Of a DNA stretch of 64,000 nt, positions 1 through 64,000 are shown piece after piece. Source of the DNA: Cladophialophora immunda (lineage: Eukaryota > Ascomycota > Eurotiomycetes > Chaetothyriales > Herpotrichiellaceae); the NCBI RefSeq assembly GCF_000835495.1, contig NW_015622541.1, positions 1,302,001 through 1,366,000 of the forward strand, in the 5' to 3' direction. Made by a program: the position numbers and the translations under genes. A model generated the notes under the pieces. The model was not told the DNA's origin. It saw only the letters and a list, made by a program, of their open reading frames with translations, and did not search any database. Position 1 is the first letter of the stretch. Every line of letters starts with the position of its first letter.

Positions 1-194
1 TGGTGGTTGGGTAATATGAACTAAAATATAGAAAGAGGTTGAAAGAGGTTCGATGGTGGATGATAGAGCAGCTCAGCGACGCTCATCGAGGCTCATCCAT
101 CACACACAGTATTTGCGTTCGCTCGCAATTTTGCCAGAGATATATATAAATGGAACCTGTTGCCCGGGGGGAAAGCAAGTAGCGTTGGAGCTTT

Positions 195-2123
195 TCATGG
201 TATTTTCGTCCCCGTCATTTCCACTGGGGCAAAAGGAATTATGGTCGTGGTGTGAGGAAGTCTGCTCGTTGGGTCTGCCAATGCCAAACCTCCCATCGCT
301 TGCTCCAGTTGCATCGTTCTCACGGCTGCCAGATCAGTCTTGCACATCTTTCTCACGGAGGATTCTTCCGCCAAATTCAGTTCGGCTATGTCCAGCGCTT
401 GCTGCAAACAGAATATTGCGTTGTCGAGATTGCTTCTCATGACGTGCAAGCGTCCTAGGCACCGAAATGCCGCCAGCCGAGAGAAGATGAGGCTACTTTC
501 CCGTAGCCTTGACTCGGCTGCGTCCATATACTGCGGCTGTAAGGCCTGGCCCGAGGTAAGCACGTCGTTCCGCCGTAGGGCGTCACCGAGAAGGCATTCC
601 ACCTTCACACCGGCGTCTCCAGACGCGAGCATCACTCTGGCCTGCTCGACGATGGCAGCAATTGCCACGGCTGAATTGGCCGAGTAGACCTCTTCCCAAG
701 CCTGGACCAAACTTTCAAGCATCCGGACACTTTCAGGAATATCGCCTAATGCAGCTGTGAGTCGAGCCCAGTACCAAAGGTGCAGCATGGTCTGATATGA
801 GTAAATACCAAACGCTCGGACGTGCTCCTCATGCGCCACTCTCTGTCCCTCCTTTCTTATTCTCGTCTTCTGTTCAACCGTCAAGGGCGTCCTCAAGAGA
901 ATAGATAGGGGGTGGCGCTCCCCGAGAATGTGGACAGCAAGTGGCGCTAGGTAGTTCTTCCACGATGACCGAAGTCTTCCAGCCACAGTATTTGAAGTAT
1001 CCATGCTGATCTCGGTGAGATAAAAGCAGAGTTGTGGATGCTGGCTAAGTAACATGATTCTAGCAAGCGGCAACGTTCGATTCAGAACTTGGCTTGCACT
1101 CTCGGACTGTCCAGCGGAGATAAACCCTGCGGCTAACATAATGGAGACTGCCATAGCCTCACAGAGGCCATTTCCATCGAACTCGGCAGCATTCTGAAGC
1201 ATGACCGTCTTCCAAATCCCACCTGCATTACCTTGGTGATAGTTGGAGATAGCCGCCAGCACTCGTTCAAAGTTTGACTGCTCTTTGGTGTCTCTAATGC
1301 CGGCTGTCGGTGCCTGACCAAGGCGCCATTGCATTTCATATTTCCGACCAGGGCGATGACTTGCCTTTGGATTTCTGGAGGCCGGTGCCATCGGCTGGGG
1401 CTTCCTTTTCTTTTTGGTGTTTGCAGGGGTCTTTGATGACTGGCCAGGATCCTCATCTTCATCATCCAGTCTTCTGTGTTTCCTTTTCCCTTGTTCGTTT
1501 TCGACCAATTCGTGTAACTGTGGTAGTGTATTGCCTTGTGCATTTCCTGGGCCCAGCGGCCGTGGCGCAAATGGGAGTGCAGCGAAAGTCTCAGGCAGTA
1601 GTGTTGAGGGACCTTGCTGGACCGATGATGCCTCTACAATCTCTGCTACACTGGCGACGAGGTTTCTTGCTAATTGGTCTGATTCAAGCGCAGCTGGTTC
1701 TTTTGAAAACTGCCCCAAATTGCCGGATATATCGAATTTGTTGTGCTGCGATAATATTTCATGCGTTGAGTAAACGTCAGCGACGCTAGTCATTCTCGCG
1801 GTATCTGTGGTAGATCTCGCGAGCGGCGGAGCAGGTCCAAGATAAAATGGATGTTCATGATGCCGCACTGGTGCTGGAAGCGTGACCATTCGTCGTAAAG
1901 CGCCACGTTCAAACCGAGGGCTTGATATCGACGTGGGGGGCTGATCATTCGAAGCCAGACTGCTCCAGCGGGTGCCACTAGTCCCTGTGCTGCTGCTACT
2001 CGTCAAACCCGATAAGCTTGGTAGCGGGGTATCATGTAGCCCGCGGGGGGCGGCTTGTCCCTCGGGCAAGTAACCTGGGCTTGAATGCCATTCATCTTGG
2101 GAGGAGTCCGCGCCTTTAGACAT
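195..2123 (-). CDS. Hypothetical protein, low-complexity N-terminus and helical repeat C-terminus
   Basis: A single uninterrupted frame of 642 residues. The first 250 residues are rich in Ser, Pro, Gln and Thr and look disordered. A strongly basic stretch near residues 215-265 (KRKHRR, then KKKRK) could be a nuclear localisation signal. From about residue 290 the protein is helical, and one TPR-like unit is visible near the end (CLGRLHVMRSNLDNAIFCLQ). The C-terminal half resembles the tail of fungal Clr5-type proteins as I remember them, but no N-terminal Clr5 domain is seen here or just upstream. Function is unknown; a nuclear regulatory role is only inferred from the basic patch. The start is the first ATG of the frame. 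An upstream exon cannot be excluded. Confidence 0.7.
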   Translation of the reverse strand: MSKGADSSQDEWHSSPGYLPEGQAAPRGLHDTPLPSLSGLTSSSSTGTSGTRWSSLASNDQPPTSISSPRFERGALRRMVTLPAPVRHHEHPFYLGPAPPLARSTTDTARMTSVADVYSTHEILSQHNKFDISGNLGQFSKEPAALESDQLARNLVASVAEIVEASSVQQGPSTLLPETFAALPFAPRPLGPGNAQGNTLPQLHELVENEQGKRKHRRLDDEDEDPGQSSKTPANTKKKRKPQPMAPASRNPKASHRPGRKYEMQWRLGQAPTAGIRDTKEQSNFERVLAAISNYHQGNAGGIWKTVMLQNAAEFDGNGLCEAMAVSIMLAAGFISAGQSESASQVLNRTLPLARIMLLSQHPQLCFYLTEISMDTSNTVAGRLRSSWKNYLAPLAVHILGERHPLSILLRTPLTVEQKTRIRKEGQRVAHEEHVRAFGIYSYQTMLHLWYWARLTAALGDIPESVRMLESLVQAWEEVYSANSAVAIAAIVEQARVMLASGDAGVKVECLLGDALRRNDVLTSGQALQPQYMDAAESRLRESSLIFSRLAAFRCLGRLHVMRSNLDNAIFCLQQALDIAELNLAEESSVRKMCKTDLAAVRTMQLEQAMGGLALADPTSRLPHTTTIIPFAPVEMTGTKIP

Positions 2124-4322
2124 GAAGTAGGATGCCGTAATTGCCCAGGCGTGCTGACCAGAGTTTGGAAGAAGCTGAATCTCTGCCCTCCAGAATATAT
2201 GTTCTCAACAACCCCACGAGCGTGAACTCGGCGCAGAATCCATTCGACGTGATTGCATGAATGCATCGAGCCTCGTGCAAAGCGAAAAGCATGTTGTTTG
2301 TCCAACGTCAAAAAGGGATATAACGGCCATATGCCGTCGAATCGTCAAACATCAGAGCATCGCTCGTGGGGATGTGCCATTGGCTGCTGACACACGTTGA
2401 CTCAGCTAGTGCGCGAAAGACGAGCTGCTAGCATCATCAAGACAATGAGCTCGTTCACGAGAGCTCCTGAGTGGGCTCCAACCGCCATAAATGGGGTTGC
2501 AAGTTCGCTTTGATGTCAAACCCTTCCGTTCGGTCCTACGCATATCTGCATGCTTGTTCAGGATCCTTTGTATTAGGTATGCGCCCGATCACGAATTCGG
2601 CAGCTCGCCGAGCAGAAGACCACTGCTCATTTGTTCTCGTTGGCCAACGTTCTCCTTGATCAATGTCGAGTCTGAATTCGAGTTGGAGCTGCAGGTGCCA
2701 GGAAGAATCGCCTCCCAGTGCGACCCCAGCGTCGTGAGTCGTGACCAGAAACGGCCCTGATGCACATTTGACGTCCGTCTTTCACTGCGTGAACGCCCCG
2801 AATACTTGACACATACTTGAAGACTCCTGCGTCTCTTTGAGGAGGCAGGATACCGAACAATGTGGAAGAACTGCTCACGACCTCGTGTAGCAAGTCTTGC
2901 CCCCAGATCTCTTTTGTCTTGTCAGATTTTACCTGCTTCGGACATCGGCATTGGAGATAGGACTTAAACGCAGATCGTGCTAAGCATCTCAACTGAAGGA
3001 ATCGCCTGCTTTGTTGAGGGTTCCAATCATGCCTTTCCACTGTCGATCATTGATTGCCGGACAAACAGATCTTGAGGCTTCAGTTGACTCTTTGTCGCTC
3101 AACGTCTTGGGCATCCATCCTCCAGGCCACTTTCTCTGCATAATCTGAATAAATCTTGCCTGCCACAGCTTGCTGTTCCACGCAATCCTCGCCTGATAAA
3201 TTTAGGCCTTATTGGTGCTTGGGCCTCAAGTACTGATACAACAACACGAGCCTTCTCCAGCATTTCATTGCTGACTGGCTGAGGACATGCATTTCCTGCA
3301 CAGGCCGTTGGGCCTTTGTTCCACGATGCCAATACGAGGTCTTTTGCTCCTGACGAAATGATGTTCGGGTCTGAGTCTGTGGGTGGGTCCAGACAGGGGA
3401 ACCCAGACACGAGGACTTGTTCAGGATGGCGGACGTCGTCTTGCCTCTGAAGGTTTCTCAAGTTGGGCTACCGTTCGAAGCCCCAGAAACTTGTGATTGT
3501 GGTATGGTAAGTGCTGATCATCCTGAACGATGCTGATGATGAGTTACAATGGCCCGGTCCTCGCGTGAGTGGAGGCTTCCCGGCTTGCTCGAGGTCAATC
3601 GATCTTGGGATATTTTTTGGCATACTCTGTACTTTTTCAGACTGTGGTAGAGGGTCGATCTTCATGTCTAACGTACAATGGAGACAGGGAGCAAAACCGT
3701 CAGAACCAGAACATCGATAACAGGTCTCGAAGTTGGCAGAACTTGTGTGAAAACTGCTCATAGGCTCGGAGCAGCAGCGGCCTTGGCACGGTTTTCAGCC
3801 TTGCGCCTTGTTTGACGAGAAGATGGAAGTAATCATTATCACCCAAAGAATGAAGCTCTGACGCAGGATGAGTGCATTGTTTTCTTTCCTATCTATGGAG
3901 TAATTTCGTGTGGAAGACACTAGAGTCAGCGCTGACTTGCGCTATCCTCGTGCAATTTTTTCTCATTTGGCTGGTTGCTGCCTCCAGTTCTCTTCTCCTC
4001 GTCATAACTACATCAATCATGGCTTGCACTCTTCACTCTTCGACACCTTCGCGCAAGATCTGAGAGCATTTCCTGTCGTCACGGCTCGCCTTGCGGACTC
4101 CAAATATCTCAACGGACCATGTTCCCGCCCGAACGGCTGCAACATTGTGCTCTGCTCTGTATGGTTGGGGAAGTGTTTTTCCATCCTTGTCCACCAACGC
4201 GACGGTGGGGATGTGCTCGCTCTGGGGCGTATATGCGTTTTGACTTGTAGTCAATGCCGATCCAGGTCCTCGCTTTTCATGGCGCCATGTCATGTACCTC
4301 TGTACCTCAGCCCCTACCCTTT
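2124..4322. other. Gene-poor interval with weak small ORFs
   Basis: About 2.2 kb without a gene I can recognise. The best candidates are minus-strand frames at 3468-3761 (97 residues, with a CYRC...CLHC cysteine arrangement that hints at a zinc ribbon) and 3099-3461 (120 residues). I could not connect them with convincing splice sites, and neither resembles a family I know. They may be remnants of a regulator or chance frames. The part next to 4322 is the 3' flank of CCT1. Confidence 0.4.
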
Positions 4323-6032
4323 TCAATGCCCATGGCCATCGTCTTCCCCGTGTGGCTCTGGGGCGTCGAGTTTGATCAATGTATCAATCCTCATAATGGC
4401 GATGCAAGCCTCCACGGCACTCTTGAGCTGCTTCACCTTGCTCATGCTGGGCTCCAAGACACCCATCTTGACGACATCCACAACCTTACCACGCATCAGG
4501 TCCAAACCGTAATTCTTGTATTGTCGCTTTTTGGCAATGTCCTTTTCTCTCTCGTTGGCATCTCCGTCTTGGACTCTCTGGCTTAATGCGTGGCGCACAC
4601 GTAGCTGAGCGACAAGTTCTGAGGCATCCTTTGCTGCGTTGACGGCTAGAGTTTTCGGGACGATCAAAAGGGATTGCGAAAATTCTCCAATTGCTAGCTG
4701 TTCCCGAGAGGAAACGGTCATGGCGAATTCTTCCAGGTAAATGTGTAATGCCGTCTCCACGGCGCCACCTCCAGGGACAATGCTGCCGGATTCTAGGGTC
4801 CGTTTGACCGCGGAGAGTGAATCGTGCACAGATCGTTCCATTTCGTCAAGTTGATAATCGTTTGATCCTCGAAGAATAATCGATGCCGACGAAAAAGCCT
4901 TTGTTCCTTTCACAAGAATGCATTCATCGTCCGAGATGCGTTCTTGAACCACCTCCTCGGCGTAGCCCAGAAGTTCTTTCTCGTATTTCTCGTCTCCATT
5001 CAAATCAGATAGCGTGCTGACGAGAGTTGCACCCGTCGCCTTCGCTATCCGCCTCAAGTCTTCTTTCTTACATCGCCGCACAGCCATGCAGCCACGTTCC
5101 ACGAACAGCTTGAGGACCAGATCATCGATTCCTTTCGTGGTCAGTACCACATTTGCTCCTGCCTTCAGGATCATTTCCACTCGTTCGAGGACAATGCCAG
5201 CTTCTCGCTCGCGGATCTTTTCCAGTTGCTGGGGGTCTTCGACTGTGATCTGTACGCCAAGCTTCATTCGTTCCTTTTGTAGATTCATGTCGAGGCAAGC
5301 AATCTTTGCATCTGTGATTCTCGTCTTCATGGCTTGGGATGCGACAGTACAATTCAACGCATAGCCCTTGACGAGTATGGATTCTGTCGCGCTCTTGCCG
5401 TGTGCTTTGAGGATGTTGACTGCTTTGACCGGATACTTGACTTCGTTCTTTTGTGCATTGACCGACTTGACTGCCAACATGGCATCGACCACCATATTGC
5501 CGAAAAAGTCCGCATCTGCGCCAATTATCTTGCTTGACATTGACGTTTTGGCAATATTAACCAGGCTTTCTCTTCCAAGGGTTTCCACTTTTGTGCTGAT
5601 ATTTTCCTGCATGTATTTGACTGCTTCTCGCAGAGCCAGCCGGTACCCGGTGATGATGACCGTAGGATGTATGCGGTTCTTCATGAGATCGTTCGCCCGT
5701 CGAAGGAGTTCGGCAGCAAGCAGGACAACGGATGTAGTGCCGTCTCCCACCTCTTTGTCTTGCTGTTGAGCCAAATCGACCAGAATCTTCCCGGCGGGGT
5801 GCTCGACGTCGAGCAGACTGAGAATTGTTGCGCCATCATTGGTGACTGTGACGTCTCCGATGTCGTCCACCATCATTTTGTCCAAGCCGGAAGGGCCAAA
5901 CGAGGATTTGACAACATTTGCAATTGCCTGCGTTGCGAGGACATTTTGGTCGCGAATGTCCTGGCCACTGATTTTTTGACCACCAAGAAACAATGTCCCA
6001 CCGCTGCGCGGGCCCTCGAAGATGCCAGCCAT
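4323..6032 (-). CDS. CCT1: T-complex protein 1 subunit alpha (CCT1), cytosolic chaperonin
   Basis: This is the alpha subunit of the hetero-oligomeric CCT/TRiC chaperonin, which folds actin, tubulin and other proteins in the cytosol using ATP. The product is 569 residues in one exon, the usual length for the family. Group II chaperonin signatures are present: NDGAT at residues 65-69 and GDGTT at 96-100 in the equatorial ATP site, and a VPGGGAVE block in the C-terminal half. The C-terminus ends in a short acidic, His-rich tail. The same frame runs 66 codons further upstream, but I chose the ATG at 6030-6032 because [12 protein letters not shown] is where family members begin and the upstream residues are not chaperonin-like. 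It is a housekeeping gene and marks the left edge of the metabolic cluster. Confidence 0.95.
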
Positions 6033-6624
6033 CGCGAACAAAGTTACAGAAGAATGCGCCGGTAGATGAGGACACCAGATGTTTCTTACAGACTGACAAG
6101 AAAAATGTCCTGCAGAATCGCAGCCATCACTCCACGTATCAAGGCGGCGACTGCGGGCCACCATTCGATCTTGGCACGCAGCCACACCTTGCCGCTTTAG
6201 CCAGGGCGGCGCCCGCGTCTCCGCCTTCAACTTCGAAGTTGCCGTCCTACAGTAATCATGAGTAGCACTACCTCTCCCTTCTCAATTCCTGTGCCTTTCC
6301 ACTATCTCTGTATCGACCGGTGTAATAGTTTGAACCTAAGCTCGGTAACCACGACTGGTGACCTTGCGGATCTCACTCCATGTCCACAAATGTGTGGTCG
6401 TGGTGCACCACCTCCCATTCAAGGGACCACATTCTCCAACAGATTTCAACTAGCAATGGTATACGCAGAGAACCCTAAACCTGAAGCCTTGAGGATGCAT
6501 GAGGCAGTCCTGCACTCACGTGGGATATCATGCGTCTAAACATTACCCGGGAAAGACAGATGAAGAGTCGGATGACAAGCTTGTTGTGGCATTTCCCCTG
6601 ATCATCGATTTCAATTGCATCCTC
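6033..6624. promoter_or_regulatory. CCT1 upstream region and 3' flank of the acyl-CoA oxidase gene
   Basis: 592 bp between the CCT1 start and the stop of the acyl-CoA oxidase gene. It must contain the CCT1 promoter and the oxidase 3' UTR. I see no further gene and no clear heat-shock or TATA element. Confidence 0.5.
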
Positions 6625-9017
6625 CTACAACCTTGCCAGTCGACTTGCATGCTCGCCCATGCTGTTAATGACACTGGTCGGCCTTGGATCAATAGCCAAC
6701 CGGTTGATCGGATTCAATTCGCTGGCCCGGTAGAACAGATCCTCGTACACCTTTCCGTCATACCTGCCCAACGAGCTGTCCAGCGTCCAATCCGGCACCT
6801 TCCACGCATCGACCAAGCGCACCGCATGGGGTCGAAGATCCTGCAGAAGTCGAGGCACCGTCTCTCGCTGGGCACGCACCACTTGTGCCACGGTCAGTGC
6901 GGCAGAGGTGTAGAATTCGTGCGCGGCCTCGACGATCTTGGTCAGTGCGTACAGGCGGAACAGATTCCACAAAACCGGAAGAGTGTTGGTGTTATTAGTG
7001 CCAATAGTGGACGTCGTCTCGGGCGACTTTAGGCCCCGATACATGCTCGTTACTACGAGGAACTGGGAATGTGCCGTGCTCAGGCGCGGGTAATCGACTT
7101 GAAGAGCGCTGCTGGATTGGTGCTCGTGATCTCGGCGGCCAAGGATGTCGAATGTCAGATGTGCCGCTCGCCAGCCGAATGCCGCGACCATGTCATCATC
7201 ACGGGTCAAATCATATGTCGCTGAATCGTTCTTCTTCTGACTTCTGACGAGGAAAGTCTCGAGGTTGTCCGACGAGATGTTGGACGCTATCGAGGCATGT
7301 TCTCCTGTCTGGAGAGATTTCGCAGTTTTCAGAAGCTAACAGTCGGATGGAGAGATTAGCAATGCGCTCTCCTTTTCCGCGCTCAGGGTGGTATGCGCGA
7401 CAGACTCACATAGTTCGCGGTTTGCTGCATCAAGACGTAATTGTCGCCTTCGTACGTTTGTGAAGGGATCCAGTTCACGTGAATGCTGCCTATGCCGGCG
7501 AAGCTGGAGTATCCGTGACCTCCGCACGCGCGCCGGCATGCTTCGAGGCCCTCGACGGCTGCCGATGTTGCAAGTGCTTTCAGCCCGCACGATGTGGCGT
7601 GAGATTCTGCGAAGAGCCTCGAGGTCCGTGCGGTGATGGTGCTGGCATTCTTGGGGTCGACAAGCGCGGTCTTCAGCTCGTTGTAGAGTCGTGTCATAGC
7701 CTGGCCGGCGAAAACCAGCGCGAAGGACTCGGCTATTCGGGGAATCAGGCGGAACTGGACCATTGGGTGGTCGAGGACTTGCAAGTCGGAAGGGAGTGCG
7801 CTCGAGTTGGACGGACCGGGACTGGAACCCTGGCATCGAACAGCACAGTATCGAACGGCTATCGTCAATCCTCGAGCGAGGTTTCGCGCGGACTCGGAAA
7901 CGAGTGCTGCGCGTAACCTTGTGATTGTGCTGTAGAACACGGCGGGTGAGTGGGCTGGGATATAGGTGCCTGTCTTGGGATCGACTCGTGAGAATCTGGG
8001 AGTAAGACTTAGCTCTATCTTGTGCCATGCCCAAATATGTGTTATTCTGTGGAGATCATACCTTGCGAGCATGTTAATATGTGGGACTTTGACATGATTC
8101 AATAGTAGGAACCCATTGTCCACGGTACTTTTGGTTTTCTCGTCAGTCGATGCGTATGCCAAAGACGTCGCAAAGCGAGTCGCCTACTTATAACCCAATT
8201 TTGGACCAATGTCGCCCACATACACCCCTTCGAGAGGTTTGTGGGTCCCGAGATCCCTGATCTGGCAGACGAACGGGTGCGGACCATAGCCTTCCCCGTC
8301 GATGATCAGCTGTGCCATAACGATGGCGTGGTTCGCGCAGACGCCCAGCGAGCCGGCCCACCATTTCGCCGCTGTCAGCGTCGGGGAATGCAGCGTGAAG
8401 GTCTGGTCGGCGGGGTTCCACGTCGCCGTCGTTTCCAGCCCGCGCACGTTGGAGCCGTGGGCCAGTTCGGTCTGGGCGTAGCAGCCGACAAACTCTCCTC
8501 GCTCAGCCCTGCTGACGAACAACGCCTGCTGCTCTGGCGTGCCTTGTTCGCGCAGAGTCGGCTACGTGCGAGGTAAGCGATGAGCAAGGAACCATCGCGC
8601 CATTTCACATGCTGGAGAGAGAGATTAACCCACCACAAACGCTTTCCAATGGATCGTGTAGGCCGTCGGCTCGCCGATCATCTCAAGAGCCCAGTACAGC
8701 TCGTTCTCGTCCCAGTTGTGAATCTGCAAGAGTTGATTGAGGCGTCGTGCCCGCGCCACTGACGTCTTGAGCCGTTCGTTGCGGCCGTCGAAGTAGTCCC
8801 CGCTCTTGTCGAAGGAGGGGTCTTTCGATAGGATGCTGAGCACGCGCTGTTGCACTGCAACGTCTTCTCGGGTGTACAGGAGCCGTGCCAGTCCGTCGAC
8901 GTCGACCGTCGATTTCTGTCGTTCGAAGCTGAGGAAGTCCGGGTCGTTGGACTTGCACGACGATACGAGGGCCGAGACCCAGGAGGGTGCCTCGCTTGTT
9001 GCTCTTTCTGGCGACAT
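6625..9017 (-). CDS. Peroxisomal acyl-CoA oxidase (POX/ACOX family)
   Basis: First step of peroxisomal beta-oxidation: acyl-CoA + O2 gives trans-2-enoyl-CoA + H2O2, with FAD. Five exons were placed by hand: 9017-8634, 8561-8188, 8127-8062, 7995-7410 and 7335-6625, all with GT..AG introns and phases that agree, giving 706 residues, normal for the family. Diagnostic blocks are GCYAQTELAHGSN (about residues 154-166), MDNG-type TVDNGFLL, a CRRACGGHGYSSF block, and TYEGDNYVLMQQ, whose Glu is the catalytic base in rat ACOX1. The protein ends in ARL, a consensus PTS1. It is the first of three consecutive minus-strand genes (oxidase, thiolase, ligase). A CCGAGG core like the FarA/FarB fatty-acid response element lies at 9323-9328 in its promoter, although one hexamer is weak evidence. 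Confidence 0.92.
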
Positions 9018-9610
9018 GGTTCAGAAATTCGCTGGGAGGCAAGCAGATCGATTCACAGGAGCTTCGTCCCATATGTCAACGGGCAACAAGGAAGCTGTGT
9101 ACCATTTCCACAATGCAGCTTATCCGTCTAGCCTAATGCATGTAACGACCACGAACTCTCGGTATGCATAGTAGTGAAACTGTCGAGGTGACGGAGCCAT
9201 GACCCGTGGATTCGTGTCTCATTTCGGCTCCGTCGGTACCGCGCCAGTGGTGCATTTGAAATGAAGCCGGCCATATTTCTGCAATAGTAGTGAGATGGCC
9301 CGACGTGGGAGAAATGAGGTGCCCGAGGTGTTCATTGGTCTCCCCACACACACTTTTGTATTATTGCGTCGATTATGGGAGTTACAAAGTGAGTATGAAG
9401 GAGGGGCGACCGCCTTGGGGCAAAAAGTTATAGTGCTCGCTATCAGCCTAACTTGGCCTAGAGCGGCTCCACGCATAGCCACGACTACGTCTAAAACCAT
9501 CGTAGATGGATGGATGATATTTGGCCCTATTCTGCGGCGTATTGACTATCAAGCACATACTTCAACTTAATTAAGTGGTAGCACTTTTCTCCCGGTAGTA
9601 TCACACTTCC
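9018..9610. promoter_or_regulatory. Acyl-CoA oxidase promoter region
   Basis: 593 bp upstream of the oxidase start, also holding the 3' flank of the thiolase gene. It contains the palindrome CGGTACCG (9234-9241) and a CCGAGG hexamer (9323-9328). No coding sequence is seen. Confidence 0.55.
9234..9241. promoter_or_regulatory. CGG-N2-CCG palindrome, candidate Zn2Cys6 site
   Basis: CGGTACCG lies about 220 bp upstream of the oxidase ATG. Inverted CGG triplets are typical targets of Zn2Cys6 dimers. The same CGG-N2-CCG form occurs upstream of the thiolase and between the ligase and the dienoyl-CoA reductase. Binding is inferred. Confidence 0.35.
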
Positions 9611-10993
9611 TCAGATAGAGGCCCCACTGAATCCCTTTCTCTTCTCTGCAGCCCAGTCACTTCGTTTGGACGATCGAACCGACTCCGCTTGTTCCATCGT
9701 AAAGCCTCGAGCCTCAACCGCGGGATTATATCTTAGCCCGTTCACCCGGCCAATCTCTGCGTCTGAAAGCTTAGCATTCACTTGTCCGTCTGCACGTCTT
9801 AAGATCGTGACAACGCAGGCGCCTCCCAACCCAGCGTTCTGTTGTAATGCCAGCTTTCCAGCAGGGACCGAGACCAATCTATTATTTGCCCAGCCTCGCA
9901 GTTGCCAGACAAGTTCAGCACATTGGGCTAGCCCCGTAGCGCCGAGCGGATGGCCTTTGGAGATTAGTCCACCCGAAGGATTTACGACTGCATAGGCAGT
10001 TCCGTAGGTGAGGGAGCCATTGCGAACATATTCGTGGGCTTTCCCCTTCGGGCTCAGGCCGATAGCGTCGATGACGAGCATTTCGTTTGTCGAAAAGCAA
10101 TCATGAAGCTCGACCACTTTGACATCTTTGATATCAACACCCGCCTGGCCGAGCGCCTGCGAGGCGGTATGTTGCCCCAGCTCATAGCCCACGAGACTCA
10201 TGGCGGAGTGTTGGTACAGCTCCGGACTATCCGTGGCCAGGCACTGGCCCAGAATCTGGACGGCTTGAGATTTGAGGTGCGGTCGGGCGTCGAGAAATGC
10301 TTGAGACACCACGACGGCAGCGGCGGAGCCATCGCTGGTCGGACAGCATTGCAGTTTTGTCAGAACCCCGTAGATCGCTGGCGACTTCAGAACCTGGTCT
10401 TTCGTGTAGTTGGTCTGAAACTGTGCGTATGGGTTCCGTTGAGAATGTTCGTGGTTGATCCTCGCAATTTCAGCAAAGTCTTCGGGAGCAGCGCCGAATT
10501 TCTTGATATACTCTTCCGCGGCATTTCCAAACATCTTTGCTGCGAACGGTGCCTTGGGAGTCGAGTTGCCTAAATGGTCAGACATGACTTTGGCCCTGTC
10601 GAGGGGATCTGTTCTGTCGCTGAAGTTGGAGCCTAGACTCCCAGTTGCCATCTTCTCGAACCCCACGGCCAGCACACAGTCTGCAGCGCCGTACCGCACA
10701 AAGTCTCGCGCCATGACCATTGCTGTCGAGCCCGACGCGCAGTTGTTGTTGACATTGTAAATAGGGATCTGCGTCATGCCGAACTGATAGAGCACCCGCT
10801 GTCCACAGGTACTGTCTCCATAGCAGTAGGACGCCACTCCCATCTGGACATCGTCGTATGTAATGTGTGCGTCCAGCAAGGCCTTCACTCCTGCCTCAAA
10901 ACCCATGTCGGCATAATCATTTTTCGGTTGAGGTTTGACGAACTTCGTCATCCCAACTCCAAGTATGTAGACTGGATTGCCAGAAGCCATCAT
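9611..10993 (-). CDS. SCP-x type 3-ketoacyl-CoA thiolase
   Basis: Thiolytic cleavage of 3-ketoacyl-CoA to acetyl- or propionyl-CoA. The product is 460 residues from the ATG at 10991-10993, just before the conserved VYILGVGMTKF opening; an in-frame ATG 45 codons further up (11125) would add a non-homologous leader. The nucleophilic Cys85 sits in NNNCASGS, with ELHDCFSTNE and SKGHPLGATG further on, the standard SCP-x/thiolase-like acid-base blocks. No SCP2 lipid-transfer domain follows, so it is the thiolase half only. Single exon. SCP-x thiolases of animals accept 2-methyl-branched 3-ketoacyl-CoA, which is why I suspect branched substrates here. Unlike its neighbours it has no PTS1 (it ends GASI) and no PTS2 matching the consensus. 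Confidence 0.9.
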   Translation of the reverse strand: MMASGNPVYILGVGMTKFVKPQPKNDYADMGFEAGVKALLDAHITYDDVQMGVASYCYGDSTCGQRVLYQFGMTQIPIYNVNNNCASGSTAMVMARDFVRYGAADCVLAVGFEKMATGSLGSNFSDRTDPLDRAKVMSDHLGNSTPKAPFAAKMFGNAAEEYIKKFGAAPEDFAEIARINHEHSQRNPYAQFQTNYTKDQVLKSPAIYGVLTKLQCCPTSDGSAAAVVVSQAFLDARPHLKSQAVQILGQCLATDSPELYQHSAMSLVGYELGQHTASQALGQAGVDIKDVKVVELHDCFSTNEMLVIDAIGLSPKGKAHEYVRNGSLTYGTAYAVVNPSGGLISKGHPLGATGLAQCAELVWQLRGWANNRLVSVPAGKLALQQNAGLGGACVVTILRRADGQVNAKLSDAEIGRVNGLRYNPAVEARGFTMEQAESVRSSKRSDWAAEKRKGFSGASI

Positions 10994-11647
10994 GGGATTT
11001 GTTGCTGCTAATTCGCTGCTACGTTGTGCCCTTTGTCTTGATGCTGGAGAATGTGCGACCATAAAATCGCACAGAGGTAGATCAGATAAGGCAATGGCCA
11101 AGCGCAACTCGATATACTTGCTCAAGTTTTGTTTGCCATCGTCGCTACTGCATCATGCTCCATATCACAAACTGGTATATCGTCGGAGCAGACCTGAAGC
11201 CCGGGTCCGACTAGCCTTGAGAGGCTTGGAGAGGAGGTTAGACTTGTGCCTTCAGAAGTCGGAACCGACTTGGAGATCACTACTCCATGGGGCCCATCCG
11301 TACCGTATCCTGTTCGTCGGGTGACCCTCATCGCTTCGATTTCGCGGGCGCAGGCTGTGCAGAAAATTCTACGATGCCTCCAATATATTCATACTGGCTA
11401 TTGGGATCGTTTCGTTCGGCAAGGCGAAGGCCTGAGATACCAGCACCATTTTGCGAAGAGAATTACGACGCATGTATTCATGAGGAGAGCATTGCTTATG
11501 CGGGAAAGAATGCACATTGTCTGATATTTCCAACATTGCACCATCATCGCGGCGAAGCGGCGAGTAAAGGCAGCCTTTGACGCCAATGCCGTCTGATTCG
11601 AGTCCCTGTCAGACCATTGCATGTCCTGTACTATCTCTTCCTGACCG
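10994..11647. promoter_or_regulatory. Thiolase promoter region and 3' flank of the ligase gene
   Basis: 654 bp between the thiolase start and the ligase stop. It holds a perfect 7-bp inverted repeat around CGGAACCG (11256-11271). Apart from that no gene or repeat is evident. Confidence 0.5.
11256..11271. promoter_or_regulatory. Inverted repeat AAGTCGG-AA-CCGACTT, candidate operator
   Basis: Perfect 7-bp arms with a 2-nt centre, containing CGG-N2-CCG, about 265 bp upstream of the thiolase ATG. It is the best-formed of the CGG-N2-CCG sites in the cluster promoters. Function as an operator for the cluster regulator at 15.2-17.6 kb is inferred. Confidence 0.4.
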
Positions 11648-13585
11648 TTACAGTCGTGGCTGTAGTCTCAATGGTGTAGCCTGCTCTCTGTTGGCCCGAT
11701 CTCGAAGCTCTCTCCGAAGTATCTTCCCAGACTTTGCAACATTAGTTGTCGGCACTCGGTCAGATAGTTGTTCTGATGGACAGACGTACCTGATTCTTGG
11801 GGATTGAAGGCAAGAAGATAACACCACCAGTAAGTCGCTTGAATTTGGACACTTTTGATGCGACAAAGTCGACCACCTCCTGTTCTGTGATGGCGCCGTC
11901 TTTTCGAGGCACCACATATGCACGTGGATCTTCATCCTCTGAGGCACTGTGAACATATCAGTTTGCTGATCTCCTTGGCTTTGAACCCTCTGGCGTACGT
12001 CTTGATACCGATCACGGCCGCATCTAGGATCTGCGGATGCTCAAGCAAAAGTGCTTCAAGTTCAGCGGGAGCCACCTGGGCTCCTCGGACTTTGATCAAT
12101 TCCTGTGTTCAGTCATCAAATTGATGCCATTGAAGGACATACAGGGCATTGTACAGTACCTTTCGCCTGTCAACGATATACCACTTGCCATTTTCATCTC
12201 TGTATGCAATATCACCAGTCTTCAACCATTCGTCGCTGGTTTTTGTCTCCGCCGTCTCTTTGGGTTTACGCCAATAGCCTTTCATGACGTTTGGGCCGCG
12301 GATCCAGAGTTCGCCTGGAGCGTTCGCTCGGAGCTCTTCTGTGCCATCCTCCATGATCAGCTTGGCCGTTGCCCCCGGTACAAGCTCTCCCACCGAGATT
12401 GATGATGGGCCGTCGCTTTGGCTCTCGTTCCAGCATGTGCCAATACAAGGAAACCTAGTTTGCGTCAGTATATTTCCTGCAGACTTTGAAGATCCGTCTA
12501 GTCAGGTAGGTCTCTCACTCTGACATGCCCCACGCCTGGCGAACTCGCAGTCTTCCCGACCAGAGTTCCTCGAATTGCTTCGTTACTTCCATTCCAATGG
12601 GCGCCGCCCCAGCCACTACTTTCTTGACGCTGCTGAGGTTGTATTTGCCGTTGCGAGCTTCCGGGGCTTTTGCAATGGCAAGCAAGATGGTGGGGACCAA
12701 TAGAAGCTCAGTGATCTTGAAGTGATCAATACATGAAAGCATATCGTGGAGGTTGTATCGCTGCATCGTGTAGGTTTGCAAGCGTGCTTTTACCGCGACA
12801 AAGACGAAGTAGACCAACCCGAGCCCATGGTACATGGGGAGCACACACAATGCTCTCCTTTCTTGTACACTCGGATCAGACAACTGAGTCATCATCAGCT
12901 GCGTAGCAGTTGTGACTAGATTGTGGTGGGTCACTTCGACACCCTTGGGAAGACCCGTCGTGCCAGACGAATAGATCAAGATGGCTGTGCGGCTCGCCAT
13001 CTCTGCTGATGTGTATTCCTCCCATTTGAAAGCAGCCCCAACTTCAGAAGTCGTTATCAGAGCTTCCCAGTGCGGGACGGTGTCGTTCGCAGATTGCTCT
13101 TGCTGTCTTGATGCTGTGTCGAAGTGGGCAGATAATTCCTCGAAGAGATAAATGCGCGTGTTGTCGACCCCGGCAAACTTTGCAGCGTCTTTCGTCGTTG
13201 CCAGGCAATTTTCGGCTGCAAAGACGAATCTAGGCTCGCTGTCCCTCAACTGGTACGCCAATTCTCTTGCCGTTCCAGCTGGGTTGGCACTGTTGTAGAT
13301 ACCACCAGCCATCAAAGTCCCCAGCACCACAACGGGTGTCCAGAAGTTGTTCCCCGAAACCAGCATCAGACGATCTCCTTTCTGTACACCAGCTGCTGTC
13401 AAGCCGGCAGCAAACCGTTTCGACCATTCGCGCAACGTATTGAGAGAGAAGTAATGCGTCTCGGGTCGTCTCCAGTCGAGCAAGATCTTCTCAGTATCTG
13501 ACAGTTTCTCTGTTGGCGACCCAAAGAGAAATGAAGGGATAGACACATGAGGTGGTGATAGTGGCCACCGGGACTCATACGGCAT
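11648..13585 (-). CDS. Acyl-CoA ligase, 4-coumarate-CoA-ligase-like AMP-binding enzyme
   Basis: ATP-dependent activation of a carboxylic acid to its CoA thioester through an acyl-adenylate. Five exons: 13585-12519, 12454-12160, 12102-11999, 11946-11790 and 11731-11648, giving 568 residues. The AMP-binding P-loop [11 protein letters not shown] is at residues 205-215, followed by WGMSE, a [15 protein letters not shown] block, the [11 protein letters not shown] hinge region, [10 protein letters not shown] and the C-terminal SGKILRREL lysine motif. The start at MPYESRWP gives the usual short leader; the frame continues 67 codons upstream without homology. The donor of the third intron (GTACGC at 11998) was chosen because it keeps frame and a family-like sequence. 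The C-terminus PRL is a non-canonical PTS1-like tripeptide, so peroxisomal location is likely but less sure than for the neighbours. The substrate cannot be deduced. Confidence 0.88.
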
Positions 13586-13696
13586 GTTGACCACACAGCT
13601 GAATTCTGCAATCGACGGAGTGTGAGCGTCTTGCAGATTCAGACGTTGTCGATATGGGGAGTCTGAGAGAAAAATAAATGCACTCGATACTGTCTG

Positions 13697-13712
13697 TCCG
13701 GCCTTTGCCGGA
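13697..13712. promoter_or_regulatory. Inverted repeat TCCGGC-N4-GCCGGA
   Basis: Perfect 6-bp arms with a 4-nt spacer in the divergent promoter, about 110 bp from the ligase ATG. It is GC-rich and could bind a Zn2Cys6 dimer; spacing differs from the CGG-N2-CCG sites. Confidence 0.3.
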
Positions 13713-13903
13713 TACCGCCGAGTATAATCCCCAAGGCAGATTGCGAGGTGGGAAGAGGCGATGAGGCTAGTGCTCAAATATAGCAACCTTCGTTCTGTAA
13801 ATAGGGCGTCGTGGTGTTCAAAGTCAATAGCTTCATCATAGCCAGGTGGCGGGTCCGGGTGGTCCTTTGTATTCGTCGTCCATTAGCCTAAAATATCGGG
13901 AAT

Positions 13904-13923
13904 CGGGAACCGCGTCGGATCCG
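13904..13923. promoter_or_regulatory. Paired CGG/CCG motifs: CGGGAACCG and CGGATCCG
   Basis: Two inverted CGG pairs, spaced 3 and 2 nt internally, sit within 20 bp, about 105 bp upstream of the reductase ATG. The second shares the CGG-N2-CCG form with sites upstream of the oxidase and thiolase. Confidence 0.35.
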
Positions 13924-14027
13924 TTGGCAACAAGAAATAGTCAAGTCATGGGTATTGGAAAAGACAAAAGGCTCGACGTCTAAAGAGAACCGGTGGCCCT
14001 CGAATCACCTGCGGATTTACGGCAAAC

Positions 14028-15154
14028 ATGGTCAACATAGCAACTCCCGAAAGCTATATCAGCAGCAGCTGGGCCCAAGGACTATTCAGTGCGTATTCAC
14101 ATGGACCACCGCATCCATCTAGCACTGACTGCGTACAGAAAACAAGGTCGTCTTCTGCACAGGCGGATCTGGGGATATTTGCAGCTCTCAGGTAAGGGCA
14201 TTGGTCTATCTTGGAGCAAATGCCTGCATCGTCGGCCGAAACAAAGAAAAGGCAGAAAGAGTTGCGGCAAGCATTGCTAGCGCCAGAACCGGTGCTAAGG
14301 TACTCGGTATCGGTAACGTCGATGTGCGCAAGGTGGAAAGCCTAGAGGCTGCGGTCTCAACATGTGTATCAACCCTTGGAGGTATTGACTTTGTCATGTG
14401 AGATTCCTGTCACTTTCCCACCTAAAAGCAGCTCTGCTTGTACCTGAATCTTACGCTAGATAGTGCTGGAGCGGCGGGCAACTTTCTGGTGCCCTTGGTC
14501 AATTTGTCGACCAACGCCTTCAAATCTGTGATTGATATTGACCTGATGGGCTCTTGGAATGCTGCCAAGGTCACCATGCCGTATCTGCTGAAATCTGCGG
14601 CCAAATACCCAGGAGAAGGTAAGTAATCGTTGAGCGACTCGTCGCAATTTGACTAACCTAGTTGCGTAGGGGGTCGCATCATCTTCATCAGCGCGACACT
14701 TCAATATACAGGAGCCCCTCTGAACACCCAGGGTGTTGTAGCGAAAGCAGGAGTGGATGCACTGTCCGGCCAGTTGGCGATTGAGTATGGACCTCGAGGA
14801 ATTACGTCCAACGTCATTGCTCCCGGAATCATTGAGGGAACTGAGGGCGAGAGAAGACTCTTCAAAGGCGCCAAAGACGAACTGATCCAAAAAGTCCCGA
14901 CTGGCAGACTTGGCACGGTGAAAGATGTAAACAACGCGACAGTCTTCCTGTTTGCCGATACCGGTGACTATGTCAACGGTACTATCCAAGTTGGTAAGTC
15001 AAGTCCCTGTCCACTTACATCGCTGTAAGAAATACCCAACTGACAAGGTTCCTCAATAGTGGATGGCGCTGCTTGGAGGATCGGAGTGCAGGTTGGAGCT
15101 GGATATGACTACCCTGCTTCTGTATTGGTTGATCAAAAGAGTTCCAAGCTCTGA
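14028..15154 (+). CDS. SPS19: Peroxisomal 2,4-dienoyl-CoA reductase (SPS19-type SDR)
   Basis: NADPH-dependent reduction of 2,4-dienoyl-CoA to 3-enoyl-CoA, needed to degrade unsaturated chains with double bonds at even positions. Five exons: 14028-14088, 14139-14397, 14464-14618, 14670-14993 and 15060-15154, giving 297 residues. The family's special glycine motif FCTGGSGDIC is at residues 26-35, then VRALVYLGANACIVGRN, AGAAGNF, SVIDIDLMGSWN, and the VVAKAGVDAL block in place of the usual YxxxK. It ends in SKL, the canonical PTS1, confirming both frame and location. The GTAAGG at 14192 looks like a donor but is coding: the protein alignment reads straight through. Divergent from the ligase and convergent with the regulator, only 37 bp from the regulator's stop. 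Confidence 0.93.
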
Positions 15155-15191
15155 TAAGGCGGTATGAGTGAAGGCTGACTTGGTACCACGT

Positions 15192-17592
15192 CTACGTGGA
15201 GTTCTCGTCCCAGCAGTCCAGTATGATATCTCCATATCGTCGCAGAAGATCACGAAGAGCTGGACGCGCGACGCATTCGCCGGAGATGGTTCGATGAAGC
15301 GTCGAAAGACAAGCTAGTAGGGTTCTTATCGATCCCCTCTGTCCTGACGTCGGTGTTGCTGGAATTGTAGAGTGCAAAGAGTGGGTCGCTGACGGATCCG
15401 TGGGCTCACCTTCAGAGATGGCGTGTTCGATGGCCTTGGACAAAGCCAGGACCGTTACGCAGGTGTTGGCGTGGTGCGAAATCAAGGGCAGCCTATCTTC
15501 TGAGGCTTCCGAGAGCCGAAAGTCTCCAAGTGCGGAGGCTTCGTTTATTCGTTCCGAGGCGTCTACGATTTGACGAACAGCTTGTTGCACGTACTTGGCG
15601 GCGGTTTGCAAGAATTGTGTGCCGCCAGGAGGACCAAGTACTTTGCTCGCAGTTCTCAAGACTTCGACAACTCGAAGCACGCCTAGGTTCCAGAAAAGAA
15701 CCAGAAAGCCTGGGACGTAAGCAACCACGTTAGGACCAGTATGCCTGTACAGGGAAGGACGACAAACCAACAAACTGCTTTGACTGAGTAGACAGCTGCA
15801 GAAAAGCAGAGAGGCACTGCTCCATCCAATTACCATGAGTGGAATAGAATGCATCAACAGCCTTGGTCAATGACTCGATTGTGAGTTCCGCCGCAGGTAA
15901 ATTTTGCTGCGTTGAACCTTGCTGATGAAGCAAGGAATTCAGCCGACTAGTTTGACGAAATACGCTAAAAATACACCGGCTTCCCTGTTGTGAGATTTCG
16001 GCAACGGTGTCCTCCAGGGGTTGTGGTAACAGAGTCGTACACGATGTCGGTAGAGGCTCTAGAGAAGTGTGTAAGCCTTGAAGTGACGAAGGTGACCGCT
16101 GAGACCTACCAGCGATGGTCATGGGCAAGTCATCCAAGATGCAAGATCGTTCGGAAATGAGAGATTCCATAGTATCACGGACATAACCAAACCAGTGAAA
16201 GATTCTTTGTGATGACTCCAGGAGGGTGCGATAGAGTGATTTCGATTCCAGATGTGAGCAGAACTGGCTCAACTGGGCCGTAAGGCCCTTGAGCTGATAT
16301 AAAGCATGGTCCAGGAAGTAGACAGCACTTCCTGAAAACTCGTCCTTCGAGAATGCCTCGTCCGGTTTGGCGGTCATGTGGAATAGGAAGACTGAATATA
16401 TATGCATAAATGATCTGTGATTATTTGATTTGACGAGATAAGAGTGTGCATTGAACCAAGCGGTGGTGAAGACCTGACTCATCGAAGCGGCTGATTTTGA
16501 ATCCTTCGCGATTTCTACCAACTGCATGACCGGCATATCTTGTTGGTCAACTTCCTGGTCCGCGGATGAAGCGAATTGCAATGCAAAGGCTTGTAATACG
16601 GCCGTAAAGGTAGCTTCGTCCAATTGTCGCTTCTTCTGATCAAGCTTGTTCCCATACAAAGTTGCAAAGTTGTCCAGAAATCGAGCGACACCAATCAACG
16701 TGATCCGTCTAAATGATTCAATAGGTTTCTGGGCAGATTGGCGCACAATTTGTCCCCATCCGGCCTGTATTTGTTGATCGGTCAAAGATACCATGTCATC
16801 CGGTAATGAGTTGTTGTCCTCAGGATTGAAATCTGTGATTTGCTTTGCTGGATTCTCCGGTTCTATGATATAACCATGCGCGCCAGCGAATTGATTGCAG
16901 ACATAGGACAGGTATCTGCTTGCTAGGCCCATGAGCATCGTGTCATAAACCTGACAAAGATTCTTAGTTATTCCTTCGGTCAATGCAGTAGAATTGAGGA
17001 GTTTGATTGGGCTTCCATGCCAAAAAGTACCCAGAGTGTCACTTTCAAATGGGCGCGACTTTTCGGGTGGTTGTGACTTTGACTCGGTCGGGCCAAGGAC
17101 TGATGTTATGGGATCGTTGTCGACATGGCAAATCGCGCCTATCATGCCACTGTCGAGGGTTTCTTCCGGCAGGTCCATCAAGTCTTGGGTGTCGCTGTTT
17201 AAGAAATCGTCAAAATCAAGGAAATCGGGTGGTCCTAAGCCAGCCCAGATCATGTTGTCCAAATGCATCTCCTGATCTGCAGAAGGCTGAAGTGTCGTCG
17301 TCCACGTCGCCGCAGAGCTTGCTGTTTGGGCAAAAAGAGCCGACTTTGAGATAGTTGGAGACGAGAATTGCTCACTGGATGGTGCACAGTTGGGTGAAGA
17401 CACCATCTTCCTTCTCTTCAAGGCCTGACGAGCCGCAACAAAGTTAAAGGTACATAGATGGCCCAGGTGCGCACAATTCAGGCACTGAGCGCCGCTCCCA
17501 GGCTGGACACCAGGATTGAATGCACATCGTTTCTTGGAGTGACGGCAAGGGTCACAAGAAGCATTTTGACGGCGTCCGCTTGACGCCATCAT
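15192..17592 (-). CDS. Zn2Cys6 transcription factor, candidate cluster regulator
   Basis: DNA-binding regulator, 780 residues in two exons (17592-15768 and 15709-15192). The binuclear zinc cluster is at the very N-terminus: C13, C16, C23, C37, C40, C47 (CDPCRHSKKRC...CLNCAHLGHLC), followed by a basic RRK stretch. The long C-terminal part is helical and resembles the regulatory region of AflR-like fungal factors without a sharp motif. The first exon alone would end in a stop 12 codons past the splice site; using the GTTTGT donor at 15767 restores a long helical extension, and the intron has a plausible branch sequence. It lies inside the beta-oxidation block and is divergent from the multifunctional enzyme, so I infer it controls the block. 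Its target and inducer are unknown. Confidence 0.85.
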
Positions 17593-18262
17593 CGTGAAGG
17601 GTACTGTGCAGCTTCAAAGCAGTCAAATTTGCCAGGACAAAAGAGTTCAGCCACCTGTCTGAATGGATGCATGAATCATAAAGTCCGACTTAGTCAAATC
17701 CACGCTCCGACTGGAAGTTTTCGTTATAAAAATCAAGTTCCCATTAGCGAGAGGAAGGACCCGGGGTCTCCAACTGGAGAACGAGACGACCATACATGCT
17801 GCGTGCGGAGGAGTGAGGGGCGGAGGAAGGAGAGGGTGAAGGCGCATGGGCCGAAGAGCATACTCAGTACAGAGCCGATGCCAAGAGTCGGCTCCGACAA
17901 TAGAAGCTAAGCTCAGAGTGGAATGGTGTTACGCTGGCGAGGCTTTAATCCGATGAGCCCTTGTCGCACGCATACCTAGCCAGTGCCGCGAGGCCTATCA
18001 CGCACAGAACGACTTGTGCCTGTACACCGGGATGCGTCGCTGCGGCTCTCATTACTCCGATCATGGTGTTGCAAGCGATGCAAAAAATAGGAGCTAATAT
18101 CCTACTGATGTTCGGCTCGGGTAATGCGGCGAAATGACGAGCCATCCTGGGCTCAGCACATATGGTCACAACAGCGACGCCGATGATGAGGGTACTTAAA
18201 TGTTTCTTATCACTCTACCCATCGGCTCGCAAGTCAGAGACACCAGTCATCTTGTGGCGCAT
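17593..18262. promoter_or_regulatory. Divergent promoter, Zn2Cys6 regulator / multifunctional beta-oxidation enzyme
   Basis: 670 bp between head-to-head genes. It contains a perfect inverted repeat at 17872-17894 and a CGGAGGA direct repeat near 17805-17830. No coding region is convincing. The arrangement would allow autoregulation together with control of the enzyme gene. Confidence 0.6.
17872..17894. promoter_or_regulatory. Inverted repeat GAGCCGA-N9-TCGGCTC, candidate operator
   Basis: Perfect 7-bp arms with a 9-nt spacer. The CCG...CGG orientation and spacer length fit sites bound by Zn2Cys6 homodimers. It lies about 280 bp from the regulator ATG and 370 bp from the enzyme ATG. Confidence 0.4.
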
Positions 18263-21240
18263 ATGGCTTCCATTAATTACGATGGACAGGTGTTCGTCAT
18301 CACCGACGCGACTACTCTATTCGCCCACGACTGCGCCAGCTTGTTGGCAGCTCGCGGCGCAAAATTGGTCCTCAACTATCCTCCGAGCTCAAGGCTAACA
18401 CGCAGTACAGTAGGCGACAGCATCCCTTCGGTTCACGAGACATATCAAGATCTCCAAGATGCGGATAAGATCATTGCGGGCGCCTCCGAGAAATATGGCA
18501 CCGTCCACGTTCTGATCAACAATGCTTCGCCCAGAAGTCCCAGTCCGTCATATGACCTCCAGAGCTCAGCAGTATGGGATGCCATGCGGAAGAATGTGAT
18601 TGATGGAGCGTACAGGGTATTCTTTCTTGTTTTAACCAAGGTGCATCTGTTGATGTACTAACGAGCTTAGTGTGCTAAAGCAGTCTGGCCTCATTTCCGG
18701 AAAAACGGCTATGGTCGAATCCTGTTCATAGACTCTGGCTTTACAGACTCTGGAGTTGCTGAAATTGGTACATTTGCTCATCTTTCACGGTTGAAAAGCA
18801 ACCTTCTGACTTCAGCAGCTGGGCGATTTGCTCTGTTCGGATTTGCCGAGACACTGGCCCGGGAAGGAGCCAAGTACAACATTCGTGTCAATATTATAGC
18901 TCCGCCGTGTATATCACATCTCTTAGTCCTCTAGTATGTCTGCATCGCTAACCTGTGTCCTACTCTAGCGGCTTCCTATGTCATGGGGGAACAGACGCCA
19001 GCCACGCCCGAGCCCGCGGCCCTCACATCGCTTACAGCAGCACTCGCCCATGGATCACACAACGACGCGGTGGGTTCACTGTACAGCGTTGGGGACGATT
19101 GTGTCCGGAAATTTCGATGGGAGAGGTCAAAGGGTGTCTCCCTGAATCCGGATCTCAACTTCACAGCCGGGGCGCTAGCCACGCAGTGGGAGGAGATATT
19201 CGACTTTTCTCACAAAGAGTATTCGACGTCGGCCACGGATTTCGGAAAATTACTGCCAGAAATGCAGAAACTGCCTTCCAACTCAGTCCACCCTTCTCCA
19301 GACTTCTCGGGAAAGGTCGTCCTCATAACGGGCGGTGCATCTGGGTAAGTCTGCTGATAGTCTGATACCCTCATTACTTTCGACTCGAGCCTGTGAACTG
19401 AGCTTCGTACTATTTAATACAGACTCGGTCGCGCCTACTCCCTGGCATTCGCAAGGCTCGGCGCTCGCGTGGTCGTGGTCGATCGAGCCGACCCTCAGAA
19501 AGTCGTGGATGAGATCCACGGCGCAGGCGGCCAAGCCGCTTCTGTCATTGTATCAGTCGAACATGCCAACTACATCGTCAGCCGGGCGCTGGCATTCTAC
19601 GGGAAAATAGACGTACTGGTTAACAACGCCGGATTTGTCCGCGATAAGTCGTTCGCCAACATGGACGACAATCTCTGGCGGACAGTAATGGACGTGCACC
19701 TCGAGGGCACGTACCACATGACCAAAGCCGTGTGGCCGCACTTTGTCCGCCAGCGCCACGGCTGCATCGTGAATACCACGAGCACTAGCGGCATCTACGG
19801 CAACTTTGGCCAGGCCAACTATTCTGCTGCGGTAAGTAATCCACCTGAATTTAGAAGCCAGGGAGGCCAAGCTCGGGCATGCCACTCACTGGTACGCAAA
19901 AAACAAGAAACTAGGCATCCTCGGCATTTCGGAAGCCACTGCTCGTGAAGGAGAGAAGCACAATATCCGCGTCAATACCATCGCACCCGTCGCCAGCACC
20001 GGCGGCCTGGCTGTAGCACTCTCCGGCACCAACGACAAGAACAAGCAACCGGTCTTCTTGCCCGAATACATCGCGCCACTCGTGCTCCTCTTGACATCAG
20101 ACACGATTATCGGCAGGCCCAATTACACTACCGGTGGTTTGTTTGAAGTCGGTTGCGGATGGCACGCAGCTATTCGCCTGCGTCCAGTCTCTGAGTTGGA
20201 GTTCTCGTCCACCAGGGAAATATCACCCGAAGTACTCGCTGGATGTTGGCACTCCAAAAGTTCTCCCACCGCCCTCGTTAAAGCCAAGTCTAACAAAGAT
20301 GTGCTGGAGACCATTGCTGGACTGAAGCGCGTGGATGTTCAACATACCGAGTACACATATACAGACAACGACGTGATGCTGTACAGTATGTATTTACCTT
20401 TTCCCTATTTACGCGATGGTTGTCGCTAACTCCATTTCTCCCGTTATAGACCTGTCCATCGGCGCGAAAAGGTCAGAACTCCCATTCATATGGGAGGAAT
20501 CGAAATCCTTCATGGCACTACCGACCTTCGGAGTGATCCCGTTCTTCAGCATGGACACTATCTACTACCACGGCCAGATCCTGCCGGGCTTCAAAGCTAC
20601 CCAGTCGCTTCTCGGCGAGCTCTACCTCGAGATCCTCCAAGATACCATACCCGTCTCAGGCCATACGTCGACCACCCGACGACTAATCGAGGTCCTAGAC
20701 AAAGGCAACGCAGCGGTTGCTGTTACGGGTTACATGTCAAGCGATGCCAGGACTTGCACGCCGCTTTTCTACAACGAAGTGTCGTTCTTTATGCGTGGCG
20801 CAGGCGGCTTCGGCGGGCCTCGAGAACGCTCGCACCAGACGCCATCGGCGCGGACATACACAATGCCGTCACGCCGGCCCGATGCGGTCGACGAGTTCCG
20901 CACCTCGGAAGAACAGGCTGCCTTGTACAGGCTGACTGGCGACCGAATGGCCATGCACGTCGATCCTGAGTTCAGCAAGCAGGGAGGCTTCCCGATCCCG
21001 ATCCTGCATGGGATGTGCTTCATGGGCGTTGCCGGCAAGCAGCTCTTCCAACGCTATGGAATGTATCGGAGCATCAAGGTCAAATTCGCCGGTCCAGTCG
21101 TGCCGGGTCAAACACTGCGCACGGAATCGTGGAAGTCTGGTGACCTGGTTGTGTTCCAGACTAGAGTGGTCGAGACGGACAAGCTTTGCATTGCAGGAGG
21201 AGGAATTCAGTTGCGTAAATCGTCTGCGGCCAAATTGTAG
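18263..21240 (+). CDS. FOX2: Peroxisomal multifunctional enzyme type 2 (FOX2-like) with degenerate first SDR domain
   Basis: Hydratase/(3R)-hydroxyacyl-CoA dehydrogenase of peroxisomal beta-oxidation. Seven exons: 18263-18616, 18671-18767, 18816-18908, 18969-19344, 19423-19831, 19908-20385 and 20450-21240, giving 865 residues; the 48-nt second intron keeps frame if retained (881 residues). Domain order is that of yeast FOX2: SDR-A (1-230), SDR-B (about 293-560) and MaoC hydratase (about 600-865). SDR-B is intact, with TGGASGLG and NYSAAKLG. SDR-A is not: its TGxxxGxG motif reads TDATTLFA and the YxxxK pair is gone. The hydratase has D767 and H772, but the Asn expected between them is Met769. 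The C-terminus AKL is a PTS1. It is divergent from the regulator. Confidence 0.9.
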
Positions 21241-22158
21241 TAGATATGTCATGCTTGAACAACACCACTGTCAGAGTGCCCCAGCAGGAATCGAGTTATG
21301 AGGGGATGTGTTGCCAGAAGAATCAAAAGGAGCAGTATGCTCAAACATCAAATGTAATGGGAGAGTTTCTCCGTGCTGGGCGGCCTAGTGCTCTTCAGCA
21401 AAAACACCAGTAAATACTCAGCGTCGCTTGGCTCACCTTCAGCTCCCCTGCTACTTTCTGAGCGATCCTAGGCACTCGCTGAGTCCGGGATCCCAACCAT
21501 GCCCTCTTCTCCAGCAGCCTCGTCATCCAGTGAAGTTGTCTTTCGTCACGCGATTAGCCATCAACGATATTGAAAACGATGCGTTTACCAGCCTCTTCGG
21601 TGAGGACGCCTTTTACAAAAAAAAAATAAAAAAAGTTAAGAAGTTAGGGACAACTATACGGACAACCCCGGAAGAATATATCTCAATGGCGCCGTCAGTG
21701 TCACTAATGAAACAACACATAAGACAAAAATCACAGCAATTGTCAATGCCGACTTTCACGCAGGCCAACCCGCGGAGGGAACTGTAAATCAGCAAGCCGC
21801 GGGACAGGCTAACACTACAGCTTCGCACTCGCTGCCACTTCTAAAAGAGCACTTGACGAAGGACGAACGAACGCCCAAGGTGTTGATGCTAGACATATCA
21901 AGGGAGGCAGCGCTGCAAGCGCATGAGATGACAAGCCAACTAGCATTTCCTTTCGTGATTCCCTTGAAGTCTACCTTATACAACTTAAAATAAGGATTGC
22001 AGTGGTAAAAGCCCTCCGTTGGGGTTCTGGTAAGTTTGTCGCAGGTGCTGGCGCAGGCTCTGGCGCAAGCCGTAGCTCTGCTGAGCATTGGTGGTAGTTT
22101 GTATCCTTGAGTTGCTCCCCGTTTAGACTGCTTGCAGATCATCTTTGAGCCTGCCCAG
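21241..22158. other. Intergenic, 3' flank of the multifunctional enzyme gene
   Basis: About 0.9 kb with an A-rich tract near 21617-21640 and only chance frames. It separates the intact beta-oxidation block from the decayed genes that follow. Confidence 0.5.
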
Positions 22159-22464
22159 TTATGGCCGCATAGTGCCAGGGTCTTCCACCTTGGATGCGAG
22201 CAGTTCGCGAATACAGCTCTTGATGAACTCGGTGTCTTGCTTGCTCCCGCCGCCACCGCCAGCCACATGGCCCCAGATGGTCTCGATCACCCTCAGCTCC
22301 CCGTGCCTCAAATGCTTGACCTCTTCCACACTATCCTCGGGCGGGAAGTACAAGTCGGTCCGGCTGGGCATCACCAGCACCTTCGCCTTGATGCTCGCCA
22401 GCGCCTGGACAAAGTCGCCCTTGACCGGCCCGTGGTTTAGGGCACGCAAGCGGATGTGTTTCAT
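22159..22464 (-). pseudogene. C-terminal fragment of a homoserine-acetyltransferase-like alpha/beta-hydrolase
   Basis: A frame of 101 residues reads like only the last third of the MetX-like hydrolase family: an alternating block around KAKVLVMPSRTDLYFPPEDS, then RVIETIWGHVAGGGGG containing the His of the catalytic triad. The nucleophile elbow and the rest of the fold are missing upstream, where the monooxygenase relic begins within 180 bp. It is therefore an orphan fragment, probably the survivor of a larger gene. Substrate unknown. Confidence 0.65.
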
Positions 22465-22639
22465 TCGTTAACTTCTAGTTCTCGTATTGATGATAATAAC
22501 CTTCATGGATTGTACCTGACTTTAGGAAGCACCAACTCGTCTAATCTCAATCATATGTCAACTCTTCAAGTTCTTGCACCCATGAAATCGCGTGCTCTCG
22601 ACAGCCACAGACAAAGTACCGGCCGGATTGATTCAGCAC

Positions 22640-23881
22640 TCACACGCTCGAGCCGGGCGGTACCACATTGTACCCTCTCCTAATCAAAGGGCTATCTGTT
22701 GTGAGGGAGCCAATGTCATGGGCATCCAAGCAAGCCTGTCGGCTCAAGAGCACAGCCTCTCGCCCTCTCGAGATCATTTCTGCTTCATAGTCCCCCACCG
22801 CTTCTTGACGGGTCTTCTGGCCGCGATCCTAGAGCTTCAACTGCTCTATGAGGTTCATGGCGTCCGTCAAGCCGTGATTGGCGGCCTCACCGCGGTCTTC
22901 GACGTTGAATTTGGTTAGTGCATAATGGGGACGGGGGGTTCAAATATACAATTGATTGAGCACTTACACATAGTCATGGGATTAGCAGCGTCCCCCAGCA
23001 TCGTCACCCTGCCACCCAAGCCATGCCACGGGACTGTAGGCCGATCTGCCAGGGAGATATCGAAGACCTGGGTGTCGGGGATATTCTCGATCAGCTCTCG
23101 CAAGGTCTTTTCGAATCCGGTCCCCGCCGTGGCCAACGATTTGAACTTGGCAAGTTTACCGGCGTTTGTTTCGGGCATATGGTCTCCTGGGCCCCGGATC
23201 AGCCAGCTGACATTGATTTGAGCCTCGTAGTAGGGACTTGTTGTTTCCGAGCTGCCGTTCACCTCGGGCGTGGAGAGCGTCGAATACCACATGTAGTATC
23301 CCGTTTCAGGGTGACTTCCCTGGAACAGCAACGGATCAATGCCTCGCAGGCCACTGACTTCGTCCTGTGTCCGACGCAATTCCACCGCCAAATAGTGCGC
23401 AGGCAACTGGTTCAGACACCCCAGCTCATCCCCCATGAGGAGCTGACGGATCTTGCTTCCACTGCCGTCCGCGGCGGCTAATAGCGAGCCTTGGATTTCA
23501 GTACCGTCGGTCAACGACACGGAGATGCCGCTCTCGGTGGGCCTGAAGCCCGAGATTGATTTACCCCAGTGCACATCGATGCCCGTGGTGAGAAGCTTCC
23601 GCAGCTTTATGCGGCTCACGCGGCGGCGAAAGGCCGGCGGGATCACGAAACGAGGCTCGGCCGTCTCTGCTACGCCCGACGGCAGACACATCTCCAGGGC
23701 TGGCAGGGCCCAGTATACCGAGAATCCCCCCCCCCCCCCCCCGGGAGGATCTGGCGTCAAAGTATGGGTCCCGTTCGTAGACTTGGAACGCGATGATTTC
23801 CTTCTTGAGAGCCTGGGCAAGCGCGAGGCCTGTGATCCCTGCTCCAGCTATGATGATGGGTAGCTGCTGGGAGCGTGACAT
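22640..23881 (-). pseudogene. FAD-dependent aromatic-type monooxygenase, frameshifted and with a nonsense codon
   Basis: Flavoprotein monooxygenase of the salicylate hydroxylase / PHBH-like class. From the ATG at 23879-23881 it opens with LPIIIAGAGITGLALAQALK (FAD GxGxxG). A 17-nt G run (plus-strand C, 23726-23742) then throws the frame; the next frame resumes with a WALPALEMCLPSG block, a DG motif (AAADGSGSKIRQ) and the second FAD motif MLGDAANPMTM. A 71-nt intron (22967-22897) splices to YRGEAANHGLTDA, after which TAG at 22829-22831 interrupts a frame that otherwise stays homologous-looking down to 22640 (EAEMISRGREAVL, SRQACLDAHD). Two independent lesions argue for a pseudogene, although the homopolymer could be a sequencing error. 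Confidence 0.8.
23726..23742. repeat. 17-nt poly-C homopolymer inside the monooxygenase relic
   Basis: Uninterrupted run of 17 C on the plus strand. It replaces a short Gly-containing segment of the protein and puts the two halves of the gene in different frames; a run of 16 would put them in the same frame. Confidence 0.95.
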
Positions 23882-24146
23882 GCTGCGGCTACTTCCCACA
23901 GGAGGATTGATGGTGGCGACGAAGATGTTGGTGGCAAGCGGCGTTGTAGGTAGAGGGAGAAGGCTAATGCTCCTAATACCATCAGAAGTGTGTGAGAGAA
24001 AGAAAGAGATGGGGAGCGAAGGAGAGAAAGAAAGCCATATTTCTTTCTGCAGAACAAACCGAGTCGCTACTAGGTTGTTTGCACTCCGTTGGTATGCGAA
24101 AACTTCATGATTGCACCGTTTATGAAAGGCGCTCATGCGGTTTGAT

Positions 24147-24169
24147 CTTGTTGAGCGAAGCTCAACAAG
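24147..24169. repeat. Perfect hairpin, 10-bp arms around GAA; possible LTR end
   Basis: CTTGTTGAGC-GAA-GCTCAACAAG. It contains TGTTGAG...CTCAACA, and TG..CA ends are typical of Copia LTRs. The 200 bp that follow are AT-rich, which would fit a solo LTR, but I find no second copy or target-site duplication. Confidence 0.35.
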
Positions 24170-24599
24170 TATCTCCCTATTACGAACAGGGCCTACGACC
24201 AGGAAGGGGACCTAGAGGGGACAAAAGAGACGGCAACTAGGCCGAGCTAATTATAGAGAATAAGAAAGAGACATAGTACGAGAATATATAATCAGTATCG
24301 CTTAATAGATATATAATAAGATATATCCGGCTCTGATCTGAGAGGATGGATGGATTCAGGTGACGATCCCGCCACCGATTCGAACTCAAGAAACCAGTAT
24401 TGACCACTACTTCAGGACGTGCCATTCGCTTGGCCTTCGAATTCGGTCTGAACCAAGAGCTCTCCACCTTCAAAAATGATTGTCACCTCCAGATTGATAC
24501 AACAGAACGATCTTCTGGGGCTGTTTCACTCTAGATCGGTACGTAGCTCTTTGATCTGTACCCTCTGCTCATCACAGCGATTAGGGCTGACTGATGCTA

Positions 24600-24790
24600 A
24601 AACCCCATCTCAACAGAATGTGGGCAACCTACTTGGGCAGGCCTCACTTGATAAACCTCACCAATGTGACACAAGATCGCCGAGGATCCGAAGCCGGCTC
24701 GCATACTTGGGATGATAAGATTGCTGGCGCTTGGGCAGATCTTCTTGAGCTCGCTGGGAGGATATCTGAAATAATGTCTGGCTCCCGCAA
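24600..24790 (+). pseudogene. Fragment of a fungal transcription-factor regulatory domain
   Basis: After an apparent acceptor (CAACAG at about 24611-24616) the frame reads MWATYLGRPHLINLTNVT, then WDDKIAGAWADLLELAGRISEIM, the pattern of the middle homology region of Zn2Cys6 factors. No zinc cluster and no continuing frame are present on either side, so it is a relic. It could have been a second regulator of the decayed part of the cluster. Confidence 0.5.
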
Positions 24791-25120
24791 ACCCCCCATC
24801 ATAGCTCTCCCTGCATCATGGCTGACGGTCACGATGCAGAAACCGCAGCCTTTCGCCGAGTGATGGACATAGGCAAGAGGTTGCTGAATGGCCGTCGACG
24901 CTAGATCCCTAGTTGGACTACACTCCGCGGTCTCCTGCCGTAGTCCACATGTTGCAGTGAGTATACGTTCAGATCCCGCCTCTGCACCTTCCAAACAAGC
25001 AAAACATATAGGTACTCTCACATGGCAATGGATTGCAATAGCCTATAAGGCATTGCGAGAGGCTGGTGAATCTCATAATGTACTTTTAGCGGTAAGGCTG
25101 TGGATAAGGGGGTAACACTG

Positions 25121-25147
25121 GAGTGCCAAGAGTGCCAAGAGTGCCAA
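25121..25147. repeat. Tandem 9-bp repeat (GAGTGCCAA) x3
   Basis: Three perfect copies in a row in the interval between the regulator relic and the AtuA relic. The interval (about 24.8-25.7 kb) otherwise holds no gene I can support. Confidence 0.9.
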
Positions 25148-25746
25148 TCTGCACAAACACAGCCTCAGCCTCCCCTCTTTTCTCCTCTTTCCCCACTGGC
25201 ATCTTCCCCCAAGTTCCCATGTTTCTAACCGCGGCGAATAACCTCCATGCTCGTCTTTCCCTTCCCCCACCGAGTATGGTTCAAGTGCCAATCTGCAAAC
25301 GCAGATCCGGGATTATACCACCGAAGCGATCAAGTACGTATCAATGTGTCATGCACATGAGATTTAATCCTCATTGGGTAGTCACGTCGTATTTGGATGG
25401 CGATCGACAAAACTTCGAACTTCGAGGCAAAGGCCAAGAGAGTTCGGAGGTCCAATCCTCCGCATCGCGGAGAACGCACCGTGGCTCCTTCGATCCCAAT
25501 TCGGAGCTGCGGTTATGTGGGATACCTGAGTCAAGAGTAGGTTAACAAGAATGAAGTCGAAAAGGGGAGAACGAGAGCAAAGGTAGTCTTCTCGAACGTC
25601 AATCTGCAACAAAACATTCATTGCATAGTCTTCTTCAATTCCTTCAAGTTGGACGAACCTTCCCTCTGTGGACTTGGACTCTCACCTTCCCTCGTCTTTC
25701 TTGAGCCCAGTATCGCGAGCTCCCCGTTCCTACTTACGCTTTCAAC

Positions 25747-28011
25747 ATGATTTTCAGAACCAGGTGGGATCAAAGAGACTCACGACCAGCCCGAATCGCC
25801 AGTGTATCCGGCGCTCGAAGTCTGTGCTCCTCTCCGCACTCTTTCCGTTTTCACGCAGATACATAAGTATTACATGCTAACAGCTTCAATTTCTCCAACA
25901 GCCGATCCGGGAAAACACATGCGACGACAAGCAGAAGAGGGTGATGTCGATTTTCTGACCGGTGACTACTTGGCAGGTAAGCTTGGGCAATACTATACAG
26001 TTTGGAGGGATTTCTCCCTGTTCTGCGCCGCCCAAAAATTAATGCTTGTGTGTGTCATTTAAACAGAAATCAACCTTCCCGAGAACAAGAAGGGAATGGA
26101 TGCTGGGACCCACGAAGGCTGAGAGGAAACTTGCTGGGATGGGTTTGTGCAGAGTATTGATTTGATCGCGCAGACGCGCATCAAGGTCATCGTCAATGGA
26201 GGTGCGCTCAAGTGCACTCAACCCGGCTGGTTTGGCTGCTAAAGTCCAAAACCTCGTATGTATTGACTCTTCATCTGCTCCCCACATGAGAGGAGTCATG
26301 GTAACCATTTGTTATAGGTCAACGAAAGAGGCCACTCACTGGTGGTTTCGTATCTCCTGGGTGACGATTAGATTGAAGAGACAAAGACTTCGATTGAGAC
26401 CTCTGGTCAGCTGCCAGCACACCTTGACTCGTCTAACCCCGACATCAAGGTGGAAGAGCTGGCGTTTGCTCTCCAGGACCATAAAGCTAAACCAGTCATC
26501 ACATCGCATGCATATCTGGGCGCACGAGGCTTGGTGGCCGCGTTGGAAGGCGGAGCAGACATTGTCATTGCAGGCCGAGTCGCCGATGCATCCCCCGTCA
26601 TCTCCGCTGCCTGGTACTAGCATGGGTGGAAAGCTGAAGACTACAATCAGCTCGCCAACGCTCTGATTGCAGGTCATCTTATCCAGTGCTCTGCATACGC
26701 CACCGCCGCCAATTTTGCTGGCTTTGACCAATACGATCTAGACCTCCTCATGGACCTGCCATTCGGCATCGCGGAGGTTGATTCAGACGGTACCGCCGTA
26801 ACCACAAAGCAGGAGAACACTAAGGGGATCGTGACTGTGGACACCATCAAATGCCAATTCCTGTACGAGATCCAGAGCGCCATATATCTCAACAGCGACG
26901 TCTCAGCGGATACTCCTGAGATATGCCTCGAAGACGTTGGCACCAACCGAGTTCGCATGTCGGGCATCATTGGCCATCCACCGCCACTGACCACCAAACT
27001 AGCCGTCTTTTACGATGCTGGGTATCAATGCCAATTGCTCGCCAACGCAGCTGGACACGCAACCGAGAAGAAATGGCAGCTGTTCGAGAAACAAATGCGC
27101 TATGGATTGAAAAACAGAGGTGTCCTCGACCAGTTTGACAATCTGGAATTTCAAGTGTAAGAGCGCTGCCACCTGTGAGGGCAGTCTATAGTACATACTG
27201 ACAGCCCGTTTGTGTGATCAGGGTAGGAACTCCGGAGTACAATCCTCGCAGTCAGCTTCGAAGCACATCTTATTGTCGCGTATTTGCACAAGCTTCAACA
27301 AGATCTCCCGTTGACGCGATTTTCCCCGTCTGGGCTGAGTACATCATGCAGCATTTCCACTGTGGGTTGAGCTGACATTCAGGCCTTCCTTTTTCCCCTT
27401 TCTGTTAAGCCTTCACACACTGATCACATGAGAGCAAAGGACTCCATTGGTCGCTTAATTATCGTACGGAACACGCAAGACCGTATATTTCCTTCTATCC
27501 CGGTCTATATGAGCAGAACCGGCTGAGAGAGCGAGCCTGCATCCTTGGTTCGAATGGCCAGGTCCAAAAAACGGCCGACGTCAAATTACCCACTAAGTAC
27601 TTCAATCTCGAACGGCGCATCAACTTCGACTCCGACCCAGTCGTCTTGCAAAACCCCCAAAGCCCGACGACATCAGTTGTCCTGGGCGACATTGTGTACG
27701 GCCGATCCGGCGATAAGGGCGCAAACTGCAACTTTGGAATCTATCCTCGCAACCCCGCCCATTGGAATTGGTTCAAAGACTACATGTCGCGAGCCAAGAT
27801 GCAGGAACTCATTGGCGATGATTGGCGCGACGAGTATTGGATCGAAAGAATGGAGTTCGCGCAAATCCATGCTGTCCACTTTGTGATCTATGGCATTCTC
27901 GAAAGAGGTGTTTTGGCTAGCACACTGCTCGATTCCCTGGGCAAAGGCTTCACGGACTATATTCGTGCTAAAGTCGTGGACGTCCCTGCCGAGATCCTCG
28001 AGCAGCGATGA
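25747..28011 (+). pseudogene. AtuA-family (acyclic terpene utilisation, DUF1446) gene, degraded
   Basis: AtuA-like proteins occur in bacterial citronellol/geraniol degradation and in many fungi; their biochemical role is unclear. Exon 1 (25747-25819) reads RPARIASVSGAR and splices to 25902 (DPGKHMRRQAEEGDVDFLTGDYLAE). Recognisable blocks follow: SHAYLGARGLVAALEGGADI, IAGRVADASP, VTVDTIKCQFLYEIQ, VGTPEYNPRSQL and, near the end, the SGDKGANCNFGIYPRNP small C-terminal domain, in frame to a stop at 28011. Lesions: TGA after THEG, a 10-bp tandem duplication at 26202-26221 that shifts the frame, TAG after LLGDD and TAG after SAAWY. The two TAG codons could be RIP-type transitions. It lies beside the beta-oxidation block, which suggests a former functional link. 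Confidence 0.82.
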
Positions 28012-28223
28012 TCTAGAGATATACAGAGCGTGAATAAACTGGAGTGGAGTTAGTTCTTCTATTACATAGTTCCAAGTCTCGAACTGAGTCACTCGTTCTA
28101 GAAGCATATTCATAAATATAAACTCGTAGAAAGAATACTTCATATCTCTCGCCATGGATGAGTTTTTAACTCATACATTCTCTCTGGCTAAGTAGACCCG
28201 TTGTGCTCAGCAGGAGAAGTGGC
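28012..28223. other. Short convergent spacer
   Basis: 212 bp between the stop of the AtuA relic and the stop of the transporter gene. It must hold 3' ends of both and shows nothing else. Confidence 0.5.
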
Positions 28224-30154
28224 TCACACCGACTGCTCAACCTGCGCACTAGACTCATTCTTCTCGACTTGAACTTGCGTGCCGTTCATCATTTCTTTCT
28301 CATCATGAATGCCGCCCTGAGCATCAAGATGCAAGGCACCTTCGTGAATCCTCTTCTTCTCCTCGTCGCTGATACCATACCAGTGCGCAGCGATGTGCTT
28401 GTCCCCAAAGAGCGAACCGATTTCCTCGAGCGTGCGTCCTTTAGTCTCGGGAAAGTAGAAGTAGATGATGGGCAGGTATACAACCGTGGGACAAAGCAGG
28501 ACCAGGTAAACTTGACACACGATCAATTAGCATCTTGTAGACTGAAGGGGTTCACAATGGGGAGCGTTGGTGACACTCACATTTCCAGCCAATGTTGTTC
28601 AACGCCACTGGCGCCGCAACTAAGGTGATCTCACTCGCCAGGAAGAAGACTGCCAACCCTAACGCCGTGCCTTGCGAGCGTAGGTGGTTTGGCCAAATTT
28701 CCGACACGTAGACGAATTGAGTCGCGTCCTGTGAAAGACAGTCAGCCGCCCGCCGGATCAGGACTAAGAGAGGTCTGTTCGTATTATGGCTCTATCAGGG
28801 GTTCCATACCATGCAGAAGCACCAGAATAGGATATAAAACCAGACGAAGAACACACAGGCGTTCAGACCATTCTCGTTATCGGTACCAAGATACGTCGCC
28901 GTCAACGCAGCTTCGAAGATCAGACTGATCAGGCAGCCAGTTGTACCAATTAACAAGAGTGGCTTGCGGCCAAAGCGATCGACAAGGAATGCTGTGGCGG
29001 TATTGCCGATGATGGTGAACGAGGTCCAGCACGCGTTCAAGAGCAGCGGGATGGTGCCTTTCAGACCAAGGGAGGTGTAAATCAGGACACCGTAATTCGC
29101 CAGGACGTAGACACCCATCATTTGATTGAAGAACATGAGTAAGACAGAGGTAAGTGCCCGACGTCGATTAGCTTTGGTGCGAAGAATTTCGAAGCGTCGA
29201 TTCAGAGACAGCATCTTATCGGCCTCATGCTGCTTTTCCATCAGGTAGAACTCCTCTTTGGCGGTGATGAAGTCCGGGTCGTCCTTCTGGGCGTGGAGAC
29301 GCTTGATGATGGCGAAGGCCTCTTCCCGTCGGTCTTGGATAAGGAGCCAACGGGGCGAATAGGGAATGAATCTCGAACCTGCTAAGACGATCATAGGAAA
29401 AACGCACTGGAATGCGAGTGGGAATCGCCTATACCATCCCTCACTTAGCCAACAAGCAACATAAAAATGAAGCGAGAATCTCGAAATCCGAATCTCGAAA
29501 TCAAAAAGGGGCTTACCAGGCCGCCGAAGCATGACGCGAGGTTGGAGGAATGTGAGCACATCCATAACCAATCCATCCTGCGAAGCTATAACCCCAAGCC
29601 CACATGATGCCCGTCACGCACATCATCGCGCCTCTGGTCTCTGGCGTGGAGACTTCTCCTTGGTACATCGGGGTGACGATAGCGAGGATGCCAGAGCCGA
29701 TTCCGGCCACCATGCGGCCAACGGCAAACATGGAGATTGCGACGGAGCCAGCATTGAGCGCGCCGCCGATGATGATGAACACGCAGCCGATCAAGATAGT
29801 GTTCTTCCGGCCATATTTGTCGGCTGCCCAGCTGCTGAGAATGGCGCCTAGGAAGGCACCCCCGCTGTTCGCACCGTTGAGCGCCCCCAGGATGTTGGTG
29901 GTATGTTCATACCCCGGTTCGCCCTGGAGTGCGAGGTTGAAGTAAGCGTAAACTGCAATGCAAGTTGTCAGAGTTACCACTGTGCATGGTTATTTCATGG
30001 TCTTGTCGAGACATCACCCACAACTCAACTGGCCAGACGTGGATCCAATAATAGCCAGGCCGTACGCGGTAGAGAATGTCCCCAGTGCCACGAAAATGAC
30101 AAGGAGGACATTGTACCTATTAAATTTCATTTTCGACTCGAAAATCTTGGCCAT
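28224..30154 (-). CDS. MFS sugar-porter family transporter
   Basis: Plasma-membrane proton symporter or facilitator of the sugar-porter family. Five exons: 30154-30022, 29952-29517, 29428-28810, 28728-28581 and 28510-28224, giving 540 residues and about 12 membrane segments. Family signatures: GALNGANSGGAFLGA, ADKYGRKNTI (loop 2-3), PYSPRWLL in place of PESPRWL before the central loop, VDRFGRKPLL (loop 8-9), and FPETKGRTLEEI before the cytoplasmic tail. The tail is hydrophilic and ends QVEQSV. All introns are GT..AG with matching phases, and the gene is undamaged, unlike its left neighbours. The substrate cannot be deduced; in this setting it could import the compound degraded by the neighbouring enzymes, which is inference. 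Confidence 0.9.
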
Positions 30155-32430
30155 CTTGAAAGACGATCGCGAACTGCGAATGAAACGGCACAGGGTAACA
30201 AGAATTCAATGCGGGAGGGTGGCCGCTTATGGGGGGAGGGGGGGATGTTCAGACAGGGCTACAGCAGGATCATACCCGTTACATATCCCCTAGGTACCTA
30301 CTCCGTACTTTCCATGGATACTTATACCCCGAGGTTTGGGGAAACCACTGTGCGACAATCCATTGTTCCATGGTAAGACTCTACGAGTCAGCGACCCATC
30401 CGAATGCTCCGTACTCTGTACGTGCCGCAAATATGTCCGGAAATCTCACCTCCGAGTGCACTTTCTGTCAGCTAATTGAAGAGACTCAGAATCAGAGTTT
30501 CGAACCGGCCAACAGATAAGACCCAAGAAGCCCGAAGAGCCGGTGGGGGTTCCCGGTTCCGTACAGGCACACAGGCTACAGCCTCGTCTGCTCGGCACTT
30601 ACATGTAAGGACACCAGGTAGATAATGCAAGGAATCTGGGCGCCCAGGCGCTGTGATAGACGATTGGAGCCTCCTCCGCTAAGATATCGCTTCCACCCTC
30701 TCCTCGCTAATATATGTAAAAGGGATCATTATGAAGGTCGGTATCCCGAGGTGATTGGCGGGTCAAATAGATAGTTATCTTTCACGTCAAGACTTGGTCT
30801 AGGCTTGAGATATCTTGACCTTGGGGCAGAATTCTCCACAGTAACTTGAAGGGAGACCCCATGGGGAGCCTTGGTCTGGGGTGTTGGTGGGTGTCGGGCG
30901 GGGCCGGATCCGAAGCTCAGCTTGGTAGTCTTAAGTAAACATGCCTGGACCTATATTCGATATTCAGTCAACTCGACAGTATATTAGTCGAGCATCGCAC
31001 TCGAGCAGAAGATGAATGAAGAAGAGGAGACAAACTGGAAGCAGGAGCACATTGGTGGCCGCCACAGTAATAGTTACTGTGAAGGCGTTGGAGGAGCCGC
31101 CGGTTCCCTGATGCTGACAGAGAAGCAGGAGCCCTTCTTCCCATGGAAACCCCCTTAAAAAACTCCCCGTATTTCGTTCGAACCAGTTCCGATAACGGCC
31201 AGTGTCCGAAACCCCGATAGCCCTACAACAAGTAGCAAAATAACACCGGAATGTACCACCACAAAACACCCATAGGTCTCGTCATCATTCACTCGGCTTT
31301 ACAATCCCGGCGAAACCCCAGGTCAAGTCAAGTTATGCAGTACCCGTGGGCCGAGGGTCATCCCCGCCTCCCCACTCCCGGTACTCCCCACTCAATATAA
31401 GCTCCACAAGCACTTACCTAGGCACTGTGGCACTCTCTGATGGGATCCGCCGAGCATTGTCCAGCCAGGTCAGTGTTTGACAAAAATTTGAGCTCATAAG
31501 ATTGGAGAAACTTGATAAGGTTGTCTTGGAGAAACGTCAGGGCATCGACTCTCTCAAAGGCACAAAGAATTTAAAGTTTTATGTTTCGTTAATGTTTACC
31601 AACGATAACCGTCTTCGGACGGAAAAGGTCCGTCTCGTCTACTGAGCATGTTAGATCTCGCTTCCCCGGAAACGCTCGCCCTGACATACAAGGACTTCAA
31701 CTTGCTCCTCTTCCTTTCCTCAATTCTGGGCTCTGTGCCACAAGTAAATACTAAAGCCTATAAAAACCCATTCAGCTATTGTCTGTAAAGGGGCGGCGGC
31801 CCAAGTGGCAGGATCGAGTCATGGCTTACTTCATACAGCACGTCCATCACCAGCAGGGCTGACCTTGGGGGAATGGTATTTTTCATGGCGTCAAATTGGT
31901 TTGAACGCTCCCAGTTCTAGTCGGTGTGGGAACAACACCTCGCAGTAAGGAGCACTACAAGTCTCGAGAAAAGTCTAGCCAATGAACCGAATTATAAAAA
32001 CAATCGGGGAACTGAGTCTGAATGTCGTTTCCATCTCTCGTACGAAATATTGTGCGTCTTGTAGACGGTAGACCTCGTTCATCAACCTCACCCCCTCCGT
32101 GGCAATAAGGCTGCCAAGCCCCAGCGAAGGAATGTACAGTACTAGAATGACCGCAGGCGCTAGTCTCGCTACCATGGTATATAGTCTGACCGTCGCCCCC
32201 GTCGTTCGAATAACATGATGTCCTCCCAGATATCACACCAAAAGGCATGGTGCCTCGCGTGCGCGTGAATGAATCCACTGCTCGTGACGGGAATGAGAAA
32301 ATTCTCCTCTCGGCCGTTCGAGAGAGTATAAGGTCGAGAAGGGCAGATTGACATTATCGTCAGAACGCTGCTGCATACCCGCAAGGGTGGCTTCCACCTG
32401 AGCCCAGACCCGGGGCGGAAATTGCGAAAC
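30155..32430. other. Gene-poor interval
   Basis: About 2.3 kb upstream of the transporter. The first part must carry its promoter. Minus-strand frames at 30964-31269 and 31975-32175 contain hydrophobic stretches but match no family I know. No repeat structure is obvious. Confidence 0.4.
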
Positions 32431-32436
32431 TCCTCC

Positions 32437-32619
32437 TCAACCACTATGTAGCTCCTCGGCATACAATGCCACAGGAATCTGGTAGTGCTTGCGAGCATAC
32501 GCAGCCCAATTGATGGCAAAGATCAACAAGCCAACGGCAATGACAGCTACGGCATAATTCATCGAATTGGATGTCACTCGGTGCCAGGTCGGAAAACACA
32601 GAAACAGGGATTTCGAGGT
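32437..32619 (-). pseudogene. C-terminal fragment of an amino-acid/GABA-type permease
   Basis: The frame reads SLFLCFPTWHRVTSNSMNYA followed by a hydrophobic segment and INWAAYARKHYQIP, the pattern of the last membrane helix and tail of APC-family fungal permeases. The remaining roughly 400 residues are absent. It lies at the edge of the transposon block. A fragment covering the immediately preceding part of the same kind of protein lies at 54.4-54.7 kb, also on the minus strand. Confidence 0.6.
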
Positions 32620-32799
32620 CGGAATCTCGACACGCGCACTTTCCATTTCCATCTTTGGACCTGAGCGTGGCCCTAAGCCTCGCCGCTTTAACCTGAGATG
32701 CTCCTGCACGTGACTGAGTACGGTGGAAGTCGGCCTGAGCAACGGATTAATCGCGCCCACAATCTGGGCCAGGGGGCCCGTTCCCGGCACCCGCCTATA

Positions 32800-35520
32800 G
32801 TTGCTAATTTATCACCTCTGCCTAGCCTACAGTACCTATAACTTAGCACCCGATTTAAGTTGACGTAATGGTCATAAAAGTTCCCTTTCTCTAAATTAGG
32901 TTAGTCTAGGTCAAGCCTCACTATCATCCTCTCCCCCCCCCCGCTGTTCCGCATTGCCACGAGGACATCGAGTTAAAGTGCTTCATTGGCGGGTTGACGA
33001 AGAGCCGGCAACCTAGCTTTTAATTATTTTTTTGACAAGGGCGACTACCTTCACTCCATAACACAGCTACTAGGTAGCTAAGATTAGATCAAATTCTACT
33101 GTCTATCGCTACCGTCACGGATTATCGACTGAGCCCGGCGGTTCCGATTCATCTATGTCGACCGGCTTAGTGAATAATGTATACCCTACTAGCTAGAATA
33201 GATATCCCGACTGAAGGACCCGTTTATCGTCTTAAGGACGGGAAGGGTAGCCATAAAGGAGAGCCTTACAAGGATAATCCACTGGTTATGCGTTCTAGTG
33301 GGCGCGTAGGCGTCTCATCCTAACGACGGGGGATACGACGGGATTCTAGCTAGTGGCCTAACATGATGGATTTATCCATGCGGAATAGGGTCTGCGAGGT
33401 AACCTTTAGACTAGGAGGTGGATTCATGGTGCATACTAAGGTAGCGAAGATCTACTATGAATGGTACTGAGTGTTATTAGGGGCTTAACTAGGCGAACCG
33501 GTGACGGAGGGTTTGCCGTAAAGTATACGACCTCTTAAGGCGGAAGTGGAGGTATAAGTACTCGTCACCCGTTACTAGGACCCTCGGGATTCGAGTGACA
33601 TAGAGTTGGGCCCTCCCGACATAAAAAGGGCTAGAAGCGATACTTCGTACACTCCCGCCGGCGGTAATGAAGGCAATAAAGATAATGACGATGTTGACTA
33701 TAAGAGTGAGAGTAGTAACCTTCTATCTCTCTGAGAGATCTTTAGATAGCGTAAAGCATAATTTAGAACGAGTTATATGACGTCCCTAACCTAAAGGCCC
33801 TTATATGCACACTAACTAGTCTTCTAGTGAAGGCCAAGGTTACCTAGATAGGACAATTCTGGAAAAACTCCATAGCTACACTATCGTCTCCAATCCCGAT
33901 GTCAGGAATGGCTCGCCAGTAAACTATCTGATAAGTATATTGCCTATCTATAGGCGCAGACGACAGCGATTCCGAAGCTGGAGAGCTTCAGAAGGTAGTC
34001 TGCGACTCGTACGCTTATATACACCTGACCCCTGAGGTCTTGGCAACCCTTGTTCATAACACCCGAAATCTAGTCATGAGTATTATTTAGGACCTTCTGT
34101 GTCGGCCTGATTTGCCTCCGAGTTTTTCCATCTTCAGTGGGTGCCGTGAACGTGCATTTGTCATAGCCTACCGAGATATCGCAGACTTATGACTGAGACC
34201 CGTAGTTGAGTAGGGCGCTACTGTGGGTGTTGTAGTAGGGTGTGTTGATGACTCAAACGTACGTCAGGAGGAGCGTCAGGAGATGATTTTCATTACTGAA
34301 GTTGCATTCCCACCCCGTGCTGGCACTGTGTATGCTTCATGCCTTAATTGTTAGGCATTTCTGGCGGCAGGTTCATACTTAGATGCTATGCGATGTTCTT
34401 ATCGTAGTAAATGGTAAGCTAATGAGTTCGTTATCGGGTAGCTTTCGCGAAATCAGTTCCTAGTATATTACTTGAACTTGGACTTCCTCGCTGTGGAATA
34501 TCGCCGTTTAGACGTAAGACCTAACTAGGCCTAGCGTCTTATCACGTAATATAAGTGGCGTTACTAGTGGTGTGATTTATTACTAATAGCGCTTAGAAAT
34601 CCATCTACTAGGAGTTTCTAGTGCTATCTAGTAGTGTTTCCTTTATCTATATAAGAGCGTTCTCTCCTCTCAGATAGTTAACTTAACTAAGCTTCTAAAC
34701 AGTCACGTACATTACCTAATGGTACGATCCTATGAGCCAATCTACCTATTATACTCTATGTCCTCCGAATAACTAGAATAATACTAGAGCGTTTATTAAC
34801 CTAAATAGTATCACTAGGTACTTAAAGTAGCCGTACTACGTACGAAACGTAGTCTTCTAGTAGTCCTCTTTAGTAATTTAGATTTAATAATATATATCTC
34901 TAAGATTAAGTTTAGTGAAAATCTTTACTCTACTTAAGCGATCTAGAACCTTAAGGATTAAAGGTAGAGAGTAACGGTTCTTCTAGGTGATCTTATTTAA
35001 CGTACGATAGTTAACGTAAAGTTATAGGCTACCGTTAGGTTTTAGTACGAATAGAATTATTACTCCTATTAGGGAGTTACTTAGTTAAATCTATCCTCTC
35101 GCTAGGGCTATCTTAATATACTTACGTAGGACTCTTAGCTTATTTATACTTATAGAGTAGAGAGATCTATATAGGATTATCTTACCCTCCTTAATAGGGA
35201 TAGAGTATTATATAAAGGTCTTATCTCTAAATATTAACTAGGAACTTTATTATATAAGCTTTAATCTTCTTATAACGCCTTCTAAGGGCTATAAGACTCT
35301 ATACGCTGAGGAAGTCGATCTAAAGTTATCTAAAGGTCTACCTTAATTATTTATATAATTAGGTATTTTAGTTAGACTCTAGTCTAGAATTAAATCCTTA
35401 TATTCCTTTTCACTAAGAACTCCTACTCTACTAGTATTATAATAACGGATATCTTAGATTCCTAATACTACTATTTAATAACGCTATATATAAAGCTAGT
35501 ATCTTAAACGAGATAGAGTC
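32800..35520 (-). mobile_element. RIP-degraded Ty3/Gypsy retrotransposon relic
   Basis: An AT-rich region dense in TA and stop codons, without long frames. Read on the minus strand, 35170 down to about 34740 carries reverse-transcriptase blocks of the Gypsy family in the right order: a LRKYI-type spacer end, FVLKPNGSL (near 35040), KNRYSLPL (near 34970), IFTKLNLRD (near 34905) and a YGYFKYLV block (near 34830), all split by stops. The rest (32.8-34.6 kb) is too damaged to assign domain by domain; it may hold RNase H, integrase and LTR remains. The element is fixed and inactive. The damage fits RIP (CpA to TpA). Confidence 0.7.
34740..35170 (-). pseudogene. Gypsy reverse-transcriptase domain, stop-riddled
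   Basis: Best-preserved part of the Gypsy relic. Several in-frame stops lie between recognisable motifs, so no functional product is possible. The 5' (N-terminal) side runs towards 35.5 kb, where the LINE begins abruptly. Confidence 0.65.
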
Positions 35521-35530
35521 TAATATAAAG

Positions 35531-35860
35531 TTACCCTGAGGTGTTCCTTGGGTTTTGTAGGGTCTTAAGCGCACTTTGATTATCGGTGAAGATGATGAAG
35601 TTTTTGTCGTTGTATTCAGGGCCGGTACGAGTTATCAAGATCTGTAAAGCCAGTAGGATGCCCTTCAATTCAGCCGCGTATATAGTGCTTTGGGTATCTG
35701 TGCCCATATACTCCGTTCCCTTCTGGAGCACCCGACTTGATATTGAACTTAGAGTTGATAGGATCACCGCTGCGGCGCCGACATGTCCATTAATGCCACT
35801 ACCGTCCGTGTAGATGTAGATGGTGTGGGAGCCCTCGCTGAGACTATTATATTGCGACAT
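35531..35860 (-). pseudogene. LINE RNase H domain, C-terminally truncated
   Basis: IYTDGSGINGHVGAAAVI with the first catalytic Asp, AAELKGILLALQI with the Glu, and IIFTDNQSALKTL with the second Asp. The last Asp and the WVPxHxGIxGNE-type segment are missing because the frame ends at NPRNTSG. Confidence 0.8.
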
Positions 35861-36269
35861 CGCCTCCTCTGGTATGCCCGCTATAATAACCGGCGGGGCC
35901 TTCCACCAGGGCGTGATAACATAGGGTTAGCGGTGTTCTAGGTCGACGTGATGGATCTAATACCGTTTCTGTAGGACTCTAGCGTGACGCAATATTGGGC
36001 TCTCCTTAGAATATCTTCGCTCTCCGCCAATATCATCGAGGACTAGACGGAAGGGACAGGATAACAGTCTCAAGGTGGTATGCAGACTCAACTTTTCCAT
36101 TTGTTAGTCTAGGGGTAATAGATGTGCTTCGACTTCCACTGCGTTCGCGGCCGTTGTTCGGAATGCTCCTGTGATGATCTGGGCCGCTCGTCTTTGGACT
36201 GAGGTGAGTAGGCGTGCGGTTTGTGTTTGTCCTTTGGGAGGGCGGCCTAACCGTCGGTATTCCCGGAGC

Positions 36270-37219
36270 TTATACTAGGCCGAGCATCCGTATAGAAGCT
36301 GAGGCAGGAGCATCGCCTGATACACCTGTCGGAGAGTCATCAAATCGGCTCCCTAGGTGGACGATGTAAGGGAGGAGAGAGCGGTCAGACGCTGGAATGC
36401 CTTCTGCCGAATTCGTTGCACATGGTCCCTCCATGTGAACTTGTTGTCGATCTGGAGGCCTAGGTACCTGCATGAAGTCACTGGCGTGATCGTGATTTCC
36501 GGAAGACGCAAAGGATGTTTTGTGTTAACATAAGCGTTTCTGGCGAAATGAATGACAGTGTATTTAGACGTTGCGAATACCGATCCATGTTTTCGGGCCC
36601 ATTTTTGTGCTTCTTGATGTGCTATTTTGAGTGCATGAGTATTGTGTTGCGGGGTGGCGCCGGTGGCTAGGAGGGATACGTCGTCGATATAGCCGATAGT
36701 GTCCAATTTCTCATTAGCACAGACTTCCAGAAGGTCGGCGTTATAGAAGAGGTATAAGATCGGTGATAGTGGGGATCCCTGTAGTATACCGGCAAAGACA
36801 TCTGTCGCCTGCCCCGTGAACTCTGGTAGAACAAGTGTCGTTATACGGTCGTTCAGGAAGGATGCGATCCAGTTTACCGTAGCGGGATCGATCCTTCTTT
36901 TGCGCAGGTTGTGTAATAGCCTAGGGTGAGACACATTGTCAAAGGCACCTGATACATCCAAAAGTAACAGGCTAGCGACCTGTTTTCGATCCTATGCTTA
37001 GTGAATTCGGGTGAGAAGGGAATGGAAAGCGTACTCGGTTGATGCCATCTTCCGTCCCCCGATATGATTGATAGGTAGGAGGCTGAATTTCTCTGCTAGG
37101 TACATTAATCGGGTGCCGATGACTACTTCTAGGGCTTTACCGACGGTATTTAGCAGTGCGATAGGCCGGTAAGCCTTTAGTTGAGAGTAGTCATCTTTTC
37201 CCGGCTTCCTTAGCACCAC
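36270..37219 (-). pseudogene. LINE reverse-transcriptase domain
   Basis: Two frames at 37219-36998 and 36961-36353, separated by a break, cover fingers and palm: LRKPGKDDYS, AYRPIALLN, LDVSGAFDNVSH, LQGSPLSPILYLF and the catalytic YIDD. Tail sequence continues to about 36270. Interrupted, so not functional as it stands. Confidence 0.85.
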
Positions 37220-38199
37220 CGTGATTAACTGCCGGAAATGCCTAGGAAAATATCCTATGCTCTAGCTTACATTGAACAATCGGTGGAGCGCTAGAAGGAT
37301 TAAGTCGAGTACTTTCTGCAGTATGTTATTGGTGATGCCGTCCGTTCCTAGTGCCTTATTTGGCGCCGCTCCCCGGATGGCTCTCTCGATTTCGGACTCT
37401 ATAATCGAGGGTAAGTGATATAGCTCTAGATATCGATATCCTTATATGTCACTTAGGTCAGCCTAAACGGGCGGCGGAAAGAAGGTTGCACGTAGGAGGT
37501 TTGTTTTGCCTTCGGCATCCGTTTCTAAGGTCCTATCGTCCCTTCTGAGTATAGGGGTAACCGACGCGGGTAGTGTTGATTGTCTTTTAACCGCCCATTT
37601 GGCAATCTTCTATATACCTTAAGGCGTCGATGCTGCTTCCGTGATCTTCGATCGGTGGATCTGTTGCAGAGTTTTCTTGATCCGTCTTCCTTTCACATTA
37701 CGCGCTGTCTTATAGGCTTGCTAGTCTTCTTATGACCTCGTCAACTGCCATCTCCTTCGTAGCTGTTATGTCTCTGCGCATACGTCTTTACACTCTTTAT
37801 CGAAACCGGGTAATGACCGTAGGGAGGGGTTATTCCAGGGCGTAGATCCCTCGATTACTTTTGTAAGAGTGCCAATGAGATGCCTAGTCTAGTCGTCTAG
37901 GGCTCGCGGAGAGTCCCAGCTCGGTGGTTCAGCCCGATATATCTCTTTACGGACAATGGATCTAAGCTTATCGATGTCTATTACGGCCCACCGACGTATT
38001 CGTCGGACCGTAGCTTCTTTCCAGTTCTAGCTGAACTAGGTGCTGACGGGGAGGTGGTCGGAGTCACAGTCTAGCTCGTGGGCGACCTTATAATAAAGTA
38101 GCTGTTCCCTCATCATATGTATCGCAAAGGTAAGGTCAATCGTAGTCTCGTTGGAGAACCATCGATAGGTCTTTAAGCCCATAGGCGTAAGTTACTATA

Positions 38200-38740
38200 G
38201 GCGGGACGATTCTGTAATGTCGAGAAACATGCGAGTCTCGCGGGATGTTCTTTATGTCCAGATACCCGACCATCGCGGGTAATGCAGGTTAAAGTCGGCG
38301 AGGAGGAGTAAGTGGTTCTCAGGCTGTTCGGTGTTCAATTCCGCCGCTAAGGTTCGCAGGGTACGGGTCCTGTCGTCGTCCTTCGGTTCATTGTACACGT
38401 TGTAGAGGGAGAGGAGGCCTTGACCCGTCTCGAGATAGAGAACGTAGATATCCTCGTTCACATATCGGACGCTCTAGGTGGCTGGATCAATCCTTTTGTT
38501 GATAAAAATGCATGACCTAGTACCTTCGCTGTCCATGTATAGAAGGTGGAATCGTTCTTTGGCTGGGTGGTGGGTGGTATGCTGGAAGGGGTTCCGGTAG
38601 GGTTCTTAGATTACTAAGATATCGTAATCGAGGATTTCGTGGCGGTGAAATGCATCAGCTATGATCTCCCTCGACTTACGGGTGTTGTACTGTAATATCT
38701 TCAGAGTGCGCTCGTTGTAAATCATATAACGGTGTGCCGA
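38200..38740 (-). pseudogene. LINE endonuclease domain
   Basis: Opens with LKILQYNTRKS near 38740 and DYDILVI, then after breaks continues with LLLLADFNLHYPRWSG near 38270, the Asp/Asn/His block of APE-type retrotransposon endonucleases. Stops separate the pieces. Confidence 0.7.
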
Positions 38741-38763
38741 GTAGTGCCTTAAGTGTGCTGTCC

Positions 38764-39396
38764 CTATGTCGTCAGTAATGTAATCCAGCCGGGTGCAATG
38801 CCCTTTTCTCCTAATTTCCCTTTCCTGACCGTAAGGTTTCGTATCCCATGTCTCCCTCTGATGTGTTTGTGCAGTTCTGGCGGTGATTCCTGTCGGTAAC
38901 TGCAATATGTGCATTCTCTCATACAGGTACCGATAATTAATCCTGCGTCTCGAGCGGGCCAGTTGTCGTAGATATGTTCGTGTTCCTCACAGTAGCATCC
39001 TCTCCGTGGTGGGGGGAGATTGTCGTACGTCATCGTTACTCTCTCCAGGCGCCTCAATTCTCTCGGGGATAGGGGCCCTGCATGGCGCTGGCTGTCCGGT
39101 ATCGTTGATATTCCCGGCGTTGGGTCCATGACGATTGTGTCTTCCCAGTTGAGATCCAGGTTTTGGAGCCAGTCGTCCGCCCCAGGAAAATCTTCTGGCA
39201 ATGGCTCCAGTGGGTAATGAGTTGGAGCTACCGGTTCCTGGACTGTAGGGGGCTCTTCTACCTCTGTCGCTGGGACAGCAGGTACATGATTTACTGTTTG
39301 CTGTGATGGCGCACATGATTCGGGGTGGGAGGTGGGTGCCCTTATGGTGGGAGGTGTTGCATTGCTTTGTTGATGTCTCGAGCTCCCTTCCATCAC
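38764..39396 (-). CDS. LINE ORF1-like protein region with a C2H2-type finger
   Basis: An open frame of 210 residues: a Pro/Thr-rich acidic N-terminal half and a C-terminal finger CTYCSYRQESPPELHKHIRGRH. It precedes the endonuclease of the same element, which is where ORF1 or an N-terminal gag-like part is expected. Nucleic-acid binding is inferred from the finger. Confidence 0.55.
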   Translation of the reverse strand: MMEGSSRHQQSNATPPTIRAPTSHPESCAPSQQTVNHVPAVPATEVEEPPTVQEPVAPTHYPLEPLPEDFPGADDWLQNLDLNWEDTIVMDPTPGISTIPDSQRHAGPLSPRELRRLERVTMTYDNLPPPRRGCYCEEHEHIYDNWPARDAGLIIGTCMRECTYCSYRQESPPELHKHIRGRHGIRNLTVRKGKLGEKGIAPGWITLLTT

Positions 39397-39679
39397 GCTC
39401 TCCGCATTTGGCTGTGACGTTGTCGGCTCATGGAAGGATTTCCCACTTGCTATGGCTGAAACGACATATGTCCTCCTCTAATTGAAGTCGGACTCCCAAA
39501 TTAGACGATCCCCCGCCAAGAAGATTACCGGGACCAAGCCTCGCGATCGCATGTAACGCAGCTTGAAATTAGGCTTATTTCCCCGCCTTTCAACATTTCC
39601 TTTTCCAGAGCAATTCTTGCTCTAATAATCAGGTCCCAGAACACTCTTCAAATTATGGAAAGAAGATTACGAAGAACCG

Positions 39680-42483
39680 ATGGAGCAGCAGCTACTCCTC
39701 GCGGGACCTCAAGACCATGTTTCTCCCACTCTAGCTGCTGAAACGAACCTTCAGTCTCGAGGAAAAAGAAAATGGCCGCCAACCGACACTGGCATGACCG
39801 TTCGAGGAGCGTTTCCACGCAAGAGAGCCTTTGCCGCTTGTCAAGTGTGTCGAGCTCGTAAGACTAAATGTGACAATGCCTGGCCAACTTGCGGAACCTG
39901 TCAAGAAAACGGGTCGACATGCAGTTATCCTGACCCGACCGTCAATCATGCTTCGTCAGTCCATCCCTCTCCGCCAGGTCGCGACTCATGCGTGGACTCA
40001 TCAAAATCTGACAGGATTTCAGGTTCGATCCAGCTGGTTTGACTATTCTTGATCGGTTGAATTACCTGATCGACATAGTTGAGTCTAATGAGACTGCAAA
40101 AGAAGGGCAAACCGATGTCACCTCGGCCGTTACGGACAATGGACCCAACGGTCAAGATGCTGAAGCGTCGTCAATTCCCGAAACCGTCTCTGATACGGTG
40201 GGAACCACCAGTAGCCTCAAACAACCCGTACGAGCCTCACGCGGCGATAACCTCAATAGTCATCTCCCACAATACTTTCACGGCTCCAGCGAGGACATCT
40301 TGGACTGGCCCATATCCCAGTCTAGACACAACCGAGAGCAGATTGAAAGACTTATATTCGACCCTGCTCTGCATTCTGATCTTGAATATTCCAGCCCGGC
40401 CGCCCGCTCCGTCTTCTCTCCCATTTCGCCGAGGGATGCGTTAGAAGAACCCCGACGCCGCCTGAGTACAACGCGAGGCATCCGTGAAGAGGATGTTTCA
40501 GAGCTAGTGGAGAGATTTCTGACAAATGTTCATACAAAGAACCCTATACTTGACCCCAATGGTTTGAGGGGAATGGTCAAGTCCATTGCGGGAGAAGGTT
40601 TCGGTTGGGACGCTCGCACATGTTTGGTGGTAGGTCTGACCTCGACACTTTTGTATACAGAGTATTAACGCTGGACTCAAGCTTCTAGCTTGTGCGTGCT
40701 CTGCTATCTCTTCACCATTTATCCGAACAAGTATCACGGGCCGTAGGCTGTATAACTGTCTCGTCGATACCCCGGAGTATGCAACGGCAGAGGCATACTA
40801 TGATGCCGCACGAAAACGCATTGGTCTGCTCACCAACACACAGTTGGCGACAGAATGCCATTTTGTTGCCGGAGTCTATGAGATGTATTCGAAGCGGCCC
40901 CTTCGGGCATCCATCTCCTTCAACAGAGCTTGCGTCGCCTTCCAAGCATTGACGTGGATGCGATCCGAGCACTGCCTAGATGGAAGCCGATTGGAAAAGG
41001 CTCAGAAAAGTCGACTTTACTGGTAGTGCCTCAAGTCGGAACAGTATGTCTAGCATTCTGATACATCGAGCCGATCAAAGATGCTGACCACAACCCCCAT
41101 TAGCGAGATCATGGTGGAGCTGCGCTTCCCTGCGTCCGGACTCACTACACTCAACTATACCCAAGCCTTTCCACCACCTCCTGGGGTTTCTAGAGAGGCC
41201 CATCGTTCGTGGCATCCATCAGAAGACAACCAAGCTGATACTGTCAGTGCGGGCAATCTCGAGCCCGAGCAAGAAAGATCTTGGTATTACTACTTGGCGG
41301 ATATCGCAGTCCGTCGCATCCTTCAGAGAGTATTTGATTTGTTCTACCGATCATCTCATCACGTCTGGCTGCAAGAGGACTTTTCGCGACTGATTTGGTC
41401 AGCGGAGGAGCTGGACCAGCAGTTGACCCAGTGGTAAGCAAGCCACTTCTCAGCCTCCACTCATCCCCATGCCAACATCAGTCTTCTTTCTCTAGGTGTG
41501 ACAACCTCCCAGAGCCTGTTGCATTCCGCCATGACAGCATGTTCACCCTTCCTAACCAATTCCTGCTGAAGCTTGACGCCAATGTCGACTACTTCAAAAC
41601 CTACCACTGCCCGCTTGGCATGGTGCGAGTGACGGTGGAAAAGGCATGGGGCTTTGCGGAGGAGGCCAAGTCATCCGCGAAAAGGCTGTTCAGCAAGTTG
41701 ACTCGGGCCGCTCCAGACTGCTATGCCAAGGTCGATGTGGGTGGAGAGGCACCGTGGAAGACAGCCACGAAGAACAACACGAACAGCCTAACGTGGAACG
41801 AGACGCATGATTTTGTGGTCAGTGATATGGATCAGTGTATCAAGGTGGATGTGGAAGACGAAGACATCAACGGAGATGATGAAGTCGGCCTTGCGGTGAC
41901 AACAGTTCGAGAGATTTTGGTGGCTGGAGGTCGACAAGAACTGCCATTGGTTCACAAAGGGGAGGAAACAGAAGGCAGGGTCTCAATCTCCTGCCAATTC
42001 TTCAAGTACGTGGCCGATGCCGGCAGCCTCACTGCTTCCGACCACAAAGGCGATGGTCGCGTCTCCGGCATAGCTACCATCCTGGTTGCAAGCGTATACG
42101 GCATAAAGGGCCAGCGTGAAGACCTGAAGCCAAGCGTTGTAGTGACTTGGGGCAAGACTCAACGGTTCCAGACCGTCGTCAGGGCAGATGCTCCCGGTAC
42201 CGACATCAGCAATCCCGCGTTCGACCAGGCTTTCCGAGTTCCCATTACAACAGACTCGGTGGGTAGCAGTCCGGACGACTTTCGTATTGCACTTCTGGAC
42301 GGCGAGAAGGAGATCGGAGGTGTCGATATACCTTTTGCGAGTGTGGCGAACACACCGGGTAAGATCCTTCAGCAGAAATTTGACGCTGGTAATGGGGCCA
42401 CCGTCAGAGCTAGCATTCGCCTGAGAGGCATCGTTCCCGAAGAAATGCCAAAGGCAGCGCTTGCTGACAGAAGCAAGCAGTGA
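39680..42483 (+). CDS. Chimeric protein: Zn2Cys6 regulator fused to two C2 domains, with an in-frame TAG
   Basis: Five exons: 39680-39954, 40023-40629, 40682-41043, 41104-41433 and 41496-42483, total 854 codons. Residues 54-81 form a Zn2Cys6 cluster (C54, C57, C64, C71, C74, C81). Residues 95-537 follow the regulatory region of xylanolytic-type factors up to WCDNLPEPVAF. The frame then passes without a break into FLLKLDANVDYFKTYHCPLG and two C2 domains (about 563-670 and 690-800), which match the C-terminal half of fungal tricalbin-like lipid-binding proteins. TAG at 41024-41026 replaces the conserved Ser of LYWSCLKSE. A GT at 41023, in TGGTAGTG, could serve as an alternative donor and remove the stop in frame with a small loss. 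Start is the first ATG of the frame; a later ATG at codon 40 is possible. Confidence 0.7.
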
Positions 42484-43422
42484 TACAGCGACAATATGAC
42501 AGCTTTCGTACTTTAGACAGACCTTGAATATCCCTTGAAAACAAGTTCTACAGAGAAGTACAAGAAGGCAAGATTAGAACATGTCATATAAAGCGTAGTA
42601 GGTGTGCTTACTAACGAAGTGGAAGCGAGAACGAGTATTAATTGAGAAGGAGTGGGCACAGTACTCCGTAAGGCATCTCTTACTGCGAAGGCCAGAAGTG
42701 GGGTGCTGCATGGGGTCAGAAGCCTGCTCTGGTGAACCACCTCGTTTTCGGGCGGTAGATGCTTGGCCCACGGTGAGTGGTGCACAGCGACTTCCTAATC
42801 CTCTCTGAGCCTCCCTGGGAGATGGTAGGGTATCAGGAGCCGAAGCTGGCTTCCCACGCCTATCTCGATGAAGCATGGCTGCTCTTCGGCCCGCTTTGTC
42901 TGCCGGCGGTGACATGCACATCTCTTTTTTCTATTGCCCTTGCGTGTCGACCGACCAGATTTGAGCGGTGACAGACTGTCGCTTTTCTGATCCTGAGACG
43001 GCCCTTGCGGATGATCCCTGATTTTTGGGGTCTCAAGTTTTCGCCAATCCAAGTTGCACTTCGTGAAAGCAACCACTTTCAACTCTACATTCGGGATCAT
43101 GACCATTTCGGGCGGAGATGCACAGAGCCTCGCGCTCGGCGCCTTTTATCGGCTTGGCCGAAAGGGTTGCCGAAAAAGTGTTCAGGCCCCCTAGAATGCA
43201 GGGGAGTCTCGTATCGCACGAGCGCCCTGGGCCTTAACCAGAGACATTAGCCCTCAAATGACGCCTTTGGGGGCTGCCTCGGCTTGCCGTTGGTTGATCT
43301 TTCCACGCCAACCATAACCGCTAACAGAGGAATAAGTATCAACACCATGCCACGCCAAAGCCAACTATCGGTTCCCTCGCGTCAAAATCATTACATACCC
43401 AGTTTGGTGCCTGTGCCCGCCA
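42484..43422. other. Intergenic, no gene seen
   Basis: About 0.9 kb between two plus-strand genes. It should contain the terminator of the fusion gene and the promoter of the next regulator. Frames present are short and unlike known proteins. Confidence 0.45.
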
Positions 43423-45170
43423 ATGTCGTATCGCGGAAAACCCACCAAGGCATGCCAAAAATGCCGTTTACGCAGAGTCAAGGTGAGCGTCCCAATACAA
43501 CCAGCACAACACGAACTCCCACTCCCTGAGCCGCGCCTTCCAATGTTCCTTGGGGAGATCCAGCAATAATGGCAACCACCCTTATGTCATTTGTTGAATG
43601 AGGGCGTCACAGCCCTGCGTTCCTTTCTCAGCTGTTTACCTGCTCATGTCTTGCATCCAGTGCGATCTGGCGTCACCAGTATGCCAGCAATGCGAAAAGA
43701 TTGGCCATGAATGCCAATATCGCGACTTGTTCGACATATTCCACAAAGATGAGACGTCTCTTGCTAGAGATCATGCACGGGAGAAATGGCGAAAACGGTC
43801 GACGAAGAGTGCAAATCGCTCATCTAGCGGAGACGATGCTCAATCCAATTCCGACTCAACCAAACCTTCCCCCTCCAGTCCTCCTCTAGTGGATGCACTG
43901 CAGCTTCCTCTAGACGATCGCGCCAGGTCCCGCTTCTATTTCGACTTTGTCGACGTCCGCTTTCCTTACCTGGAAATACTAGTACCTCGACTTTTGGGGG
44001 CGACAGCGGCGGATTCCCTCTTGCGATGTACTCTCTCGGCCGTCTGCTATGCAAATTTTGCTGGCCGTTTCAATGACCGCCAGGCAGCACGAGCCGGAGC
44101 AACGCAATACGGCAAAGCCATGCGCCAATTAGCAGGAACCATAGGTGATCCAGCAAAGCTGAAGTCGTTTGACGTCTGTCTTTCCGTGTATCTTCTATCC
44201 ATGTATGAAGTTCTCGCCGGAGACAAGCTGGACGGTACATGGCAAGCTCATCTTAAGGGCTGCGGAGACGTTCTCCAGATTTATAATCCCAGTTCAATCA
44301 ACACCGCAGCCGAGAGAAGGTTTTACAGAAGCATGTACACTCAGCAGGTAAACCAAACCCCATTGTCCTCTCTGACGGGACCATTGACATTTGACCTAGC
44401 TTTTGAGGCACATGGGACAGTATAGTGCCCCGCCTGCGGACTTGAATCGCTCGCAGGACCTTTTACCGCCGATTGACAGTACAATACAAACCCTGTTAGA
44501 TCTAGTTCTCCGAATCAATATAGTATGCGTCAACCTACAGCCAAATCATCAACCCAAGGGAGTCGATATCACCGGAGCCGATCACTGCCTGGAAGACGCA
44601 GTGGAGCTTGGTTTTCAGCTCCAATCATGGTATCAGTCTCTCACGGAGGATTGGTGGTGCTCAGCCAAACCAATAGCGACGACCAACAGATACCAGTGGA
44701 TATCTGACCTACTCAGCTTCCCGGGCGCGCCAAAAATAATGCACCAATACTCGTCGCCGCACGCAAAATTCTGCAGCAACCTCTATCACGTGGGCCGAAT
44801 CCACCTCAACCTTAGTATGATCGACCATCTCATCTCAGTCTACCCACCACAGCAGCTGGATACCGCAATCATAAAAGATCTATCCTCCAAAATATTGTCC
44901 CACATCGACGTCATCATGAAAAACGTCCCGTCAACTCTCGGTATATCGCCCTCTGGAGGTTCTGAGGATCCGAGAACGGTGAATGACGTACAAGGCATGA
45001 AAGCATATCATGTTATGTGGCCGCTAGTCAAAACTTCGAGATGCTTCAAACGAAAATCGATCAAAGCCGCAGACAAAGACGGCCGGGGCCGCTGGATCAA
45101 GCATGTGTTGGAATTTTTGGGGCGGGAGTTGAGTATCAAGAAGGCGGCTGCGCACGCGACCTATTTTTGA
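43423..45170 (+). CDS. Zn2Cys6 transcription factor
   Basis: 505 residues in three exons: 43423-43482, 43661-44347 and 44400-45170. The zinc cluster spans the first intron: C11, C14 and C21, then C28, C31 and C38 (KACQKCRLRRVKC / PVCQQCEKIGHEC). The first intron is long for this region (178 nt), and the start at MSYRGKPTKA is the typical opening of this factor type. The rest is the helical fungal-specific region (YFDFVDVRFPYLEILVPRLL, then SVYLLSMYEVL and LLRHMGQYSAPP) found in factors related to sterol-uptake or metabolic regulators. Its targets are unknown; nothing in the island looks like a pathway it would control. Confidence 0.85.
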
Positions 45171-45583
45171 GGTTAGCGACGGTGACAGTGGTCCCTGGAA
45201 GACAAGAAAGCCTACAAACCAAGCGTATTGAATGGTAATAGGGGCTTATTTGCAAAGGAACACACGGATGTTATAGGAACACACGGATGTTATACATGCT
45301 AGTTCCAAGACATATGCCAGTCACTCAAATTCCAAGGACTTCCAGAGGGGAAGAACTCCCAATACGAACATCGGTACATGCAAATGTCGCAAAACAAGAT
45401 AATAGCCAACCCCCAATCCGAAATGACTTTTTCAAAGGCACACACTTCCTTGTCTTCTCTGCACCCCACCTGACCGACAAAGTGATGCACTTGCCCGCTT
45501 TGCTCTTCAAGAACCTCCAGTCAGCCTTCTGCTCACTTATCGCCATCCCTCGAACTCAATTCAATATACTTCGACCGCTCGGA
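45171..45583. other. Convergent 3' spacer
   Basis: 413 bp between the stops of the regulator and the membrane-protein gene. A 20-bp stretch (GGAACACACGGATGTTATAC-like) is duplicated in tandem near 45256-45295. No gene seen. Confidence 0.5.
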
Positions 45584-46940
45584 CTACGCACCCCCATTGT
45601 AACCCATCAGCTGTCCATGCTCAGACCCGTAACCCATATCATACCCTTGCTGGTACTGTATCGGCTCATACTTCGCCCCTCCTCTATTCCCACCACGCCG
45701 TTTCTTGTCGGGATTATGACCCTGGCCGGTGAACAGCAGATAGAACGCCCGAAAGACACCCTGCACGATGTCAGTCAGGTTCATGGCGTCAAAGACCGCC
45801 CTCCAGACTGGCATTCGGGGCCCGTCAGAACGGTATTCGCGGGAGCGGTAGGCCCAATGGAAGAGGAGCGAGAAGAGGAGGGACTCCAGGGCGCAGAGCA
45901 TCATCGGAATGCCGTAGAAGATGTCATCGTAGGTGTAGGTGGCCGAAGGCGTGAAGACTCTGGAGTTCAGGAAGCCGAAGAGGATCTAGTCCGTTCGTAC
46001 ATGTCAGGTCTGCCGTCCTGGCTTTCGATAAGCTACTCACTTCTTGGAGGAAGAGAAAAATGACAATTCCCTTGAGAGAGATGAGTTTGCCCAGCGCGTG
46101 GTGCTCGGGAACCATCTCCTTCTTGAGACGCTTGTAGAATCGAATCACCGCTTGGATGGCGCCTCCGATGATGAAGATGTCGATGAGCAGGAGCTGCACG
46201 CGTCATTTTGTTAGCACAATGAGAGACCTGGAACTGGAATAGATAGTCAAGACAGACCCAGATATGTGCGTAACGAGGGCTCAAAGAATTACTGCAGAAT
46301 CTGTCTGCTGCTTGAGTTACGATCTCGACAATGGCTGCGATCGTTTTCGTGAGAGGAAACTGCATGGCTTGGAGGTATATGTACTTTTTGGGAGGGAAAT
46401 GTCAGCCATGTCTCACGCATCGGAAGAAAACTTTGTCCAAAAACCCACGTTGTACCATTGTAAACTTCCTCCAGGTCGCGTATTGCCCTTTTTGTCTTTT
46501 GCCGGAAGGTTGAAGAAATAAGTTGATCTCTCAGCCTCATTTGGACAAACGTATTCGAGGTACAGAAGAAACAGTGCTGCAACACAGAACGCCTCATACA
46601 CTTCGATGAGAGGTTTGATGTAAATCGAGGCGGAGTAGAACAGTACCGACAGCAAACAGACGATGGAGAAGATGACGGGCATAGCAATAATGCGCACATT
46701 CTGCCGTTGTTCTCTCGGTCGAGTGTATCGATGCAGGTGCTTCCAAATAAGGAGGAGGGCACTCATCGTGGTGAGACCCAGCGCTCCTGCGATGATGTAT
46801 ATCATGAGCCATTGAAACGTGATTCCAATGGAGAGAGGTTCGCCTTTGTCGTGGGCCTCGGGATGGGCGCAGGTGAAGTTAGAGTCGTCCGATCCTCCAA
46901 AAAGCCCGCGGACTTGGAGAAGGTGAGCCATGATTGACAT
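45584..46940 (-). CDS. Ost-alpha/TMEM184 family (DUF300) membrane protein
   Basis: 390 residues in four exons: 46940-46449, 46383-46258, 46193-46041 and 45985-45584. Seven membrane segments can be picked out. The family hallmark RIIAMPVIFSIVCLLSVLF and LIEVYEAFCVAALFLLYLEY is present, followed by PGGSLQW and a cytoplasmic tail rich in Gly, Gln and Tyr. Fungal members are associated with vacuolar or endomembrane functions; the animal Ost-alpha exports organic solutes with a partner subunit. The substrate here is unknown. The start offers two ATGs three codons apart; the first is used. Splice phases are all zero, which supports the model. Confidence 0.87.
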
Positions 46941-48162
46941 AGTCGTAGTCTAGAAGTCCGTGGTAATGAAAAATCGAGGACCTTTCGCCGAAAGGACAAG
47001 TAGCGCCGACGAGGCGATGAAGCGGCTTCCTGAGGAAGCAGGAAAAGCAGCGCCGTATCGTGTATCTGATTCTGAGTGGCACCAATGACTTGATAAAGAA
47101 TGAATCTCTTGTCTGAGTCAATGAGACGGGGGTAATGAGATGGGAGTTTTGACAAGTGAATATTCACTCAGAAAACCTGCCCGTCTCGTTTTATGTACGC
47201 TTCTGATCGCTCTGAGGCATTGCAAAGATGCAGGTTACAAACTCGAACTGTCTCAGCTCTTGGTGTTGATCAGGCGGCCTGCCGCTTCAATCAGTCCGTG
47301 GTAGACTTCGAAAAGTCAATTTTGAAACTTGACCAAATCCTTCTTTTGAGTGCTCGGAGATCTAAAAATGACGAAACAACAACATGGAAGGGGCCATGTC
47401 CCATTTCGTGCAAGGGACAAGTGCTATATTCGCTCCCTTCTCCGCAAATAGAAGTCGTCCGGGTAGATCTCCATCGGTTCAATTGTGGACAGTCACACGA
47501 GCGCGAGTTAAATCCAAAACAACCAGGCCTCCATTCGGTTTAAGAGAAGATCAAGGACTCAAGGAGTGGCTATGTGAGGCTGAGAGCGATATCATTGGGG
47601 AGTAGCACTTACCTCTTATGGCTTGTATTGACATGTAGTATCAAGGCTGCTGTCGCTGATGTTGCCACAAATTGACAAGGGTGGTGGGATGTGGATGCCT
47701 GAGTGCCTGGTACGACTCTCGCTAGTACTACACCTCGTCGCCCAAGTTACTCCAAACGGACAAGCGCGTCTCCATAAGCGGACAACATCAAGCAATGGGA
47801 TTTCGGGATGTGCGCCTCGTGCCTCCACTCTAACCATCTAATTCGACCATCTGGATATGAAACAGCAAAAAGTTCCAATGTCTGGACAGGTTGGACATGT
47901 AGTGGCTCAGCGCGTTGGTGATGCAATACCAGTGCCTGTCATTGTGTACACGGTCTCTGGAAGCAGCGGTCCCCCGGATATTGCAGGGTGATCATTCCAC
48001 AATAAGGAAATCGCAGATGGTGATGAGAAACATATAAACATCACTCGAAGCTCGTGACTGTTGTTTGTTCTAACTGTCCGCACGCCTCCTCTTCGCAACC
48101 TGGATAAATCTTAAAATATCCCACTTTCTCACAAATCAACACCAACACTTTTGGAAACAGCC
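46941..48162. other. Divergent intergenic region
   Basis: About 1.2 kb between head-to-head genes. It should contain both promoters. No frame in it resembles a known protein. Confidence 0.45.
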
Positions 48163-48541
48163 ATGATTCACTTGGCCCGACATGCATATAAAAAATACAA
48201 AAAGCACAAGGAAAAAGAAATGGATCGAGGCCGTGAACCACTTGCTGCGGATCGAGTATACCCTCCCGGAGACCAAGACATCTCGCAAAACGCGTCCCAT
48301 TCCCATGGATCGACAAACAGCAACAGTATAGCCGAAGGTACGACACTAGTATATGGGTAGATCTTAGCGACGACTAACGAATAAGGCAGGGCAAGGAGCA
48401 ACCCATCAACCTGAAAATTACGTTGCCGAGCTTGAGCAAAGAGGAAAATGGATTTTCATACCAGAGGGAGCTGAAAATGAGCAAAATCAGACCGGTTCTG
48501 TGAGAAGGGATATGACCGACAAACCTGTAGAGCTGGGATAA
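48163..48541 (+). CDS. Small two-exon hypothetical protein (108 residues)
   Basis: Exons 48163-48337 and 48390-48541 join in frame across a 52-nt GT..AG intron that has a CTAAC branch sequence 15 nt before the acceptor, good evidence for a real gene despite its size. The product is hydrophilic: a Lys-rich start (ARHAYKKYKKHKEKEMDRGR), a Ser/Asn-rich centre, and an acidic Gln/Glu-rich end finishing PVELG. No signal peptide or membrane segment. I do not recognise a family. It is probably a lineage-restricted small protein. Confidence 0.55.
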
Positions 48542-49323
48542 AAGGAAGAAAAGATGCTTTCGGGTTTTCTCAAGGTGGAAAATTGGACGTGGAGACTTGG
48601 AGGTAGAGCGAGAATTTTTCTCATCGCCACCATCATCACCATCATCAGCTTGGTCTTTATCATTGGTACAATTGTTGCGATGGAAGATAACCCACTGCAA
48701 TCTACAAGATATTGCCACGGTTGTTGCAGTGGAAGTTGCGATTCTTGCAATACCTCTTGGACCTCTCATCAGTGCACTTTTAAGCGAGTAGTTGAAAGAT
48801 TCTTGTGTTGGAAAGCAGTGTGTATGGTCTAGATGCAAATGATGTGATGAGCGACGGATATAGTTCACAGCAAAATTCCACATCGCTGTACACTTCCTAG
48901 ATTCGATTCATATCTCCTGTTGGGGCCAGGACCCATCATCTAGGTCTAGACCCACGGCGCCGCCGACGAAGTCTACACAGAAAAGTCAGCCTCGTTAGCT
49001 CGTGGAGCCTCGTCTAGACGCTCGGAGATCCCAAAGGCCTAGGTTTGCGCCTGAAAACCTATAAGTGCGGCTGAACATGAGGTAGGCACAACGAGAGTGC
49101 CGTGGTCTGGAAAACCCCTACCAATTGTGTATATAAACTCCCCCAGATACTCAATATCTGGTATGTATGCCTGGGAAGTGGTTGGATTGTCTCCGTTTAA
49201 CTAGCTGTAGATATATTCTAAACAGGGATTAGAATTATGCTCAAGAGTGGATAGATGGAATGAAAAAGACATCTATCTTAACTACACTACTTATCTCGCT
49301 TTGGGCGAAATCGTGACAGAAAT
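48542..49323. other. Intergenic, nothing recognised
   Basis: About 0.8 kb between the small gene and the TPR fragment. A plus-strand frame (48554-48832) has one hydrophobic segment and many Cys but no splice support. Confidence 0.4.
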
Positions 49324-49790
49324 TTAAGTTTGGAATGCGGTGGTGGATGTGACACCACAGGCATTGGCGATGGCTTCGAGGTAAGCAAGAAGCCTTTCGG
49401 ACGACAATGTATCGGGATGATCCGCCCCAAGCTTACTCTTCCGCAGTGCCACTACCTCCTCTGTCAGCGACAATGCCTCTACTCGTCGTCCGGCTTGACT
49501 ATATTGAATTGCCAGATTGTGCATCGACCTCAACGTGTCAGGATGATCCGCCCCGAGCTTACTCTTATATAGTACCGCCACCTCCTCCATCAGCGATAGT
49601 GCCTCTTCTTGTCGTCCGGCCTCGCTATACCGAATCGCTAGATTATGCATCGATCTCAACATGTCAGGATGATCCGGCCTGAGCTTGCTCTTATGTAGTG
49701 CCACCACCTCCTCTACCAGTTGTAGTGCCTCTTCTCGTCTTCCGACCTCACCGTACCAAATCGCCAGGCTCACTGTTGATCAAGGTGAGT
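49324..49790 (-). pseudogene. C-terminal TPR (kinesin-light-chain-like) fragment
   Basis: Three consecutive 42-residue repeats of the form NLAIRYSEAGRQEEALSLMEE...HPDTLRSM are visible, then a short tail to a stop. Such repeats end fungal NB-ARC or NACHT NLR-like proteins. The reading frame falls apart just above 49773, exactly where RIP-damaged DNA begins, so the nucleotide-binding and effector parts are gone. I call it the surviving end of a larger TPR protein broken by a transposon insertion. Membership in the NLR class is inferred. Confidence 0.65.
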
Positions 49791-52045
49791 CTGAGATGCT
49801 CCGGGCTCGCGAAGCGAGTCCTGAACGGGGTGATCCGACGCTGCATCTTGGCCTTATAGCGATTCTATGCGTCCTGCAGATTCGCGCGGGCACGCCTCGT
49901 GGCTTAGCGGAGCATCGGCCGTACGCTGCGGAGGATCACGTCTAGCGCTGCAATTGAAGTGGCGTTGGTACCGGCTGTCGAGATCTGGTCGGTTTCCATC
50001 TTAGCTATACGCCGACAAATTTTGCGGAGCAGAAGACTAGAGAGATCTATGGTCTGACAGTCTACCGCCTACGCCAGTAGCCGAGATTGGAGGAGACACA
50101 TAATTACCTTATATAGTGCCCGGCCTACTATAGGATTAGCCGCTTCCTCGAGATAACGCAGCATCCTTACCCTTAACAGCAGCTAAAATAGTGATCTCCT
50201 CCAGGGGACAAGAGCATCCTTAAATCGAACCTCATCCCTAATGCGTTTAGGAATCGATCGCACCGTAACGGGCCGTCCTAATCCTTCTAGTATCGTAATA
50301 AGGAGCCTAGTGATTAAGGCTAAGTTAGCGGTGTCTCGCGGTTCGAACGCGCCTAATCTCGCCTTTCTCGTTACCGCGCCAAATTTTTTAATGTTCTCTA
50401 TACTAGCTCTTTTAAGAAATTTAGAGAGATACTATTAAAAGCTTTTATCCGCGAAGACGTCCGTAGGGATAGCTACCACTAAGGTAGGAAAATTCTACCG
50501 TAGTACATTTATACATTAGAGGACTCTCTCTACCTAAGCGGATAATTCCACCGCCTTAAATACGATATAACCTACCTAATCGCTGATAAGTTTTCAGTGA
50601 GATATTCGCGTATAGGGATGAGCGGTAGATCTCACCCAACACCATTACGCACTAATAACCCGGCATTTTGTTCGTCAATGTAGATGAGGAGGATTTCGCC
50701 CGTCCGTAATCGGCAAAACGTACGTTAAAGCTATAAGCTATTAAGATGTACTATAGTGTGGATGAAAAAGCCGTAGTCGAGAGAATTCTCGAGAAGTCTT
50801 AGCTCTTCTTAAAAGTGGTCTCCGACGGCCGTTCGTAGCTCGATATAGGCATCCTGAGTACGGCGAAGAAGGTCGCCGTTAATCTCGGGAAGGTCCTTAT
50901 CGACGTAACCCGGTAGATTAGGTGGGAGAACGATGTGGTTAGCCACTGAGCGAAGTAATCTAGTTTCGACAGTGGCTATATCTATGCGTAATCAGGAACT
51001 ACGCGTCGGAAAAGAGGCGGTAGGAGCCCTCAGTAAATTACGTCGATTAGGAGCCTCCATTAGTGATAGTAGTGATTAAGGTGCTCCTTGACCGCTATAG
51101 TACAATATTAGAAGCGATTTAAGTTATAATATACAATACTACATAGCCTTATTATCCGGGTGCACTTTATCCTTTTAGGGGGAAATGACTTCCCGCGCCT
51201 TTAGCGGTAGTGTCTCGGAAAAGTCGTAAATGGAAGGTATATTTAATATGTTTTCTATCCTAGACGAGATCTAACCCATTATTAGCTAGAGACATATAAT
51301 AACCCTAGAACTTCGAAAGTATATAGTAAATAACCGTTAGCGTATTTGAGAACCGGTGTGATAAGTTAAGTAGCTCCGCAGACCAGTGTTCCCGTATGCA
51401 CCTAAAGCTATTGATCGGATCCTAGGGTCTATGCCTCTTATGAAGCTATAAGGTGGCTGTTTTTAGTCATTGGGAGCTAACCATTTCGCAGGCAGTAAAC
51501 CAACAGAGAGGTAGGAGGCGTTAAAGGCTAATCATTAGTTGGTACTACCACACTACCGAGCGAAAGCGCCGCACGGTCTGTACCGTACCGGTCGAGGGGC
51601 TAGTCATAGTGGTTACCTTACGGTGACCGTTCTAGCGACCACCCTCAAAGGCCGGTATGTAAGCCCGGTACCAGGGCAGAAGAGAAGTTGACGTACTGTA
51701 GAATCGAAGAGCCTACTTGTTCGAGCTCCTCGATAATGCGGTGGTTAAGCGCCCACGATCCTAGGAAACTTGGGCGCTAGTGAGTAGGGGTGTTCTAATC
51801 ACATACGCTGGCTTATCCCGCAGCTCGTCTCCATATCATACACAATCGCTAACGCCTTTATTTTTGGTTTCTTTATCATCTATAGTGAAGGCGGTGTAGA
51901 ATGGGCCACCGTAGAGCTTAGTAAGCCAGGGCTACACTATCTTCGCCTTAGCATTATAAGTTTATATCGCTCATTATAAAGACTCCCGTTATGTTAACAA
52001 AAAAATCATCGGACCGTAGTTCAGTTCCACGACCGCAGTTTAGTT

Positions 52046-52430
52046 ATGTACCTCTTAGTCTATAACCATAGCTACGTTTTCTCTTTATTATACTTAAGGT
52101 TAGTCCTTATCGCGATTTTAAATCGACCTAACGAAGACAACAAACTTCTCCTTAATATTCCTGCTACAATACCATCAACTTCAGAACGTACTTCAAAAGA
52201 CTACTTAGGCTTTCATAAGGAGGAGTTCGAAAGAAGATCATAGATAGACGTCAAGACTACGTCCGCATTCAGACAGAAGGCAGAAGCACTACATTTACAG
52301 ACGCTATTAGGTCCCCAAACGCGATTTTAGACACTATCAACATTAGGCTTAGTAACTTGGAAACAAAAATAGAAGCTATATACGAATTACTAAAGAAGCT
52401 CGAATCACCGCGAATCCCTATAAGCTAGGA
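52046..52430 (+). pseudogene. Remnant encoding a coiled-coil segment, possibly gag-like
   Basis: With one frame change, the plus strand reads SERTSKDYLGFHKEEFERR and then a heptad-rich stretch (LSNLETKIEAIYELLKKLES). This could be the N-terminal part of a retrotransposon gag or a transposon-encoded accessory protein. The family is not recognised. Confidence 0.35.
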
Positions 52431-52875
52431 TAAGATAAGCCTATATAATCGTAGACCATAACGTCCTATCGAATCAACTTTAGGGAGAAGGAATGCCGCA
52501 CCTTCTCTAAAGATAAGAATAATATTGATAATGAAAGAAGAAAGAGAGGAATAACAGAGGGCTTTAGACTAGATTGATAATCTCTACGAAGAAACTAGGC
52601 CATAGTAAGCTAATATTAGGAGTCATGGAAAGCTCGACACTTATTCCCTTAGCCTCGAATGCTTTAAGCCTATTAGCGAGTCTTATTTTCGTCAACATTA
52701 TTTCTTCTGGTGTATAGTATATAAAAAGAGAACAGATGATGACGGAGTCTGTCCTAATAGTCCTCTTATTAGCAATCTCCAAGCTGTTCAGGTCTATCTC
52801 GCATGAGGGGTAAGACAAGCTTCTGAAGTAATATTAACGTTCTATAGCTAAGGACTTTTAGGACATACTTATGAC

Positions 52876-53725
52876 GGGTTGAACCCTGAAGGAGGCTCAG
52901 TTCGGAGGAACCAGCGCTAAGCCCAATAGTCACGTATAGCGGAGGAATAACATACCGTACGCAAGGGGTGGATAACGTATATAGAAGAGGGAGGTAAGGG
53001 AGGGAAGGTAAGATAATGGATACCCCTTATAGTGGAGCGTATAATATAAGGAGGGAAAGAGGGAGCGTTCTTCCTTCTTCCTTTCTCTCCTTAGATTTAT
53101 CCTCCTTATTACTAGGTTAGCTAGCTAGTTATAGAACTCTTTCTAAACCCTCACACTATATAAAGGAGTAAATAAAACGTTTAAGGCTATTTTATTAACT
53201 CTAGTATTAGTAGATACGTCGAATTCTATTATTATAGTATAGAAAAGCTATATTAGTACTTAAAGAGATACTATCTAATAATATATATAGCTATAATATC
53301 CTAAAATTAGCTTTAGTATAAAAATTAAGTAGCTTAAAAAGGATAACGCTCGCCTTTTCTATAAGTTATATTAGTAGTGTGAGGGTTTGGAAAGAGTTCT
53401 ATAACTAGCTAGCTAACCTAGTAATAAGGAGGACAAATCTAAGGAGAGAAAGGAAGAAGGAAGAACGCTCCCTCTCTCCCTCCTTATATCGTACGCTCCA
53501 CTATAAGGGGTACCCATTATCTTACCTTCTCTCCCTTATCTCCCTCTTCTATATACGCTATCTACCCCTTGCGTACGTTCTCCTTATATCTTATTTCCCT
53601 CCCTTACCTCCCTCTTCTATACACGCTATCCACCCCTTGCGTACGGTATGTTATTCCCCCGCCATACGTGACTGTTGGGCTTGGCGCTGGTTCCTCCGAA
53701 CCGAGCCTCCTTCAGGGTTCAACCC
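52876..53725. repeat. Long inverted repeat, arms about 280 and 350 bp
   Basis: The left arm (about 52876-53155) begins GGGTTGAACCCTGAAGGAGG. The right arm (about 53376-53725) is its reverse complement, ending CCTTCAGGGTTCAACCC. The arms match through GTGAGGGTTT / AAACCCTCAC at the centre and enclose about 220 bp. The right arm is longer because a segment of about 70 bp near 53505-53640 is duplicated in tandem. This may be a foldback/MITE element or two head-to-head LTRs. Confidence 0.75.
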
Positions 53726-54394
53726 ATCATAGATCGGAGCCTGGAAATTTCCTTTTATACCTAATCCTCATTAGTTTTCTTTTATAGACGGGAGTAAGTC
53801 TTCCTAGGTAGCGTACGCTTTCTAAAGCTCCATTATCGCCTCGTACCGCGATTTACTACTCTTAGTAAGTTTTACATAAATAGAGTTACCGTCGATCCTT
53901 AATCTATCCTCGGAGAGCCTATCCTCTAACGCCGCCTCTATCTACTCGTCTAGGTTTAGGCCCTTCTAACTTCTTTTCTCGTTCTTAATCCTTATAGTTA
54001 ATAACCCCTAAGTATCCTAAGATCTATACCTATACTAAGAATAGAAAGAAGAAATCGTACTAGGAGCTAGATTAGAGGACGTAAAAAGAGTTAATAAAGA
54101 TTAAGTTACTCGATAAAAAAGAGAGGGAATGTACGAAGAGGAGGGGGGAATCGACGATAGAGTAGGCAGAAACCTAACGAGACATTAGAAGGGATAGGGG
54201 GACTATTTCTAGGAACCCTCCCTCGCACCGGAGGCATAAGGGACGTCGTGCGAGGACCATTACGTTCATAAAAACCGGCTCGTTCTCGTAGGGTCGAGGA
54301 GCCGTAGTGCGTCTCTAGGGAACCCCCCTAGAGCCCCGTTTTAGGGCCCTCGTTAAAACTTAACAGTCTAGAGAAGGGACGACTTTTTAGGCCA

Positions 54395-54661
54395 CTACCC
54401 CGATGTAGTTAGCAAGGTGAGCTGGCCCAGCCGAGCCTGAGCCGACGTTAAGCCGGACGCGAGCCAGCCTGAGCAAAAGCGGCGCGAGGTCACGTGGGAT
54501 GGAAGGGAGACGAGCGTCGGGATTCGGTTAAGAAACAGCGACACCAGGCATGCCCATAGCACGCTGACAGTATTGATGACTAGCCCTGCCCGCCCGATGT
54601 TGAAATATCGGCGCTTTGGCAGGCTTTGTCTTCCGCGAACTAAAAGGCAGATGATTGGCAT
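54395..54661 (-). pseudogene. Internal fragment of an amino-acid/GABA-type permease
   Basis: The frame opens with ICLLVRGRQSLPKRRYFNIG and continues LVINTVSVLWACLVSLF, the loop and helix near the C-terminus of APC-family fungal permeases. Homology ends around residue 55; the rest of the frame is unlike a permease. It adjoins the RIP block. The piece of the protein that would follow is found at 32.4-32.6 kb. Confidence 0.6.
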
Positions 54662-55241
54662 AGAATTATAGATATTATATAAACCTCTATTAGTCTTAAA
54701 TCTATATAGTTAGAAGGTCTCGAAACTAACACGTTATAGAAGCTCTACCTTAGATAGGGGGTATTATTATAATATAATCTTAAGGCTCTTAAATTATATT
54801 AAATAGGAGAAATCTAGCTAGGTCGTAGCTAGGTTCTATAACTATTAGCTAAACCTTAATTTGGCGAAGTTGGGCTGAGCGCAATGGAGCATATCGCGAA
54901 CACTCCCAGCCTGATGCCCGTTCTTTCCTTGTTCCCATGCGCCCGTTCATCCCCTGTAGACGCCTCGCAGTACCTCGCAGCGCGTCAGTTGGAAGGAGCC
55001 AGCCATGTCGGCCACCCCGGCAATCTCATCCAGAAATGCCCGGGAGCAGGTCACTAAAGACGTTGTCAAACACGCGGTAGTCGAGACCAGAAGGAACAGG
55101 ATTGGAAGGGGAAAAAATGGCACATGTACAAATTTCGAGATGGATATGAACTGATTCATTGCAGTTCTGCAGCAAAGGGTCCAGGTCAAAATGACGGCTC
55201 CCAATCCTCTAAAGATCCAAGGCTGATGTCATTTTTCACCT
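54662..55241. other. Intergenic, AT-rich then normal composition
   Basis: The first 200 bp still look RIP-damaged; from about 54860 the composition is that of ordinary genic DNA. It holds the 3' flank of the exporter gene and no recognisable coding region. Confidence 0.45.
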
Positions 55242-57373
55242 CTAAGCATGATCCTGACCACTTTGATCTTGGTGGTGGTGGTAGTGCTTGGCGTGCAATT
55301 TCTCCACCGGTGCTTCCACACGGTATGTCATGACGGGTGTCAAATCTCCGATGAACAAAGTCATAATACAGGCGAGGAGACTGAACGGGGCCGCGATGAT
55401 GTAAACCACGCGGATGCTGTCGGCCGTGGCTTGCTTAAGCCCAGCTATGCCGGCGGCGATGACGGCCGGGGTGACTCCCGGGATTTGAGGCAGAACGCTC
55501 GTTTCTTTACCGACCAGGGCTTCGACGAACTGCGTGACCGACGACGGAGGCAAACCGGCCCCGAGGGCCGCCTTAGCAATGTAGGTCGGCACCTTCGAAT
55601 CAATCCTCGTGTCCACCGAGGCGGCGTAAATGGCCGTGAAGACGGTCGCGGCCACAGCGCGGGCCGACGTGGTCAGCGCCGTCGACGTCGCGATCAGATT
55701 GTGAGGCGAGCACAGTTGAACGGCGGCGACGATAAGCACCAACGGAGCCGCAAAACCGATGCCAGAGAGGCCGCCGAAAATGATCGAGTTGGTCGAATCA
55801 CCCGGTTGGAGGGTGGCGAGGGCAACGGTTCCGCCAGTGAGAATGAAGTAGCCCACAAAGAGTGGCCCTCGAATATCTCGGAGCTTGGAACTGACATATG
55901 CGTAGATGACGGTACACAACCCAGAAGCGATCCAGTACGGTTGCGATCGAACCACTTCAAGAAAAGGGTCGCTCTCGTAGATGGCGATGGTGCTAGATTG
56001 ACCGTCAGTCTTCTTGGGCTCCGATCAAAAAGGAGGGGCAGGGGCTGGGGGCAGGGACCGGGGCCCCCCTTACAGCACAGGATTAAAGACGAGATAGGCG
56101 AAGAGGATAATGACCTCGATGGAGATTAGTCCGAGACAGAGGGCAAAAGTTCTGCCATGGTTCTTTCCACCTCGGAACAGGTCATGATGTAAGATGCCGG
56201 TCGACGTTCCCTTCCACTCGTAAAGGCCAAACACGACGAGGGTGGCGAGACCCACGACCATCGTAGCCAGGGTCGGGGCGGCCGTCCATGAATACAACCC
56301 ACCGCCGAGGTTAAGCCCAGTCAGGAATAACACGAGGCCGGCCGTCAAGAGGAAAAACCCGGGAAGGTCCAGGCTTTTGATCTTTTGCCAGACGGTCAAA
56401 TGGTCGAAACGGGTATGTCTCTTTGGGGGTCGGTATCCAAAGAAGATACCAGCAGCCACTGCCGCCCAAAGACCAGCTTGAATCCACTGTACATGATAAG
56501 CAGGTGAAATTTGGACAACTCAGTGACTGGTAACCCACGTAGAAAGTACGCCAGCCCTGGTGAGGGTTGTTTCTGGTCATGGCCCCCATCGAGAGGGGTG
56601 CTGCTATGGACCCGAAAGCAGCGGCCACATTGACGATGGCCTGGGCGACTGTGTACACATGCAGCCAGCAGTCAGTCTTTGTGTCGTGTCGATTGCTTCG
56701 TTCGGGCTGGATGTGTTTGTCGTCAAGACGAGCTGGATGGGTACTCACTGGGCGTCCACTTGCGAGGCACAATCTCACTTGGGACGCAATATGTGATGGG
56801 CGTGGTTGCGAACCCAACTCCAATCAAGACTTGTGCGGCGATGACACGATAGATGTCTTTGGACCCGGGCGCAATACAGCAGCCGATAAAAGAAATCGAA
56901 ATCGCGCCGAGGAGGACGGTCTTGCGGGACTGGAAAGTATCTGACAGGGATGCGATGACGGGACAGAGGACGGCTTGGACGAGGGACAGAGAGGTGGGAA
57001 CCCACGTCGTGGCCGTCGTGTTTTTCAGGTCGGCCGAGATGAAGGACAGCTGGGAGGCAGCCAGGGTTACCGAAAACGCTCTGGCTAGACGTGGTCACCG
57101 GGCCTGACTTACCACCGACGGGGGACCCTGCAACGCTACGATTTGGACGAAGTTGAGCAAGAAGAAGGCCGCGAGTGCAATGTAAGTTCGCAGGTGCAGC
57201 TCCGGCTCCTCGTCGTTGTTGTCGTAGATGAGATTACCTTGGTCCGAAGCGTCATCGCCGTCGGCGGGGGTCATATGGGGTTCTTGTTTGGCCGTGGTCG
57301 GGTCGAGATGGGATTCGTGGTGAACGACCGTGGGTTCCTGTACCGCCATAGACTTTTCGTTCGGGAGAGACAT
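55242..57373 (-). CDS. MFS drug/metabolite exporter of the Tri12 (DHA2, 14-TM) type
   Basis: Proton-driven efflux pump, 611 residues in five exons: 57373-57113, 57049-56749, 56648-56539, 56486-56074 and 55992-55242, all phases consistent. After a charged N-terminal tail of about 60 residues come LNFVQIVALQGPP, TTWVPTSLSLVQAVL, SDTFQSRKTVLLG (loop 2-3) and CVPSEIVPRKWTP, followed by helices to a His-rich C-terminal tail (AKHYHHHQDQ). The pattern is that of fungal trichothecene-efflux-like transporters, a broad family that exports siderophores and secondary metabolites; the name says nothing about the cargo here. The start MSLPNEKSM was preferred over an ATG 35 codons upstream because the leader is not family-like. 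It is divergent from the monooxygenase gene 552 bp away. Confidence 0.88.
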
Positions 57374-57925
57374 GGCGATTTGCGTCGTGGATGGTTGATG
57401 GGGGTGCAGCAAGTATAGCAGAGGCACTCCTGGGAGTTGGGAGTTGGGAGCTGGCAGCTGGACGAGACCAGAGGACATCCATTTATTCGTATATCAAGTC
57501 AGCTGCGATCCATTGCCGCCGAGGCCTGAATGCGGTGATGTGAGACGTGAGGAGGAAAAGGAGGTCTGTTTTGTTGCTATCCTGGCGATCGAGATTGAAT
57601 CCCCCGGAGTTTCCGGTGTCGTCCGTGCAGAGTCCAGATAGAATGGTTCGTGTGTCTGCAAACTCCCGAATACCTCTGGCTCAGCCGGACCAAGGTTTGG
57701 CTCTGGCGAAGCTACATCTTTGCTCTGGGAATCGAGTAGCCATCAAGCCCGCGGAGTTTCCAGCCCATGATTTGGCCACCAAAGCTGATCCTTTGTGGGC
57801 TTCGTTCCTCGTTGTACAAGGAAGCTTAACAATTTATCTCCATTTCAGACCCGGGTCGAACCTTGTCGACGTTCAGACAAGCGTCTCCTCCTACCTCTTA
57901 AAGATTTGGTTATTGAATTGTCGAC
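57374..57925. promoter_or_regulatory. Divergent promoter, exporter / Baeyer-Villiger-type monooxygenase
   Basis: 552 bp between head-to-head genes, suggesting joint control of oxidation and export. I see no repeat strong enough to name as an operator. Confidence 0.55.
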
Positions 57926-59882
57926 ATGGCTGCCCAAACTAACGGGATCAATGGACATCACAACGAGTACGTAACCGACTACGATGCCATCGTCGTGGGT
58001 GCCGGATTTGCTGGTTTACGGCTGATAGTCGAGCTGCGAAAGCTGGGAATTTCTTTCAAAGTGCTCGAGGCAGGGACTGACGTGGGGGGGACTTGGTACT
58101 GGAATCGATAGTAAGGCCGACGTCCAAAAGTGACAGAGCGATCCATACTTGCTGACACCACTCTACTGTGCCTCTATAGCCCAGGCGCTCAGACTGACAG
58201 TGAGAGTTGGGTTTACATCCTCAACATTTCCAAGGAGCTCAACGCCGAATGGACCTGGAAGGAAAGATTTCCTCGCCAGCCCGAGGTGCTCGACTATCTC
58301 AGACACGTCGCCGACCGATTCGATATGCGCAAAGACATTCAATTCCAGACCTGGGTCAAGTCGGCGACCTGGGACGAAGGAGAACGTGTCTGGAACATAC
58401 AAACAGAGCAGAGTCAAGGCTTGAGGTGCAAATACTTCATCTGTGCAACAGGGGCCCTGTCCGCAGGCCGAGACCCCCCTTTCTCCGGGGTGGCCAGATT
58501 CAAAGGCGAATCTTTCCGCACGTATGCCTGGCCTCGTCATGCGGTCGACTTCAAAGGAAAGCGAGTAGGCATCATCGGCACCGGGGCAACCGGAGTTCAA
58601 CTGGTGCCGACACTGGCTCACTCGGCCAAGTCGGTGACGGTATTCCAGAGGACGGCCAACTACGTGCTTCCCGCACGGAACCATCCCTTGACCGCGGAGC
58701 AACAGGAAGCCATCAAAAGGACTTACGACGAGGTATGGCAAGTCGCCAGGAGTGAATTGTTTGGCATGTGTCTCAAGGACAGCAAAGTCACCACCAAGGA
58801 AATGGAGAACGAGGCGGCAATCCAACGAGTCCTCGACTACGGCTGGGAATTGGGCGGATTTCGATTCGTCTTCGAAACCTTTGCCGATCTAGTCACTAGC
58901 GAAGAAGCCAATACTGCTGCGTCCAATTTCGTTCGCAATAAGATTCGTGCCATTGTCCAAGACCCGGAGACGGCCGAACTCTTGTGTCCTGACCACCCGC
59001 TCATGGCCAAGAGGCCGCCATTGGGTCACTATTACTTTGAAGCGTGAGCACAGGCACCCTTGGAGTTTTCTTGTATCCAATAATGTGAGTTTGCTAACGC
59101 CTTTCTAGATTTAACAGGTATGCTTGTATTTCCTGTTGGCCAGAGAGGGTTTCATTGTACTGACTGGAGGCTCCGGGCTCCGTTGAGCCTTTGTAAATCT
59201 TGATTCTCTTTCTTGAACACGTCTAGAAGTCTGACTGAATGTCTCTTATTGAAAATCTAGGCCTCACGTTACTCTCGTCGACATCAAATCCAATCCGATC
59301 CAAGAAATCACTGAAACTGGAGTCCGGCTGACGGGAAAGGACAGTCGCCAGAATACAGACGAATTCGAACTCGATGTGATCATCTATGCTATCGGCTTCG
59401 ATGCCAGCACGGGCGCCATAACTCGCATGGAAATCCGCGGCCGAGAGGCCGACGAGACGCTGGGGGAACGCTGGAACCGCCAGCTGGAGACGCTCTTCGG
59501 CGTCACCGTCTCCGGGTACCCTAACCTGTTCATGGTTGCCGGGCCGCAGATTCCGCTGGGGAACTTCCCCGTTCTCCTCGACAACAACGTCGGGCTGATC
59601 GGCCGTCTGATAGAGCACGCGAGGAAGCACGGCGAGAAGACGACCATCGAGCCCAAACCCGAGGCCATGGCCAAGTGGACCAAGTTGGTCGGCGACGTGT
59701 TCGGGATGACGGTCTTGGCCGAGGCGGCGAAGAAGGCCGGGTCGTGGATGGTCGGCGCCAACGTGCCTGGGAAACGTGTCGCGCCCTTGTTCTGGATGGG
59801 CGGGATGGGCTCGTACTTCGAATTGTGCGATGCCGATGTCAAGGCCGGGTTCCCTTCGATGTACATCTCTGTGGAAAAGTAG
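57926..59882 (+). CDS. Baeyer-Villiger-type flavin monooxygenase with a 9-nt micro-exon
   Basis: NADPH- and FAD-dependent oxygen insertion next to a ketone, giving an ester or lactone. 559 residues in four exons: 57926-58110, 58180-59043, 59109-59117 and 59261-59882. The 9-nt third exon supplies the codons for FN and parts of its neighbours, rebuilding the conserved FEAFNRPHV segment; without it the frame fails. Two Rossmann motifs are present: GAGFAG (25-30) and GTGATG (195-200). [10 protein letters not shown] and AKRPPLG are also conserved, the latter with the Arg that stabilises the peroxyflavin in the phenylacetone enzyme. The fingerprint FxGxxxHxxxW is present as [11 protein letters not shown]: the His is Arg175. 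The substrate is unknown; with this change even Baeyer-Villiger activity is not certain. Confidence 0.9.
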
Positions 59883-60311
59883 ATAGGTAGGTAGGTTAGT
59901 TGTGGCGTTGCTGACAATATGGCACTGAGAGGAAATGCTACTACGTGAAGGAGTATCAATTGGTCAATTAGATACCAGCTCCCAGTACCTCGAACCTGTT
60001 TCACAAAACAGTTTGACATTCATTTTCATCTCGCACATCCAGGGGAAGGGCGTTTGCAGCTTCGTGAGTGGATGGTTGGCCGGTCGCGACCTCGCGGGCT
60101 AAATCGAGGCCCGAGAAACCAAACAAACATGAAGATGTTGCACGGCATTGAACATTCAATAGCCAACCTGCCTGGATCTTGTGGATATATTGCGTCAGTT
60201 ATGGGAGCCACCACCACCACCACCACTTCGTTCCATTTGGCTTTTGTTTCCTCTTTGGCGACTGCAGCTGCCCTCTTACGTCCGCTCCAATACTTGTTTT
60301 TCCGAGTTTAA
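59883..60311. other. Convergent 3' spacer
   Basis: 429 bp between the stops of the monooxygenase and the SnoaL-like gene. It includes a short (CAC)n tract near 60208-60226. Nothing else seen. Confidence 0.5.
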
Positions 60312-60707
60312 TCAAGCATAGTCACTCCACTCGACAATCTTCCCGCCCTCGACCACGAGCAAACTCGTTGTCTCCAGCGTCACGGCCTGGCCCGCCTTCC
60401 ACCCAAACGACTCCACGTCCACGGCCGGCGTACCCTTGAGACTGTGCTCGACGAAGACGAGCGTGGTCCCGTCGTTGTTGTTGTTGTTGACTGCCCACCG
60501 CATCACGTCGGTGAAGGCTCGGTCCGGAGCCGTGTTGGCAAACTGCTTCATGAACGCCACCAGCTCCGGTTTTCCTTGACCTTTAAACCGGTTGTGGTGG
60601 CCCCATTGGAGCTCGTCGGAGAAGAGCGACTCGATCGTACCGAAGTCTTGGTCGTTGTAGGCTTGGAAGAAGCGGTTGGCGAAGGCGAGTCCTTCTTCAG
60701 GAGACAT
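60312..60707 (-). CDS. SnoaL-like / NTF2-fold small protein
   Basis: 131 residues, one exon, the size of a single NTF2-fold domain. It opens with the characteristic helix FANRFFQAYNDQDFGTIESLFSDELQWGHHN, shown here only in part by FFQAYNDQDF, followed by a strand-rich half (LVFVEHSL, LETTSLLVVEGGKIVEW). SnoaL-like proteins include polyketide cyclases, epoxide hydrolase-like enzymes and small-ligand binders. An Asn run (five codons) sits in the middle. Divergent from the SDR gene; likely part of the same metabolic group. Exact activity cannot be given. Confidence 0.8.
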   Translation of the reverse strand: MSPEEGLAFANRFFQAYNDQDFGTIESLFSDELQWGHHNRFKGQGKPELVAFMKQFANTAPDRAFTDVMRWAVNNNNNDGTTLVFVEHSLKGTPAVDVESFGWKAGQAVTLETTSLLVVEGGKIVEWSDYA

Positions 60708-61006
60708 ATTGGTCGTGTCAAGATGATGGTGGAGAGTTGGCGATTATGCGGGATATCTAGGTAGGTAGATGTCGAGATTCGGACAGCTCGGTCTTGTTCT
60801 TGATGAGATTTGCGAGGGTTGACTTCTCCCGTTCCTTTCTGCCTGGACTCGATTGAAGGAACGAAGAATGGTGACGTGTTGAATATCTTATGGTTTCAAT
60901 TCTCCGATTTTGCATTACAGGGGCATAAAGTCACATCATCCTACTCAGCACTAGCTGCGAAGTATCTGTTGTTCGGTATACCTGCAGGGAAACCGGCCCC
61001 TTCTCT

Positions 61007-61101
<95 letters not shown>

Positions 61102-61556
61102 ATCGAGGCCCGAGAAGATTCCGAGATTTCCTTTCTGCAGCGTCAGCGACGTCCGGAGTGGGTCCGGAATCGTACGAAACACATTGGATATATGCTCTCT
61201 TCTCTCCCCTCTATGCCGACAATAATGATGATGAGATATCGAGTGGAGCGACTTTGCTATGTACGTTGTGGGTGCAGCACCGGAAACTCCATGGGAGCAA
61301 ACCCCGGACCCCGGACTCCTAGTTTCGGATCTGGATGGCCGCCGTCCCCTGCTCGATGGCACGCAGCCGTTGTCAGCGCCGCTGCACATTCAGAATCTAT
61401 GAAATTAGCATGTGTGAAAGGTGCATGAAATGTGGGGATAAGGGTTGGCGTATAAAACTCCGGCCAGAGTGAAAGTTCTTGATCGAAGATGGAGACTAAC
61501 AAGTGTTTTGTTTTGGAAAAGGTTCGAGCAACATCAGATTTACCATCAAATCCAAC
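60708..61556. promoter_or_regulatory. Divergent promoter, SnoaL-like gene / SDR gene
   Basis: 849 bp between head-to-head genes, dominated by an 88-bp TC/GA tract (61011-61098). No coding sequence is convincing; frames across the tract give only Ser-Leu or Arg-Glu repeats. Confidence 0.55.
61011..61098. repeat. Microsatellite (TC)44
   Basis: Pure TC dinucleotide run of 88 nt, directly preceded by imperfect CT-rich sequence. Long pyrimidine tracts upstream of fungal genes can influence transcription and are unstable in length. Confidence 0.97.
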
Positions 61557-62365
61557 ATGGTACACTCAGTGGAAGCGCCGATAGTCATCGTCTTGGGAAC
61601 CGGGAAAAATATCGGCGCCCATTCGGTCGAGACGTTCCGATCCAAGGGCTTTAGGGTCGCGCAGTGTTCGAGGTCCATGAAAGAATCTCTAGACAAAGAT
61701 GGCACCTTGTTTTCTCTGCCTTGTGACTTGGCCAAGCCGACACAAGTTAGCGACGTGTTCGCCAAAGTGCGCAAGACGTGGGGGGAGCCGAGCGTGGTCA
61801 TCCACAACGGTGAGTGAACTCGTTTTACCTACATCGTCAGCGGACGAAAGGTGATTCTAACTTTGACGCAGCATTTGGATGGCACCCGACGAAACCGATG
61901 GACACCTTTTCAGTCTCCACCGAAGCCTACGAGGCCGACCTGGCCATCAACAACACGTCCGTGTTCGTGGCGATCCGGGACGCCCTGGAGGGTTTCAAGA
62001 CTCTCCCGCCGGCGGCACCTAAGACCTTCGTCTTCACGGCCAACATCCTCAACGAAGGGCCCATTCCCGGAATGCTGACGCTGGGAACGGGCAAGATCGC
62101 CTCGGCACACATGGTCGAGCTCGGGGACCAGCTCTTCAAAGACCAGAACATTCGATTCTTCTGGGTCGACGAGAGAAACGACGATGGAACCCCTATGTTC
62201 ACCGGCCTCGGCGGCCAGGCTCACGCCGACCTCTTTGTGTCTCTGTCCGATCGGACAGCGGGTGATGTGCCGTGGCAGGTCACCTTTGTGGCGGGCAAGG
62301 GATACGTGGAGTTTCCACACGAGGTCATTCTGCCTGCCGATAAGTCGAAGTATACCATTAAATAG
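61557..62365 (+). CDS. Atypical short-chain dehydrogenase-like protein lacking the catalytic Tyr
   Basis: 248 residues in two exons (61557-61809 and 61872-62365; acceptor GACGCAG). A Rossmann start is visible, VIVLGTGKNIGAHSVETF, with a GxGxxxG-like pattern. Where classical SDRs have YxxxK, the sequence is LTLGTGKIASAH: the Lys is kept and the Tyr position is Leu. A C-terminal WQVTFVAGKGYVEFP tail resembles a group of fungal NAD(P)-binding proteins that share this loss. It may act as a reductase by another mechanism or only bind ligand and cofactor. The start is MVHSVEAP; a longer frame upstream lacks homology. Confidence 0.78.
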
Positions 62366-62735
62366 TCGGGTCGGGAATTGCCAACACCGACGACAGCGTT
62401 TGAATCTTGATATGACCGTTTGATAATATCCTTCGGGGCAGTCAGAGGGCATCTCTGTAGTACCCCGTAAGTCTTGTTCGATTCAATACATCGTACCGAA
62501 GCATTATTCGTGACAATAAATGCTTCCGTTGTGTCAAGCTTTGAAGCCAAAGGCTTCGCTCCGACCGCACTCACCAGGACAGGCAAGAAAGTGAGCCTCC
62601 TTAGCAACAAGATCCGTACAACTCATTTAATTCAGCGGGCTAATCTCCTCAACGTATATCGATTGCTTTCATAGTAGGCTAAGTGTCCTCGAACCCTGTC
62701 TCAACCGAGTCACTCGACAGTAACTCTTTGACCAA
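62366..62735. other. Convergent 3' spacer
   Basis: 370 bp between the stops of the SDR and the decarboxylase-like gene; nothing recognised. Confidence 0.5.
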
Positions 62736-63329
62736 CTATGCAGGTGCAGGTGCAGGTACAGGAGCATCAATCGAGTTCAGAATCACCGAAACGTAACTGT
62801 AAAAGCCAACGTGATGGACGAACCCGACTGTCCCATCCTTCCCAAAATGCTGCACCAACTTGTCCCAGTGGGCCTGCGGTAGCGGTCCCGGTGTGTTCAT
62901 CAAGTACGTCGCCGCATCGTATGCCACGCCGCAGCCCTCATTCAAATCTGCGGGTTTCGCGCCCTTAGACAGCTCCCCCACCTGCTCCCGCGAGAGGGTA
63001 CCTGCCTGCGTCGACGATGCTCCGTGGCTGTACAACGCGTATCCCGCCCTGAACTTGGATGCCACCGTCAGGACGACTGTGTCGCGCGCGTCCTGGGGCA
63101 GTCCGGTCAGCTTCGCCATGGCGCCGATCAGTTGCAGGAAGATGGGCGCGGCGGTCGGGTCGTGCAGGAAAAATGGGAAGGGCCCAATCAAGCCTCCCCG
63201 CGAGTCTTTGTAGATGAATTTCGAGCCGTTGGGTCCAAAGGCTGTTTGGACGAACTGCTGACATGTTTCCACCAGTGCCTGCTCGTCGGTTGGGCAGTCG
63301 GCTGGCGTCTTTGGCAGGAGGCGAGCCAT
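62736..63329 (-). CDS. Carboxymuconolactone-decarboxylase-like (AhpD fold) protein
   Basis: 197 residues, one exon. The central part, ARDTVVLTVASKFRAGYALYSHGASS, seen here as DTVVLTVASKFRAGYALYSH, is the helical CMD core, and the C-terminal VGFVHHVGFYSYVSVILNSI helix completes the all-helical fold. The CxxC pair of true AhpD peroxidases is absent, so a redox role is unlikely. Fungal CMD-like proteins are frequent near oxidative tailoring enzymes. The ATG at 63327-63329 (MARLLPKTPADC) fits better than one 37 codons upstream. A Pro/Ala repeat ends the protein. Confidence 0.8.
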   Translation of the reverse strand: MARLLPKTPADCPTDEQALVETCQQFVQTAFGPNGSKFIYKDSRGGLIGPFPFFLHDPTAAPIFLQLIGAMAKLTGLPQDARDTVVLTVASKFRAGYALYSHGASSTQAGTLSREQVGELSKGAKPADLNEGCGVAYDAATYLMNTPGPLPQAHWDKLVQHFGKDGTVGFVHHVGFYSYVSVILNSIDAPVPAPAPA

Positions 63330-64000
63330 GTGTATAGTTCGCGCTCTTCTGGGGATGTTGTGAAAAGTGACGTTGCCGACTCCAAAGATGCCGTAGGGCG
63401 AATTTTTGTTAAGAGAGCTACCTCGCGAGGTTCTCTTCAAAATCGTTTCTGCCTTTTTTGGTTTATAAAGGGTGGATACGGCATCCTCATTGCCTCAGAA
63501 CGATCTTTACCTTGATTTAAACTGGAATAGCTACTAGGTCGTAGTTGACCTATCAAGTATGTCAGGCTACATAGTGCCACGGTCATTAACGTAGTAGGCG
63601 AGCACTACTACTCGTCGTGCCTCGGTAGGCAGTAGGTCATGACTTTGACGAGAGCAAAAGGGATGCGAATGAAGAGCCTCCAGACCCGGAAACTCCATGG
63701 AATTTTCGTCATCTGATTTGCGGACTGTTGGGCCCATGTCCAAGAGAGCCGATTCGCATCGGGAGTCGGCGGCTTTCGGCAGGCCTCGCCCAGAACTTGG
63801 ACCACATTCAGGGCACAGACTCGCCTTCTCACACGCGAGAGGACTACCACCTAGCTCTATACTACTAATGAATGAAGTGGTTACAGTGCAAATTGATAAT
63901 TTCTGGTTGTGCACTGCGAGGCCAGAGATACGTCACGGCGGCAGCGATCCCGAATACTTGTGCTGAATAATAGTCCTACTTACCACGGTACCGAGTGTAC
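63330..64000. other. Window end, no gene recognised
   Basis: About 0.67 kb upstream of the CMD-like gene. It should hold that gene's promoter. Remaining frames are short and unlike known proteins. Confidence 0.4.

Follow-up and report, generated by a model that had tools for sequence, protein, structure and literature searches.

A linked set of beta-oxidation-type genes in Cladophialophora immunda with a derived multifunctional enzyme and a putative regulator of its own

Within the window, a 64-kb stretch of the genome of Cladophialophora immunda (Chaetothyriales) analysed here, six genes encoding an acyl-CoA oxidase (ACOX), a thiolase, an acyl-CoA ligase, an SDR, a regulator and an MFE-2 lie contiguously at positions 6625-21240. 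We consider it probable that these linked genes constitute a side-chain-oxidation module under local regulation, likely peroxisomal, for a particular unsaturated acid, which would operate alongside the general fatty-acid pathway rather than replace it. The altered MFE-2 and what is likely to be a switch of its own suggest that the set probably serves a special food acid and not ordinary fat. The presence of the six genes, reported by the first-pass annotation, is confirmed by gene models (with GT-AG introns), by Pfam matches (ACOX, thiolase, AMP-binding, SDR, hydratase-2 and MaoC parts) and by the nearest solved chains; their contiguity holds too, no extra gene being evident in the gaps between them, which reach 654 bp at most. 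Since other species keep these genes linked as well, the grouping exceeds what chance would give. The C-termini named earlier (ARL, PRL, SKL and AKL for the ACOX, ligase, SDR and MFE-2) are also correct.

The FOX2-type MFE-2 (CLAIMM_11286) is encoded on the forward strand from 18200 or 18263 to 21240, the later start being suggested by orthologs; the public model comprises 885 residues and ends in AKL, a PTS1. A frameshift at ~18.9 kb was considered and rejected, since, with two introns placed as in the public model, the gene is intact. Its first SDR domain (A, ~18263-19000) is degenerate, its second (B, ~19290-20000) is intact and the hydratase-2 (~20450-21240) carries the motif GDRMAMH. The seven cluster-type MFE-2s form a clade of their own (support 100/100), and in all six members that have a domain A the Ser/Tyr/Lys of that domain have been lost, whereas they are retained in each of the 113 other MFE-2s listed; the domain-B triad is retained in 120/120. 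Compared with Fox2 (FoxA), in which two catalytically complete SDR domains are expected, the cluster enzyme thus falls short in domain A, which has lost the first two NAD glycines as well, with domain B complete, and the NPLH of the hydratase has become MAMH. The catalytic dyad of hydratase-2 consists of an Asp and a His (PMC2698920); both residues are retained in all seven cluster-type enzymes, with the intervening NPL replaced. On these sequence grounds the MFE-2 is a derived enzyme whose first dehydrogenase domain is predicted to be dead. This domain nevertheless shares 68% identity among five orthologs, and in the structural model its fold is retained, like that of the C. tropicalis MFE-2, whose (3R)-hydroxyacyl-CoA dehydrogenase (2et6) is the nearest solved chain; all structure matches of the model are to known MFE-2, SDR and MaoC-type folds.

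Mammalian MFE-2 has only one dehydrogenase. The enzyme classes of mammalian branched-chain peroxisomal oxidation (ACOX, MFE-2 and SCP-x) are the same as those of the cluster; however, the mammalian system is not a gene cluster, and the fungal enzyme still has a second, dead copy of the domain. Among the listed titles and abstract openings of open-licence papers, none described such a cluster or a dead domain A in any fungal MFE-2.

The remaining enzymes are closer to known types. The ACOX (PV07_00394; 6625-9017, reverse strand, 706 residues, five exons, ending ARL) has peroxisomal ACOX1 as its nearest solved chain. The SCP-x-type thiolase (9611-10993, reverse strand, 460 residues, one exon) resembles SCP-x in its best solved match, the SCP2-thiolase type 1 6hrv (E 6.6e-130), in its HDCF motif and in its score of 528.7 bits against a cut-off of 436 for the NCBIfam lipid-transfer protein model NF006102; it differs in that Pfam finds thiolase domains only, with no fused SCP2 lipid-transfer domain, and in that its C-terminus, ASI, is no PTS1. 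A strict PTS1 was found in one of 31 related thiolases checked, and in four of the seven cluster-type MFE-2s (AKL once and SRL three times), the other three ending in FKL, SML and ARI; the thiolase and these three MFE-2s count against a module that is peroxisomal and dedicated. The ligase (CLAIMM_11283; 11648-13585, reverse strand, 568 residues, five exons, ending PRL) belongs to the 4CL/fatty-acyl ligase superfamily, its nearest solved relative being 4CL2, followed closely by luciferases and a fatty acyl-CoA synthetase. Among NCBIfam models, one for a long-chain fatty-acid ligase scores best against it, though below the cut-off, so this enzyme lends no support to a special substrate; nor does its kinship give a pointer to what the substrate is. 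The SDR (CLAIMM_11284; 14028-15154, forward strand, 297 residues, five exons, ending SKL) is a putative 2,4-dienoyl-CoA reductase of the SPS19/DECR2 type, as judged by kinship across the whole domain and by its PTS1; its best solved match is the peroxisomal 2,4-dienoyl-CoA reductase 4fc6 (E 1.3e-38), and the bacterial NCBIfam model for this activity scores below its cut-off.

Had these been the only copies in the genome, that would have told against a dedicated set, but the oxidase, the thiolase, the ligase, the reductase and the MFE-2 each have a second copy elsewhere, and outside the cluster there are a housekeeping Fox2 (C2:6127k), eight more thiolases and at least six more oxidase loci. 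The view that the locus was built from paralogues of the general set holds as far as the extra copies of five enzymes go, but with its dead domain A the MFE-2 has diverged further than that phrase implies. Contig C2 also carries a second, diverged cluster. A locus on contig C6 was rejected as a sister cluster, its MFE-2 being canonical and grouping with the housekeeping Fox2.

The order of the genes, which the first-pass annotation had named as a point on which its reading could fall, is retained in relatives. Linkage was found in eight other assemblies (six by locus tags and two by shared contigs) and on five further contigs, so that the locus has what is expected of a catabolic cluster, namely linked pathway genes with a Zn2Cys6 regulator of their own, kept together in relatives. 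The linkage extends to five of the six genes, the exception being the oxidase, for which no ortholog from a relative was seen among the best 120 of 1670 matches (7996 candidates). On these best matches a six-gene core across relatives is not supported; the core may consist of five genes, to which the oxidase would be a local addition, the six-gene set possibly being the C. immunda version. Some locus tags count against the module: those of the Exophiala aquamarina MFE-2 and of the regulator-like protein closest in that species (34% identity) do not adjoin, and those of C. bantiana leave space for a single gene at a point where two would be expected; no regulator from C. bantiana or C. chaetospira was among the 30 matches of the regulator search.

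The regulator (15192-17592, reverse strand, 780 residues, with modelled exons at 15768-17592 and 15192-15709) has the Zn2Cys6 cysteine pattern C-X2-C-X6-C-X13-C-X2-C-X6-C. The copy in the window has no Pfam match, and its E. sideris ortholog exceeds the PF00172 threshold by 0.5 bit. The motif CGG-N2-CCG occurs in all four promoter regions of the cluster: twice in that of the ACOX (9225 and 9234; 9225-9241), twice in that of the thiolase (11202 and 11260, the latter a full GTCGGNNCCGAC; 11202-11267), twice in the divergent ligase/SDR promoter (13850 and 13916; 13850-13923) and once, again as a full GTCGGNNCCGAC, in the divergent regulator/MFE-2 promoter (17889-17896). These seven sites fall within 2,358 bp, as against 26 in the 64 kb, and three of 3000 shuffled sets matched the observation when 48 patterns were allowed for; the motif was picked post hoc, in one genome. 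Fatty-acid genes of Aspergillus use CCTCGG (PMC5068947). The FarA/FarB-controlled genes are like the cluster in the kinds of enzyme and in their Zn2Cys6 factors; however, CCTCGG is absent from three of the four cluster promoter regions, occurring once, in that of the oxidase, whilst CGG-N2-CCG is present in every one. In the promoter of the housekeeping Fox2 there are two CCTCGG sites of the Far type but CGG-N2-CCG is absent, and the cluster MFE-2 promoter shows the opposite pattern. Among control promoters one of six has CGG-N2-CCG and just three of six have Far-type sites, for which reason the contrast between Far-type and cluster promoters is a weak one. That all six genes share a motif which the housekeeping Fox2 lacks points to control from within the locus, probably by the cluster-encoded protein, and we infer that the candidate sites are bound by it. 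The dedicated, inducible pathway proposed at first is in part supported, by extra copies, retained order and a shared motif; the six-gene core is in doubt at the oxidase.

We infer a peroxisomal site and the following order of reactions. The ligase would form the CoA ester of the acid, the oxidase (in C. immunda) would introduce a 2-double bond and the dienoyl-CoA reductase would take out an awkward double bond; the MFE-2 would then hydrate through its hydratase-2 domain and oxidize through domain B, its sole intact dehydrogenase, after which the SCP-x-type thiolase would release acetyl- or propionyl-CoA. The cluster-encoded Zn2Cys6 protein would bind CGG-N2-CCG in the four promoter regions. 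As to the acid itself, our guess is an unsaturated one outside housekeeping metabolism whose chain is short or bulky, of an aryl-alkenoic or terpenoid-like kind.

A ligase, peroxisomal signals and a dedicated regulator are reminiscent of biosynthetic chain-shortening cassettes, and the locus could trim a fatty or polyketide precursor on the way to a secondary metabolite, a role that CoA ligases and hydratases of the peroxisome have in certain fungal pathways; peroxisomal siderophore enzymes have been described (PMC3709128). We regard this as unlikely, as no stop-to-stop frame of the 64-kb window exceeds 669 residues, no polyketide, peptide or terpene synthase is present among the frames scanned, and the near-consecutive tags in relatives leave little space inside the core, the cluster genes alone having been sought there; a core synthase gene that is distant or split by introns may nevertheless exist. 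It is more doubtful still that the module belongs to a more extensive pathway for terpenoid acids that takes in neighbours at 22-30 kb. An AtuA-family gene does lie at ~25.8-28.0 kb, and 'acyclic terpene utilization' is listed as enriched in C. immunda (PMC5595782), but no AtuA relative beyond the species' own was among the best 120 matches and CGG-N2-CCG is absent from 17,897 to 26,700, so that extension of the cluster to the AtuA gene, a FAD-type frame and a sugar transporter is unsupported; a frame at 22.2-22.5 kb, tried as a hydrolase, has no Pfam match. That ordinary beta-oxidation genes are adjacent by accident, redundant through duplication and lacking a dedicated substrate, is also improbable: each step is a known beta-oxidation enzyme, and the Far-type site of the oxidase and the long-chain model of the ligase fit such a view, but the gene order that several species retain, the active site lost from one MFE-2 clade and the motif shared by all cluster genes yet missing from the housekeeping Fox2 promoter speak against it.

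The preferred reading, a dedicated module for one acid, can be set beside published work. In a toluene study of C. immunda the beta-oxidation genes decreased as a group (PMC5595782), and toluene was rejected as the inducer on that ground, the cluster genes being unnamed in its text. A candidate parallel is Grosmannia clavigera, in which beta-oxidation genes are reported to be up on monoterpenes, many of them within one genomic region (PMC4368105). There is a little under an even chance that a hitherto undescribed MFE-2 lineage, present in two or more classes of the filamentous ascomycetes and having a conserved pseudo-enzyme domain A and a retuned hydratase, travels as a one-substrate side-chain-oxidation cassette together with its ligase, SCP-x thiolase, reductase and CGG-N2-CCG regulator, and that this genome contains another such cassette, further diverged, which likewise lacks the domain-A tyrosine.

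Fungal beta-oxidation is commonly regarded as one general machine. If the present reading is true, fungi, including black yeasts of hydrocarbon-polluted places, build dedicated breakdown lines for particular acids. The MFE-2 signature, MAMH together with the loss of the domain-A YxxxK, could make the cluster searchable in other genomes.

Gene models confirmed all six genes as named in the first-pass annotation, which had proposed a dedicated beta-oxidation cluster with its own regulator at 6625-21240 of the window (C1:1302001-1366000 of the 42.2 Mb genome of C. immunda, a member of the Chaetothyriales). From left to right they run oxidase(-), thiolase(-), ligase(-), reductase(+), Zn2Cys6 regulator(-) and MFE-2(+), an arrangement that creates two divergent promoters. 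MFE-2 splice sites were adopted from the public model; CLAIMM_11286 (C. immunda) matches our provisional MFE-2 model at 98% identity over 100% of its length, and PV07_00394 is identical (100%) to the acyl-CoA oxidase within the piece searched. To the left lies a TCP-1 chaperonin gene (4.3-6.3 kb) and to the right a frame with a weak, below cut-off FAD-type match (22.9-23.8 kb), the adjoining AtuA-family gene CLAIMM_11289 (25800-28011) and, further on, a sugar transporter gene; PMC5595782 lists the AtuA family as enriched in C. immunda. Elsewhere in the window are AT-rich stretches at 33500-37000, containing a minus-strand reverse-transcriptase frame at 36353-36991 (PF00078), and at about 50.5-55 kb. 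Another Zn2Cys6/Fungal_trans_2 gene, along with a TRI12-type efflux frame and an FMO-like flavin monooxygenase, occupies 43598-45167 and 55242-59882.

A sign of local control comes from the four promoter regions of the cluster, which were screened for 48 patterns built from CGG/CCG triplets at 16 spacings in each of three arrangements. CGG-N2-CCG was the sole pattern present in at least three regions and was found in all four, with seven sites in 2,358 bp against 26 in the entire 64 kb. Dinucleotide shuffles (n=3000) gave a mean of 0.5 sites, with all four regions occupied in three sets and seven sites in none; with the number of patterns tried taken into account, one or other of the 48 reached all four regions in 120 of 3000 sets, and with at least seven sites in 3 of 3000. 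Among 20000 random draws of window stretches matched in length to the four regions, nine had the motif in all four and 21 had at least seven sites. All eight sites in the first 26.7 kb fall between 9,225 and 17,896: one is within the regulator gene, and the other seven are in cluster promoters, including that of the oxidase. This confinement argues that the oxidase belongs to the cluster regulon in C. immunda, even though the oxidase itself was not seen in relatives among the best 120 of 1670 hits. The extended palindrome GTCGGNNCCGAC, picked after the sites had been seen, is not enriched genome-wide, as its reversed control is commoner (80 against 65 occurrences); two of the 65 copies lie in cluster promoters, 6.6 kb apart. 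Three proteins of the LTR10 assembly labelled Elasticomyces elasticus (P0155, P0032, P0174) share 73-83% identity with their C. immunda counterparts, which, given the usual placement of E. elasticus, suggests that the assembly may be mislabelled.

Six control promoters, from the housekeeping Fox2 and five other oxidases (starts estimated from the first match), carried CGG-N2-CCG in one case, at the C2:1679k oxidase, and the Far-type site CCTCGG in three, with two sites in Fox2; A. flavus FoxA has one such site (PMC5068947). Among cluster promoters CCTCGG occurs once, in that of the oxidase. As this lone site is about the chance expectation, the contrast with the controls is suggestive only; judged by its promoters, the cluster is not a clear Far-regulated set.

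Had these been the only copies in the genome, the proposal would have been undermined; however, paralogues of all five enzymes exist at other loci. The ACOX search gave eight matches at seven loci, the window included, one match (C6:3733k) being partial with an in-frame stop, and there is an additional oxidase-like stretch at C5:4467k. The thiolase has eight other loci (54-66% identity) and one weak extra match, the MFE-2 hydratase half five other long matches, the ligase nearest paralogues at 56%, 47% and 40% (first 356 residues), and the reductase paralogues at C3:1158k, C1:4708k, C2:2970k and C6:2761k. The MFE-2 at C2:6127k groups with the C. bantiana canonical protein (support 100/99) and, by this placement, is the housekeeping Fox2. 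At C6:3705377-3717327 (L010, L049, L021) a thiolase, a carboxylesterase-like frame (assigned by eye, the scanned piece giving no Pfam match), a sugar transporter, a canonical MFE-2 and an AMP-binding ligase adjoin.

A second beta-oxidation cluster lies at C2:2957000-2972000 (L022, L047, L013, L018, L048), ordered MFE-2(-), ligase(-), Zn2Cys6/Fungal_trans gene(+), thiolase(-), enoyl-CoA hydratase/isomerase gene(-) and reductase(+); the ACOX search found no oxidase near it. Its MFE-2 joins the cluster MFE-2 clade (99/97) on a long branch, retains the glycines of domain A, the first dehydrogenase domain, with the tyrosine changed to valine, and carries NAMH in the hydratase. Its Zn2Cys6 gene differs from the window regulator, the two thiolases are not sisters (in a tree whose outside rows were picked by likeness to the window thiolase), and CGG-N2-CCG occurs four times in 15.9 kb, some promoters having no site.

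Toluene as an explanation of the cluster has no support in the text of PMC5595782, and no secondary-metabolite core synthase was seen among the frames scanned in the 64-kb window. To judge by the dienoyl-CoA reductase, the substrate would carry double bonds. In yeast, domain B of MFE-2 prefers short chains. The cluster MFE-2 would work through domain B alone, with a retuned hydratase, which suggests that the acid is short or bulky; of the whole reading, the substrate is the weakest part. The ligase does not settle it, since its nearest solved relative is 4CL2 but the NCBIfam model that fits it best, though under the cut-off, describes a long-chain fatty-acid ligase. The cluster is a real, conserved and probably locally regulated module, which sits within known kinds, namely fungal catabolic clusters and MFE-2, the pseudo-enzyme domain being its notable feature.
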